Below are positions 1-64,000 of a stretch of 64,000 nt of DNA, one piece after another (position 1 is the first letter of the stretch; every line of letters begins with the position of its first letter). The stretch covers positions 6,769,038 to 6,833,037 of the forward strand of contig RPFO01000154.1 in NCBI GenBank assembly GCA_009746045.1, read 5' to 3'. The translations under genes and the position numbers were made by a program. A model generated the notes under the pieces. The model saw only the letters and a program-made list of their open reading frames with translations. It had not been told where the DNA came from and made no database searches. Origin of the DNA: Mesostigma viride (lineage: Eukaryota; Streptophyta; Mesostigmatophyceae; Mesostigmatales; Mesostigmataceae).

Positions 1-58
1 CTCCCTCCCTCCCTCCCTCCCTCCCTCCCTCCCTCCCTCCCTCCCTCCCTCCCTCCCT
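1..58. repeat. (CCCT)n simple repeat
   Basis: Uninterrupted CTCC/CCCT tetranucleotide array cut by the left edge of the window. The 250 bases that follow (59-312) show no recognisable gene. Confidence 0.95.
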
Positions 59-312
59 GCCATGTTGGTCGGTATGCATGCATAACCATTGGTTCCTCAT
101 GAAGGTTGACCAACTGCAAATGTTGTACTTGTTTGATTTTTTTATGAATGTTGCCAACTGCCTTCCTTTCCAGGATCAAGGTGGAAGGCATGACTACTTG
201 CAATGCGACTGGCCACGTCCAGTGGGAAACGAAGGCAAAGAAGAGTCGCCATGACTAAGCTTTGCTCTAGCTTCAGCGTGGACGGGAAGCACGCCAGACA
301 GGTCCCCTAGGG

Positions 313-1200
313 TAGAGTTGTTGTCGATGGATGTTTGTAGATAGATGTTGTAGATAGATTAGACCGGTAGGACTGTTTGCACCCATCCATCCATCCATCC
401 ATCGGGGTTAATGCTCCGTGACTCCCCAACGGGAGCACGAGTCTAATTAATTAAAAAATTAATTCAGCGTGGACAACGGCCCTAGCTTCGAGGAATTAAT
501 TAAATCACCTCAGAGGGGGCAATACAACCCACCCACATGACAACGCGCATATACGACAACCCAGATCAAATACATTTAATTGCCTCATGCCCTCACCTGT
601 TAATTATATTATTCATCATGCATCGCGTGACGCAATTACGTGTAAATGAATGAATCAAGTGATTAATGATTCATGCATCATTACTTCTAGTCATTATGGG
701 GGCCCCTCCCACTGAGGACTTATAAGTATAAATTACTTAAGAGAGTTTTTTAGAGTTGTTGTCGATGGATGTTTGTAGATAGATGTTGTAGATAGATTAG
801 ACCGGTAGGACTGTTTGCACCCATCCATCCATCCATCCATCGGGGTTAATGCTCCGTGACTCCCCAACGGGAGCACGAGTCTAATTAATTAAAAAATTAA
901 TTCAGCGTGGACAACGGCCCTAGCTTCGAGGAATTAATTAAATCACCTCAGAGGGGGCAATACAACCCACCCACATGACAACGCGCATATACGACAACCC
1001 AGATCAAATACATTTAATTGCCTCATGCCCTCACCTGTTAATTATATTATTCATCATGCATCGCGTGACGCAATTACGTGTAAATGAATGAATCAAGTGA
1101 TTAATGATTCATGCATCATTACTTCTAGTCATTATGGGGGCCCCTCCCACTTGAGGACTTATAAGCATAAATGCTCACGTGACACAGTCACGTGCCTATT
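313..1200 (+). repeat. tandem duplication of a LINE-like 3' end, 438-bp period
   Basis: Copy 1 (about 313-735) and copy 2 (751-1170) are nearly identical and offset by 438 bp. Each holds a short CATC array, then GGGGTTAATGCTCC, a TGCTCC...GGAGCA inverted pair and AT-rich AATTAATT sequence. The same block follows the LINE coding fragment at 33.6-33.86 kb, so these are non-LTR 3' ends without coding sequence. Copy 2 ends in the hairpin CACGTGAC-ACA-GTCACGTG (about 1175-1193) and an ATTAATTAAT tail. 1200-1590 is AT-rich with no gene seen. Confidence 0.75.
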
Positions 1201-1593
1201 CATTAATTAATGAATGAATTATGGGGGCAAATTCACGAACGTTGTCTCGATTAACCTCAAGAGATAGATTAATTAGCAACAATTATATGCAAACGGACCT
1301 CCGAGGAAATGGAATATGGACCACAAATAACTTCATCATTAGGTGTACTTTGGATGTACAAAAATCTAGTGTCTAGTATTTACAAGTGGCTAAGATAGAG
1401 AAATCCCATAACGGGCTAGGTTCAATTATACGCAACTAAGGCAATCGCGCCACTTTACAAGTTGCCCGCCACCATGTATGCCAGCATGCCCATTACCACC
1501 ACGCACAAATCATGGAAGGCGGTGGAGGTGCACATTGCAAGTCATCCTCCTATCCTTCTACTAAATATGGGGCAAAGAAATGGAATTCTAAAA

Positions 1594-4500
1594 CTAGCAT
1601 CCATCCTCCCCTATGGTACCATGTTCTGGCACCGTAGCACGTTGAGCCTCATCTTCGTCGTGCTCGGCCGTTCCATGCGCATCATCCGACAGGTCATAGT
1701 CATCGTACTCCTTGGGCACACCCGCCAACTTGGCCCTGAGCACAGCTTCCGCGTATTGTGGCACGGATTGGTGTCCCTTGGCAGCAAAATCATACCCCAT
1801 CGTGGCACCCTTGCGAAGAACAGCTTGTACTTGTGGATCATCGAGCAGTTCCTCCATGCCATCGTAATAGAGGTACATGCGTTGTCCGCGTTGCATTACC
1901 TGCGCACAACCACGAAAATGCAGGTAAAGAGCCACTCCTGGCAATCTACATGAGAAAAGAGGACACTAGGCATTATGCGTGTGTGGGTGTGGTGGGGCCC
2001 GGCTGGCATGCGTGGATGGGTGGGTGGGGGGGCTGGCATGCGTGAGTGGGTGTGGTGGATGCGTGGCATGCGTGGATGAATAATATAAATTGCATAAATA
2101 AATCCCTCCATGCACAAACCCTGAGAATGGGCCCGGTACTTGTTGCTTAATATGAACATTGAATTGGAGTCAGCATGGCCCCTGGCATATATAACCCACC
2201 TTAGATGGTGGGCCTGCAAGCCCCCACTTACACTACATGATGCCCTAGTGTGGGTGAAAATTGCCTCCAATTTGTAGCCCATTCTGAGCTCATTTGGATA
2301 TATTAGTGGCATACACCACCCCTAGTGTGGGTGTACGTGCTAAGGCGCTCAAGGGACCTTGGTAGCCCCTGGCATATATAACCCACCCTAGATGGTGGGC
2401 CTGCAAGCCCTCACTTACACCACATGATGGCCTAGTGTGGGTGAACATTGCCTCCAATTTGTAGCCCATTCTGAGCTCATTTGGATATATTAGTGGCATA
2501 CACCACCCCTGGAGTGGGTGTACGTGCCAAGGCGCACAAGGGACCTTGGTAGCCCCTGGCATATATAACCCACCCTAGATGGTGGGCCTGCAAGCACCCA
2601 CTTACACTGCATGATGCTCTAGTGTGGGTGAACATTGCCTCCAATTTGTAGCCCATTCTGAGCTCATTTGGATATATTAGTGGCATACACCACCCCTAGT
2701 GTGGGTGTACGTGCTAAGGCGCACAAGGGACCTTGGTAGCCCTTGGCATATACAACCCACCTTAGATGGTGGGCCTGCAAGCCCCCACTTACACTACATG
2801 ATGCTCTAGTGTGGGTTAACATTGCCTCCAATTTGTAGCCCATTCTGAGCTCATTTGGATATATTAGTGTCATACACCACCACTAGTGTGGGTGTGCGTG
2901 CTAAGGCGCACAAGGGACATTCGGGGTGGTGTATGACACTAATATATCCAAATGAGCTCAGAATGGGCTACAAATTGGAGGCAATGTTCACCCACACTAG
3001 GGCATCATGCGGTGTAAGTGGGGGCTTGCAGGCCCACCATCTAGGGTGGGTTATATATGCCAGGGGCTACCAAGGTCCCTTGTGCGCCTTAGCACGTACA
3101 CCCACTCCAGGGGTGGTGTATGCCACTAATATATCCAAATGAGCTCAGAATGGGCTACAAATTGGAGGCAATGTTAACCCACACTAGGGCATCATGTAGT
3201 GTAAGTGGGGGCTTGCAGGCCCACCATCTAAGGTGGGTTATATATGCCAGGGGCTACCAAGGTCCCTTGTGCGCCTTAGCACGTACACCCACATTAGGGG
3301 TGGTGTATGCCACTAATATATCCAAATGAGCTCAGAATGGGCTACAAATTGGAGGCAATGTTCACCCACACTAGGCCATCATGTGGTGTAAGTGGGGGCT
3401 TGCAGGCCCACCATCTAGGGTGGGTTATATATGCCAGGGGCTACCAAGGTCCCTTGTGCGCCTTAGCACGTACACCCACATTAGGGGTGGTGTATGCCAC
3501 TAATATATCCAAATGAGCTCAGAATGGGCTACAAATTGGAGGCAATGTTCACCCACACTAGGGCATCATGTAGTGTAAGTGGGGGCTTGCAGGCCCACCA
3601 TCTAGGGTGGGTTATATATGCCAGGGGCTACCAAGGTCCCTTGTGCGCCTTAGCACGTACACCCACATTAGGGGTGGTGTATGCCACTAATATATCCAAA
3701 TGAGCTCAGAATGGGCTACAAATTGGAGGCAATGTTCACCCACACTAGGGCATCATGCGGTGTAAGTGGGGGCTTGCAGGCCCACCATCTAGGGTGGGTT
3801 ATATATGCCAGGGGCTACCAAGGTCCCTTGTGCGCCTTGGCAAGTACACCCACACTAGGGTGTCGTGGATGCGTGGCATGCGTGGATGGGTGTGGGGGGG
3901 GGCTGGCATGTGTGCGTGGGTGTCGTGGATGCGTCGTAGGACAATGATGGACAACAGCATGACGAAACATTATGCATGCAAGGCCATGTGGCCCGTCCGA
4001 TAATGAAAGACCATGCATTGAAGGCTAAACGAGCATTGCATACCTGCAGGAGGGGCTCGTTGGGCACATGCACACGTTCGCCCTTGGCATGAATACGGCC
4101 GCATGTCCCTGCGGTGCCCACTTGGACTACTTGGCCGGCGGTAGTGCCGCTTGCGCCGCCCCAACCCGTGGATTGGCGTACCTGCAAACCAGAGTGCCGG
4201 GGCATCATGGGAATATCATTCTAGTTACAATCTGACACAGCGCTCATTCATGTCTATCTAACTCAATGCATCATCTTATTAGTACAAGGGTGTGCATCGA
4301 GCCCCCAATACCGCTATTACGAGCAAGACACGCCACGCGGGCATCAAACAAGACAGCCGGCTATCCCACATGCATGCCATCACATCCACTTACAATACGG
4401 TTGCTGATCGTGTGCCGATTCTCCACACCGGACTGGGCCGTTCTCCACACCGCCCCCAACTTCTCCAGCAATTCCGCGGCGTGAAGCCCCACGCAATGCA

Positions 4501-7500
4501 AGTAGTAGCTTCCACAGTTGGCCCTGGGGAACCGCATCACTACGAGTCGGTGGAAACGCCTTGTGTCATCCATGAATTGGGCTCTCTCAGCCTCCGAGGG
4601 GCACTTGGAACGGCCTACCTCGTTAATGCTCTTGAAAAGACCCCAGACTTCCCTATAAAGCTCTCCGCGCTCCGTATCAAGCACGTCGAGCCAATGCAGG
4701 TGCTCGTTCAAAAGCTTCCGCGCTTCACTACCTGACAGCTGAACTGCTTTGTACTTGGGCGTGGCCTTGTCGCCAACCTGATTGGGGGCACATAACTCAA
4801 CTTTCCAGGAGCACTTGATCTCCTTCATCCGTCGGTTAAACCGCTCAATGCGCGAGGTTGATTCGGCAGCTGTGCCACCGATCATCTGTGTAACAATCGT
4901 GGGAGTGGAATCACCATGTTGTGCACCAACCGCAACAGCAACGCATATTAGTATGCAATGCCCATGCACAAGCATAGCGCACAGTAAGTGGGCGGGTCTA
5001 CATGCATGATGCATGTTTTCAAGCACCTAAAAACAAACGCCCACCCTGCATGCCACCTACTGACCCACACACCTAATTATCAGGCTTCCCATGTCAACCA
5101 TGAACCTTGCCGCGCATGGGAACTTGCCGATTGACATGCAACTATATTATGAAACCCTTGAAAAACAACTAGAAACTGCATTGATTGGGCTATGTTTGCT
5201 AGCATTTGGCAACTATTTTCCGATTGATGTGAATGCCAAGAACAACTATATAACACCAATTGGTTACCTCAGTTTGGATGATCTTGAGAAGGGCCTCCAC
5301 AATGCGCGTGACGCAGTGCTCCCAGTCGAACCCGTATTGCCACGCTGGGATACCGGGAATCAGGTCATGGTCGCTCTTCCGGTCCATCGGCATGGTACGG
5401 TGGACCCGAAGCAAAGCACTTGAGGGAAGTGCCTTGCCCGATGTCCGTGCCGACCGGCGTTGGCTTGCCCTGGCTCCGCCATCGCTTGGCTGCGCGTCAG
5501 TGGAGGTCTCGTCATCAGGGTACAACGCGAGATTGATCGTTGGGCCCACGGTCGTGTCGGTGGTGTACTTTCGGAGCTCCAGCTCCGACTCCCACGCTGG
5601 CCCAGTACGAGGTTGCCCGGCAAACCATTTGTTGATTTCCCTCGCCTCGCGAACCCCCATGAAATGGCGGCGGGCGAATTCCGGGAGCGTCTCCCCTGGG
5701 AGGGGATGGGCCATCTGAAAAAGAACGAAGCGGTCGTCCTCGTGCGCATCACAAAGATGGCAAAAGTGCTTGTCGGGGTCCGACATGCCACCGCACCCTG
5801 AATGAAGGAAGCACACAGCCCACAGAAAACAAGTCACCATTGCATGCCAAACTTAATTGCTCATAATAACCATTGCAACACCAGCCTGCGCTCGATGCGG
5901 GCAACTCCGTGGCAAGGCAAGGGAGGTCACGCAGGCAGGGGGGGGGGCACGTGGCATGTGCCGCGCACACGAGCGTGCAATAAGAGCTGGCAAAAGCATG
6001 GCAAGGCAAGGGAGGTGACGCAGGCAAGGGGGGGGCACGTGGCACGCGCCGCGCACACGAGCGTGCAATAAGAGCGGGCAACTCCGTGGCAAGGCAAGGG
6101 AGGTGACGCAGGCAAGGGGGGGCACGTGGCATGTGCCGCGCACACGAGCGTGCAATAAGAGCGGGCAAAGCCATGGCAAGGCAACTTAGGGAGGTCACGC
6201 AGGCAAGGGGGGGGCACGTGGCACGCGCCGCGCACACGAGCGTGCAATAAGAGCGGGCAAAGCCATGGCAGCAAGCGAGGTGACGCAGGCAAGGGGGGGG
6301 GCACGTGGCACGCGCCGCGAACACGAGCGTGCAATAAGAGCGGGCAAAGCCATGGCAAGGCAAGCGAGGTCACGCAGGCAAGGGGGGGGGCACGTGGCAC
6401 GCGCCGCGCACACGAGCGTGCAATAAGAGCGGGCAAAGCCATGGCCCAGCAAGCGAGGTGACGCAGGCAAGAGGGGGGGCACGTGGCATGTGCCGCGCAC
6501 ACGAGCGTGCAATAAGAGCGGGCAAAGCCATGGCAAGGCAAGGGAGGTCACGCAGGCAAGGGGGGGGGCACGTGGCACGCGCCGCGCACACGAGCGTGCA
6601 ATAAGAGCGGGCAAAAGCATGGCAAGGCAAGGGAGGTGACGCAGGCAGGGGGGGGGCACGTGGCATGTGCCGCGCACACGAGCGTGCAATAAGAGCGGGC
6701 AAAGCCATGGCAAGGCAAGCGAGGTCACGCAGGCAAAGGGACAGACCTAAACACCGACCATGGCACATCAAGAGCGACGGAACTTATGGAAGGCTGCCCG
6801 GGTCCGGAAGCTAAGGGGGGGGGGGTGGTGGTGGGCGTGGGGGGTTGGGGCATTTGAAACGAGAAATACCGTACCTCGCATCGCCCACTGCCATGCCATG
6901 TCGCCGAGGATGAAGACCCGGAACTTGATCATGATCTCCACACCATCGAGCACCACGGGGATCTCATGCCCGGCCAGGTACTTGATGACCTCCAGCCACG
7001 CTGCTGCATTCTTGAGCAGGTTCGCTCGCTTGTCACCCCCGGGGGATTCTAGGTTGACTGACACCCAGTCTGGCCTCTGCCATAGGTCTGGGAATGCTGG
7101 GTCGACTGGGCGTATCGACATCGCTAGCATGTTCATCGTGCCGGCGCCTAAGCGGGTTCGATGACCATCGCCGCCGCAGCCGATGTCCAGCTTAGCCCGT
7201 TTCGTGACCTTCATGTCCCGCCACACTGGTGAATCGGGGTTTTCCAGGAAAAGCCTCATCACCATCAACTGCACACAGCACATGCGGGCGCGCAAGTCAC
7301 AATTTATAACTCCAAGGCAGATTTAGGTAACCGTGACAGCACATACATGCTAGGACGATGTAAGGAAAATTCCAGTTAATGAACACGCGGGGGGAAAAAA
7401 TGTGCAATTCAGATTGACACTAGCTTTCCACTGACCTGAGCTGAGTTGGTGGGGTGATTTTGCCAGCCGTAGACGCCTGTCTCGAAGTCCGGCATCGCGG

Positions 7501-8601
7501 TGACATCCTCAGCGATGTTCGTGCGATATAGTGGTACGATGCTGTCCACTCTCTCGGTCTGGTCCTTGCGGGCTTGTTGGATTAACTGCTCGCAGGGGAC
7601 TACAGGCCCAAGGATTTTCTTGGCCCCGGCTGTGACCCTCACGGAGCATCCGCCTGGGATTGTATCGCGCAGCTTCACCCACAAGCGTGCGTCTCTCACG
7701 TCCCTGCTGTGCTTGGCTATGGCGCGCTCGTCAAACCTGCGCTTGTCGCGCGCGGGGAGGGACAAGAGGACCCCTTGAGATGACAACCTGGTCTCCCCCG
7801 TCCCGATGTGCTTCTTCAGGATCTCCTGGTCAGGCCACGCGACGGGTGCAGGGGGCCGCTTGTGCTGCAGCGTAGCGATGCGCGTTCTCATAATCCTCAG
7901 CATCGGCAGTGACTTTTTTGCCATGCCGATGCTAAAGGACATGAGGCTGTCCCGCGCACCCAGCAGAGCATCTCGCCTCGTTACCAAGGTCTTCTTGTTG
8001 CGCCTGTGGACCACATCAGCCAGTTCACCATCTGCATTCATGGTGAGACACCTGCGGGAGCGATCCAGCTCCCTCTGCAGCTCAAAAACTGGCCACTTCT
8101 CCATTTCCTTGAGCTTCTCCTTCTTGCGGTCCACCTCGGCGTCCAGCTGGGCGCACTCCGCCGTAACCTCCTCCAGCTTCCTCTTCAGGGCTGCCCTCGG
8201 CTCCCGGGCATCCTCCTCTTGCAAGGTCTTGATCTCATCTTGCAGCTCCAGGTAGTCTTTGATGCTGGTGTTAAGCACGCCTTGTCTAAAGGCCAAGTCA
8301 GCCTGGAGCTGCGCGATGGATGCGAGGAGCTGTTGCTCTCTCGCTGCCCACTGTCCTCGCTCTTCCAATAGAGCGCCATCTGCATCGGAGAGGGGCAGTA
8401 GGAACCCTTTCAATATTGCCCGAATCAAGTCTGGGATGCTTCCATCCATCCCAGCTGGCAGAGCATTTACAAATCCCAAATGGCGAGCGAGGCCCTTGAA
8501 GGCCATGACTTCACCATCGGTGAGGCCAGCTATTTCTATCTTATTGTGCTTGCCCGTATTGCTCAAATGGTCTTCCAGCAGGACTTGGTGAACACGTAAC
8601 G
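1594..8601 (-). CDS. transposase-like protein gene, six visible exons, 5' end missing
   Basis: Exons by GT-AG and phase: 8601-7436, 7268-6875, 5797-5268, 4885-4394, 4181-4044, 1899-1594, giving about 1,007 residues. The first visible exon opens after an AG with two bases of a split codon, so the start lies upstream. It encodes a long charged coiled coil (ALKRKLEEVTAECAQLDAEV). Exons 2-3 join as FRVFILGDMAWQWAMRG/CGGMSDPDKHFCHLC. An Asp in a strand followed by CxxC is the arrangement seen in several DDE transposase families. Exon 4 has YYLHCVGLHAAELLEKLGAVW...GVENRH, like the Y-x-H-x(3-5)-H...E-x-x-N segment of transposase-derived proteins. The last exon is acidic (EYDDYDLSDD) and ends at a stop at 1594. 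The family is inferred; the catalytic triad is not proven. Confidence 0.6.
1975..2085 (+). repeat. GT-rich GGCATGCGTGGATGGGTG-type repeat, left flank of satellite
   Basis: Irregular tandem GGCATGCGTGG / GGGTGTGG units. A similar block at 3855-3935 flanks the other side of the 187-bp satellite, so the satellite sits between two related GT-rich blocks. Confidence 0.6.
2150..3862. repeat. 187-bp satellite, two arrays head to head
   Basis: About four units lie in one orientation (2150-2890) and five in the other (2930-3862), with unit starts at 3120, 3307, 3494 and 3681. Each unit contains GATATATTAGTGGCATACAC (or its complement) and AATTTGTAGCCCATTCTGAG. Every unit carries one open frame beginning M-P/T-L-I-Y-P-N-E-L-R-M-G. 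This is probably only a consequence of the repeat, because 187 is not a multiple of 3 and the frame is not shared between units. The two units next to the centre share the same variant base (MTL instead of MPL), as expected of an inverted duplication. The whole array lies in the last intron of the transposase-like gene. Confidence 0.9.
3855..3935 (+). repeat. GT-rich repeat, right flank of satellite
   Basis: GGGTGTCGTGGATGCGTGGCATGCGTGG units matching 1975-2085 in direct orientation. Confidence 0.6.
5897..6745 (+). repeat. ~88-bp minisatellite, nine or more copies
   Basis: Units of 86-93 bp containing GCACGTGGCA(T/C)G(T/C)GCCGCG, a G7-G9 run, CACGAGCGTGCAATAAGAGC and CATGGCAAGGCAAG. It lies in the intron between 6875 and 5797 of the transposase-like gene. 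All long open frames here arise from the repeat. Confidence 0.9.
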
Positions 8602-8786
8602 CTGCATGGAACAAGGTAGTGGTGGACACAAATCAATATGAGGGTTTCAGGGGACCGTAGTGGGTAGATTTTTTTTGAGTGAGTAAAAATTCAGCTTTTA
8701 TTTCATATCATTCCTATGTCAATTGGGAAGTCTCTGTGTTGATTGGAACCTGTAACTATAGCGACTAATTGTTGATGACACCACTA

Positions 8787-9295
8787 GTTGAGGGTACTAC
8801 CCCGCCCCCACCATACACCAATGGTGAGCTACAAATGCATGCACCAAGCAAGAAAAAATAAACCCAAGACTGCAAAAATATGAGAAACAAGACCCCCTAT
8901 TATTAACAAAGGAATTTGCCATCATAACGAGCTGAAATTTTGCAGCAGTGCGGTTCAGCCCCCTCGGCCCTCGGCCAGTTTTGAATACAAGTACGTGGTG
9001 TTGATCATTTTACAATGTGATTGGTCTGATTTCACTAATTAAGAGGGAAAAAAGACGCGACTTTGGGAGAGAAACTGATTAACTATGAGGAATACTCATT
9101 CTTTTACTGAGCTGAATAGCCACAATGTTTCACCAAGGGGGCAGCTACATGGGAGTACGTGGTTTGCATAAGAACGGTTTGCCCATTCTCCTAAATGATA
9201 ATATTCGTCCTAAATAGCGTCGTTTTCTTTAGCTCACCACCGGTGCGTGGTTGGGGGTAACCCCCAATAACCCCCAACAAAAAAGTACCCCCAAC
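8787..9295. mobile_element. possible MITE / inverted-repeat element
   Basis: The left end reads GTTGAGGGTAC...CCCCCACCATACACC...GGTGAGCTA. The right end, reverse-complemented, reads GTTGGGGGTAC...CCCCCAACCACGCACC...GGTGAGCTA. The ends match imperfectly over about 45 bp with a length difference of ~20 bp. There is no coding capacity and no clear target duplication. 8602-8786 and 9296-11250 show no gene I can support. Confidence 0.35.
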
Positions 9296-10327
9296 AAGTG
9301 CAGTGGGATAAATGCCCAACAAACATCATCTTCACGGTCCCCAAGCATTATTGGATATGCTTCAAATGCATTACATTTATAAAAGGTATTTTTGGTGGGG
9401 TGCTAGGGATGTCCCCTCCCCTTCAGATGAATCGCAGAGTTCTAAGCAAAGAAACAATTCCAAAGCAAAGAACCAACTCCATTATTAACATACAGCTACC
9501 AATGCACTCGGTGCACTAAATTACATGCAAGAGGCCTACCTCCATTTGCTCAATTGCACAAGTAAAACAGTCACGTCATTGCTAATATCCTAGGCACACA
9601 ACTGCTCACAACACAAGACCGTTTTTCCCAATGCTGTGAGAATATATTATTTCAAAGCCTGTGAGAATCTCAGCTGGGCTAGTGAATATCTGAAGGATGA
9701 GCTGTGAGGGAGAACGAGGAATGTAAACTGAAAAGGAAGTTTATGTTGGAACACAAGGTTTTTTCCAGTTCAGAACCAGTAATGGCTTCAATTGTAAATT
9801 AAAGCACGCCAGCAGTATCAAAATGCATGGAGCCACTTAAAGCTGTAAAGTCTTCAACCTAGAAGGAGGCCTAAAATGCATGGAAAGGATGTCCACGTGG
9901 GTTTGTTGCCATGTACGTACCTTCCACGAGGGTGGCCAACGTTGCCACTGGCTGTTGCCTTTGGGAGATTTTATCAGGCATCTGCATGCAGCAAACGGGT
10001 ACATTTTGCATTGCAGAAACGATTGCATACTACGCATGTTCATAGCGTCAGGCGAGTGCGGGACACAAGTTCACTGCGATAAATTGCGACGGCAGTGCAG
10101 GGCGCGTATACGAACGTGATGCACCAATACTGCGTGCACCGAGACGTGGCATCGCAGGCGTGGCAGTGCTGCACATTGTTTCTAAACGACAGTGCAGCAC
10201 ATTGCACCACGGCACGTGACTAATTAAACCAAAGCCTGGCCTTAAAGCCTAGAAAAAGCCGACACGGTGTTGCCTGCAAGGGGCAGCGCTTGTTGTGGCC
10301 GGCAAAGGAACTTGAAATGCCAGGAAC

Positions 10328-10837
10328 TTGACAAAGATTAACCTGGCATGCGCCAGCAATCTTAAGCAGTCTAATCAGCATCCACGCTTCAACAAAAAAA
10401 CCCACCTTATTTCGTCATTCGGAATGTCGTCGGCAGTTAGGTCGCGCCAGTTCCCGGGTCGCCTGGGCACTCGCAAGGCCTGCACACAGAGTAACTGCGC
10501 CGAAATGCACAGGTGCTTTACGACAAACTGCAGGAAACCAAAATTACCTTATAGCACCTTTTCCGAAGCTCGGGCATACGGTCGCATCCCGCTGCGAGTT
10601 TTCAAAAGCAATATAATGCAACGTCCTGACCCTCGAGCCCGTTTTCCCAGTTTCTGCGCACCCATTGGACAAGAAATTCAAATTTCGCGGCGACCGGCGC
10701 AACGCCACAACACGCACGACTTAAAATCAGGTCTAAAACTTGCAAAACAATCATATTTCTCCCTACATTTATCCTCCTCGACCACTCTGGCTGGCAGCCA
10801 TGACCTCCAAGTGCCGTTCAACGTCCCTAACGTCTAA
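10328..10837 (+). other. unrecognised 169-codon open frame
   Basis: Opens with MTKINLACASNLKQSNQHPRF. No domain, signal peptide or membrane segment is recognised, and its composition is like translated noncoding DNA. The stretch is CG-richer than its AT-rich left flank and could be a promoter or first-exon region. I would not treat it as a gene without transcript support. Confidence 0.12.
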
Positions 10838-11252
10838 AACAACGTAATTTACGTTGCTATGCATCGTCCAGCCAAAAATACAGTACAGTAATGTCAACGA
10901 TGCGGGTCAGACTGGGTCGACAGGGAGTCGTGCTTGAACTTCCCAAGTTTTATGGGGGAATCTCGCGAAACCTTAGAAACATTTTTGCCCAGCATTTGTG
11001 CTTGACAGTACGGTACGTGCGCTGGTTGGTCCTCTGACAGTTCCCTGTGCCAGGGCCAACCGGCTGCCCGTCAGTTGCCCCCGTTCAGAAAGTTTCGTCG
11101 AACTTTACTTCAGATTTGGAAATCATGAACGTGCGGTTGGAGTTTCGCGGGGGAACCCAAGTTCGCAAGTAATCCGCCAATGATGCGCTTCGAACACTTG
11201 CCCGCTAAAAATTCAACAGCCGCTCCGGCTGGCCACTTAAACGAAACTTGAT

Positions 11253-11971
11253 GCCTCCCTCCCTCCCTCCCTCCCTCCCTCCCTCCCTCCCTCCCTCCCT
11301 CCCTCCCTCCCTCCCTCCCTCCCTCCCTCCCTCCCTCCCTCCCTCCCTCCCTCCCTCCCTCCCTCCCTCCCTCCCTCCCTCCCTCCCTCCCTCCCTCCCT
11401 CCCTCCCTCCTCCTCCCTCCCTCCCTCCCTCCCTCCCTCCCTCCCTCCCTCCCTCCTCCCTCCCTCCCTCCCTCCCTCCCTCCCTCCCTCCCTCCCTCCC
11501 TCCCTCCCTCCCTCCCTCCCTCCCTCCCTCCCTCCCTCCCTCCCTCCTCCCTCCCTCCCTCCCTCCCTCCCTCCCTCCCTCCCTCCTCCCTCCCTCCCTC
11601 CTCCCTCCCTCCCTCCCTCCCTCCCTCCCTCCCTCCCTCCTCCCTCCCTCCCTCCCTCCCTCCCTCCTCCCTCCTCCCTCCCTCCCTCCCTCCCTCCTCC
11701 TCCCTCCCTCCCTCCCCCCTCCTCCCTCCCTCCCTCCCTCCCTCCCTCCTCCCTCCCTCCCTCCCTCCCTCCCTCCCTCCCTCCCTCCCTCCCTCCCTCC
11801 CTCCCTCCCTCCTCCCTCCCTCCCTCCCTCCCTCCCTCCCTCCCTCCCTCCTCTCCCTCCCTCCCTCCCTCCCTCCCTCCCTCCCTCCTCCCTCCCTCCC
11901 TCCCTCCCTCCCTCCCTCCCTCCCTCCCTCCCTCCCTCCCTCCCTCCCTCCCTCCCTCCCTCCCTCCCTCC
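11253..11971. repeat. long (CCCT)n array with CTCC slips
   Basis: About 720 bp of CCCT/CTCC units interrupted by single-unit length changes. The open frames on both strands (Leu-Pro-Pro-Ser or Gly-Arg-Glu-Gly) are artefacts of the repeat. Confidence 0.97.
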
Positions 11972-12243
11972 GCGCGACACACCTGCCGCCCAACGCGCGG
12001 GTCGCCTGCGAGCTGGCGGGCACACAGTAGTTCTACACCAAGGGCGAGTATAGAAAGCTCTACCCAGCTAGTGTGCGATGCTCGCGTGGCATGCGCATGC
12101 GTCCAGGGAGGGGTTGATGCGGGCATGCGGCCCAAGACGCCCCCCTGTGCTCCGGGCATGGCACAGTGCGTGTTCCTTACGCAGCCCAAGGGGAATGAGA
12201 CGACCTCGGGAGCCCCTCGGGCGCGTGCGGCCGTGCGCCTGCC

Positions 12244-12606
12244 ATGGTGGCTTCAAGGGCGCAGCTTACTCTGAGCCGCGATCCCGTCAAAAGGGGTGCA
12301 GGCCCGCGAGGACCTCCCCTCCGGGCAGCAATCGTGATCACGTCCCTGGCGATCCTTGGGGGGCTCTCCATGGTGGTGGTGACTGCTCTCTGCATCTACT
12401 TTACCTGGTTACGCCTACTGAGGCCACCTCCACGGCAAGCTAGGAGATGGACGTGGAGGGATTCCTTCGCAAGCGGAGCCCTTCCCCCCCTGAAAGGGGA
12501 CGCAGTCACTGCTGTGATACCAGGTGCGTCGTGCCTCAGTGCCCTTATAATTTCATCAGCCTTGCCCTTATTCTACCCTTGTTCATCAGCGTATTCAAAC
12601 AGGTGA
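12244..12606 (+). CDS. possible exon with one transmembrane segment
   Basis: The frame encodes about 120 residues. A strongly hydrophobic stretch ([19 protein letters not shown] continuing to [10 protein letters not shown], about residues 28-57) is followed by a basic, Arg/Pro-rich tail, as in a single-pass membrane protein. A candidate donor GTGCGT follows VIPG at about 12525. An in-frame TGA at 12196 bounds it upstream. The flanking 12.0-12.25 kb is GC-rich and cysteine-rich in two other frames, so an upstream exon is possible. No family is recognised. 12.6-14.8 kb shows no supportable gene. Confidence 0.25.
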
Positions 12607-14846
12607 AAATTGCTTTATTTGGATCGAGAAGTGGCGGATCAGTGCTCAAAACCTTGGATACATTATCTATGTTTCTACCGCGTTCCTCTCTCCGCATGTT
12701 TTGTCACAATGATAGGTTCATATTTGTAGGTGATGGGATTTGTTGGTTGGTTTCGTCGGCATAATAATTGATGGCACCTTATTTCAACTTTTCGATGAGG
12801 TTGGTTTTAACTTGCTTCTGTCACTTGGTAATGTTTGTATAGGTATGCCATGCTTGCGGCTTTTGCGCCGGCCAATAGGAGACCCTTGCACATGTGGGGG
12901 TGGCTTTCATGGTTCCCATCGTGTGCTAGCTATTTTTGGAGAGTTGTGCTCCGAACTGCATTGTTAGCGTTTGTTCTTGATTATTAGCATCTGCAGGAAA
13001 GCCTAGTGATTGCATCACTGCTTTCTATATTGACTAGGATGTAGGACCCTCACGCAATTAGCTCTCACAAGCCTGATAAAAATGCTGGCCATGTCTTCCC
13101 TGGCACTCAAGGATGCGTTTAAATTGTTATTAGTAAGGCTTTAAAAATTTTGCTGGGTTTTGGCAAGATTTCCTTCATTAGATGAGAAAAATATCCCCCT
13201 CTAGTTAATGTATGGTTGGGGCATGATGCAGACGATATTTGTAACTTTCGTGTAATTATTTTTCTGATGAGATTGGCATGGTACTCTGTGGCTTGCCCTT
13301 GCGCATGACACGCAAGTACTTACTTACAGACATGGCCATTGCATCACATACATATACAGTTGAATATTTGTACTATCGAGATTTATTGTGGAAACTTTAT
13401 GCATGTGACTGATACCATGTGTGCTACCGTTGACGATACAAATTCATTACGTAATGTCGCTTGCCATTTTCAATTTATCAGCGCGGCTTCTTAGTCCACC
13501 ATGCAGAGGATCAATGTGTAGTAAAAGTGGAAGGGATCAAGGTGGCCACTTGTCTCGCGTTCTGCCAGCAGGTCCTAAGCTCATGGCCGCACACTGAAGG
13601 ACGTACTGGCAGCTAGCTAGTGTTGGGGATGATAAATATCGTCCATGCAGACGTAACTTCTCATACGTAATAAAAAAATACAATTAAGTACATTAGAGTA
13701 AAGGCACCCACTCTCATATGTAATGTAATGAAAGTGGGTGTTGTGTGGCACTCCACCTTCCAATCAAGAAGAAGACATGCAGGTTTCCACATCAGGCACA
13801 ACTGTTATCACTCTCCATCAGCCGGTTGTCGATGTCGGACACCGTTGTTTAGCGCGCCAACGTGCCAACTCCACCACAGAAGCATATATTGCGCCTCCCT
13901 GTCCAAGCACCAGGTGTACGAGGCCATGCACATGCCGCATGTTACCCGCGTGCACATCTGGACACCACGGTCACGCGATGTAACGATCCCCCTCCTGCTG
14001 CCTGGGCTCATACAACTGCTCGCCATGGTGACCCTGGATGTTGGGGGTACCTGGGAATGACGTAATAGCGGCACGCGCGGGCCAGCATTGCATCGGTAGG
14101 ATCCTGTTGATGTCTATAATACATAACGCGTCGCGATGCAGGCACTCTGTGACCTTGTCCTTGGCCATGGCGATCACTGAGCGCCTGGAAAACAAAGCTG
14201 GGGATAAAAATGAAGAGAAGCATTGGCAGCGATGACGCGGTGTGCAGTGTGGTGCATGGTGACAGGACGGATTAGTGAAAGTGTTTGCACCGATGATGTG
14301 AAGTGCACAGTGTGGTGCACCAGTGATAGGGAGGCCGAGAAGGGCGAGACCTGGCATCTATCACCAGTCAGTCTCGGTGCTGGCGCATGACACGTACCAA
14401 GTCAAGGCAGGCAAGGCACGGCACCCAATCTGGGAAGCTGCAAGGTGATGTGCTTTATCTACACACCCTTGCCAAAAAACAGGCCGTCAACTGGCAAAAT
14501 ATAGGTATAGATGAATAAATAACAGGCATTGCAAAACGGCGCATGCGCCTCAGCGCAATGTCAGGACGCCGGCGCGCGTGGAGCGCTACCATGCATTAAA
14601 TTTATGAGCATGCAGAGTTTTCAGCCGATTTTTCAAGAATCGTATCATACAATTTCGAGAAAAAGGCTAAGATGGCACCGCATAGAAAGGAGCCTCGCAA
14701 ACGTGTTGTTGGTCTGACAGGCCCAATAAAGTACTGCCAACGTCATGCATTTGGTCCAGGGATGCGTAGCAGGTAAATTGTAGAAGCTGCATGGGTTGTG
14801 TACGCTTCAGGTTGTCGTGTGAGCAAGCGCACTGCTCGGATATGAA

Positions 14847-15138
14847 GGGAATAGCCCTCCCTCCCGCATAAGGGAATAGCCCTCCCTCCCGCATAAGGGA
14901 ATAGCCCTCCCTCCCGCATAAGGGAATAGCCCTCCCTCCCGCATAAGGGAATAGCCCTCCCTCCCGCATAAGGGAATAGCCCTCCCTCCCGCATAAGGGA
15001 ATAGCCCTCCCTCCCGCATAAGGGAATAGCCCTCCCTCCCGCATAAGGGCTTGCGGCCCTCCCTCCCGCATAAGGGCTTGTGGCCCTCCCTCCCGCATAA
15101 GGGCTTGTGGCCCTCCCTCCCGCATAAGGGCTTGTGGC
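14847..15138. repeat. 25/27-bp minisatellite
   Basis: Eight 25-bp units (GGGAATAGCCCTCCCTCCCG + CATAA) followed by four 27-bp variants in which GGGAATAGCC becomes GGGCTTG(T/C)GGCC. The sharp switch between variants indicates two rounds of expansion. Confidence 0.95.
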
Positions 15139-15714
15139 TCTGTACGTGAGGATCGTTGCCCGGAGGGGATAGTAGTGGCTGGAGCACGCTTGGTACGCTA
15201 TCTCTGCTGTTGCATTGAAGTTGCGCAACAAGCCAGCAGCTGTGTGTGTTCTGTGGCGTACCTCGTCTAAAGATCAACAGTGACCCGTGGGATTGAAAGC
15301 AAAGCGACGCAATTGAAAAACAAGTTCTGAAATACGGTTGCATGAACACGGTAGCCTGTACACGGTTGCCGATTATTACTTGCAAGCCATCCAAGCAAGG
15401 TCCCAAATTCTGTCGCAACCAGGTTGTCTGCGCGGCGGGTGGGACACACCATCGCACTTTGGCTGTCATGCCCGTAGGTTAGTATCAGCTCATCTTTTTA
15501 CACTGGCGGGGAAAGAGGGCGACGAACAAAAAAGTGTAGGGCCCGACCGGTTATGTTCGTTCGGTAATTGCAAAGCAGATTTGCATTAAATGTCACTGAC
15601 AGAACGATGACCAAACGGGCGCTATTTTTCGCATCTATGGTCCAACAACAAAAGCCTGCATCGACAAATTGTCCAGACTGTGTTTTTAAAAGACAGCTCC
15701 TAAATGCCACCCAT

Positions 15715-15865
15715 GGTGACAGAAGTCAGTAAAAAACGATAGTGATTCGGGACGTGCTGCCCGCAACCGTGCAACTAGAAGCTAGATAGTTATCCATCAC
15801 ATCCCATTTCCATCACACTGAGGACTTGTGCTCACGTGACGCAGTCTACTAACAAATTCATTAGT
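15715..15865 (+). mobile_element. 5'-truncated LINE 3' end with target duplication
   Basis: The 151-bp segment reads GATTCGGGACGTGCTGCCCG, then GTGCAACTAGAAGCTAGATAG, then CACTGAGGACTTGTGCTCACGTGACGCAGTC, the same order as LINE 3' ends at 37.6-37.75 kb. TGCCACCCATG lies at both edges (15704-15714 and 15866-15876), the direct repeat expected of target-primed insertion. Confidence 0.75.
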
Positions 15866-16000
15866 GCCACCCATGCAGGACAGGCTACCTGTCCGGCACC
15901 AAGGTGACCATATGAATAATAACCACACAGCCATTGCAGCGGTTGACGCTCACCTCGTTGGTTGCAGCGGCAGTTGCCAGTGACACCAGCTGGCGCACTC

Positions 16001-19000
16001 CTACCGCACCGGGGTGCTTGGAATCTCCAGCAACCGCACAACCTCCAGGCGCCCCGTTTCCCTGGCCGCGTCAAGCGCCGTTTTGCCATCCTGTACGGAA
16101 CCAAGGTGCGGGCAGAGAGGTGCAGGCAAAAGCCAGCAAGATTGCGGTCGGCCATCAGTACCCATTGCCAGAAGATGCCCAAAGCCTGTACAATTTTTCT
16201 TGTACCCCAGATGCACCCATGCAGTTGAGTTACAGGCGCAACAGCAACACCCACACACTCGTGAACACCAGCTCTTAATTGCACTGCTAAAGGATTCCCT
16301 CTCGTCATCAAGGCCAAAAGCCCGTACCGCAAACTCCCGGAGGCTCTTGTGCCAGCAGCAGCGTGCCACCTGTCCTGAGCAAGCACCTCGACACAACAAC
16401 TAACTGTCGTCAAAGCGTTGAGTATGATGTTATCTCTGAGAATACTTAACATAGGAACACCTACATTTGGAACATGGTAACAAACACTACAGCTGAGCGC
16501 AGGCACTGGCGATGAGTGCGCTGCCGCCTGCAAAGACTTTCCAGCACATCACTATAGTGAGAAGCTACAGCCTCACACACACGCACATCATTCGTGGCGT
16601 TGGCATCGGCTCCATTCTCGATGAGGAGCCGGGCGATGTCAAGATAGCCAAAGCGTGCCGCCCACATCAGCGGTGTATCCCCCTCCTGCGCACATCCATT
16701 ATTAAACACGCGAACCACCGCATTGTCAACAAAACCCATGCAAGCAACTACCCAGGTTCACAGGGTCGCGCTCTGGCCATGCCGCGGTGAGCCAGTCAGT
16801 CCTTGCAGTCGAGAACAAACTTGACAAAATGCACAAGTTGCCCTAAGTTGTTATCACTTACCTTATCTGAACATGCAAAAGGACTAACACTTACCGTGGA
16901 TATGGGCATGCAAAGGCCTTTGTGCACCTGCAAGACCAGGTTTCTGTCAATCCACACTAAAGATAGAATATACAACAAAGATGCCTCCTACACTCCGTGG
17001 ATCGTGTCAGGCCAACTCATCAAAGAGGGAGACATGAGCCACAGTAGCCCATGCACAAGGGCATGACCTCCTGACAAGCTAAACAGATAAGCCTGCTTTG
17101 TATAAGGAAGCCTCCAACACATAACGTGGCCTCACAAACATAGTGCACAGGGGAAAGACCTCTACCGAACCAACCACTGGTACATGCTTGGTATAACCAA
17201 GCTCCCACATAATATGCGGCCGCACAAAATCACACACAGCACAAGGTCCATCCACAGACTGCCAATTCCTCGGCCACTTGCTCAACACAGCATGGGTTGT
17301 CACGCCAAGAAGTGGTCGCCAAACCTCACCTACAGCCAATGCGGGCAAAAGCGGGCCAGCCCACTTACATCCGCTGACACAAGCACTGGAATCTGGTTAG
17401 AGCTCATCACCTCATTCTCAGGAATAAGCAGGGAGTTTACATAGCAAGCTAGAGCGCCGCGGTGCTTCAGCTCAACATGCTGCGTGCTGAAGTGGATATT
17501 CAATGCGCAAGCATGCTGGCAAGGTCAGCTGGTGATTGCTCCATGTTGACCAGGCAAGCTCATGCAGAGCACTAATATTGTCTGCATGGCGTTCCAAGCC
17601 AATTATGGCTTCTGCCGATGGAAAGAAGGCTGACCTTGATAGGGCTGGCATGTGCACCAGCCCGCCTAAGGCTGATCGATGGAAGCCACTATTGCACCGA
17701 AGTCTATCGAAAACTGCACTCCAGCCTTTTATACGCACGTTTTCCTTGGCGTTGACATCTGCGCCTTTCTGAACGAGGAGCTCAACGATGTCCAGGCGAC
17801 CGCTGAATGCCGCGGACACCAGCGGCGTCCTACCCTTCTGCGCGCACCAAGACATAGATAATATCATGACATGGCAACCCAGAACAACGAAACAGTAATA
17901 ACATTACGCCACGCGGCTATCTAAGTCAGAAGGGCTTTGACCTGGTCATGCTGCGGTCAGCCGGGAAGTCACAGACCTGCAGTGAAGACCCTGGACTAAC
18001 GTTGGTCGCCAGGGGGAGCGTGACTGATACAGCATGCTTAACGGCAATGGTAAACTTCCACTTCCTTGCTCACCCCGCTGCGGCTGCCTGTCCGTGATAG
18101 CTCCCAGCTAAAATACAGCAAGTCAAGCCATAATGGTACGGAATCGCAGCAGCGTTAGAGATGACCCCGATTCCAGCAGCGGACCGCGCCTGCACTTCAT
18201 GGACAGGCCATGTGGGCTTGTCCATAAACACTACTGCACACATGTACAAGCCGTGTACAAAGCCCATGCATGGCCGTACATAGACTGCCCCCCCCCAACA
18301 CTCCTGTGTTTTGAGAAGAAAAGGAGGCAGAAGGAGACAAGGAAACACGAGGGCATAAGGGGGTAATCTCTTGTACTAAAGAGAGGAACACGGGAGTCAG
18401 AAGGGGGCTAGGAATAGAGGGGCAGAGGAATGTTATCTATTGTACTTGTTAGAGAACAAGGCAGGCAGGGGAAGAACAAGAAATAGAACAAAAGAGGAGT
18501 GCACAGCACATGGTCCACATATGGCCTATTCCTCCACCACTTGCTCATCACAGCCTGGTTGACCATGCCCAGAAGCTGTTGCAGAAAACAAACCAAGACC
18601 AGGATAACATGTGCAACAGCGGGCCGACCGGCACGTCCGCTGACAGAAGCTCCGAAATCTCTCCACCCCTTACACCCTCACTTGCAAAGGTAAGCCACAG
18701 TTGAAGAAGAGCGCTGCGATGCTTTAGCTCACCACCCTGCTCTGCTGGCATCGAAGAGCAGAAGTGGACACGCGTGCAGGCAAAGCTGAGTACGGATGCA
18801 AGTATGACCACAGATACCCACGGCCATAAACAGCCGGTTGTCTCTTTGATAAACAGTAGATGGCTGCCCACATTGCCCACTGATGGCTTCTGCTGATGGA
18901 AGTGGGCTGGCAATGTCGAAAGCTCGCATGACTTGCATCAGCCCACACTATGCCGGTGAAACAAAGTGTTAGTAAGACTGTTTAGAAACTAAACTTCTGG

Positions 19001-22000
19001 CCTTTTACACGCACAGTTTCCTTGGCGCTGACTTCCGCGCCTTTCTCGATGAGGAGCCGAACGATGTCGAGGCGCCCTCTGCTCGCAGCGCTCATCAGCG
19101 GGGTCCACCCGTGCTGCGCTCGTTAACGTAGAAAGTTTTGTGACGTCCTCACTCAGAAAGTCAAGTTAATGATTGCAGAGGGACACAGGGCTATCTGTTT
19201 TAGGGAGTTGGAAATATCTTGACGTGGCCACGCTGCGGTCAGCCGGTTAGGCGCAGACAGCTGAGGACCCTGGTGGACAAGTATTGCATGCCGAAAAGAA
19301 GTTCGACTTTATCCATGCAGAAAAGTGGACGGCACACAAACCACGTATTGCCTAGTCCTCGTCCACTTGCTCAACACAGCCGGGTTGGTCATGCCAAGAA
19401 GTGGTTGCCTCAGACAAAACCGGGACCGGGGCGCTGCGGTACTTCGACTTAGCAAAGGTTAGCCCTGGTTGAACAAGAGCGCTGCGGTACTTCGACTTAG
19501 CAAAGGTTAGCCCCGGTTGAACAAGAGCGCTGCGGTACGTCGACTTAGCAAAGGTTAGCCCCGGTTGAACAAGAGCCCTGCGGTACTTCGACTTAGCAAA
19601 GGTTAGCCCCGGTTGAACAAGAGCGCTGCGGTACGTCGACTTAGCAAAGGTTAGCCCCGGTTGAACAATAGCGCCGCTGTACCTCTGCTCGAAACATTCT
19701 CCTTGCTGGTGAAGGACATGAAAGCGCAAGCCTGCAGGCAAGTGGCAAATGCCCAACGGACCACACAACCGATCTCGCGGGAGCCAATACTTGGCGTTCC
19801 ACAGCGTCCACTGATGGCTACTGGCAGCCGAGGAATGATGAATGGCTGACCTAGCTTTTCAAGGCTGAGCCCATCAACCCTCCGTAAGGCTAGTGGAAAC
19901 CACTCTTCTACCAACCAAACTCAAGAAACTCAAGACCTGAAATAACTCAAGTCTGGCCTTTACACGCACCGTGTTCCTGGCGTTGACATCTGCGCATTTC
20001 TCAATGAGGAGCTGAGCGATGTCGAGGTGGCCTTGCAATGCCGCGCGCATCAGCGGTGTCCTCCCAATCTGTGCGCAACAGCACAGACATTTCCACTTAA
20101 CACCACCCTGAGGGAAGAAAAGACAATAATTAAAGAAAGCCACGTGGCTATCAACGTTCGAGAGGGACTTGACCTGGCAACGCTGTGGTCAGTTGGTTGA
20201 GCACAGGCAACTGAAGCCTTTAGACCATCACAGCTTGCCAGAAGGAGGTTTGACTTGTCCGCGATGCTGTGATGTGGCTGAGCCAGGAGTTCCCACAGTC
20301 AATGGCTGCTGCTGTGAGTGCCATCTGCTGGCAAAGACTGGCAGTAAATTAAGTGCAGGCGGTAAATGTTAGCATGATGGACCTTGCATCCTTGCAACCG
20401 TAGAAAGGGCCCCAACCATCCAGCAAAGGGCTGCACCTGCGTCCCTAGAACTGGGCAAAGAAGCCCCTTTGCATGTGCCTCAGGAAGAAGAATCACGGGC
20501 ATGACAAGCGGGCACTAGGAGTGCATGCAAAAACATGCATTTTCAAAAAATGAAGGAGTCAGGAAACAAATGAGGTGCAGAAATAAAAGACGTCAGCCAG
20601 ATGGTGCTGTCCCACGTATTGCCTACCAGGACAGTTAGTCAACACAGCAAGACTGGAAATGCCAGCAAAAAGGACAACGGCTCAGCCCTAAAACCATGAA
20701 CAAATACAGGCTCCCAAATGCCACGGCAACCAAGGGTTCTACTGCATGACCTATAATTATGTATGAGCAAAGGTAAGCAGAACAACGCGCGCTTGCTGAG
20801 AAACAAGGCCACATGCTGGCAGAACCCGATGATGCATGCTCCATCCAGCATACACGGGTTTGCATCATCAAGGTGCACATCCAGCCAACAGCAAACCGAT
20901 GATGTGCTGCACATGTCATCACTTGACCGCGCAGGGCTGCGAACATGCCCCAAGAAGAACACAGCAGATCCACTGAGTATTGGCCATTTCAATGAGATTT
21001 GTGCACACCTTGCCACTGGCGTTGACGTCAGCGCCGATCTCCGTGAGCTGTTTAACGGTCATCAGGTCACCTGCTTCAGCCGCCTTGATCAACGGCGTGT
21101 CTCCATCCTGCACACAGTAGTGCCAAGACATATTATTTACACCAAACCGTAATTCAGCAGCTGCGGTAGCAGTATCCCATGCATGTTACTTATGACCATC
21201 GCGTGTTCGCACGAAATCGCATCTTAAGTACAGTACAACCTGCCCAAACATGGTAATTTAGGGGAAGACAAGCAGGATTGCAAGGCAGAGAAGGGTCTTT
21301 AAACTACTAGATCTACAACGCCTTGATACATGTACAAGGGCCTTCATACATGTACAAGGGCCTTTATACATGCAAAAGGGATGTGCGTGGTGCGGGCGTT
21401 GGAAAATAATCCCACATTCCCCCTACCTGTGTGTCCTCACGCCTCTCCTGTTCTTCTAATGTGTCACAGTCATGCAGCGACCCTACTTCTAGATAAGCGG
21501 TGAGGTGTCCACCCCACGATGCCAACTGCATGTATGGATGCACGCCTAAACGAGGATAGGTACAGGCACTCTCGATGCGACCAATCCTTGAGACCAGAAT
21601 TTATTTCAAATCTATAATCATCCATGGGTCGTTGATCCTTTCAACGTAGAGTAAGACAAACCATCGGTCCTATTATCATTCGCACACTGCCCCCCCAAAA
21701 AACAAAAGAAAAAAGAAAAAGAAAACACTCCCAGTGATTAAAATGCAGGGCCATTTTCCAAAAGAAAGTCTGCTCACCCCATCCCTCGTCTCCGAATACT
21801 TCTTCAGCAACCCCCGCATTCGCAGCAACTCCCATTCCAGCTCCGCAGCCCTGGCTTGGGCGCGCTGGACCTGTTCTGCCGCTGCACGCGATGCCTTTGA
21901 AGGGAGTTGGGCAAGGCCAAGAGAGGACAAAACCTTTCCCAAATAAGCCCACATATAAACGCGGCCCTATGGAATTAGTTGGGTAGGATGTCCACAGGGC

Positions 22001-24290
22001 AGGGCCGTTCCAAGTCAACCACATCCACACAGCATAGTGCGCCAAGTGCTATTCCACACTTCGTGCGGACAATGAAGGGCCAGGGATGAACAAACCAACC
22101 AAGGGTAATTCGTCATCCTTCCCGTTCGAATCGACACCCTTTGCTTGACCAAAGCCAAAAGGCAAGCTCATCAAGGACGAATCATCAAAGCCCGCATGTC
22201 ACAAGCACACGTATGTCCCCCGCAATGTCCAACGTGGCAAAGAATGGCGCAGCTTATGTAAAAATGTGTAGTTGCATGGGCTACAAAAGTGGCAAGATCT
22301 TGTGAGTGTCTGATCGTGGGGCGAAGACTACTACTGCAGGGGCGTTCACTGTGTAACACCTTTGTTGGGAATCGTTATAATTCGTGCGTGCCTGATATTC
22401 AAGGCGTACCCTGGTTTATATTACCCGGCATGGCGCACTAGGTGCTAGAAATGAAAGTACAAAAATAGGAGGTTGTATGTAAAAAACAACTAGGTGGTGG
22501 GCACTTTGAAGTAGGTGGCATGGACGTGGTACCTGGTGGTACGTGCGTGCTAGGTAGTCGTTACTCATGTGAGATATATGCCCCAGGATAGCCTGATGCC
22601 TCGAGGAAAGCAGAGGTGCACCCAGCGTTATCTCATGGGCTTACGAGAGCAATTGTTATGCATGGCGTGGGGGGACACCATGACCAATAACAGCTAGCGC
22701 TGGCAACTAGACACTTACTAAGAAATCACCTAGCCTAAAGCCTGACGGCACGCCACCTTTTGTAAACCGATGACGCCTAACTGCAACAGCCAACCATCCG
22801 TGCTCTTGAGAGAAGTTGGTACCTCTCCAAATGCCTCTTTGACGCCTCTTACAAATCTCTGTTTCATGCCGTCCAAGGCCTGCAGTTTCGCGCGGAGATT
22901 GGCAGCTGCACATGAGTTTGCGCCGCTACCTAGGAGCAAGAAAAGACTTCCCCATGCAGCCATGCAGCCCCGCCCCCCCCTCCCCCCCCCTTACGAACTC
23001 TCTGCATGTTACCACGTCAGAGATTCCCCACAATAATGCCACATGCCGCTCAATGCCCAGCTGTACTTTGATGGCTTTTCAGGGTATATTTCGCCTGCTC
23101 ACCTCCGCCCCCCTTCCCTCCTGCGCCCTCAGCGCCCCTCGCGTCTCCTCCAGCTGCCGCTGCAGGTCTGCGTTGGCAGATTGGGCCTCCTCCCACCTCT
23201 CCTCCCGCTGCCGAACTAATTCTTGAGTTTCCTGTAACCGGCGCTGCAGGTCTGCATGAATGGTTTCGGCCTCCTCCCTCTTCCCAGTCACCTCCCTCGC
23301 CACCCCTGCGCTGGCCTCCTTCTCCGCCAGATACTTGGGACCCCGCAGCGCCTGTGCCTTCCAGAACGCTGCCTGCTTCTTCCAGTGAGAGACCTCGGCC
23401 CCCATGTCTGATGCACCCGCGTTGCTGGAGCACCCGTTCAGCGTCCCCTCTCCTCCCTGCTTGTTTGGTCGCTGCGATGCCTGCGCTTGTCCCAGCTGTT
23501 GGGACATTTCCTGTGAAGCCTCCTTACTTGTTTGCTCGACGTGCTTCGTCAGCTGGTGGCTGAGCTCCGCAAATCTCTGCTCAATGACCGCAATAAACTT
23601 CTCCAGCTTGCCGCTGAGGCCAGCAACCATCCATTCCGGCAACTGTTCTGAATCTATTAATTGCGGTGCACTTGCCGGCGTCCAAGATTTTTCCTGTCAT
23701 TGGGTGCGTCGGAGGCAACAGAGAAACCAATTTTTACCATGCGGGAGCAGGCAGGCAGGCGGCGTCAACAACAAGCATTAGCCATCCACACATGCGAGCA
23801 GCTCATTGCCTTGATGCGCGTGCAAGCAAGGAAATGTGCCCAGAAGACAGGGGCACGGCCATATAGGCAACCAGATGGGGAAGTTGCTTACATGGTTCTA
23901 CACAATGAGACCCTTGCCAAATAAGAAACCATAGTTCGACATGAATAGAGCTGCTGGGAAGTTTCAGTGGACCATCTTGTCCTTCTAGCTAACCAACAGG
24001 TACTGGCTGTAAGAAAGCGAGCCCAGACATTACCCGTACGCATGCTAATCTGGTAGCTTCTGAGATGATTGCAATGCAATCAAGACCCTAGCGGCCTCGG
24101 TTCCCACCCTTCATACGGCATTGCATAGGAACGTGAGAAAAACGTTGCGCGAAACGCCGCGTTCTAAACGTACCTCTTTCGTAGAGTGGCGCGCCGCGGC
24201 AGTGCTCGCGCATGACGGTGCCTCGCTGGCATGAGGCATGGATGCAGAACCACCGTCTTGCAAATCGCCTTGAGCTGAAGATTCTACCAT
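16001..24290 (-). CDS. coiled-coil plus ankyrin-repeat protein, multi-exon
   Basis: Exons by GT-AG and phase: 24290-24174 (ATG start, MVESSAQGDL), 23693-23103 (197 aa, long coiled coil), about 22920-22823 (LRAKLQALDGMKQRF), 21894-21778 (39 aa coiled coil), then 21107-21009, 20068-19970, 19113-19015, 17837-17739 and 16685-16587, each exactly 99 bp and one ankyrin repeat (for example GRTPLMRAALQGHLDIAQLL), and 16090-16001 (half repeat, stop). Nearly all junctions are phase 0, so single repeats can be added or lost without breaking frame. Ankyrin repeats and coiled coils mediate protein binding; the partner is unknown. The acceptor of exon 3 is unresolved: the AG at 22907-22906 gives 83 bp, out of phase. 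A paralogue runs the other way from 26.5 kb, suggesting a shared promoter region at 24.3-26.5 kb. Confidence 0.75.
19431..19670. repeat. 48-bp minisatellite, five copies
   Basis: Five 48-bp units containing GCGCTGCGGTACTTCGACTT and AGGTTAGCCCCGGTTGAACA, in an intron of the minus-strand ankyrin gene. Parts of the unit recur singly in neighbouring introns (for example 18685-18735), so the unit derives from a dispersed intronic sequence. Confidence 0.9.
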
Positions 24291-26518
24291 AGCTACCTGA
24301 CTAGTGGGTTATTGTTGATACCGCTAAGAAATGGCGGAGAACTAAGCAGCAGAAGGAAAACACTCTGAACTCAGCGCAAGGCAAGGCAAGGCAAACTACG
24401 ATGCCATAGAAAGATATCTCGGTAACGGGCAATGCAGCGCTGGGGGCAACACTGAGCGAGTTCCATGCATTATAAACCCTAGCACCTGTCAGATACTCGG
24501 AACGGGAGAGCGTAGGAATGGGCGTCATGTTCGCGTGCGTGTGGATGTGACATGAGCACGTCGCGAGCTTGTTCGTAAGTATTACATGTCATAATTATCT
24601 TCGCCAGGCTGCGAAAGACTGGGAAGTTACGTATGCATAATTCATTTGTGCCACTGGGCACTGGGCAGTGGGCAACCAATAGTTGAATAGAACAATTAGG
24701 CCTCAATCTGTCTCATTACTCATACAGTAGTTAGGTGTTGTTGGATAACTCCGTAATGAATGACCCGGTAGAAAAGCTGGTCGAGACTCGTCAGTATTCA
24801 GGTCCATGATGCATGAAGTGTCATGATGACTGACGTTACATATTGCCTGACGGCTGACAATGACATGACACATGCGGGTACTGTTGTACGGATGGACAAC
24901 AGGGTTGTTGTGACGATTCCCGCCACGCAAAATCCGACTATAACTCCTTCCTCCTTGGTGCGGCAGCATAATAATGTACAATGATAAACTGATCATGAAG
25001 TGAAAGCGGGTGATAACTGATAAGTGATAACTGTACAAAAATAATTAGCTACTGGCACGCTACGCGCCAAAAGCATGTTGAACCGTGGGGGAAAGATCAA
25101 GATGCAACGTCACAACATATCACCGTGCCAGGTTTGAGATTGGATGTTTCTCGTGTTTCCCCAGGCGAAAACGCGAAAACGAAATGCTACGTGAGATGAT
25201 TCCACTTCAAGCGACAGCCATAACGACGTTCTGCACGGAAGCTGATTCGTAAATCTACTTAGTTTATACATAGAGAGAGATGCTTGCCAGCTTTCGGCCG
25301 CAGGCATATTAATGCCCCTCGTTCCCATACTTAGTAGAGAATGCCAGGGTTGACAGTTGCGAGATTGGCCGGTGTCGCAACCCATGGCCGCCAGCTGCTG
25401 CAGCGCAGGAAATATTCTGTAAGTGAAATCGCTTTCCCCCGAGTTTCGTTGTTGAGCCTGGGCTTGGGCTTGCTTTAGTTACAGCATCACGTGCTGATGG
25501 CATTGCCGGAGGCTAGCGCCTGAGTATTTGCCCGCACCATTTTAAGCCCAAGCCCGAGCAAGGCATTATAATTAACTTGGCCGGCTTGGCGCAATATTTC
25601 AAACTAATCCAACAACTCTCCGTTATCGTCATTGTTTCAGGTTTGGTCTATTCGCTAAGCTTACTTCAGATGTCAGGGTTTTGTGCTACATACGTTAATG
25701 CTGGTCGTAACTAGAAGCCGAAGCATCTGCTTCCGTTTTTACTCTTTGATTTTTCATTGCACCTATGCTGCGGTGGGCTGGAAAAATCTTCTCCTCTAAG
25801 ACTAGTGGTATCTAGACCTAAACTAGTGGTATATACCGTGGTACAAATTATCTAGACCTATCTAGTGACATAATAGAGGTGGGCCGCCCGGCAGGAAACG
25901 CTGTTTCTACCACAATTTCATGCCATGTCACACGCGATCCACCCACGGTCTGGCAGGTCGTATGGAACATGACTCCCTGCCAGTGTTCTTTGCGGATAAT
26001 CGACCTCCAAATGATAGGTATACACCTAGTAGGTTCCCATGGATGGTCCCACGCAGCGCATGTCTCTCCTGAGCCTAGCACGTAACGACAGCAACGATGT
26101 GTATATCGTGCCACGGAATATCGGCGCTAAAGCCTGCCTTGAGACTGATATCGATTTGCAGAGGTCCCCACATGTCACAGTCTGCTTGTCAGCCTGTGCT
26201 TATTTCATGCACTTACAGCCACCAGCGACAGCACAGTAGTTCTGCTTCTAAGAGTCTCCCTTAGAAACTCTACTTCTTTCTAGAAAATCCCTTTGTCATG
26301 TCCACATCTGCATGTATACGTATATTCTGAGCATCTACAGTCGCTATCGTCAGAGAATTCACCAGGCATAGTAATTTGCACAGCCTTTACCCTGCAAATG
26401 TTCCTGTTTTTCTTTTTCTATGTGTTGCTAAGCAGCGTAGGTAAGTCCTTGCCTTTTCTATTCCATCCATGTTGATGCATGTCATGTGCATTTGCTGCTG
26501 AACGACCCCGCTCATCAG
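24291..26518. promoter_or_regulatory. intergenic region between divergent ankyrin genes
   Basis: The minus-strand gene starts at 24290 and the first recognised exon of the plus-strand gene starts at 26519. I saw no conserved promoter motif and could not place the plus gene's first exon, which should be here. The region contains short repeats such as ACTAGTGGTATCTAGACCTA around 25.8 kb. Its role as a bidirectional promoter is inferred from arrangement only. Confidence 0.3.
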
Positions 26519-29500
26519 AACCCCAAGTCGTTGGCGGGCAAACTGCGGCGCTTGCAAGCCGTTGCTGCCTTGGAGGAGAAGCAGTCGGCAAAGAAGATCT
26601 CACAGCTACAGCGCGAGTTGCAGCGTACAGAACGTGCGCTGCGGGATGAACAGAAGAGGAACGACAAGGTGAGCGGATGGGAGCTGGTGCCTTTGGGACG
26701 GACTGGGGCAGTAGCCGGGCAGTGCAGAGCAGCTGGCCAGAGATTAGAGCCATGTCATGCCACCATTACCAAGAAGTTAAATGTTGCTGAACTCAGTTAA
26801 GTCCAAGCACTTGGAGGTCCTGGATCCGCTTGTGAGCCGATGGTGACTAGAAAATCCCAGGCAGCATGACCGTGGTTGTGTTCCCCTGGTGGGTCAACGT
26901 ACAGTTTTTGCTGGGGGCAAAGGTCAGTGCAGCGACCTATGGTTCACCAATTGCTGGCTTTTCACCGACCATTTCCTCACAGTAAGCAGCGGATCAGGCG
27001 CGTCATCGGTCGCAGTTACGATAGTGACCAGTATGTTATATCGTAACCTTCACTACGCGCTGAGCAGCAAAGCATAACGATTTACTGCTGCTGGTCGTTC
27101 TGGTTGTTCATCGCCCGGTGTAAGGATTGAGTATCGTGCCCTTGTTGGCATGCACTGGATGTTTTCACTTCTTTTCTGGATCTTTTCATGTGCGCGCCAG
27201 ATCACCGACACGGCGCGCACGGTGTACCAGCGCACCCAAGCCGACGTGGCACAGCTGCAGGGCCGACTGGAGCAGTCCAGAGCCCAGGTGGACGAGTTGC
27301 AAGCACAGCTCCTTCAGTCAGAGACCAGGGCAGCTGCAGCAGAAGCCAGGGCAGCAGACCTGCAGGGTCAGCTTCAAGCGTCCAACGCTAGAGCAGTGGA
27401 GCTGCAAGGGCAAGTCGAGCAGTCAGTGGCCAAGGCAGCCACCGCCGAAGCTCAGGCTGCGGATTTGGGAGAGCAACTCCAGCAGTCCAGAGCACGGGCG
27501 GCTGAGTTGCAGGAGCAGCTCCAGCAGTATGAAGCTAACGCGGTGGAGTTGCAGGGTCGACTCCGGCAGCATGAAGCCAAGGCAGCCACCGCCGAAGCGG
27601 AGGCTGCCGAACTGCGAGGACAGATCCAGCGGTATGAGGCCAAGGCTGGCGCTTTGCAAGGACAGCTGAAGCAGAGTGAGACCAAGGCGGCAACAGCGGA
27701 AGCTAAGGTCGGCACTCTGCAAGGTCAGCTCAAGCAAACTGAAAGCAAGGCAGCCGCCGCGGAAGCGAAAGTTATCACATTGCAGGGGCAAATGAAAATT
27801 TCGGAAGCCAAGGCGGCCGAGTTGCAGGGGCGCCTGCAGCAGTTAGAATCCAGGGCAAGCGCCGCAGAGGCCAAGTCCTTTGCCCTGCAAGGCCGGCTCC
27901 AAAACACAGAAGTCAGGGCGGTCACCGCGGAGTCCAGCGCCAAGGAGTTGCAGGGTTGGCTCCAGCAGTCTGCGGCCCGGGTGGTCTCTGCCGAGGCGCA
28001 GGTCGTAGACTTGCAAGGGCAAGCCCGGCAGCTGGAGGCCAGGGCAAGTACCGCCGAGGCCAGGGCGGCGGATCTGCAGGAGAGGCTGCAGCAGTTAGAG
28101 TCCAGGGGAGTGACAGCGGAGGCTCGGGCAGCCACCGTGGAAGCCAGGGTGGCCACGGCAGAGGCCAGGGCTGCGGCTGCGGAAAAGGCGGTGGCCGAGA
28201 GGCAGACTCAGTTGGCGGCCTGCCAGGCCTCCGCGGCCAACGTGGAGCGCCAGCTGCAAGAGAAGCAAGCGCTGTTGAAGGGGTTGATCAACGATCCGGT
28301 GAGCAGGCTCATACATAGAGTAAAGAAAAACATGTGTAAAAAGCTGGCTCGTAAAGTAGACCAAAAATGCCTAAGAAGGCATGCTCGTACAGTAGACAAA
28401 AAATGTAGTACTACCGTTGAACTATGAGGCAGCGCCGCGTGGGGATGCAAGGAATTGCTTGACAGGTGACTTTTGCAGAGCTGTGCCTGGTGTGTCCAAA
28501 TAGTGCTGAGTTAGAGATGAGGGAGCGAGGGTGCATGGCATGTTTGGCCAGGCATCCAGTTTTCACAAGAAGCTGGTTTGCTGTTGGTGGGCGATGTCCC
28601 CCCACTTCATTATTTCAATGTGTGCTGCACCCGGGGTCATGTGAATGTGAGCTATCATGTTGCCTTTGTTTTACTTGATAAGTAGCATAAGTAGCATGAA
28701 CGTTTTGTGTTTTTCCCGTGCAGATTTTTCTAGATTATTTCCCCCTCATATTTTCCCAAAGACCTTGCCGGCATGCAGCTTCCTAAACCCCTGTGCTGCA
28801 TACTCAGACCTGCATTCACGGCTAATCCGTTAGGCCCTGCATGCCTTGAGCCTTCCCCGCACAAGCAAGCATGGCTGCGCGTCTTCCGTTACAGGCAGGA
28901 CGGCGCATTCACTTCAAGTACCATCAGTCGACTTGCTGTGACTGCTGCAGTAGGGGCGGTGGCTGTGACTGCTGCAGTAGGGGCAGAACTTACAACACGA
29001 TATTTTGACTAGCCTATGCGCAAACCCTATACAGCGTACGTGCAAACCCTACACAGCAACCTGAACAGAGCATTGCTGTTGAGTTTCTACTGGTTTGCTT
29101 ACTTGGTCATACGTCATCTACTGCTGTTTGCTGCCTGGCATTGGGTTGGCCACGATAACAGCCCCCTCCAGATATGGGAGGGGTTCTGTGTATTTTGGGT
29201 TTACTCAAAGATGCCAATAGCTGAGTCCTTGCTTCCTGTAACCCTTGTAAGGACTTTACAAGAGTAACTTTGGGGGATCTTATTGCCCGCAGAATCATTA
29301 CCGGATAGTGGTATAATTTTAGTTCATGATGTTGTATACTTCTAGTTCAAGGTGCCATACTTTTAGTTTAGTGCGTGTTCTCTCCAGTGACTTCTTGTTC
29401 ATGCCTTTCTGATGTGCTGAATGTGAAATTGGCTTTTGATTTTTAATGGATCGTGTACACTGCGCGCAGTCAGCCGGGACCTCGCTGCTTGGCCTCGCGG

Positions 29501-30964
29501 TTACCCGGGGAGACCTCAATCTCGTCCGGCAGCTGGTTGCAAACGGCGCCGACGTTAACCTCCGAAACAAGGTGCGTCCTGAAAAATTACCAGCTTCATT
29601 CGGGGTTTGGCCGCTGACCTCTGGGGGGGTTCTGATATTTGCAGGAATTCGCCAGAAGTAGTGCAGCAAACCCGCAAAATGGGATTCGCTGCATTGCGTG
29701 TCTTTTCCATGTCTTGTTTTTTATCACGTCGTATGATTTATCTTGTTGCAGTGGCGTTGGACATTACCTGTAAGAAACCTGAACTTTTACTATGTGCAGC
29801 TAATCAGCTGGCCAGCAAGTAACTGCTCGATTGGCCGGTAGCCCCAAGGTCTTATTCAAAATCTGCTCCCGTTTTTGGTGGTATTGATTCTCAGCCGCAT
29901 GGTCACCATACGATAAAGTGACGAGGTTGATTTTTATCATTTCATGGCACAGTATGCTTAAAACTCACGCTCAGCGAATCGTCATGAGCATTTCTGCTAC
30001 TCTTCATGTGCAGGAGGGCTATTCGTCGCTGATGCACGCAGCGTTCCGGGGCTACCTCAACATCGTCCAGTACCTCGTGGAGCAAGGTGCTGATGTAAAC
30101 GCCAGGGACAATGTGGGTGTTTGCATGGCTGCATGTGCGGCGGCGTTGTTACTTATGGCGTTGTTAATGATAGCGGGTGGGCATGCGGAAGCCGTGGCGG
30201 GGGGCTTCACAAGCACTTTGGTTTCGCAAAGTGGTTGGCTTGTGATAATGCTGCATGCCTCATGGGGGCACTAACATTACCGACTCGCAAAGTTAACTTG
30301 ACACTTCTTGGGAGCGGTGTAAAGGCAAAGTACTGTGCCGCTCAAGTATGTCAATAATGGTGTGTTTCAAATATCTATTTCATGGGTGATGGATGTTTTG
30401 ATTGCACAAGACACTGACTGATTAGCTCAGCTACCCAGCAGTCGTAAACTATGGGTATGTGGCCAGGTTCGCCATTTTGCACGCTGGCCTGCTTCAAGTT
30501 GCTGTGCAAACTGCAGTGTGGCTGGTCTGCGGCATTGTGAGCCGTCCACTGAACGCTTAGTGGCTTGTTCATGTTTCTGGCAACAGATGCTGATGGAGCG
30601 TTGCTGTGTGCGCAGCGAGCTTTCTTTTCAACAGCTGCCCGGCTTTTTTAAATATACACATACAGCCTTTCTTGCGGGAGAAATGACACATCTTTGGGCA
30701 CAAGTGGTCAGAGGTTACTTTTTAGCTTTAGAATGTGTAAGGTAGTTGTGGGTAGGTAGGTCAGGTCATCAGCCAGCGGGGGTCTGTTACAAGGGGGCGT
30801 GTGACTTGAGAGAGGGTTTCTTGCACCAACCGTTTCTTGCAAGCTGCTGCCCTGATGCCCATCCCCATGCGGTACAGTCCCGTACGACGGCACTTGGTTA
30901 CGCGAGAGCTAAAGGCCGCGTCCCGACCGCGCAGTTCTTGCAGCAGCACGGCGCGGTGGTCTAG
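26519..30964 (+). CDS. coiled-coil plus ankyrin-repeat protein, multi-exon, 5' end missing
   Basis: Exons: 26519-26668 (50 aa, KKISQLQRELQRTERALRDE), 27201-28298 (366 aa coiled coil), 29470-29571 (ankyrin, 34 aa), 30014-30112 (ankyrin, 33 aa, LMHAAFRGYLNIVQYLVEQG), 30878-30964 (final half repeat and TAG). All junctions are GT-AG and phase 0. The big exon repeats a motif near A-x-E-L-Q-G-x-L-Q-Q-x-E-x-R-A about every 21-22 residues, so it should form a very long alpha-helical rod. The architecture matches the divergent gene at 16.0-24.3 kb, pointing to an inverted duplication. The start codon is not found. The function is presumably scaffolding through protein contacts. 31.0-32.5 kb holds no gene I can support. 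Confidence 0.75.
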
Positions 30965-32689
30965 CGGAGCGCCGGCATCGCTGGCATCCGCACAGCTGTG
31001 GTGAGTATCTTACGGTGCCTTCTCGGAGCGGTGTCTTAGCTGCTGTGTGGCGGGCCGCTTGGAAGCATGAGCTGGCCATCTGAGTGGCGCGATCGGATGT
31101 TGGCGAATCGCTTCAAGGCTGTCGTGGTGAGTAAGCGTGTGCCGGGGGCTTCGCCAGCACCGCCCCAAAGTCCTGCCAGTTTGTCTTAGGTGGCCTGCTG
31201 AAGCATGCAACTTACAAGTGCTTGTGTACACTGGCATGATGGGGCACATCACCAGTCGCTGATGCAAATTCCAGATAATGCCAGCCTCATGTAGCAGTGG
31301 CTGCAGGCTTTGCCAGTAATATATCAAACCACAACCCGCCTTGTTTCGGGGCGTTGGGTTAAGCAAGCGAGGACCTGGACGACATTCCTGTTGGTGTGGC
31401 AGAGGACAGCGTACCGACCCCGGCCCACCTCATCTGTCCGCTGGCCAGCACAGGCCAGACCGGTCTTGCCTGCGCACTGCAGAAGGCACTAGAGCACGTC
31501 CCAGGCTATGCCTAAAATGAAGTGTATGCCTTCATGGTTAGTTATGCGAAGATTAATTCAGTCTCTCCACCGGTCATAGCTTGCTAGGGCTACATACCCT
31601 GGCAGTGTAATTGGGCTTGTTGAATTGTTATCCAACCACGGAAGCAATTTGCGCGCGCACCTGTGATTTTATGCGTGAGTCTGTCCTACAGGCTTGGAAA
31701 GTCAAGTAAACGTAAGATGCTTGTGGTCTTTCTTGAAGCAGTTTTTTACCCAGCAGTTTTTTAGCCTGCCTCCCCCTTGCTGTTGCACCGCCAGATTCCT
31801 GGCAGCGTCAAGTGCGTTGTTGCAGCGGCTGGGATGCCAAGACAAGGAGACCTGACGCTCGTTGCGGAGTAAAGGTACTGGGTGTGATATAAAGCCTGGT
31901 GTAGTCGGCCAGCACTGTTGTGATGCTGTTACCGGACTCATTGGGGTTCACTTACCGACACTAAATTGTTTGAAAAGCAAGCATTATCACCTTCCAAGCA
32001 TCGACAGCAGCGTGAGTTGTTCCTTGAGTTCTTTCCTGGCCTAGAGAATGGAATTTGCCCGTTCGTTGAAACAGACATGCTTGCATGTCACACTAGATAG
32101 GTGGCTTGGCTATGCTTAAGGGTTAAGGTAATATTCATGTTGTTGTTGGAGTTGTTCGGAGTAATCATGATGGTCACCTGTGCTTTTCAAATTCCAGGCA
32201 TCTCCTCGCTTTTGTGATTGCACTCACTGTTGCAGAATTGTGGTGTTGCATAGCAACTTGTCTGCGGTTGGTGGACTTCGCAAATGCCAGGGATTTTTGC
32301 ATGGTTGATATTGCATACCGTGCTGTACAATATACTTGTTGCGGCGTAAACGTGCGTAAGCTCTTCGTGGCTATAGCAATAGATTGCCGGCATCCTGTTG
32401 GTGCTGGCTAGGTGTTTCCCTTTGGTAACAGGGGTTTCGACGTGCTTCTGGGTGTTTGCTTGCGGGTTTGCAGGCTCATGAGTGACTAACGGTGCACTGG
32501 GATGCACGGGGACGCCGAGGTCTTCAGATCTCTCATCGTTGGATTCTCGGCATCAGCAAATTCGGCATGCTCCCTCCGAAGAGCTCATGCAAATAGGCAG
32601 CATATATGTGCCGGCTTTCAAGGCAAACGTGACTGAACTGTTGTGGTAGGATTGATTGGTGTACAAATATGATCGGTGCGCATCCATGT

Positions 32690-32840
32690 GGCCTGATGAC
32701 TTGTAAAGATATGGCAGACGGTTATGGACAACGCCCCCATGTCGGTTGGGGCTCCGCGTATGATCCAGTTTGGCAACCATGGTGGCCGCGGTGCCCGCAA
32801 CCCTGTAACTAGAATCTAGATAGCTAGATCCATCCACTCG
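32690..32840 (+). mobile_element. LINE 3' end fragment
   Basis: TGGGGCTCCGCGT, GTGCCCGCAACCCTGTAACT and AGAATCTAGATAGCT match the 3' region of the LINE at 37.57-37.68 kb. It abuts the next LINE fragment at about 32845. Confidence 0.55.
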
Positions 32841-32844
32841 AAGT

Positions 32845-33930
32845 CAGCAAGAAGACAGAGGCGCTGGCGGTTGGGCTCATCCAGCTCCCACCAGACCTCT
32901 TCCTTCTTGATGGCTCTTGCGTCCAGTATCGCGACCGCGTCAAGTTGCTGGGTAGCTTACTCCCCAGCTGCGAGGTCGACGTGGACTACCGTATCTCCCT
33001 CGCCTGGCACGCTTTACGCCAATACAGAGCCCTGTGGCGCAAGCCCTTGGGCAAGCTAGAGAAACCGGACCTGTTGAAGGTCCTGGTCCTTCCTGTTCTC
33101 ACGTATGGGGGCGAGACGTGGACCCTCACAGCAGACCTTGCCAAAAAGCTGGACGGCGCGGTCACCAACATGCTGCGGTCAATTTTCCGTGTGGGATACG
33201 CTGTTCACGTCCGCAAGGAGGACTTGTACCTAGGCATGCCACTTATCACCAGCACCATCAAGCAGCGGCGCCTGCAGCTAGTAGGGCACTTAGCTCGCAC
33301 CAACCAGGTAGACACATCACGTGGCCCCTCCGCAGGGCTGCGACCTGCTCAGCCTGGCAGGCACCTCCTCACGTGGGACGGGCCCAGCAATGCTAGACGC
33401 CGCAAGGCCCGCACTTTCAAAGAGCAGCTAGACGAGGACATGGGGGGCCTAGGCCTCTCCGTCATTTGGGAAAAGATGATGGACAAGGCCAAGTGGGCTC
33501 AGGTTATAGAGGACAACGACCCCCCTCCAGCTCGGGAAAGCCGCGTGCTTGCAAACGCGGGAAGCATACTAGGCAAGACCCCTAGGGTCTAGGGCACAAT
33601 AGATATAGAGTAGGATCGTTTTTGTACCTAGATAGAATAGACTGGTAGGATTGCGTGTACCCATCCATCCATCCATCCATCCATCCATCCATCCATCCAT
33701 CCATCCATCCATCCATCCATCCATCCATCCATCCATCCATCCATCCATCCATCCATCCATCCATCCATCCATCCATCCATCCATCCATCCATCCATCCAT
33801 CCATCCATCCATCGGGGTTAATGCTCCGTGACTCCCCAACGGGAGCACGAGTTTAATTAATCCACTCCATCCCATATCCATCCCACTGAGAACTTGTGCT
33901 CGCGTGACGCAGTCTACGTGCTGATTAATC
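32845..33930 (+). pseudogene. non-LTR retrotransposon, C-terminal ORF2 fragment and 3' UTR
   Basis: The open frame to 33592 encodes the region after the reverse-transcriptase palm: LLGSLLPSCEVDVDYRISLA, LVLPVLTYGGETWTL and QRRLQLVGHLARTNQVD, which align with the minus-strand copy at 35.05-35.93 kb. The palm with its YADD box is absent, so the copy is 5' truncated. After the stop come a GTACCCATCC array, the TGCTCC...GGAGCA inverted pair and a degenerate CGTGACGCAGTC hairpin, the same 3' end as the repeats at 0.3-1.2 kb. It is inactive. Confidence 0.8.
33661..33812 (+). repeat. (CATC)n microsatellite in a LINE 3' UTR
   Basis: About 38 uninterrupted CATC units. Shorter versions (4-5 units) sit at the same place in the 3' ends at 0.39 and 0.82 kb, so the array expanded after insertion. 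Confidence 0.97.
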
Positions 33931-34194
33931 CAGATCGAGTGATGTTTACTTCGAGTTCCAGTGATTGAATGTGGAAGGAGAATCAGCAAACCTACGAGGG
34001 ATTGTTGGCCATGTGATTGAAGGACCGTTTGCATGTCTTTATTAGAATTGTTGACTGGACCTTTTCAGCAAGATAGACTTGAGAGTACCTAAGTAAGTAC
34101 TGGGGTGTCATGCGCATGGGCATGCCACGGAGTTCTATGGTGATCTCATCAGAAAAATAAAGTCATGAAAGTTGCAAATATCGTCTGCATCACT

Positions 34195-34900
34195 AAATGA
34201 AATGAAATGAAATTATAACATGCCTCCGTGGGGAGATCATGTAGCACATATTCCTTGATGCATGGGGGGTGGAGGTGGAGGAAGCCGCGTAATCGGACTA
34301 ACCTAACTCTAAGCTATCTAGTCTATAAAAATCCTAACTACACTACTAAGCAAAACGCCCCTTCCTCTTGGGGGGGGGTGGCTTGCCCACAGGAGCTGGC
34401 GTGAGATCGAGCCTGGGCAATCTTCTTCCACCGCTTCTTGTTCTGCATGGCAGTCCAAAGAAGGGAGAGGGAGTGGATTAATTAATTAATTAATAGACAC
34501 GTGACTGAGTCACGTGAGCATAAGTCCTCAGTGGGAGGGGAACATGGGATCGAATGGATGGTGTAAGCTATCTAGGTCCTAGTTACAGGGGAGGAAGTGG
34601 ATGCGGTGTTCAAAGTGAGCCGGGACCACTAGGTCGGCCAGCAACATCTGGGTGTAGTTCATGGCAGGTTTACCTAGCTTCCTGGGAATGTCCTTGGGGC
34701 CAGGCCAGGTCAAAATATGCGCCGCCCTGGTTGGCCAAGCCGCTGGGGGCCGGCCAGACCAAGGGCGGTGTCTACCTGGCTGGTGCGAGCAAGATGTCCT
34801 ACAAATGCTATCCTACGCTGCCTAATCTCGTCAGATCAAACTACGAGGCATACCCTGATACAAAGACTCTAATGACCTACGCTGGGAAAACCCTACATCT
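34195..34900 (-). pseudogene. LINE fragment, minus strand, with internal LINE insertion
   Basis: Reading on the minus strand it matches the C-terminus and 3' UTR of the 34.9-36.5 kb LINE, ending in ACGGAGGCATGTTATAATTT and an ATTTC-type tail. The match is interrupted at 34478-34590 by another LINE 3' end flanked by GAGG(G/A)AGTGGA. The coding sequence is broken. The sequence GGATAGCATTTGTAGGACA (complement) marks the conserved R-I-A-F-V-G region. Confidence 0.7.
34478..34590 (-). mobile_element. 113-bp LINE 3' end inserted in a LINE
   Basis: It begins with a TTAA tail, then the hairpin CACGTGAC-TGA-GTCACGTG and AGTCCTCAGTGGGAGG, the reverse complement of the 3' end at 37.68-37.74 kb. It is flanked by near-perfect 11-bp repeats at 34467-34477 and 34591-34601. 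The uninterrupted site is visible in the relative at 35.17 kb (GAGAGAGTGGATGCGG). Confidence 0.8.
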
Positions 34901-34904
34901 GTCT

Positions 34905-36531
34905 GCATCATTAAATTAAATTAAATTAAATTAAATTATAACATGCCTCCGTGGGAAGGTCATGTAGCTCATATTCCATGATGGATGGGGTGGAGGAAGC
35001 CGCGTGATCGAACTATCCTTACTCTAAGCTATCTAGAAAATCCTAACTACACTACTCATCAAAACGCCTCCTCCGCTTGGGGGCAGGTGGCTTGCCCACA
35101 GGGTCGGGCGTGTGCGCCTTAACAATCTTCTTCCACCGCGTCTTGTCCTGCATGACAGTCCAAAGACGGGAGAGAGAGTGGATGCGGTGCTCAAACTGGG
35201 CTGGGACCACTAGGTCGTCCAGCAACATCTGGATGTAGGTCGTGACAGGTTTCCCTACCCTTTTGGGAATGCCCTCGGGGCCAGGCCAGGTCAGAATGTG
35301 TCGCCCTGGCTGGCCAAGCCGCTGAGGGCCGGCCAGGCCAAGGGCGGTGTCGACCTGGCTGGTGCGAGCAAGGTGTCCTACAAATGCTATCCTACGCTGC
35401 CTAATCTCGTCCGAAATACGAGGCATGCCATGATACAAAGATTCTGATGACGGACGCTCGGAAAAACCTACGTTAAGGATCTGTCGGAGCATCCTGCAAA
35501 CCGTGCCGTCTAGCCTAGCTGCCAGTTTGGGTGGGATGGTCCACGCCTCGGCGCCATACGTGAGCACCGTGAGGACGAGGACCTTGAAGAGCATGCGCTT
35601 GCGGTGTTCGCCCAGGCCCTTCGAGCGCCAGTAGGGCTTGAGCGAACGGAGCTTGGCCCAGGCAAGGCCGATGCGGGTGTCCACATCGTCGGCAGTGTCA
35701 GGAAGCCAACTCCCCAACAGCTTGAAGCGGTCGCGGAACGGGACCTCCGTCCCGTCGAGCAGGCGCGGCAGCGGTGGTGTACTGGAGGCCCCAATCACCA
35801 TCGCCTCAGTTTTGACACTAATCTCCAACCCCACCGCTCGCGCCTCCAGGCCCAGACAGTCCAGCCAGGTCTGAATGTGCTCGGGGCTCTCGATGAGGGT
35901 GGTGTCATCCGCATAAATCAAGTCGGGCAAGGCGGTAACCAGGTCTAACCCCGCCGTGCTCTTTCACATTAAGGATGTCCAAGCCTGGCTCGAACCCCTT
36001 AAGAGCAGTAAAGCGCGCACGTGCCCGGCGCATGACGTGATCCACGACAATAATGAACAGGTATGGGGACAGGACACAGGTCTGGCTCCCCCTTCGCTGG
36101 GCATAGCTTGAAGATCATGGGGATGCAAGTGCCCTGGTGCACCTAGAGCAAGGGTCCTTTACATCCCCACCCTTGCAGGAAGTAGCTTAGGATGTATGAT
36201 AGGCCATACGCCCCCTCTCACGGGCTATGTGCTACATATACTCCCAACGGAGTTATGTTACAATTCAATTCAATGGGGACAGGACACAACCTTGCCCCAC
36301 CCCGTGGTGAAGGGGGAATGGTGGGGTGGTGCCTTCCGCAGTCCGCACTACTGCCTGTGAGCCCTCATACAGTCGGCGAATGGCAGCAATAAACGCAGGT
36401 GGTACCCGATCCAGAGCTAGGATGGCCCAAAGAGCCTCCCAGAGAACCGTGTCAAAGGCCTTGATATAGTCACCAAAAATGAAGACCAGCGGCAAACTGT
36501 CAGGGGGAAGGCGACGCACCTCCTCCATCAA
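34905..36531 (-). pseudogene. non-LTR retrotransposon reverse transcriptase and C-terminal region, broken
   Basis: On the minus strand from 36531: FGDYIKAFDTV (palm motif A) and GVGQGCVLSP (motif B), then, after an insertion at 36079-36272, LIYADDTTLIE (YADD, motif C), LVLTVLTYGAEAWTI and RRIAFVGHLARTSQVD, ending FDE-stop at 35052. Palm motifs in this order identify a LINE reverse transcriptase that primes on nicked target DNA. The N-terminal part, including any endonuclease, is missing. A frameshift lies near 35935. The 3' UTR ends in ATAATTTAATTTAATTTAAT, a pentanucleotide tail. The copy is not functional. Confidence 0.8.
36079..36272 (+). mobile_element. 194-bp retroposed fragment inside the LINE
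   Basis: Flanked by perfect 16-bp direct repeats ATGGGGACAGGACACA (36063-36078 and 36273-36288). It ends in CCAACGGAGTTATGTTACAATTC plus an ATTCA tail, which resembles the LINE 3' end (CCCACGGAGGCATGTTATAATTT), so it is a LINE- or SINE-type insertion in the opposite orientation to its host. Confidence 0.85.
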
Positions 36532-36959
36532 CCCTCTGAATCATGCCCCAACCATATTCTGATCAGACACTCCGCAAAGGTGAAAACCTTTGCGTTCAGT
36601 GCCAGGCCGCGGAAAACGCGGAAAACGCGATCTGCAAATGAATCCGACCGGAATCGAACTGGGGACCTCTCGCACCAATTTTGCTGACTATAGGACGGAC
36701 GTCTCCGGTTACCATGGCATCGCCAACTTACACCTACAGTCATCCGCAAAAGTTCTCCTGTCCGGGGAGTGATGCAAGCCTTTCGGATTTGGTACTAGAT
36801 AAATCACTCGAGATCTGTGTGTAGGAGTACCCAACCATATAGTCACTAGAGGGGGATATTATCCTCATCTGAGCTTTCCTCTACTGTCATGGCAGACAAG
36901 GCGATAGTGTAGCGACTATCCTCGATCGATTAGGGGCAGTAACCTCCACCTTGGCTTCC

Positions 36960-37770
36960 CGACTGCGAGGACGACCTGACGACACGGACCAGAATGGCGT
37001 GGGCGCAACTCCATGACCACCGCTGCTGGTGGAGCAACCCCGCCCTACCCCAGATCGTCAAGCGTGACCTCTTCAAGGTCGTCATTCTGACGATCCTGAC
37101 CTATACGGCGCCGAGACCTGGACACTGACGCAGGAGCTGGAGCAACGACTCGACGGCAACGTCACCAAGATGCTGCGCAAGGCCCTTAATTAACATCCCC
37201 TTTGGTTTGCACATATTAGTAATGAGGATTTGTACGCTGATTTGCCCTATGTTTCCCACATAATTTATTAGGCACAGGGGCCTGGGCCTAGCCGGGCACC
37301 TGACCCGCACAGATCAGGTAGACACATCAGATAGACTAGCTGGCACCAAGCCCGCCCAGCTGCCTGCATGGGCGATATGTCCTCACCTGGCGTGCCCCCG
37401 GCCGCGCGCGGCAGGGCCGCCACCCGTGGACTTTTCGTGATAGACTCGGCATGGACATGTGCTACACTAAACGTGACGGGCTCACACCCGGGCAGCTTCC
37501 TGGTTTGTCTGTAATATGGAGGCAGATGGTACGCAAGGATAGATGGCAAGTAGTGATGAAGGAGGCCACCCCCAAGTCTGTGGGGGCTCCGCGTGTCGAC
37601 CGCGAAGTAACGGCATTCATAGCGATTCGGGCCGCAGTGCCCACACCCCTGTAACTAGGACCTAGATAGCTTACACCCTCCATTCCATCCCCTTTTCCCC
37701 TCCCACTGAGGACTTATGCTCACGTGACGCAGTCACGTGTCTTTTAATTTAATATATTAATTAATCATTT
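36960..37770 (+). pseudogene. LINE C-terminal fragment and 3' end, decayed
   Basis: Pieces of the C-terminal region survive in shifting frames: ATCCTGACCTATACGGCGCC (L-T-Y-x-A-E), GGCCTGGGCCTAGCCGGGCA (G-x-L-x-x-H-L) and CAGATCAGGTAGACACATC (Q-V-D-T). It ends with GTAACTAGGACCTAGATAGC, the perfect hairpin CACGTGAC-GCA-GTCACGTG (37719-37737) and a TTAATATATTAATTAA tail. A duplication or insertion around 37.19-37.27 kb breaks the frame. Confidence 0.65.
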
Positions 37771-38639
37771 AACCTCCACCTGCGGACTTCTACCCTGGCT
37801 AGCAACGAGGGTCGCACGGGGCCCGTACGTGGGGAGAAAACAGTACCAATACGATGGTGTATTGGTTTATGTAGGGCCAGTTGTACAAACATGAAATGTA
37901 TGTTTTTAATGGGTCCAGTCCTTATGTCATCGATATTGAATTAATATTGCTTATGGGTCCGGTCCTTACGTCAGATACCAAGGAGACAACCACCAGGATA
38001 CGTCATACTTACAAATCTGAGTGTGTTTAGAGCTAACAAGAGTTCTTCTAATATAGCTTCTAAAGTTAATCCTGAAGTGCAGCCTATAGAACTTTGAGAG
38101 CTCGAAGGAACCTTACTACGGCCCTTTGGCCACTAGTTGAGCACTGATTGGACCATGCAATTGAAACTGATGTCTGATTGGGCCAGTTGGTTGAATGAAA
38201 TGTTCCCATTGTGGTTGACAACATTTGGTATGTTGGAAGAGCTACGTTACCAATGGAGTCACCCACGCTTCCAACTACGTAAATGTAAGAGTTAGTAAAG
38301 GCAAAGTTCCCTTTGTTCAAGTACATCTCATCTCGGCTCCCGGCTGTCCTGTGCATGTCTTTTTATTGTCCTCGTCATAAGAGAATATTAAGTGAGACAA
38401 CTATGCCTAGACGCATGGCGATCCGCCGCGTGGAGGGACTAGGGTAGTTGTCTGAGAAATATTGTTCAAAGTGTCACTGACCCACGTCTGGTGGACATCA
38501 GACATGAGACCAAGCAATCATCCAGAAGGTTGACTTCACGCTGAGAAACTTTCCATCTCAAACCAGCCGAGCTAGCCTGGAGCTATCCCAGTGACGTGCA
38601 GACTCAAGGAAGGTGAAGATCTTTTGTTAATCAGTCAGA

Positions 38640-38935
38640 GGAATCTGAATGTAGGATAGCATTCGTAGGACATCTTGTCGCGCGCCGTTCCGATTCGCAC
38701 GAGTATCGGCTTTACGCGGGGCCGCCACGCGGCCGGCCCGGGGGACGAGGCGAGGCAGCTATAGGCATTGCGCGTGTGCGAGTTGTTACGCCTTTGGCAT
38801 TTGGGCCTTACGGGAGCAACGCATGCGCCGTAGTGCGACGCGCAGCACTGGGAGTTGACAGCGGTACTGACATGCGTCACCAGGAGGTCAGTGCCAACGC
38901 TGGCAAGCAGCACGCACTGGCTGCTGGACTACAAC
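38640..38935 (+). pseudogene. short LINE fragment fused to unrecognised GC-rich sequence
   Basis: AGGATAGCATTCGTAGGACATCTT encodes R-I-A-F-V-G-H-L, the conserved LINE segment. The frame then stays open to about 38945 with unrelated Arg/Ala-rich sequence. The short match supports LINE origin only for the first 40 bases. 37.8-38.6 kb shows no gene. Confidence 0.35.
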
Positions 38936-40136
38936 ACGGACCAAGCTAGGCTGCCAGCCTGGCAATTATGCTTTATCGTGCAGGCTGAACATGCACGTGC
39001 ACGCAAGCTGGCGCGTTATTGATCTCGAGAACTGTCCGCTGCAGGTAGACAATGTCGTGCAATATTGGCATTGATATTCGGCAGGCTGGCAAGCCGCTTT
39101 TGTGAATGCGACGAGGCAGCTTTTCTCGTCAGGGCCAGCTAGTTGTCGTACATGCTTGGTTGGTGATATAGTTGTTTGGCAAGCTCAGGGGTCGGCAAGT
39201 CGACACTGGAGTGATCTGCGACAAGGACATTTTGTCGTCTGGGATTTCTGGCCTACCCAGGTTGTCTAGTTGATTTTGTCGTCTAAAGAGAAAGTGCTAG
39301 ATGATATGTTTCATATGCGGAACAGGGAGTCGTTGCAGACAACGACTTAGGATTTTGTGTACTTTTAGGTCTTGGTGCTGACCAAAGCCGAGTGCCACGG
39401 AGTAGCTTTGGTGTAATTGAAGCAGTATGGACGACAAAGCGGTTGTCGTCAGGATCAGATACTGAGCGTGGCTACGTGGTAAGGCTGACGCAAGATATTG
39501 CGTAAGTGTGAGGCATTCATTGGGATAAGTGTGTGTTTCCACCAGGGCGTTGGATGTAGCTCTGTGTGGATCCTTGAACTCTGTCTTGGTCATGGTGGTG
39601 CGTGGCAACTGGCAAGTGTGGCCAGCCCTCCTTTCTTTCATCGAGCCCAGCCATTGCTGAAACAGAGCTGCCAAGTTAGGTAGAGTATTGGTAATAAAAA
39701 CGTTATTTCATTTGCAACAAAGAACACAGTGTGAAGCCTAACCTAGTCATACCTCACTCTCAGGTCTCACCTGTTTGAGAAGTGCAGTTGGCACTGGCTT
39801 CTCGTCTTATCCACACAGAGCTACCTGAGAGTTGGTAGGTAAGCTTGGTCAAGGCTGAGGCCTCTTCCTGAATACTAGGAATAGAGGTAAAGCTGGCTGT
39901 GCAAGGCTGTCAAGGCAGGCAGCTTGCAAGAAGGTCCTGAAGCAGCATTGGTTTTCAGCTTTCAGGCAATTGTTTTCTTTCTCCTTGCCCTTTGCATCTG
40001 GTGTGGTGCCAGCAAGTTGAAGGGGCCAAGTGGTGGCCCCTGTGGTGCATACTGATTTTGCACTACGTCTGCTCACTCTGTAGCCCACTGATTGGTTGCA
40101 GAAACGGTGCTCACGAGAGCACAAGCACGAAGCTTG

Positions 40137-41184
40137 ATGGCAGACCAAGATGGTCAACATCAAGGGGGCGCCAACCCCAACCAAGGCACGGTGGTGGATG
40201 GCGCACCGCGGCAGGGTGATGCTGCAGGCACGCAGGCATCCTTGCCAACTGGCGACAACGGCAATGGGCCACTCGTCCCACCAGCAGCCTCGGGTTCCGG
40301 GATGGGCAATGGGGGGGGGTCGCCGATCGGAGTGGTGGCGTTGTTGGTGGTGGTGGTGACACATCGGTCGTCAACGGAGGGCTGGGTGGCAGCGCGGCAG
40401 GTCCTCAAGATGGAACAGTACTTCCCATCACACCATCATCGCAGATACGGCTCAGCGGGTTGGCAGGCACCGGGCTAGCGCCGGGGCCAAGTGCCAGCCA
40501 GGGGGTGGGTGCGGATGTGTTGCAGCAGATTTTGCAACATGTAGCACAATCCCAACAACAGATGCAGCAGCAACAGCTGGCTATGCAGTTGCAGCAGCAG
40601 CAGACGGCGCAGTTGGCGGCGCAGATTGCAAGTCTGCACACGACGTGGACCGCGCAAGCAACGCTGACACCAGCGCCGCACCTACATACCACAGCCGCAA
40701 GTGTTGCAGCCGCAGGCGCAAGTTTGGCAGCCCCAAGCGCAGGACTGTTGCAGTCGCAGGTGCCTTTAATGTCGCAGGCACCATCCGTGCAGCCACAGGC
40801 GCAAGCGCCACAGATGCAGGCGTCGCGGCAGCATGTGCCTGGGATGCCTAGTGCACAAACTGGGTTTTCTTTTGGCGTGCCGCATGCGCCGGCACCAACA
40901 AACCCAGCGACGCCACGGCTACAAACACCGTGGGTGCGGCCAGGCATCATTCCGGGATTGCAGCGAGGCAGTCCATACACGGTGGAACGAGGCTATGGGC
41001 TGGAGCCGAGGTTTGTGGCTACTCTACCAAGGACGCCAAGCATGCCGGTGGGCTACAATGGGTCGCCGATTGAGGGATCCAAGGTGGGAATGCCGGTGCA
41101 AGCGCAGGTGGAGCTCAAGGACAGGTATACTGCTGACGGTGGGCTTGTTGACATCAACCAAGCCTATTGGAAATATAAGACTTG
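40137..41184 (+). pseudogene. gag: gag, N-terminal part (interrupted by TE1)
   Basis: ATG at 40137 opens MADQDGQHQGGANPNQG. The frame changes by -1 at a nine-G run (40311-40319) and continues as GLAGTGLAPGPSASQG in the next frame. The protein is low-complexity: a Gln-rich helix-like block around 40520-40620 (QQQMQQQQLAMQLQQQQTA), then Ala/Pro/Gln-rich linker. It ends WKYKT at the TTG target site, where TE1 begins. After TE1 the frame resumes as W-L-H-Q-Q-Y-I-V at 49521. A candidate splice acceptor (TTGGTTGCAG) precedes the ATG at 40101. No matrix or capsid fold can be assigned by eye. Confidence 0.7.
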
Positions 41185-42082
41185 CCCTGCCAGCCGTTAA
41201 GAATGTACTCCAGCACAAGTACATTTTGAGTTTTTCCAAGTTTCTTGTTTTTTGCTTGTTTCAAGTTCAGTTTTGCATAAAAAGTGTCCCCATAGCCCCT
41301 GGATCTCATCTGGAGGTAGTTGAACTAGTATATGCTACAATATACTAGGTTGTACTATTTTCTACTACATTTATACTATAATGTACTAAATTGAACTACA
41401 TATGAACTAAATGTAACTGTGATTGATGCCCCTGTAACGTCTCCCAATGCTCAATAACAGGTCTGGCCACCATTGGTGACCTCCTAGAGCCATTCACAGC
41501 TGCATTTCGTGGATCACCGCACAAAAAAAAAATGTTTTACTTAGCCTTATCAACATGGGAATGAGGGCTTTGGTGTGCAAACATGCATGTGTGCTAAAAA
41601 TTGGACATTCTGACACTGCGCGAGAGTCTGGTAATACTTAAGCACTTCAGGTCATGATCGAAGTATAGAATGAACTGATGCAAGCAATCAAGCATTATGC
41701 AAGGAATGGAATGCTGCAATGAATTTTAGCAGTAATACTTGCAACTAGGGAACACACGATAAAGTCACGAATCTGACATGCATTGTGCCGTCATGGCACA
41801 TGCATGAACATGTACACGAACAGAGGATCACGCGGACGCCCACGTGCACGCGCATGGCAATCCCCATGCGCCCCCCCCCCCCCCCCCCACAAGCCCCAAC
41901 TCCAAACATTGCACCAATGACCCACCCACCCACCCAAACCCAACCCCAGCCCCCCCGCCCCCCCCGCCCCCGCCCCGCCCCCGCCCCCCCCCGCCCCGCC
42001 CCCGCCCCCGCCCCGCCCCCGCCCCCCCGCCCCCCCCCCGCCCCCGCCCATGCCCATGCCCCTCCCCGCACCCGCCCATTCT

Positions 42083-43192
42083 CACCCACGCCCACGCCCA
42101 CGCCCACGCCCACGCCCACGCCCACGCCCACGCCCACGCCCATGCCCACGCCCACGCCCACGCCCACGCCCACGCCCACGCCCACGCCCACGCCCACGCC
42201 CACGCCCACGCCCACGCCCCCACGCCCACGCCCACGCCCACGCCCACGCCCACGCCCACGCCCACGCCCACGCCCACGCCCACGCCCACGCCCACGCCCA
42301 CCCTAGCCTCACCCCTACTCCAAGCCACAATTATACCCAAAGCCACAGCCAGAAGTAGAGCGCAGCTGCAACAATAGCAGACGTAGCTGAGACACACACC
42401 TACCCACGCCAACGCCCACGCCCACGCCCACGCTCACGCCCACGCCCACGCCCACGCCCACGCCCACGCCCACGCCCACGCCCACGCCCACGCCCACGCC
42501 CACGCCCACGCCCACGCCCACGCCCACGCCCACGCCCACGCCCACGCCCACGCCCACGCCCACGCCCACGCCCACGCCCACGCCCACGCTCACGCCCACG
42601 CCCACGCCCACTCCAACGCCCACTCCCACGCCCACGCCCACGCGCACGCCCACGCCCACGCCCACGCCCACGCCCACGCCCATGCCCACGCCCACGCCCA
42701 CGCCCACGCCCACGCCCACGCCCACGCCCACGCCCACGCCCACGCCCACGCCCACGCCCACGCCCACGCCCACGCCCACGCCCACGCCCACGCCCACGCC
42801 CACGCCCACGCCCACGCCCACGCCCACGCCCACGCCCACACCCACACCCACACCCACGCCCACGCCCACGCCCACGCCCACGCCCACGCCCACACCCACG
42901 CCCACGCCCACGCCCACACCCACACCCACGCCCACGCCCACGCCCACGCCCACGCCCACGCCCACGCCCACGCCCACTCCCACGCCTACGCCCACGCCCA
43001 CGCCCACGCCCACGCCCACGCCCATGCCAACGCCCACGCCCACGCCCACGCCCACGCCCACGCCCACGCCCACGCCCACGCCCACGCCCACGCCCACACC
43101 CACGCCCACGCCCACGCCCACGCCCACGCCCACGCCCGCGCCCATGCCCACGCTCACGCCCACGCCCACGCCCACGCCCGCGCCTGCGCCCA
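42083..43192. repeat. (CCCACG)n hexanucleotide arrays with a duplicated ~115-bp unit
   Basis: Two arrays, 42083-42299 and 42412-43192. Each is followed by the same unit (CCCTAGCCTCACCCCTACTC...ACACACACCTACCCACG at 42300-42411 and 43193-43304). The upstream 41871-42050 is C-rich (CCCCCGCCCC). The G-rich strand is GGGCGTGGGCGT, capable of forming G-quadruplexes. No protein should be inferred from the Pro-Thr or Gly-Val frames. Confidence 0.95.
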
Positions 43193-43465
43193 CCCTAGCC
43201 TCACCCCTACTCCAAGCCACAAATGCACCGTAAGCCACAGCCAGAAGTACAGCACAGCAGCGACAATTGCAGACTTAGCCCAGACACACACCTACCCACG
43301 TCAATGCCCCTGCCCAGAGACTCGCGGCCTCATCCCACCCCCCTGCACGAACAGTTCCCAAACAAAAGAAAAGGCAAACAAAAGGAACAAGAGTAGCAAG
43401 CTGCATTGCGAGCACATATGCCAGTTCTGGTGCACATGCCAGGCCGAAAGCAACTCATGATTGCC

Positions 43466-43600
43466 CCTGCCCCTGCCCCTGCCCCTACCCCTGCCCCTGC
43501 CCCTGCCCCTGCCCCTGCCCCTGCCCCTGCCCCTGCCCCTGCCCCTGCCCCTGCCCCTGCCCCTGCCCCTGCCCCTGCCCCTGCTCCTGCCCCTGCCATC
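43466..43600. repeat. (CCCCTG)n array
   Basis: About 22 CCCCTG units, mostly perfect, inside TE1. The following 43.6-44.7 kb is AT-richer with AAT/AAG and CAAACG short arrays and no supportable gene. Confidence 0.95.
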
Positions 43601-44794
43601 ACCATTCTAACCACCACACATTACGAAAAGCAAGAAGAAATTATAATAATAATAAGAAGAAATTATAAGAAGAAGAAATAATAATAATAAACAAGCACAA
43701 AGTTGACTGCACATGCGACTGTACCAGTTAGGCACGTAGCAAATTTTAGCTGCAGCTTCAATTTCAACTTCATTGCAATTGCAAGTGTGACTGCATGTGT
43801 AATTGCACTACCAATGCCTAATGCCCACTGCATGTGCCCAGTGCGAATGCAATTCAAAAGCAACATGCAATCGAAATTACAGCTGAAGCCGGCTATTAAC
43901 AAAGATATTTAAAGCAGTTGTTAACTACAGAGACCCAATGAAAATGCAAATGCAATGAAAAAGCAACAGAAGTTGAAGCCACTGCCACTCTACCTGCCGA
44001 CAGTAACACCACCGCCAGCACCCACTCATATCCCAACGACAAGGAAATAGAATTGCCCAAAGCCAGACATACATTGGGACGCATAAGCAAACGGCAACGC
44101 AAGCGCACATGCAAATGTATACGCAAAGGCAAAGGCAAAGGCAAACGCAAACGCAAACGCAAACGCAAGCTTGTCATGTACCTACGCTTAACTGCAAACG
44201 CAAACTGTGCACGAAGCAAAAAGATTGGATGGCCAAGATCATGGCAAATACGAGGGCCGAAAACAATCCAACTTCATCTAAATGTCCGAAATCCTCACGA
44301 CGTTTCGATGCGCGCTTGAATGTCGAAGGCCTGCGCCGATTATCGATCATAAGTCGAATGTGTAATTGTCGGCTTATGAGAACTGCTTTGCGACAGTATC
44401 ACGTCAGGCCGTTCCTGTGCAGCCATTTTCCCTGTGCAGCGGGTGGACAACGTTCACTTTCCGCATTATTCATGGCTATCGAAGTTAATTCTTACCGACC
44501 CCGGCTGCCATGGCCACTGGCCACGCATATCAAGTTCAGGTATTCCCGACCTGTAGCGCAGCAGATTTCTGTCGGAAGGCATCCTAAGCATCGTGATAAA
44601 AGAAATCCGAACAGTAGACATTCATGCTGCATCTAAGGACATTATGGCATTTGTATATACTGCAAGTACATGTATCGACATTGCCGTGATTGCTAACCCC
44701 GACTCACCATGAACAGGAACTTTCCCTCTGCCTCCATGAAATGTACTTCGTGAAATGTACTGTAATACATATGATGTACTACGATGATAATCAT

Positions 44795-45407
44795 CCCAGC
44801 AAAGCCATAGCACACCTTCCGTTTCGACCGCCATGTCGGCCACTAGTCCGGATAGCTCAATGTGCACCTGACCTTGACACTAATCGCACAAACAGCCACA
44901 ATTTTGCAAGCAAGAAGACATGGCTACCTCGGCATTTCATGAAATGTACTTCGTGAAATGCATTTCGTGAAATGTACTAAGGAACGTGATTGGCCGGCGT
45001 TCGCTCGCCAAATCTCGCAAAATGTACTAAGGCACGTGATTGGTCCCGCAAAATGTACTAAGGAACGTGATTGGCCGGCGAAGATTCTGTTTGCTGCAAT
45101 TAAAATTCCCTACAGAATCTTCGCCGGCCAATCACGTTCCTTAGTACATTTTGCGGGACCAATCACGTGCCTTAGTACATTTTGCGAGATTTGGCGAGCG
45201 AACGCCGGCCAATCACGTTCCTTAGTACATTTCACGAAATGCATTTCACGAAGTACATTTCATGAAATGCCGAGGTAGCCATGTCTTCTTGCTTGCAAAA
45301 TTGTGGCTGTTTGTGCGATTAGTGTCAAGGTCAGGTGCACATTGAGCTATCCGGACTAGTGGCCGACATGGCGGTCGAAACGGAAGGTGTGCTATGGCTT
45401 TGCTGGG
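44795..45407. repeat. foldback palindrome with 296-bp arms
   Basis: Left arm 44795-45090 and right arm 45112-45407 are near-perfect reverse complements around a 21-base loop (TTGCTGCAATTAAAATTCCCT with edges). The arms contain smaller repeats of AAATGTACTAAGGAACGTGA. The TIR-proximal right end of TE1 also has GAAGTACATTTTGC, so the palindrome shares motifs with the ends. The right arm runs into the membrane/Cys ORF. Confidence 0.92.
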
Positions 45408-45841
45408 ACATAATCGTGGCTATCTGCTTCCTGGCTTTCGCTATCATGGTGATGGGACACCATGGGAAGCGCAAGTTCGCAGCCATAGTGCTAAGCGGCA
45501 GCACCCATGCCGGCAGCCTAGTGACCGACGAGACGTTCGACTGTAAGTGCGGCCACGAGTGCATGAAGCCCATTAGAATATCACATCTCCAGGCATTGCG
45601 AAGCGCCTGGTTTTCGCCCGGGCGGAAGCAAGAGGACAGGAAGGCGGCGATAAAGCAGCAGCTGCACCAGGGGGGGTACGACGCCATAACCACGATGTCG
45701 TCATCTACTCGTCACAAGTTCGTTCATGGCGCTGGTTTTCGGTTCGTTCTCGACGGGGGAGTCAAGGATATGAACATAGGGTTTGTGACCCCTTTTCACT
45801 TTCGCGTTTCACTTTCGAGGCGGCCTTCAGGCACTGCCTGA
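45335..45841 (+). CDS. TE1 protein with membrane helix and C-x-C-x3-C motif
   Basis: About 168 codons. Residues 25-40 (IIVAICFLAFAIMVMG) form one hydrophobic helix, followed by a basic turn. C70, C72 and C76 lie in CKCGHECM, then LQALRSAW and DRKAAIKQQL. TE2 at 61798 has the same layout: helix at 28-45, CGCGRHCL at 78-85, LRTMRTDMW and DRKEFIKNQL. The shared pattern shows common descent and suggests selection on the Cys domain. A short Cys cluster followed by R...W...R occurs at the N-terminus of some transposon-encoded proteins; that link is inferred. The first 24 residues are coded by the palindrome's right arm. The tail after about residue 115 may be intron read-through. Confidence 0.5.
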   Translation: MHIELSGLVADMAVETEGVLWLCWDIIVAICFLAFAIMVMGHHGKRKFAAIVLSGSTHAGSLVTDETFDCKCGHECMKPIRISHLQALRSAWFSPGRKQEDRKAAIKQQLHQGGYDAITTMSSSTRHKFVHGAGFRFVLDGGVKDMNIGFVTPFHFRVSLSRRPSGTA

Positions 45842-46313
45842 AAATTAGCAACCACGTTTGGAACTCTTCGGACCACCTGTGAAACTAATCACATTTGATG
45901 ATGTGCTGGCGGGCCTGGGCATCGCATTTGAGCATTACTTCGAGCAGGGCTCAACAAGCTCGATTCGCCAACTCAACCCGAAGAAGCCCTAAGCTGCGGT
46001 AAGACATATATTTGTGTGGATGGCTCTTGATATCATGCTGAATTTCTAGTCTTCTCTAGGTGGACAGTTCATGTGCAGCCATACAGGTCATCCATGTGTG
46101 TTTTAACCATGTTGCATGTGCCACAGATATTATGAGCAGTATTTACTAAGTGTGCTGGAGTCGTTGTTGCATGCTTGTTGTATTTCACAGTTCACGCCTG
46201 CATGAACGCATCGTTGATACTAATGATTATTCATATTGCATGACTGTTCTATTGGGGACGCCGCGCTTGATGTCACAACGTGGCCGAAAGGGTGCATCCA
46301 CCGCTGACGGCCG

Positions 46314-46883
46314 GTGGGTGAAATCGATGGACGCATTTCCGAAGAAGCCAGCCGCGGGCCACACCCATGGCGCGGGCGGGGCGCGGGCGGGGGCGGGGGC
46401 GGGGGAGAAGGCGCGGGTGCGGGCGCGGGCGCCACCCAAGACGCGGGCGCGGGCGCGGGCCCGGGCGGGGGCGGGGGCGGGGGCGCAGGCGCCGGCGCGG
46501 GTGCGGGCGCGGGCGCCACCCAAGGCGCGCGCGCGGGCGCGGGCGGGGGTGGGGGCGCAGGCGCCGGCGCGGGTGCGGGCGCGGGCGCCACCGCCGACTT
46601 GGATGATGAGCCAGCAACCGAAGCCGAGAGGGAGAGGCACCGCTCTTCGAAGGTGTTCGATCTCGAAGTGTTTTGGGGCCCGGATATGACCGTGTATGTC
46701 CGCTGGCGCCTAGCCGCATCGGAGACGTTGGTAAATGCACCGGTGAACAAGTGGCAGCCCACAGGGCCTAATGGCGAGGCTTGTGACGGGGTCACGCCCA
46801 TTGGGTACACCCCGCAGGGAGATCCTGTCTATGGGTGCCTCCTCATAGAGCGTGGCAAGGCCCCAAAGGAAGTCCTGGTCTAG
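46314..46883 (+). CDS. TE1 second gene, 5' part (Gly/Ala-rich then folded segment)
   Basis: GGGCGC-type repeats encode a Gly/Ala-rich linker to about 46590. A mixed-composition segment follows: LDDEPATEAERERHRSSKVF, DLEVFWGPDMTVYVRWRL and GYTPQGDPVYGCLLIERGK. It stops at 46881 but the next frame (46835-48028) continues with FEWDEGG, so the two are probably one gene broken by a small indel near 46875. No family is recognised. Confidence 0.4.
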   Translation: MGEIDGRISEEASRGPHPWRGRGAGGGGGGGEGAGAGAGATQDAGAGAGPGGGGGGGAGAGAGAGAGATQGARAGAGGGGGAGAGAGAGAGATADLDDEPATEAERERHRSSKVFDLEVFWGPDMTVYVRWRLAASETLVNAPVNKWQPTGPNGEACDGVTPIGYTPQGDPVYGCLLIERGKAPKEVLV

Positions 46884-48028
46884 TGCCGCTTTTTGAATGG
46901 GACGAGGGCGGTGCCAGGAGATGTACCTGCGCTAGCCTTCACAGCCTTTTTCCTGACATCGTCGCCGCTGAGAAGCAGCAGTTGCTGGACGGATGGATTG
47001 AGCAGGTGCCAAAGTCCGTGGAGGATGTGCGTGCCAACAACGAGAATCTGTTCGACATCATGGAGCAAAAGCTCAAAGAGAAGCGTGAACTGCAAGCGAA
47101 CAAGGCGGTACCCTTACCGCTGCGATCTGCAGGCGACCAGTCGGTTGCGCGGGCAACACGAGCACTGAGGCTGCCCATAAAACAAGTAATCTCACACGTC
47201 GCTTGCCCTGCCCGCGAGATTCAAGCGCAGATCAACCGCGCATGTGCGCCCGCTGCGCGAGGGAGCACATCAACGGCAACGCCCGCTTTGCGCACACTGA
47301 TTTCCGGCAGGCACACCTTCAAGGTGAATGGAAGCCTCATACGACGCAGCGACCTACTCGTTGTTAAGCGGCCAGCCGTCACCTGCGGGCAGGGAATGCC
47401 GTGGGCACCACACATGCTGGTGAAGGTCCTTGATCTGGAAGGCGATCGCACGGAGCGTGACAGCATTGTCGCCTCTCCTTACTACGCACCGTCGTGGACG
47501 GGCCAGTTTTCTAGAGTGACATTAGGTGGCGGCAGCGCAGGGATGACGGTCCCCATTTCTGATGTACACCTGCAGCACTGGACAGTGGGCGGTACGGCAG
47601 AGGTGCACCAGCCTGAGCTGATCAGTACCGGCAAACTGTCAGCTGCCACGGTGGCGGCGTTGAAAGAGCACCCGCAGATTGACTTTGAGCATTACAAGAC
47701 TGCCACCGCCGCCAGGGCAGCAGCAAAGGATGACTGCAATGCCTACTTTGCCGAGCATGGAGCACGTGCGCTTATCGGGATGCGCCTGTGTGCCCTGTTT
47801 CCGGGGATAGCGAGGAAGAGGGAGCGCTTCCATGGCTGGGTCACTAAGGTTCAGGAAAGGGGAGGTCACCTGCTCATCAAGGCGATGTGGGCTGATGGGC
47901 AGTATGAGGACTATCATGCCCTGGCGGAGGTGACGCAGTTCGTGTGCGGCTGCCCACACCCAGTCGAGGCATTTGGCCGCGCTCGCTTCTTTCCACAGGA
48001 GCTAGGCTGGCACCGTGAACGCAGGTGA
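46850..48028 (+). CDS. TE1 second gene, 3' part, unrecognised protein
   Basis: About 390 codons with normal composition: a helical, charged start (EKQQLLDGWIEQVPKSVEDV), a basic middle, then PWAPHMLVKVLDLEGDR, and near the end RKRERFHGWVTKVQERGGHL and KAMWADGQYEDYHALAEV. W-V-T-K-V...D-G-Q-Y-E-D-Y resembles a small beta-barrel of the Tudor/chromo-like kind that reads G-x-V...Y-x-V-x-Y-D-D-G-D-x-E, but this is a visual impression only. The stop at 48026 is followed by a GAG-rich array (48075-48215). Confidence 0.45.
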   Translation, partial: AWQGPKGSPGLVPLFEWDEGGARRCTCASLHSLFPDIVAAEKQQLLDGWIEQVPKSVEDVRANNENLFDIMEQKLKEKRELQANKAVPLPLRSAGDQSVARATRALRLPIKQVISHVACPAREIQAQINRACAPAARGSTSTATPALRTLISGRHTFKVNGSLIRRSDLLVVKRPAVTCGQGMPWAPHMLVKVLDLEGDRTERDSIVASPYYAPSWTGQFSRVTLGGGSAGMTVPISDVHLQHWTVGGTAEVHQPELISTGKLSAATVAALKEHPQIDFEHYKTATAARAAAKDDCNAYFAEHGARALIGMRLCALFPGIARKRERFHGWVTKVQERGGHLLIKAMWADGQYEDYHALAEVTQFVCGCPHPVEAFGRARFFPQELGWHRERR

Positions 48029-48074
48029 TGGCACCCACATAGACGATGCCGTCCCTGCTGTGCACAGTGACAGT

Positions 48075-48215
48075 GAAGGCGGGGAGGAGGAGGAAGAGGG
48101 AGAGAAAGAGGGGGAGAAAGAGGGGGAGGAGGAGGGGGAGGAGGAGGGAGAGGGGGAGGGAGAATGGGAGGGGAGGGGGAGGAGGAAGAGGGAGAGGGAG
48201 AGGGAGAGGAGGATG
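48075..48215. repeat. GGA/GAG-rich purine array
   Basis: Irregular GGAGGAGG, GAGAGGGAG and GGGGGAGAAAG units on the plus strand, directly after the TE1 second gene. 48.2-48.65 kb shows no gene. Confidence 0.9.
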
Positions 48216-48649
48216 CGGAATGGGAGCCGGGGATGACTGGTAGATGAGACGGTGCCATCTACCGGCGCATGGAATGAAGTGGTAGACAAGTTTACTCATG
48301 GTTGTCGGCAAGTAGAGCATGCACGCCTGGCCTAGCTGAATTTAAATCAACGAGTTGAGTTTGGAGAGGCTGCATTTTGCTTGGATGAAGAATGTGTTAG
48401 CATGGCCAAACTTTTATGGCTTGTAGCCAAATCCTCTTGGGGTATGTGCACAGTGTACTAGCGGTGTTGTGCAATTGCGAGGATTCCTGTCTTGTAGCGA
48501 TGTGGCCTCTCACCCTGCAGCCTGGTAGATGTGATGGCATGCAGCCACCCATCATTGGTCATCCGATCTGGTGTGATTTGCATTTGCACACCTTGTATTA
48601 AGGCCATGATATGATGATGTCTTGTTATTTTTGATGTGTATATGCGAAA

Positions 48650-49400
48650 AGAGGCATAATATGCTTGTATATAGTGCTAGCAAATGTCACTACCTTTACC
48701 TATGCCTGACCTTACAAGTTGAGGATGGTCTAATGTAGTGGCAAACAGGTTATTTACAACAATTCACAGTTTTCTGACATAGTTTGAGGCAACTATACTT
48801 ACCAAAATGCTTGAAAAAGGCAAAAATTGCACCATTTATGCTAGCAAACGTCACTATTTTGAGATCAAACTGGGCCCAAACTTGGCCCATGGTCTAATCT
48901 AGTGGTGTTAGGTTGCTTCCAACATTTCATAGCTTTCTGACATAGTTTGATATTGTTTAGTAGCTTACACTGAGCAAAATGCTTGAAAATGGCAAAAAAT
49001 GCACCATTTATGCTAGCAAACGTCACTATTTTGACGTCAGACTGAGCCCAAACTTGGCCCATGGTCTAATCTAGTGGTGTTTAGGTTGCTTCCAATATTT
49101 CATAGCTTTATGACGTAGTTTGATATTGTTTAGTAGCTTACACTGAGCAAAATGCTTGAAAATGGCAAAAAATGCAGTATTTATGCTAGCAAACGTCACT
49201 ATTTTGAGTTCAGATTGACCCCAAACTTTGTGCATGGTCTATTCTAGTGGTAATTAGGTTGCTTGCAAATATCCATGATGGTTTGACGTGATTTAGTACT
49301 GTTTCCTATTTATTACTATTTAATTTAACAAAAAATGACAAAAATGTACCTTTATTGCTAGCAAATGTCACCAAGATGACGTCCGATCGATACCAAACTT
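48650..49400. repeat. ~177-bp tandem repeats near the right end of TE1
   Basis: TTTATGCTAGCAAACGTCAC recurs at about 48837, 49010 and 49188, and a weaker copy (TTGCTAGCAAATGTCACC) near 49353. Each unit also carries CATGGTCTAATCTAGTGGTG and TTGATATTGTTTAGTAGCTT. Four degenerate units. Confidence 0.85.
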
Positions 49401-49517
49401 TGTACGAGGTCTATTTTGGTTGCAAACATCATGCATGACAATTTTCAGCATAAAAAGACAAACTTCGGTACGAAGTACATTTTGCGTGCTGGAGTACATT
49501 CTTAATGGCTGGTAGGG

Positions 49518-51807
49518 TTGGCTGCACCAACAGTATATCGTCACGCATAACCAGCTGCCGAAGTCCTTTGAGATGGACAACATCCCAATGTTTTTCTCGG
49601 GCAACACGCAAAAGCTGGTGCAGCGGTGGGTCACAGGCTACCATGAGGTGGCGCTGAAGACGGGAAGATCCGATGTGTGGTACAGGCGCGACCAACAAGG
49701 CTTGCCGGACTACCAACACGTGGTATTTGACGTCGACCCTGCCGAGGAGCTGTGGGAACTTCTGCGCGCCAAGTACGCCCACTCCTCCACCAAGGCGGAG
49801 GCGGAGTGGCATGATTTCAAGGTGGGGGACAAGGAGTCGCCTGACGCCACGATGGACCGCCTGGAGGTCTTGCGGGATGAGGTCCCGGCATGGACGGAGG
49901 CGGAGGCGTGTGAGAAGTGGCTCAAGGCGTTGGGTCCAAAAGCTGCCATGATCCCACAACCTAGATTTGGTTGTCACTGGGACCTGGCCCAGCTGTGCAC
50001 GGAAGTGCATGCATTCAACCGGCGACAGGCACGGGGTCTCCCGGACCTAGTGGAGCTGGTACGCCAAGAAGTCGCCCAAGCGCACAAGGGTAACAGGGTG
50101 GGTGGCGCGCAATCAGGCGGTGGAGGGTCCAGCGGTGGAAGGGGTGGACCAAGCAGCCGGCAGTTTGGGTCGCAGGCGGACAAGCCAGCCAGCGCGGGGG
50201 GCGACAACACGGCCTCCAGCAGCACCGGCCAGGCGACGGCTGACCCGCACAAGGCATGTTGGATCTGCGGGAAGCCAGATCACGTGAAGCGGGCCTGCCC
50301 AGCCCAGTGCAAGAAGGAGCACGCGGCTGGAACGCCCGCCCATGCTCCGGCAGGGTGCAAGTACCCAGTGGTCACCAAGACCGTGCAAGCACATGCAGCG
50401 GCCATGGTGGCGGCCGACAGCACGCCAACAGAGCAGGCAGCTGAGGTATCGGCAGCGCCGGCGTCACCCAGCCAACCGAGTGGGCAGGCGGCGGGGATGG
50501 AAGCGTATGACGCGTATACGCTGGTGGAGCAACCCGACTTGTTCTGGGCTCCTATCCATGCCGTCGAGGTCCAGGCAGCTACCCGAGGCAAGCAGGCACG
50601 GGCATTGCCGTCGTTCCTACCAACCACGGGAAATGGTGAGGGGGGGCCACCCCAGCTTCCTGCATCGTTCCCGGCAGGTTCAACCGGCGGTGAGTCATCG
50701 CTGCTGGAGCACCCGAACCCCGCCGACGCCGAGCAGCGGCGCAAGCTGCCACCATTCTTGCCAGTGGATGGAGTGATTGATGCTCCCTTGTTTTCTGCCA
50801 GGCAAGTGATTGATGGCTGCGGGCAGCGGGGCATCACGTTGGTGCACCAAGCAGCTGCGGCACTGCAGCGGTGCGCCGACAGCCTAGACGCACGCACATT
50901 GCCGGTGGCGGAAACTGCGCGGCGGGTCACCATGCCAGTTATGCCGGCAACCCCGGCAGACGTCCCAGCACCAACCATGCCCCGGGAAGCAACCCGCGAG
51001 GAGCGGATGTCACGGGTGCCGAGGACAGTCACGGTGGCAAAGCACCCTGATGGGTCCCCGGCTATCGCTTTCCAGGCAATCAGCGAGGACGGCACTTGTT
51101 GGGGCCCTATGGTGTGCCCCAGCGCAAAGTCCGTCACCAAGCTGGATGGCGGAGCCGGGCCGCTCGTGATCACCATGGAGCTGGCCAAGATGTGTGGTGC
51201 GACCCGTGAGAACGGCGGGCTCATAGACAGCACCGTTCTCGTGGAGGGATGGAAAGGGCCAGCGGCGCGACCCGATGCAATGACTTCCATGCTGATCAAC
51301 GTCATCCTCAACCCCACGGACCCAAAGCGGATGGCCTGCGTGGCTGTGCCGGCCTTGGTGGTCGACAGGTGTGGGTATGCAGCCCTTATCGGGATGGACG
51401 TCATGTATCGCCTCGGGCTCATAATTGACCCTTGGCTGGAGGTTGCGACCTACCGCCGTGATTGGCAGGGGGAGGGGAAGCAAAAGGCGCTTCTTCCCAT
51501 TCAGTGCAGCAGCGACCCGGAGCCTAACCCGCAGGGGGTGGTGTCGCTAGACGCGTGTGTGGCTGCAGTGGTGTCGCCCGCCAGCATAGAGGTGGAGCCA
51601 GGGCCGGATGCGGCTGAGAACTGGGGGGGGGCGTGTGGCCGGACGCGCAAGCGGTGCACATGGCGCAAGCGGCTAGCGACAAGCGCGCGCGCGATAGGCA
51701 CCGGTGTGTGCTGCCTGCGGCGTTGCCAGCGCGGGATGCGCAGAGGCAAAGTTGGCTTGCCCAGGTTGCGCCCCTGCCACGCCTGCGCGATGTGCGCGCA
51801 CGGGTGA
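49518..51807 (+). CDS. gag-pro: gag C-terminal part, zinc knuckle and aspartic protease
   Basis: The frame resumes at the TE1 target site (W-L-H-Q-Q-Y-I-V-T-H-N-Q). Counting from MDNIPMFF (49573): capsid-like helical part 1-170, Gly/Ser linker, zinc knuckle C229-x2-C232-x4-H237-x4-C242, a long Pro/Ala-rich linker, then the protease at about 485-625 with D525 in KLDGGAGPLV and the closing strand ALIGMDVMYRLG (604-615). Retroviral-type proteases cut the polyprotein; here D-G-G-A replaces the usual D-T/S-G-A. The frame overlaps pol by about 190 bases and ends at 51807. The nine-G run 51623-51631 lies at the start of the overlap, a likely -1 shift point. Confidence 0.85.
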
Positions 51808-54800
51808 TGGCGGCATGTCAGGCACTGCCCAAGGGTGCTGGGGGGAAGCGGCGCCAGCCGGGTGCCATCACGCCGTACCCCGGCTTTAGCGCAGAGGTGC
51901 TGGAACGCATCCCGGACTTCGGGCGTGCCACCGTCGTGCTGGAGCTGTTCGCAGGTATGGGTGGCGGCATAGCCGGTTTCCTGAGCAGCGGGGGGGTATG
52001 CAGCAAGCTCATTGCGGTGGAGGCATCGCTCACAGCCAGGGCGGCATATTTGCACCACTGCGCTATCTTGTCGCAAGCATACCCAGCACAATTTCCTCCA
52101 TCCGCCTGGGCTGATGTCTTCGGCGAGGGCACTCATGACGTGCGCTTCCTTGGGCAGCAGCAGCTGCGCCGCCTCATCTCACAACATGGCGAGGTAGGGT
52201 TGGTCATTGCTGGCTGGGAGTGCCAAGGCATGAGCCAGGCTGGGCATGGCCGGGGCCTTGCCGACAGCAGGAGCGGCCTATTTTGGGACATGCTGCGCAT
52301 TGTGGGCGAGCTCCAGCAGCTGCAGCAGGTGCCACCCGCCTACTTATTTGAAAACGTAGTGGCGGTGGACAGTCCCAGCCCCACTGTTCGGGAGGATTGG
52401 GGCACCATTGTGGGTATTTTGGGGGAACCCGTGGTGTCGGACAATGCCGGGCTGGGAGGGAATACCCATCGGCTGCGCGCGTTCTGGACCAACATCGCTG
52501 GCCAAGGTTCTACGCAGGCGGTGATGCAGCATGTCGCTAGCCACATTGAGCTGCCACCGGTCGATGTCGTGTTGCCCAGTCAACTCACGGCGCAGTATGT
52601 GGAGCACGATGATCAGGCACCCTACGCGCCCGTCAACAAGGCAGGCGCCCCCATGCGAGCACTGCCCACCCTTGTCAGTTACCAAGGGTCCCAGGCTTAT
52701 CGTGACCGGGGCAAGGGGCTTGTGTGGGAGCGTGCCACAGGTCTCTTGGTTCAGCCACCCGCGGGGTTTCGTGAACTAAGCATGGGCTTTGCCGAAGGTG
52801 CATCCGCCGCCCCAGGGCTCCTGGAGGTGGAGCGATGGTCGCTCATTGGCCAGGCCATGTCAGCCTGGCAGGTGGGGTACACCTTGCTAGCAGCGCAAGG
52901 TGTGCGGAGGGTGCAGCGGGTTGCACTTCCCGTCCATGCTGCGACTGCACAGGCGCAGAGTGAAACTTCTCCACCCACCGGTGCTGCGCCGGCTGGTGTG
53001 CCTAAGGCGGAGCGTGCAGGCGGCAGGGGCCAAGGGTGGTCCTACACCTGGCGCCAGGTATGGTCAGTCATCCTCATGACTGCGCTCCTCACCAGCTGTG
53101 TGTTCTCGGCGGCTCCGGCCTTTCAGTTCCTCGTGGCGAAGGCACAACGGCAGGTGGGAGAGCGAGGCATTACGCCGGGAGCGGCGGCATACATGCTGTT
53201 TCAGTCGGCGGCCGTGCGCGGTCCCACGGTGGCTGTGCACAATGTCTCGAGCGCAAGCGACCCGGCAGCAAACCATCAATGGAGCGTCTGTGAGCACCTC
53301 ACAGCTGAGCAACGTGCGAGGCTGCTCAAGTGGCTGGAAGGTGCGCGCAACGCGTTTGCATTCAGCAGTCAAGAGCTGGGATGCTACAATGGTGGGCAGA
53401 TGCGGGTCCCGCTGGACACCGATCAGCCACTGTTTCGCCGACAACACCGGCTGAGTCAAGCTGAGCTGGAGTTTGTGCAGCAACAATGCGAGGAGCTGGA
53501 GGCTGCTGGCATCATTCGGTCATCCACATCCAACTATGCGGCCGCGACCGTCGTGGCGCCCAAGAAGGATGCGGTGACAGGTGAATGGACTGGGATGCGC
53601 ATGGCGACGGACCTGCGGCAACTCAACGCACACACCCCGATGGACAGGTACCCCATGCCGCGAGTGGACGATGTGCTTGACCGGATATCGCCACGCGTGC
53701 AGTTCATCTCATCCCTAGACCTCCGCAGTGGGTTTCACCAAATCCAAGTGGCGGAGGGTGACCAACGCAAGCTCGCGTTCTGGGGGGGCCACCGACTCTA
53801 TGAGTGGGTCAGGATGCCTTTCGGGCATAGGAATGCGAGTGCCATCTTTCAGCGTGCCATGGATCAAGTGTTGAATGGCATGCCATTCGCTGCGTGTTAC
53901 ATTGATGATGTGATCATCTTCAGTGAGACATTTGAGCAACACCTCCAGCACCTTGAGCAGGTGCGCATGGCACTGGCGCGAGCCAACCTAAAGCTGCATC
54001 CCGAGAAGTGTCGGTTTGCGCAGCGGAGCCTCGACTTCCTCGGACACCAGATCATTCCTGGCGGCAGAACTCCACAAGCGGCCAAGGTGGAAGCGATCGT
54101 CAACGCGGCAACGCCCACGGATGTGGCGGGTGTGCGGGCTTACCTGGGGCTGGCGGGGTATTACCGAGGTTATATCCCCAACTTCAGCACCAAGGTTAAG
54201 CCACTGACGGAGCTGTTGAAGAAAGGTGCAGTCTGGGCATGGGGTCCGGCGCAGCAACGCGCCATTGAGACCATCAAGGCAGAGCTCACCTCAGCGCCGA
54301 TACTCCGTCAGCCCGACTATGCCCAGCCATTTGTGCTATACACGGATTGGTCCAGGGTTGGACTTGGTGCTGTGTTGGCACAGAAGGACGTGCATGGCAA
54401 GGAACATGTGGTGGCGTATGCCAGCAGGAGCAACAACACGGCTGAGGCCAAGTACTCATCGTATGAGGGCGAGGCTCTGGCCGTGGTGTGGGCCATCAAA
54501 CATTTTCGGCCATACTTGTTCGGGCGTCAGTTCACGCTGGTCACCGACCATCAGCCACTGCAGTGGTTGATGACAAGTGCCAATCTGACTGGCAAGCTGG
54601 CGCGCTGGGCCATGATTATTCAAGAATATAACATGACCATTGTACACCGCGCTGGGGTGGACCATTCCAATGCCGATGTCTTATCACGCTATGCTTTGGC
54701 AACGTCAGAGGACCGGACGGGGCGCGAGCGCAGGGCGCGGAGGGACCACAGGGCTCAGTCGTCTTTGTCAACGCAGCCGGGCCATGCGATTCCGAGTCGC

Positions 54801-54890
54801 GATGGCTTTCCTGCAGTGATGCCGTGGCGGAGTTTGCGTGCTACGCCAATCCCGTACGGCCAGCGGCTTTCACGCCATCCCAGGGCGTGA
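51618..54890 (+). CDS. pol: pol: C5 DNA methyltransferase, reverse transcriptase, RNase H
   Basis: The frame opens after TGA at 51615; numbering is from 51633. Methyltransferase about 85-425: motif I VVLELFAGMGGG (101-112), motif IV IAGWECQGMSQAG with candidate catalytic C197, motif VI YLFENV (E240-N241), motif VIII THRLRAFWTN (R280, R282), motif X RWSLIGQAMS (401-410). YLFENVV and HRxRxFW resemble the DNMT3 group; PCQ has become ECQ. A hydrophobic segment lies at 477-502. RT about 600-860: D696 in SSLDLRSGFH, then YIDD 756-759. RNase H: D905 in LYTDWS, YEGEALAVVW, D972 in TDHQPL. A methyltransferase could mark new cDNA or the host genome; this is inferred. Domain spacing is intact, suggesting recent function. 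Confidence 0.9.
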   Translation, partial: ELGGGVWPDAQAVHMAQAASDKRARDRHRCVLPAALPARDAQRQSWLAQVAPLPRLRDVRARVMAACQALPKGAGGKRRQPGAITPYPGFSAEVLERIPDFGRATVVLELFAGMGGGIAGFLSSGGVCSKLIAVEASLTARAAYLHHCAILSQAYPAQFPPSAWADVFGEGTHDVRFLGQQQLRRLISQHGEVGLVIAGWECQGMSQAGHGRGLADSRSGLFWDMLRIVGELQQLQQVPPAYLFENVVAVDSPSPTVREDWGTIVGILGEPVVSDNAGLGGNTHRLRAFWTNIAGQGSTQAVMQHVASHIELPPVDVVLPSQLTAQYVEHDDQAPYAPVNKAGAPMRALPTLVSYQGSQAYRDRGKGLVWERATGLLVQPPAGFRELSMGFAEGASAAPGLLEVERWSLIGQAMSAWQVGYTLLAAQGVRRVQRVALPVHAATAQAQSETSPPTGAAPAGVPKAERAGGRGQGWSYTWRQVWSVILMTALLTSCVFSAAPAFQFLVAKAQRQVGERGITPGAAAYMLFQSAAVRGPTVAVHNVSSASDPAANHQWSVCEHLTAEQRARLLKWLEGARNAFAFSSQELGCYNGGQMRVPLDTDQPLFRRQHRLSQAELEFVQQQCEELEAAGIIRSSTSNYAAATVVAPKKDAVTGEWTGMRMATDLRQLNAHTPMDRYPMPRVDDVLDRISPRVQFISSLDLRSGFHQIQVAEGDQRKLAFWGGHRLYEWVRMPFGHRNASAIFQRAMDQVLNGMPFAACYIDDVIIFSETFEQHLQHLEQVRMALARANLKLHPEKCRFAQRSLDFLGHQIIPGGRTPQAAKVEAIVNAATPTDVAGVRAYLGLAGYYRGYIPNFSTKVKPLTELLKKGAVWAWGPAQQRAIETIKAELTSAPILRQPDYAQPFVLYTDWSRVGLGAVLAQKDVHGKEHVVAYASRSNNTAEAKYSSYEGEALAVVWAIKHFRPYLFGRQFTLVTDHQPLQWLMTSANLTGKLARWAMIIQEYNMTIVHRAGVDHSNADVLSRYALATSEDRTGRERRARRDHRAQSSLSTQPGHAIPSRDGFPAVMPWRSLRATPIPYGQRLSRHPRA

Positions 54891-55701
54891 TATTTCTTCC
54901 TTTGGCTGAAGACACGCTTGCGCAGCCGGTGGATCCGGCGAGCATGGGCTGTGTGGTGCTGCATGCTGCCGCCAGTCACGCCATTGCGGTGGAGTGCTGC
55001 GCTGGGGACGTGTGGCTGGATGGGAGGGTTCTCGAGCGGGTGCAGGGTTTGCCTGCCTCTCCAGCCCCTGCTGACTGGACACCGACGCAGAGGCAAGCCG
55101 AGCAAGAGCGCGTGGAGCGCCGGGCTGTGAATTATACCTGGGAGGGCAACCAGGTCTACAAGCTTGTGGGGCGCCGCAAGCTGGTCGTGCCGCCCCCTGA
55201 CAAGCGTGCTGCCCTCGTTGCACATTACCATGAGCGGTTCGGGCACATGGGTGCAAACCGCACAGGTGCCATGGTGCGTGGGGTCTATTGGTGGGCGGGC
55301 ATGAAGCATGCCATCGCACGGCAGGTAGCCAGTTGTGCTGAGTGTGCTCGCGCGAAAGCGCGTTTCAACCTGGACCATCATGACAAGGAGCTCATGAGCT
55401 TGCCCATCCGGGGCTTGTTCTACCGGTGGCACGTCGACTTGTGTGGGCCCTTTGAGCTCAGCACTTCCGGCAACCGTTACGTCATGGTGTGTGTGGAATC
55501 GTTCAGCAAGTGGCTGGAACTGCTTCCCCTACCCGACAAGCACGCCGCCACCACAGCCACCTACTTCCTGGATGTTATTGCTCGGTATGGGGCACCGGCG
55601 GAGGTGGTTTCAGACCAAGGCGGGGAATTTCGTGGGGAATTCCAAGAGCTATTGGATTCCTGCTCCATCGATCATCGGCACACGTCGCGGGAGCACCCTC
55701 A
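54824..55701 (+). CDS. int: integrase, N-terminal zinc finger and core, interrupted by TE2
   Basis: Numbering from 54824. The frame is -1 relative to pol and stays open upstream to about 54680, so the true junction lies in 54690-54880. HHCC zinc finger: H136, H141, C171, C174 (HYHERFGHMG...SCAECARAK). Core: D205 in RWHVDLCGPF and D264 in VVSDQGGEF. The open frame runs on into TE2 to 55828, but the coding sequence ends at the TCA target site (55699-55701). The third catalytic residue is beyond TE2. Integrase inserts the cDNA into chromosomes; this copy cannot do so while interrupted. Confidence 0.88.
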
Positions 55702-55817
55702 CCCTAAGCTCGTCTGGATTTGTACTAGAACACTACTACAAATTGAGATTTTTCAAACTTTGTTATTTAGGGCCTCTCGTAAGTCCAAAGCATGTAGGTT
55801 ATTGTCCCAACATGTTG

Positions 55818-56590
55818 TGACACCGTGACACCGTGACACCGTGACACCGTGACACCGTGACACCATAACGCTAGTATTTTACGATTTTGTATGGTGTCAC
55901 AAGGTAATGTGGCGCCCATGGGGTTGCAACAATGATATTACATTGCCCAGAAGCACTGATTAACATGAGGTGACATTGTGACACCGTGACACCGTGACAC
56001 CGTGACACGATGGCACCATAACGCTAGTATTTTACGATTTTGTATGGTGTCACAAGGTAATGTGGCGCCCATGGGGTTGCAACAATGATATTACATTGCC
56101 CAGAAGCACTGATTAACATGAGGTGACATTGTGACACCGTGACACCGTGACACCGTGACACCGTGACACCGTGACACCGTGAATGTACACCGTGACACGA
56201 TGGCACCATAACGCTAGTATTTTACGATTTTGTATGGTGTCACAAGGTAATGTGGCGCCCATGGGGTTGCAACAATGATATTACATTGCCCAGAAGCACT
56301 GATTAACATGAGGTGACATTGTGACACCGTGACACCGTGACACCGTGACACCGTGACACCGTGACACCGTGACACCGTGACACCGTGACACCGTGACACG
56401 ATGGCACCATAACGCTAGTATTTTACGATTTTGTATGGTGTCACAAGGTAATGTGGCGCCCATGGGGTTGCAACAATGATATTACATTGCCCAGAAGCAC
56501 TGATTAACATGAGGTGACATTGTGACACCGTGACATCGTGACATTGTGACACCGTGACAGCATGATAGTGACAATATGACACGATAGCAC
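55818..56590. repeat. TE2 left subterminal arrays: (TGACACCG)n alternating with ~115-bp modules
   Basis: Four copies of a module starting CACCATAACGCTAGTATTTT and ending GATTAACATGAGGTGACATT are separated by 3-10 copies of TGACACCG. The reverse-complement octamer CGGTGTCA forms arrays at 62486-62537 and 62637-62680 near the right end. Confidence 0.92.
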
Positions 56591-56889
56591 TAGCATTTCA
56601 TGATTTTGTTGTTTAGTGCCACAAAGTATTAACGCAACATTAATGTATTATGCAACCATGTATAAATAAAAGAAAATTTATGAATATGATGGATGACCAA
56701 TAATCCCTATTACATGGCCTAGCAAACTTGCATCTGCCAACTGTGTCTCTCTGCCTCTTTAATATCAAATGCAAGATAAAATAATGTATAAATTAGCTTA
56801 AACTTACCTGACAATGATTTGCATACAGCTTTCTTTAATGCAGAATCTGGTGCCAAGCAAATGCCGTATCAAAACCATACATGCCCAAT

Positions 56890-57840
56890 CTAATATGAAC
56901 CATAATAATCGTGTTGCCCCGACTCGTCTACATCTTGCGAGTAGGGTGGCCTTTTCCGCGGTGGAGCCTGGGCATGTGCCTGGTTGTGGGGCCGGCCGGA
57001 CGTGGGCGTTGTAGGCCCACGTCCCTTGCTCATCAAAATGACTATGACCCATGAAATGAGAATCCCTGGCTGCATAACCTCCTCCCTCATCACTCATCAC
57101 CATGTTGCCAGTCTTGCTCCCCGGCGGCCTTGGGGATTTGGGGCCTCGGCTTTGTCTTCCTTGGAGATCTCCTTAGAGGGGGGCTGCGGCATAACGGTAA
57201 GTGCCGTCATTGTAATGCTGCACGGGCTCAGGGTTCTCAACGTAGGTGGTTTGTTGCAATGTGCCGCGACCTCAAGGCTGATGTGTATCAGCTGCCGACC
57301 CTTCGCCAGGCTGTGGATCGTACATGCCGGCATGGTATACATAAGCATTGGCCGCTTGCCTGCCAGCGGCAGTAGGCTGGGCATGCATTCCTTGGTCGTA
57401 CGGCGCGTACACACCGTGCTCGCCGTACGGTTCCCCCTCCCGATCCAGCTGCCTCGGCCCATCCATTGCGACTGCGCGCGCGCGTGGCTCTTGTTGACGG
57501 TGTGCTGGTTGCAGTCCTGTCACTTGGCCATGGGCCGCGCTGAAGCTTTCGCGTTGCCCCAACGCGGCAGGCGCAGCGGGCCGGCGAAGCTCCGTGCCAA
57601 CGCCAGTGCTGGAGCTGGGTGCAGCACTTGCTGGGGTGGATGGCATTCTTCGTTGGTTCTCCAAAGCATTGACCCTCTCGGTCAGGGCCTTAACCTTGAC
57701 GTACACGTGCGATTTCTTATTCCCCCGCCCTTCATCACCTACGGGTGTCCCCGCATCAACTGCGCTCTCAGTCTCCTCCCCCGTTGGCCGTGCTACGCCC
57801 GTTCCATCGTCATGCTCCGCACACAACGGTCTGAAAGTGC
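56890..57840 (-). CDS. possible minus-strand gene in TE2, Pro/Gln/Ala-rich
   Basis: After a good acceptor (GGCACTTTCAG) the minus strand from about 57831 reads AEHDDGTGVARPTGEE, then VYVKVKALTERVNALEN (short coiled coil), then low-complexity Ala/Pro/Gln. A second possible exon near 57190 reads PPSKEISKEDKAEAPNPQ after TTATGCCGCAG, and another near 57000. The exon joins are not certain. No family is recognised. Confidence 0.3.
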
Positions 57841-58129
57841 CAAAAAACAGCCTTATAACTCCTGTACGATGCAAATATTGTCGAAACATGCTAGATCTTG
57901 GTAGGTAGCATGTTCAGGACACCAGTAGAAGGATTGCAACTTTCCGGACTTACCGGACCTCAGCTGACCTATTTTTGGCATTTCTATTTTTAGCAGTTTT
58001 CCAGATTTTAATATAAACAAATACATTCTAATATGCAAATAAAGAGTTCTTGACCTGGCTGTTTGCAAGTAAGTTGATACTCATGACTAATGACTGTACA
58101 CAAGATCTGATGGTCATCCAACCGCATTT

Positions 58130-58640
58130 GGTAACAAAATGCCACCAAATGCTAGCAAAAATGTGCGTTTTTTGTATTTTTCATCACATTTCATTGCAGT
58201 TTCCATACAAGCTGTGCTCGGTTGAGGCTGGAAACTTGTAGGCATCTTAAACATCATTATTCTAGACATCCCACAAAAATTCAGGTCCATCATAGGGTAT
58301 TTGATGTCAGTTTGCTCACAAATGTTACCAAAAATGCACGTTTTTCGTATTTTTCATCACATTCCATGGCAGTTTCCATACAAGATGTGCTCAGTTCAGG
58401 CTGGAAACTTGCATGCATCTTTGCCATCATTATTTTAGACATTCCACAAAAATTCAGAACCATCAGAGGGTATTTGATGTCAGTTTGCTCACAAATGTTA
58501 CCAAAAATGCACGTTTTTCGTATTTTTCATCACATTTCAGTGCAGTTTCCGTACAAGATGTGCTCTGTTGAGGCTGGAAACTTGCATGCATCTTAGCCAT
58601 CATGATTTTAGACATTCCACAAAAATTCAGGCCGATCATG
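58130..58640. repeat. ~174-bp tandem repeats in TE2
   Basis: CGTATTTTTCATCACATT recurs at about 58170, 58345 and 58518, with TTCCATACAAGATGTGCTC and GGCTGGAAACTTGCATGCAT in each unit. Three units of nearly the same length as the tandem repeats of TE1 but of different sequence. 58.64-59.23 kb holds nothing recognised. Confidence 0.88.
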
Positions 58641-59234
58641 TTCTATTTGGTAGAGCTATCAATGCCATACCTGCCAGTTTCCATTACAAATTCTTACCCA
58701 TGGATGCGAAACTGCCAGTGTGGAATATCAAGGAGACAATCTGGTCAACTCAAATAAGATGACTCACTAAAACATGGAAACCATTCACGAGTGATGTAAG
58801 ACAACCCGTCCAGGAGACATACATAAAAGTTCATTGATATAGACACAGCTGACAATATGCACATGTGGCCATGTGGATGCTCACGCAATTTCTATTATAG
58901 GGAGGAGCTTGCTGAACATAATATTGGCAGCTGTCGCATGCATGGCTAGAAAGGTCATTTTACACGTGCACCCACAGCATGCCAAGTAATGTAGTTGCAA
59001 ATTACTCAACACGCGGCATGGCGCTGATGCGTTTGCGCGCCCTCATCTCGGTATCGCTAGCTAGGAGGTAGTGGCACCTCCCTGCACAATCTCTGCCTGA
59101 CCTTGTCAGCCTTCATGCACTGTGTCAACATGGACACCCCCACACCCTTGCCCTTGGCATCACAGCCAAGCTTTCGACGGTGGTTGGTGAAGCTCTTGGT
59201 GTCCTCCTTGCGCATGTGGTGCATGTGCAAGTTA

Positions 59235-59327
59235 CTAAGTGAGTGAGTGAGTGAGTGAGTGAGTGAGTGAGTGAGTGAGTGAGTGAGTGAGTGAGTGAGT
59301 GAGTGAGTGAGTGCGTGCGTGCGTGAG

Positions 59328-59371
<44 letters not shown>

Positions 59372-60340
59372 TGAGTGGGTGGGTGGGTGGGTGGGTGGGG
59401 GTGGGTGGGTGGGTGGTGTGGGTGGGTGGGTGGGTGGGTGGGTGGGTGGGTGGGTGGGTGGTGGGTGGGTGGGTGGGTGGGTGGGTGGGTGGGTGGGTGG
59501 GTGGGTGGGTGGGTGGGTGGGTGGGTGGGTGGGTGGGTGGGTGGGTGGGTGGGTGGGTGGGTGGGTGGGTGGGTGGGTGGGTGGGTGGGTGGGTGGGTGG
59601 GTGGGAGGGAGGGTGGGTGGGTGGGTGGGTGGGTGGGTGGGTGGGTGGGTGGGTGGGTGGGTGGGTGGGTGGTTGGGTGGGTGGTTGGGTGGGTGGGTGG
59701 GTGGGTGGGTGGGTGGGTGGGTGGGTGGGTGGGTGGGTGGGTGGGTGGGTGGGTGGGTGGGTGGGTGGGTGGGTGGGTGGGTGGGTGGGTGGGTGGGTGG
59801 GTGGGTGGGTGGGTGGGTGAGGGAGTGAGTCCACGAGTGAGTGAGTCCACGAGTGAGTTCACGAGGGAGGAAGGGAGGGAGGGAGGGAGGGAGGGAGGGA
59901 GGGAGGGAGGGAGGGAGGGAGGGAGGGAGGGAGGAGGGAGGAGGGAGGGAGGGAGGGAGGGAGGGAGGGAGGGAGGGAGGGAGGGAGGGAGGGAGGGAGG
60001 GAGGGAGGGAGGGAGGGAGGGAGGGAGGGAGGGAGGGAGGGAGGGAGGGAGGGAGGGAGGAGGGAGGGAGGGAGGGAGGGAGGGAGGGAGGGAGGAGGGA
60101 GGGAAGAAGGGAGGAGGGAGGGAGGGAGGGAGGGAGGGAGGGAGGGAGGAGGGAGGGAGGGAGGGAGGGAGGGAGGAGGGAGGGAGGGAGGGAGGGAGGG
60201 AGGGAGGGAGGAGGGAGGGAGGGAGGGAGGGAGGGAGGGAGGGAGGGAGGGAGGGAGGGAGGGAGGGAGGGAGGGAGGGAGGGAGGGAGGGAGGGAGGGA
60301 GGGAGGGAGGGAGGGAGGGAGGGAGGGAGGGAGGAAGGGA
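59235..60340. repeat. compound G-rich arrays: (GAGT)n, (GCGT)n, (GGGT)n, (GGGA)n
   Basis: GAGT 59237-59312, GCGT about 59313-59372, GGGT 59373-59818, GGGA 59868-60340, with small slips. Four neighbouring tetranucleotide arrays differing by single base changes. Open frames through them are artefacts. Confidence 0.97.
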
Positions 60341-60353
60341 GTGGATCGGTCAC

Positions 60354-60785
60354 TCACAGCAGTTTATTCCCACCCCAGCAGGGCCCCTCCCTCACATCCG
60401 GCTGCAAAATCTGCTTGATGTCGCTTCTCTCTAGAATAAGCCGCACAGCCCTGATGCGAGCAAACGGCTCGCCATCATACTGTCGCTCACTGATGCTTTA
60501 TACGCGCTTTCCGTAAGATGAAAACATGACGGAAAAGAGAGACTCGGGGAAAGGGGATACGGTGAAATACTTGTCTGCTACCGGCCGGGGTTTCAACAGC
60601 GAAGAAATTCGCACCTGAATGTGCACATACCACTCCGTCACGTCGACAACGGTCTTGCATCGCAATCGTTTCACAGACGCGGCAGCAAAAATTGCTGGCG
60701 GCATTGACATGCTCGCCGCAGTTAACGAACGTGCGGAGGTCCGTTTTAGCCCCTGACGCCACGGCGTCTTTGATGCCAAGAACGC
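60354..60785 (-). CDS. possible minus-strand exons in TE2
   Basis: Candidate exon after TTTTGCAG at 60785 down to about 60615, and a second after GCATCAG at 60489 reading ERQYDGEPFARIRAVRLI then ILQPDVREGPCWGGNKLL-stop (stop near 60355). The second has strongly protein-like composition. The phases of the two do not agree under the simplest splice sites, so their join is unproven. No family is recognised. The GGGA array directly follows the stop. Confidence 0.35.
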
Positions 60786-61297
60786 CTGCAAAAGACACGA
60801 TATCGGGCACAAAAGCACTTAAAAACGGATTACGGGTCTGCGACGCCTGGCCCAGCCTAGAAATTGGATTAAAAATCGCGCCAGCTCGGTTAAAGCAAAC
60901 TGAGCCGGTAATGAAAAAAGTGCTTCGGTCAAGGCCTTAAAAACTAAAAACTGCGTCGGTTAGTGTCAAAAACCAGATGTTAGGGCGACTTTCATCGGGA
61001 AAATTTTTTGCTGCAGGTAGGTGGGGTCGAGAGAAAATCGGCGACAAAACAGGCACCCACCTGTGAATGACGCCAAAATGGAAGGACTCCGCAGAATTTG
61101 TGGCGAAAAAAAATAACGGCAAGTAATATATGACCCTAGGAGCATACACTAAAATTTCCAGCCTCGATACTGCCTTTTTATTCGCTAGCCATTCTTAGCT
61201 ATCCTGACCAGAATGGCCGATGAATGGTTGATAATTTCCTCGGGGATTGAAAGGAAATACCTGCTGCACACCTTGTGACATCGGTTGTGACACCCAT

Positions 61298-61580
61298 GTC
61301 TCAACATGTTTGTAGTTGGTTTGTAGTTGGTGTCTCGGTGTCTCAGAAACTCGTGGTCCGCATTGAGTGGGTGTCACGGTGTCACGACATCTGATTGGCC
61401 CGGTTCAGATTCGCCCCAAATTAAAAAAAAAAAAAAACGAATTAAAAAAAAATTAAAAAAAAAACGAATCTGAACCGGGCCAATCAGATGTCGTGACACC
61501 GTGACACCCACTCAATGCGGACCACGAGTTTCTGAGACACCGAGACACCAACTACAAACCAACTACAAACATGTTGAGAC
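61298..61580. repeat. foldback palindrome with 116-bp arms
   Basis: Arms 61298-61413 and 61465-61580 are essentially perfect reverse complements, separated by a 51-base A-rich loop. The arms include GGTGTCACGGTGTCAC, the same octamer found in the end arrays, so the palindrome may derive from TE2 ends. 60.8-61.3 kb holds nothing recognised. Confidence 0.93.
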
Positions 61581-61797
61581 ACCGTGACACCGTGCGCTTT
61601 CACCCCGAATTCACGAGAGCGGCAGCGATGGTGATCGCTGCCAAATGAGGTAACATGGGCTAAACAACTCGGGCAGACCGGGCTGGCGTGACATCCCGGT
61701 CTGCCATGTTTTATTCCCCCCCACACATGGCGTGGGGATCTACGTTTGCCATCTGCCAACGTAGAAATAGATGGGGAGGGGGGGGGACAAATGATGT

Positions 61798-62202
61798 TTG
61801 CAACATTGCCCAGTTGACATAGCCATGGCGAGACCCGGCGTTTTCATGGAGCCCAGTGCGGGGGCGCTGGGTTGGCAGGTTTTGGGAATGTTCTTCTTGC
61901 TATTACTCCTGGGCGTCGTCGTGTTCAATATGATGGCGAGGCGCGGGGTCCGGTTATCTGCAGCCGCCGTGTTGGCGAAATGCACCCAGGATTCGTCCTT
62001 GGCTGCGGCACTTTGCAGGGACTGGGACTGTGGTTGTGGCCGCCATTGTTTGAGAAGCGTGCATTTCGAGGAGCTCAGGACGATGAGGACCGACATGTGG
62101 TCTAAGAAGCCTGCGGATCGGAAAGAGTTTATAAAGAACCAGCTTTTTCAGGCCGGCCAGGGAGAAACTGAAATCCCGGCAAGTGATTTCATGACAAAGT
62201 GA
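61798..62202 (+). CDS. TE2 protein with membrane helix and C-x-C-x3-C motif
   Basis: ATG candidates at 61798 and 61825 (MARPGVFME). Hydrophobic helix VLGMFFLLLLLGVVVFNMM (residues 28-46), basic ARRG, then C78, C80, C84 in CGCGRHCL, LRTMRTDMWSKKPADRKEFI and KNQLFQAGQ. It corresponds to the TE1 protein at 45335 in order and spacing. The stop at 62200 may be reached after reading past a splice donor. It sits beside the foldback, as in TE1. It could be the first exon of a transposase or an accessory membrane protein. Confidence 0.5.
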   Translation: MQHCPVDIAMARPGVFMEPSAGALGWQVLGMFFLLLLLGVVVFNMMARRGVRLSAAAVLAKCTQDSSLAAALCRDWDCGCGRHCLRSVHFEELRTMRTDMWSKKPADRKEFIKNQLFQAGQGETEIPASDFMTK

Positions 62203-62485
62203 TTTTGATGGTTGCTTGCATGCATATTAAGTGAGACAGCTATTCCTGGACGCATGGCGTGCCAACATATATAAGTTGTTACCAGATATTAATCACATGC
62301 CCTATTGAAGCGACGTTGGACCGCATAAACGAGGAATGGCTGAACTTGTCATGACCCGGCAAGGTACCTACACGCACAACAAGAATACATCAACATGAGA
62401 CGATATATGGTGAGATGACCGAGATGTATGGAGAAATGAATGTCTCTACTAGGATTATTATGAAGGTGTATACGTGGTATTTGCG

Positions 62486-62680
62486 GTGTCACGGTGTCAC
62501 GGTGTCACGGTGTCACGGTGTCACGGTGTCACGGTGTCAGAAGCATAGGTAAAACTTGCAATGACCCATTGAATACATCATCCCCATTAATAATCACTGC
62601 ATACCTGCAAAGATGTGTGTTTATATGCATTTTGAGGTGTCACGGTGTCACGGTGTCACGATGTCACGGTGTCACGGGTC
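62486..62680. repeat. TE2 right subterminal (CGGTGTCA)n arrays
   Basis: Two octamer arrays at 62486-62537 and 62637-62680, the reverse complement of the left-end TGACACCG arrays. Inverted subterminal repeats are where transposases of CACTA-type elements bind; by analogy these could be binding sites. Confidence 0.88.
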
Positions 62681-62796
62681 CTATGAACTTCCCCTTCCTC
62701 AGAGACTTAAGTGGAAACTTTAAATTCAATAAAATACAACTTTTCAAAATGAACTACAAATTGCGTGTTCTAGTACAAATCCAGACGAGCTTAGGG

Positions 62797-63733
62797 TCAG
62801 GCCAATGGACTGGCTGAGCGTTTGGTTCAGACAGTCAAACAGGCGCTGCGCAAATGGGCGTTGCAAGCAGCACGTGTGGCCACCTGGGATAGGGAACTAC
62901 CCTGGATCGCCATGGGCTACCGGCTGAGCCCACAAGAATCCCTTGCCCAGTTCTCCCCCTATTTTCTGCTCTTTGGTCGGGCACCATTGTTGCCCTCTGA
63001 GGTGCAGGAAGCTCACCCCCAGCCGATTCAATGGGATGACGCCAATGAGTGGTTGCGGGAGGTTGTGGCGCGCGCCGCCACCTTTAAGAAGGTGCTGCCC
63101 CTCGCGATGAACAATCTGTTAATCGCGCAGCACCGCGACACACTGCGGTACGCCCAGCGACGGGGTGGCAAGTATATGGCCAGGCGGCTGCAGTTCCACC
63201 CCGGCCAGTATGTGTTTCTGCGGACTCAACCCCAACACACGCTGGACGTCACGGCCGGGCCCACCATCCTTCGCATTGTGGAGATTAAGCCTTCGGGGGT
63301 GGCCATCCTCGAAGGTGCGGATGGTAGTAAGACCACTGACAATGTGTCGAACCTGTCTCCTTGCTCCATGCCCCATCTGGCACGGAGCATCCAGCCGCAC
63401 ACCGCTAGGCGCATCCGCGATGCGCAGTGTCAAATTTGTCACCGGGTCGACCAGCCTGAGGTCATGTTGCTGTGTGATCACTGCAACTGCGGCTGGCATC
63501 TTCACTGCCTTCAACCCCCTCTGTCTCAGGTACCTGAGGGTTCCTGGTTTTGCCCTGTGTGCATTGCTGCGGGGTTCACCAACCATGCGATTCAAGCAGC
63601 TCCTGCCACTTTGTTGCTCGCTACCCAGCAAAGGACTTGGTCGCGAGGGGGGGGGAGAAAAGTGGGCAGCACTAGTGGGGTAAGGCTAGCATGTGGCCCA
63701 TCGATCACCGGCCCATGCAGCCATACCTCATGA
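62797..63733 (+). CDS. int: integrase C-terminal part, GPY/F module and PHD finger
   Basis: It starts at the TCA target site. The first codons after TE2 give Q-A-N-G-L-A-E-R, so the catalytic Glu is coded at 62816-62818. From 62822 numbering: helix and PQESLAQFSPYFLLFGRAP (typical Ty3/Gypsy core end), GPY/F module 125-181 (FHPGQYVFL, GPTILRIVEI, VSNLSPC), then a PHD finger C203-x2-C206-x11-C218-x2-C221-x4-H226-x2-C229-x14-C244-x2-C247 with W242. PHD fingers bind histone H3 tails, so this may steer integration to marked chromatin, as chromodomains do in chromoviruses; that role is inferred. The frame ends at 63733, past the polypurine tract. Confidence 0.9.
63655..63672 (+). other. polypurine tract candidate
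   Basis: GA, nine G, then AGAAAAG, followed by TGGGCAGC. An all-purine run just before TG is the usual primer site for plus-strand synthesis at the edge of the 3' LTR. The integrase ORF runs through it. Confidence 0.55.
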
Positions 63734-63764
63734 GGGCCAACGAGGTCGTGGGCTACTGTCAGTG

Positions 63765-63930
63765 CAGGGAGTTTGGCACGAGTACGCGACAATCTTGCTC
63801 GCACCAGTCCTGTAGACACCGACCTCGGTCTGGCCGGCCCCCAGCGGCTTGGCCAGCTGGGGCAGCATATCCTGACCTGGCCTGGCCCCAAGGACATTCC
63901 TAAAAGGGTAGGTAAACATGTCTCGAGCTA
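63765..63930 (+). pseudogene. LINE C-terminal fragment at the 3' end of the retrotransposon
   Basis: The frame encodes LARTSPVDTDLGLAGPQRL and HILTWPGPKDIPKRVGK, nearly identical to the minus-strand LINE at 35.28-35.38 kb (LARTSQVDTALGLAGPQRL). It begins about 90 bp after the putative LTR start and removes or splits the 3' LTR. Confidence 0.75.
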
Positions 63931-64000
63931 CCATGGTCCGGATTCTCCCGATTTCTGGCCTGCGCTGGTTGTCTCCTTGATGTCATGACCTACACATGCA

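Follow-up and report, generated by a model that had tools for sequence, protein, structure and literature searches.

Hosts use methylation as a weapon against retrotransposons, and an element that bears a methyltransferase carries an enzyme of the silencing kind itself. A Ty3/Gypsy copy in Mesostigma viride, a streptophyte alga, raises the question of whether the C5 DNA methyltransferase (MT) within its pol gene is a lasting part of the element, and what such an enzyme might do there. The copy lies in a 64,000-nucleotide stretch of genomic DNA (the window). The explanation that we favor, with a probability of roughly 0.58 for the whole, is that of an MT-bearing Gypsy element, in which end-joined cDNA would be opened by the integrase, the MT would mark the new DNA, and a PHD finger would steer insertion. 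The phenomenon of DNMT-bearing Gypsy elements is known already from Klebsormidium: the main text of de Mendoza et al. (2018, PMC5890265) describes KnitGypsy-Dnmt3 of Klebsormidium nitens, a Gypsy element with split repeats.

Organization of the window copy

The window was shown to hold a damaged member of a Ty3/Gypsy family that has amplified recently in M. viride, and two gene models of this species (P0009 and P0007) matched at 98-99% identity in protein searches. The features of the copy are the following.

49518, plus strand: 5′ truncation point; other copies extend upstream with a leader and repeat A
49573-51141, plus strand: gag-like region, within the open reading frame (ORF) 49516-51807
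51142-51582, plus strand: aspartic protease-like region, in the gag ORF, before the MT
51618-54890, plus strand: pol ORF, 1090 aa stop to stop, with MT, reverse transcriptase (RT) and RNase H in one frame
51623-51631, plus strand: run of nine G in the gag-protease/pol overlap, site of a -1 frame change
51891-52913, plus strand: DNMT3-type C5 methyltransferase, pol aa 92-432, by family profile
52221-52223, plus strand: codon of the MT catalytic Cys
52350-52352, plus strand: codon of the MT ENV Glu
52467-52478, plus strand: MT HRLR motif
53427-54224, plus strand: RT (RVT_1, E 1.2e-29; family profile)
54234-54647, plus strand: RNase H (RT_RNaseH, E 1.7e-38; family profile)
55190-55701, plus strand: integrase, first part, with H2C2 zinc finger and start of the DDE core
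55702-62796, no strand assigned: transposon with terminal inverted repeats (TIRs) inside the integrase, foreign to the element, 7,095 bp
62797-63277, plus strand: integrase, last part, by family profile
63428-63562, plus strand: PHD finger (PF00628, E 1.6e-9), C-terminal end of the polyprotein
63647-63655, plus strand: G-run directly 5′ of repeat B, candidate polypurine tract (function inferred from sequence)
63656-63791, plus strand: repeat B, 136 bp, ending in CGCGACA, the 3′ end of the window copy

The gag-like region contains a CCHC zinc knuckle (50254-50301; zf-CCHC E 0.0073), which was also found in two other copies, L012 (E 0.0035) and L025 (E 0.0018), in each case below the Pfam cut-off. 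Pfam scored no protease in the window gag ORF; the protease-like region was assigned by blastp to P0013 (E 8e-6), a protein that bears PF13650, and the motif read by eye is D-G-G-A in family A (that of the window), D-S-G-A in family B, and D-T-G-A in P0013. The first part of the integrase scored with both Integrase_H2C2 (E 1.1e-14) and rve (E 1.3e-12). Among PDB entries, the PHD finger matched those of BAZ2B (best, 9.5e-16), CHD4, and KDM5-type proteins. A 129-bp LTR at 63663-63791 was considered and dropped, as comparison of copies gave the 136-bp repeat B.

The window copy is broken in three ways that the initial annotation had not reported, by 5′ truncation, by a frame break between RNase H and integrase, and by an insert that splits the integrase. 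Alignment of the 14 other copies of family A that were fetched (L010-L023) starts at 49518, and upstream of this point they have in common a sequence that is absent from the window. The insert has perfect 32-bp TIRs (CCCTAAGC...) and a 3-bp target site duplication (TSD), TCA, and the site was empty in seven of seven copies examined; beyond it, 62797-63791 matches L010, L012-L015, and L019 at 98.8-98.9%, and L011 at 98.3%. No transposase was identified in the insert. Repeats of the TGACACCG type lie close to both of its ends.

In six family-A copies the frame is intact between RNase H and integrase, and MT, RT, RNase H, integrase, and PHD finger form a single unbroken frame of 1642 aa, preceded by a gag-protease frame of 975-1081 aa in a different frame, as in the window. 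The G9 run is present in the window and in 12 of the 14 family-A copies, and is G10 in L016 and L020. These sequences suggest programmed -1 frameshifting at G9 in family A, by which the MT would be made in the amounts of Pol, not of Gag. In family B, zinc knuckle through PHD finger are encoded in one 2074-aa frame.

Copies and families in the Mesostigma genome

Genome searches were carried out on the M. viride assembly (440 Mb, 2243 contigs). Searching with the MT gave at least 117 scored places, of 514 candidates. At least 30 belong to family A, 18 of which, the window included, are 100% identical in protein over the whole query; at least 87, all with one score, belong to family B at 65% identity, and 33 of these 87 lie in the 2074-aa open frame. 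A second search used the RT, a query without preselection for the MT, and scored 144 of 3247 candidates: 27 listed matches were of family A, 81 of family B, and 36 of a further family, C (83% RT identity). Of the 27 listed family-A matches, 24 are preceded on the same strand by an MT no more than 12 kb away (19 at up to 2.6 kb, 5 at greater distance), and 3 had no MT among the matches listed. Of family C, two of the 36 places were fetched; both have the MT, cut at its start in one, and gapped just after the catalytic Cys in the other (L054).

Where they align with the window, these 14 copies of family A match it at 98.3-99.9% identity, and such near-identity indicates that the family moved recently. 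Thirteen of the 14 have identical MT DNA over 1023 bp, and the occurrence of an identical MT in many copies shows that it is not a chance match.

Several side observations were made. In three family-A copies (L017, L018, and L022) a shortened pol runs straight into repeat B, and these copies have kept the MT but lack integrase and PHD finger; four copies carry an identical 486-aa MT frame. A 72% RT value at L028 was discarded, as it was taken to come from a neighboring family-C copy (C1956:909900), and not from the family-A copy there. A 364-aa C5 methyltransferase ORF of the canonical PCQ type was found at L002-L008, with one identical score at at least 10 places in the assembly, together with a 313-aa frame with one score at at least 16 places; these are perhaps viral, or perhaps belong to another mobile element.

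The methyltransferase domain

The initial annotation had placed a C5 methyltransferase at 51918-52893, upstream of RT in a Ty3/Gypsy pol gene, and had named motifs I, IV, VI, VIII, and X, in order and in one frame with RT and RNase H. A profile search of the pol protein, as that annotation had proposed, bore this out (PF00145, E 1.2e-10, aa 107-249, 41.8 bits against a cut-off of 22). The extent given by the family profile is close to the one proposed, and all five motifs were located in order, at pol residues 108 (LELFAGMGGG), 200 (WECQG, with Cys 202), 244 (FENV), 284 (HRLRAFW), and 409 (LIGQAM). The MT also proved to belong to a multicopy family; the result named as pointing to a chance insertion, that other copies lack the MT, was not found among the 27 listed family-A RT matches, 24 of which have an MT listed upstream. 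Motifs I, IV, VI, VIII, and IX-X follow the DNMT3 order, and an AF2 model compared by Foldseek and VIA predicted a full DNMT3 fold. By ranking of PDB profile scores and of predicted structures, the MT appears nearest to DNMT3A, and its identity with animal DNMT3A/B is 21% by structure. Viral contigs scanned with the MT alignment gave 25 pattern matches and no relatives.

The Pro that is a hallmark of DNMT3 before the catalytic Cys is absent from the window MT, which has Glu at this place. Among 102 domains of the lineage the residue is Glu in 67, Pro in 28, Ser in 4, and Asp in 3, and this replacement of Pro in 74 of 102 would fit a domain that is no longer a methyltransferase, and that serves Pol as a DNA- or RNA-binding or oligomerizing module. 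A structural role would likewise accommodate the family-C copy L054, one of two fetched, which is without the residues just after Cys, and the yeast assay of KnitGypsy, in which activity was not found, a result that the main text of PMC5890265 treats as inconclusive. We consider it unlikely, however. The key catalytic residues are conserved across the lineage, as the catalytic Cys, the ENV Glu, and the first Arg of motif VIII were kept in 102 of 102 domains, and the full DNMT3 fold is predicted. The Pro and Glu versions both occur within order T1 (MT before RT) and within order T2 (MT before integrase, or after RNase H; see below). In addition, pN was well below pS between families, and comparison of the sequences showed that the MT is kept by purifying selection; for the RT, pN/pS was compared, and not dN/dS, because its synonymous sites were saturated. 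The MT domain is a fixed and constrained part of an MT-bearing Gypsy lineage.

Possible targets of methylation

The main text of PMC5890265 proposes that retrotransposon-borne enzymes methylate retrotranscribed DNA, and the Mesostigma element fits this proposal because its MT sits in Pol next to the RT. The MT, cleaved from or tethered to RT or integrase in the particle, would methylate newly made DNA prior to its integration or in the course of it, probably at CG. Such methylation could mark the DNA as self, shield its cytosines against deaminases, or fix the chromatin state that the inserted copy takes on. Self-methylation of this kind, which the initial annotation had also raised for cDNA or chromatin, is suggested by the position of the enzyme, and the same text reports that SymbioDIRS domains methylate CG in yeast.

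The MT might act instead in trans, on host or element chromatin, through self-limiting silencing or a disturbance of the methylome, and not on cDNA. The text of PMC6947507 reports that M. viride has 5mC, mostly in CG, and base changes in the copies are of the kind expected of methylated inserts. Across ten divergent family-A copies, 49 C-to-T changes were counted against the window as sole reference, 25 in CpG (12.1 expected), 17 in CHG (11.3), and 7 in CHH (25.6), a test that overstates significance because related copies share changes. The excess at CpG and CHG suggests that inserted copies probably become methylated, by the host or by the element; the element is not clearly CpG-poor, and CpG depletion, looked for as a sign of self-methylation, was not seen. 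Host enzymes explain the bias equally well, with a host chromomethylase indicated by the CHG share; related copies do not give independent counts, and the MT sits inside Pol. Action in trans is, on these grounds, also doubtful, and methylation of the element's own new DNA remains the reading that we prefer. Mesostigma offers a testable case, with near-identical open-frame copies, a culture (NIES-296), and bisulfite data published in PMC6947507. That a DNMT3 has been kept by a Gypsy lineage across several algal groups suggests that the enzyme benefits the element, or makes the element tolerable.

Repeats, junctions, and integration

The order of RT-RNase H followed by a DDE integrase with an H2C2 zinc finger is that of Ty3/Gypsy elements. 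The two identical LTRs that directly flank the internal region in such elements are absent, and split direct repeats are found in their place. Comparison of copies revealed that the full family-A element reads A (1127 bp), coding region, B (136 bp), GC, A, and B. This is the order known from DIRS/PAT retrotransposons, which have split direct repeats (A-coding-B-A-B) and a presumed circular intermediate. The Mesostigma element differs from these in its DDE integrase and 4-bp TSDs; no Phage_integrase match, which would point to a tyrosine recombinase, was found in the scanned ORFs, in which rve and H2C2 are present. The same repeat order was found in family B. The outer ends of family A are TGTCGCG...CGCGACA, and its inner junction, CGCGACA-GC-TGTCGCG, is a perfect 16-bp palindrome; the junction of family B is of the same kind with a shorter palindrome (10 bp).

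TSDs of 4 bp, within the 4-6 bp range of Ty3/Gypsy elements, flank four of four family-A copies with both outer ends complete, three of the long form (CTTG, GGCC, and AGTT) and one of the short form, A-coding-B (TACT). Long and short forms are thus flanked at the same ends, the start of A and the end of B. In family B the one copy with both ends found has the TSD GGTT. The family-A copy C1690:77 has a truncated B and flanks without a match, and the ends were unusable in C777 and C1837, whose left end was not found, in C224, whose right end was not found, and in C133, where B-GC precedes A.

The two kinds of junction, searched with a gap of 0-30 bases allowed in each, behaved differently, and reversed control patterns gave no matches. 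Of 20 B-A junctions, 19 are of one length and one (C800) is four bases longer, whereas the 25 A-B junctions fall into six length classes (14, 5, 1, 2, 2, and 1, shortest first). The longer A-B joints hold extra bases between A and B: TC in C2200, TCCA in C777, and TCC or TCCA in C113 and C1469:570862, all of which are the leader bases that follow A in 13 of 13 copies matched. The extra A and AG of C446 and C1945 are not leader bases. B starts directly after the G-run in six of six copies matched; the run is at the equivalent place in these six family-A copies, and in family B too. No tRNA primer site was found after repeat A, as neither family A nor family B has TGG where it would be expected. 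The constancy of B-A and the raggedness of A-B indicate that the former junction is inherited, and that the latter forms afresh whenever a copy inserts, from an A end that is ragged and a B start that the G-run determines. A linear cDNA would be expected to have just these ends. At several of the 25 places with an A-B junction (C1690:7672662, C1724:1906600, and others) no MT was among the matches listed, from which it follows that solitary A-B copies, comparable to solo LTRs, probably exist.

These junctions suggest the following route. Reverse transcription would yield a linear cDNA that starts at B, primed from the G-run, and finishes at A or a few bases into the leader. Its ragged ends would be joined, probably as circles (or as a concatemer), and the DDE integrase would cut at the palindromic B-GC-A junction, so that a two-repeat circle would give A-coding-B-A-B, and a one-repeat circle A-coding-B. 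A circular intermediate is what we infer from the sequence of the joints. Ragged A-B and constant B-A junctions predict that the donor used by this integrase of retroviral type is end-joined or circular cDNA. The PHD finger may steer insertion according to the state of histone tails, a role in target choice suggested by its position beside the integrase.

The repeat arrangement could alternatively be a by-product of ordinary LTR replication, or of recombination between copies. One family-B locus, C133 (L025, with L043 and L044), has the order B-GC-A1-coding-B-GC-A2, after which comes a B-like end that differs; recombination would produce such an order, and the locus looks as if it were tandem or recombinant; the single longer B-A junction, at C800, also points this way. 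An inherited LTR, however, would give a constant A-B junction, and the reverse was found. The TSDs flank long and short forms with identical ends, and the same repeat order recurs in two families and, according to the main text of PMC5890265, in KnitGypsy. A by-product is consequently a quite improbable explanation, and end-joined cDNA is preferred.

The wider lineage

With the MT region of P0002 as query, a protein search found 104 proteins at E values up to 0.01, the last two weak. The hosts named there are Haematococcus lacustris, Chlamydomonas eustigma, Cymbomonas tetramitiformis, and Mesostigma, and no entries named Klebsormidium were among the matches listed in three protein searches. 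P0011, a database protein labeled Prorocentrum lima, might have been read as a transfer to this dinoflagellate; the last 141 of its 159 residues are identical to Mesostigma family B, and it was taken as a mislabeled or contaminant sequence. By their sequences, some 100 proteins in the databases make up a single Gypsy lineage that bears the MT and shows three domain orders.

Domain orders were labeled in 114 MT-bearing sequences (112 database proteins, the window, and family B). Order T1 was found in 6, with 8 further partial sequences having a protease before the MT, and T2 in 86, of which 48 have the full order RT-RNase H-MT-integrase-PHD and 19 start within the MT. T3 (RT-RNase H-MT-PHD-integrase) was found in 3, and 11 were ambiguous. 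In an RT-RNase H tree made by a quick method from 61 rows passing a length filter, every order occupied one side of a branch, with SH-aLRT values of 97 (starred) for T2, 91 for T1, and 100 (starred) for T3. In the MT tree, which was made from 64 of the 102 domains, after removal of P0001 and roughly half the T2 rows, and in which the bootstrap had not fully settled, the T1 rows and four order-ambiguous rows formed a group of 15 with support 92/67, unstarred. With order-ambiguous rows left out, two changes of order are needed on each tree, which is the minimum. As MT and RT trees sort the orders alike, MT and RT share their history at that depth.

The protease-MT-RT order with a PHD finger, pointed out in the initial annotation, was recovered, and had been taken there as a possible sign of a separate capture or a new family. 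The second part is upheld, since the MT-before-RT sequences occupy one side of an RT-tree branch; separate capture is not favored, as the MT and RT trees agree across the three orders. One old capture followed by relocation appears to fit these sequences at least as well as separate capture, and the history may have been either a single capture with later moves, or several captures whose donors were closely related. The idea that an MT gene was inserted by chance into a single copy was refuted, with next to no probability left to it, by an MT that is multicopy, identical, constrained, and shared by three Mesostigma families, three further named algae, and many metagenome contigs. A wider proposal, that DNMT3-bearing Gypsy elements are an old and widespread green-algal lineage, in which the MT was retained while it moved within Pol (protease-MT-RT, RT-RNase H-MT-integrase-PHD, and RT-RNase H-MT-PHD-integrase), and which integrates via end-joined, methylated DNA circles, opened by a DDE integrase at the palindrome between the two half-repeats, is made tentatively, at somewhat less than even odds. 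Retrotransposition by such elements would follow a route between those of LTR and DIRS elements, coupled to self-methylation.

Relation to known elements

Chromoviruses are Ty3/Gypsy elements with a C-terminal chromodomain on the integrase. The Mesostigma element likewise has a chromatin-reader domain at the C-terminal end of its integrase, and differs in having a PHD finger for the chromodomain, an MT in Pol, and split repeats. With animal DNMT3A/B it shares the catalytic fold, the motif order, and a histone reader within the same protein; the window MT has Glu for Pro before Cys, and the PHD finger lies beside the integrase, and not beside the MT.

KnitGypsy-Dnmt3, as described in PMC5890265, is similar in its DNMT3-related MT inside a Gypsy Pol ORF, its streptophyte host, its several copies under purifying selection, and its combination of DIRS-type repeats with Gypsy domains; the host is Klebsormidium and not Mesostigma, and the comparison is with the published description, not the sequence. 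The main text of that paper does not contain the words "PHD," "protease," "Mesostigma," "circular," or "palindrom," and its single mention of "TSD" concerns LINEs. The Mesostigma findings add to this main text another host, the protease-MT-RT order, the PHD finger, a broad lineage with three domain orders, and the evidence from TSDs and junctions. The SymbioDIRS-Dnmt3 and SymbioLINE-Dnmt elements of Symbiodinium, also described there, resemble the Mesostigma element in having an MT in or beside a retrotransposon pol and in the coexistence of two domain orders, and SymbioDIRS methylates CG de novo in yeast; they are DIRS (tyrosine recombinase) or LINE elements, in contrast to a Gypsy element with a DDE integrase.

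PMC12344493 mentions streptophyte and dinoflagellate elements, of the LTR ("Copia") and DIRS types, that carry DNMT3; its available text does not name Mesostigma, nor do those of PMC9998398 and PMC9861306. According to the text of PMC6338049, Ty3/Gypsy and DIRS elements that encode DAM/DCM were seen in several groups, green algae and charophytes included, so that Gypsy elements with an MT have not gone entirely unreported in green algae. A search of mostly open-access literature found no paper on MT-bearing retrotransposons in Mesostigma, Haematococcus, or Chlamydomonas eustigma.

Other features of the window

Two ORFs, at 32828-33589 (plus strand) and 35055-35963 (minus strand), resemble pieces of LINE-type reverse transcriptase by eye and had no Pfam match. 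Two tandem arrays, at 48736-49253 and 58081-58649, each consist of three units of about 173 bp, and did not match each other in a self-comparison. A perfect 297-bp inverted repeat with a 21-nt spacer lies at 44794-45408.
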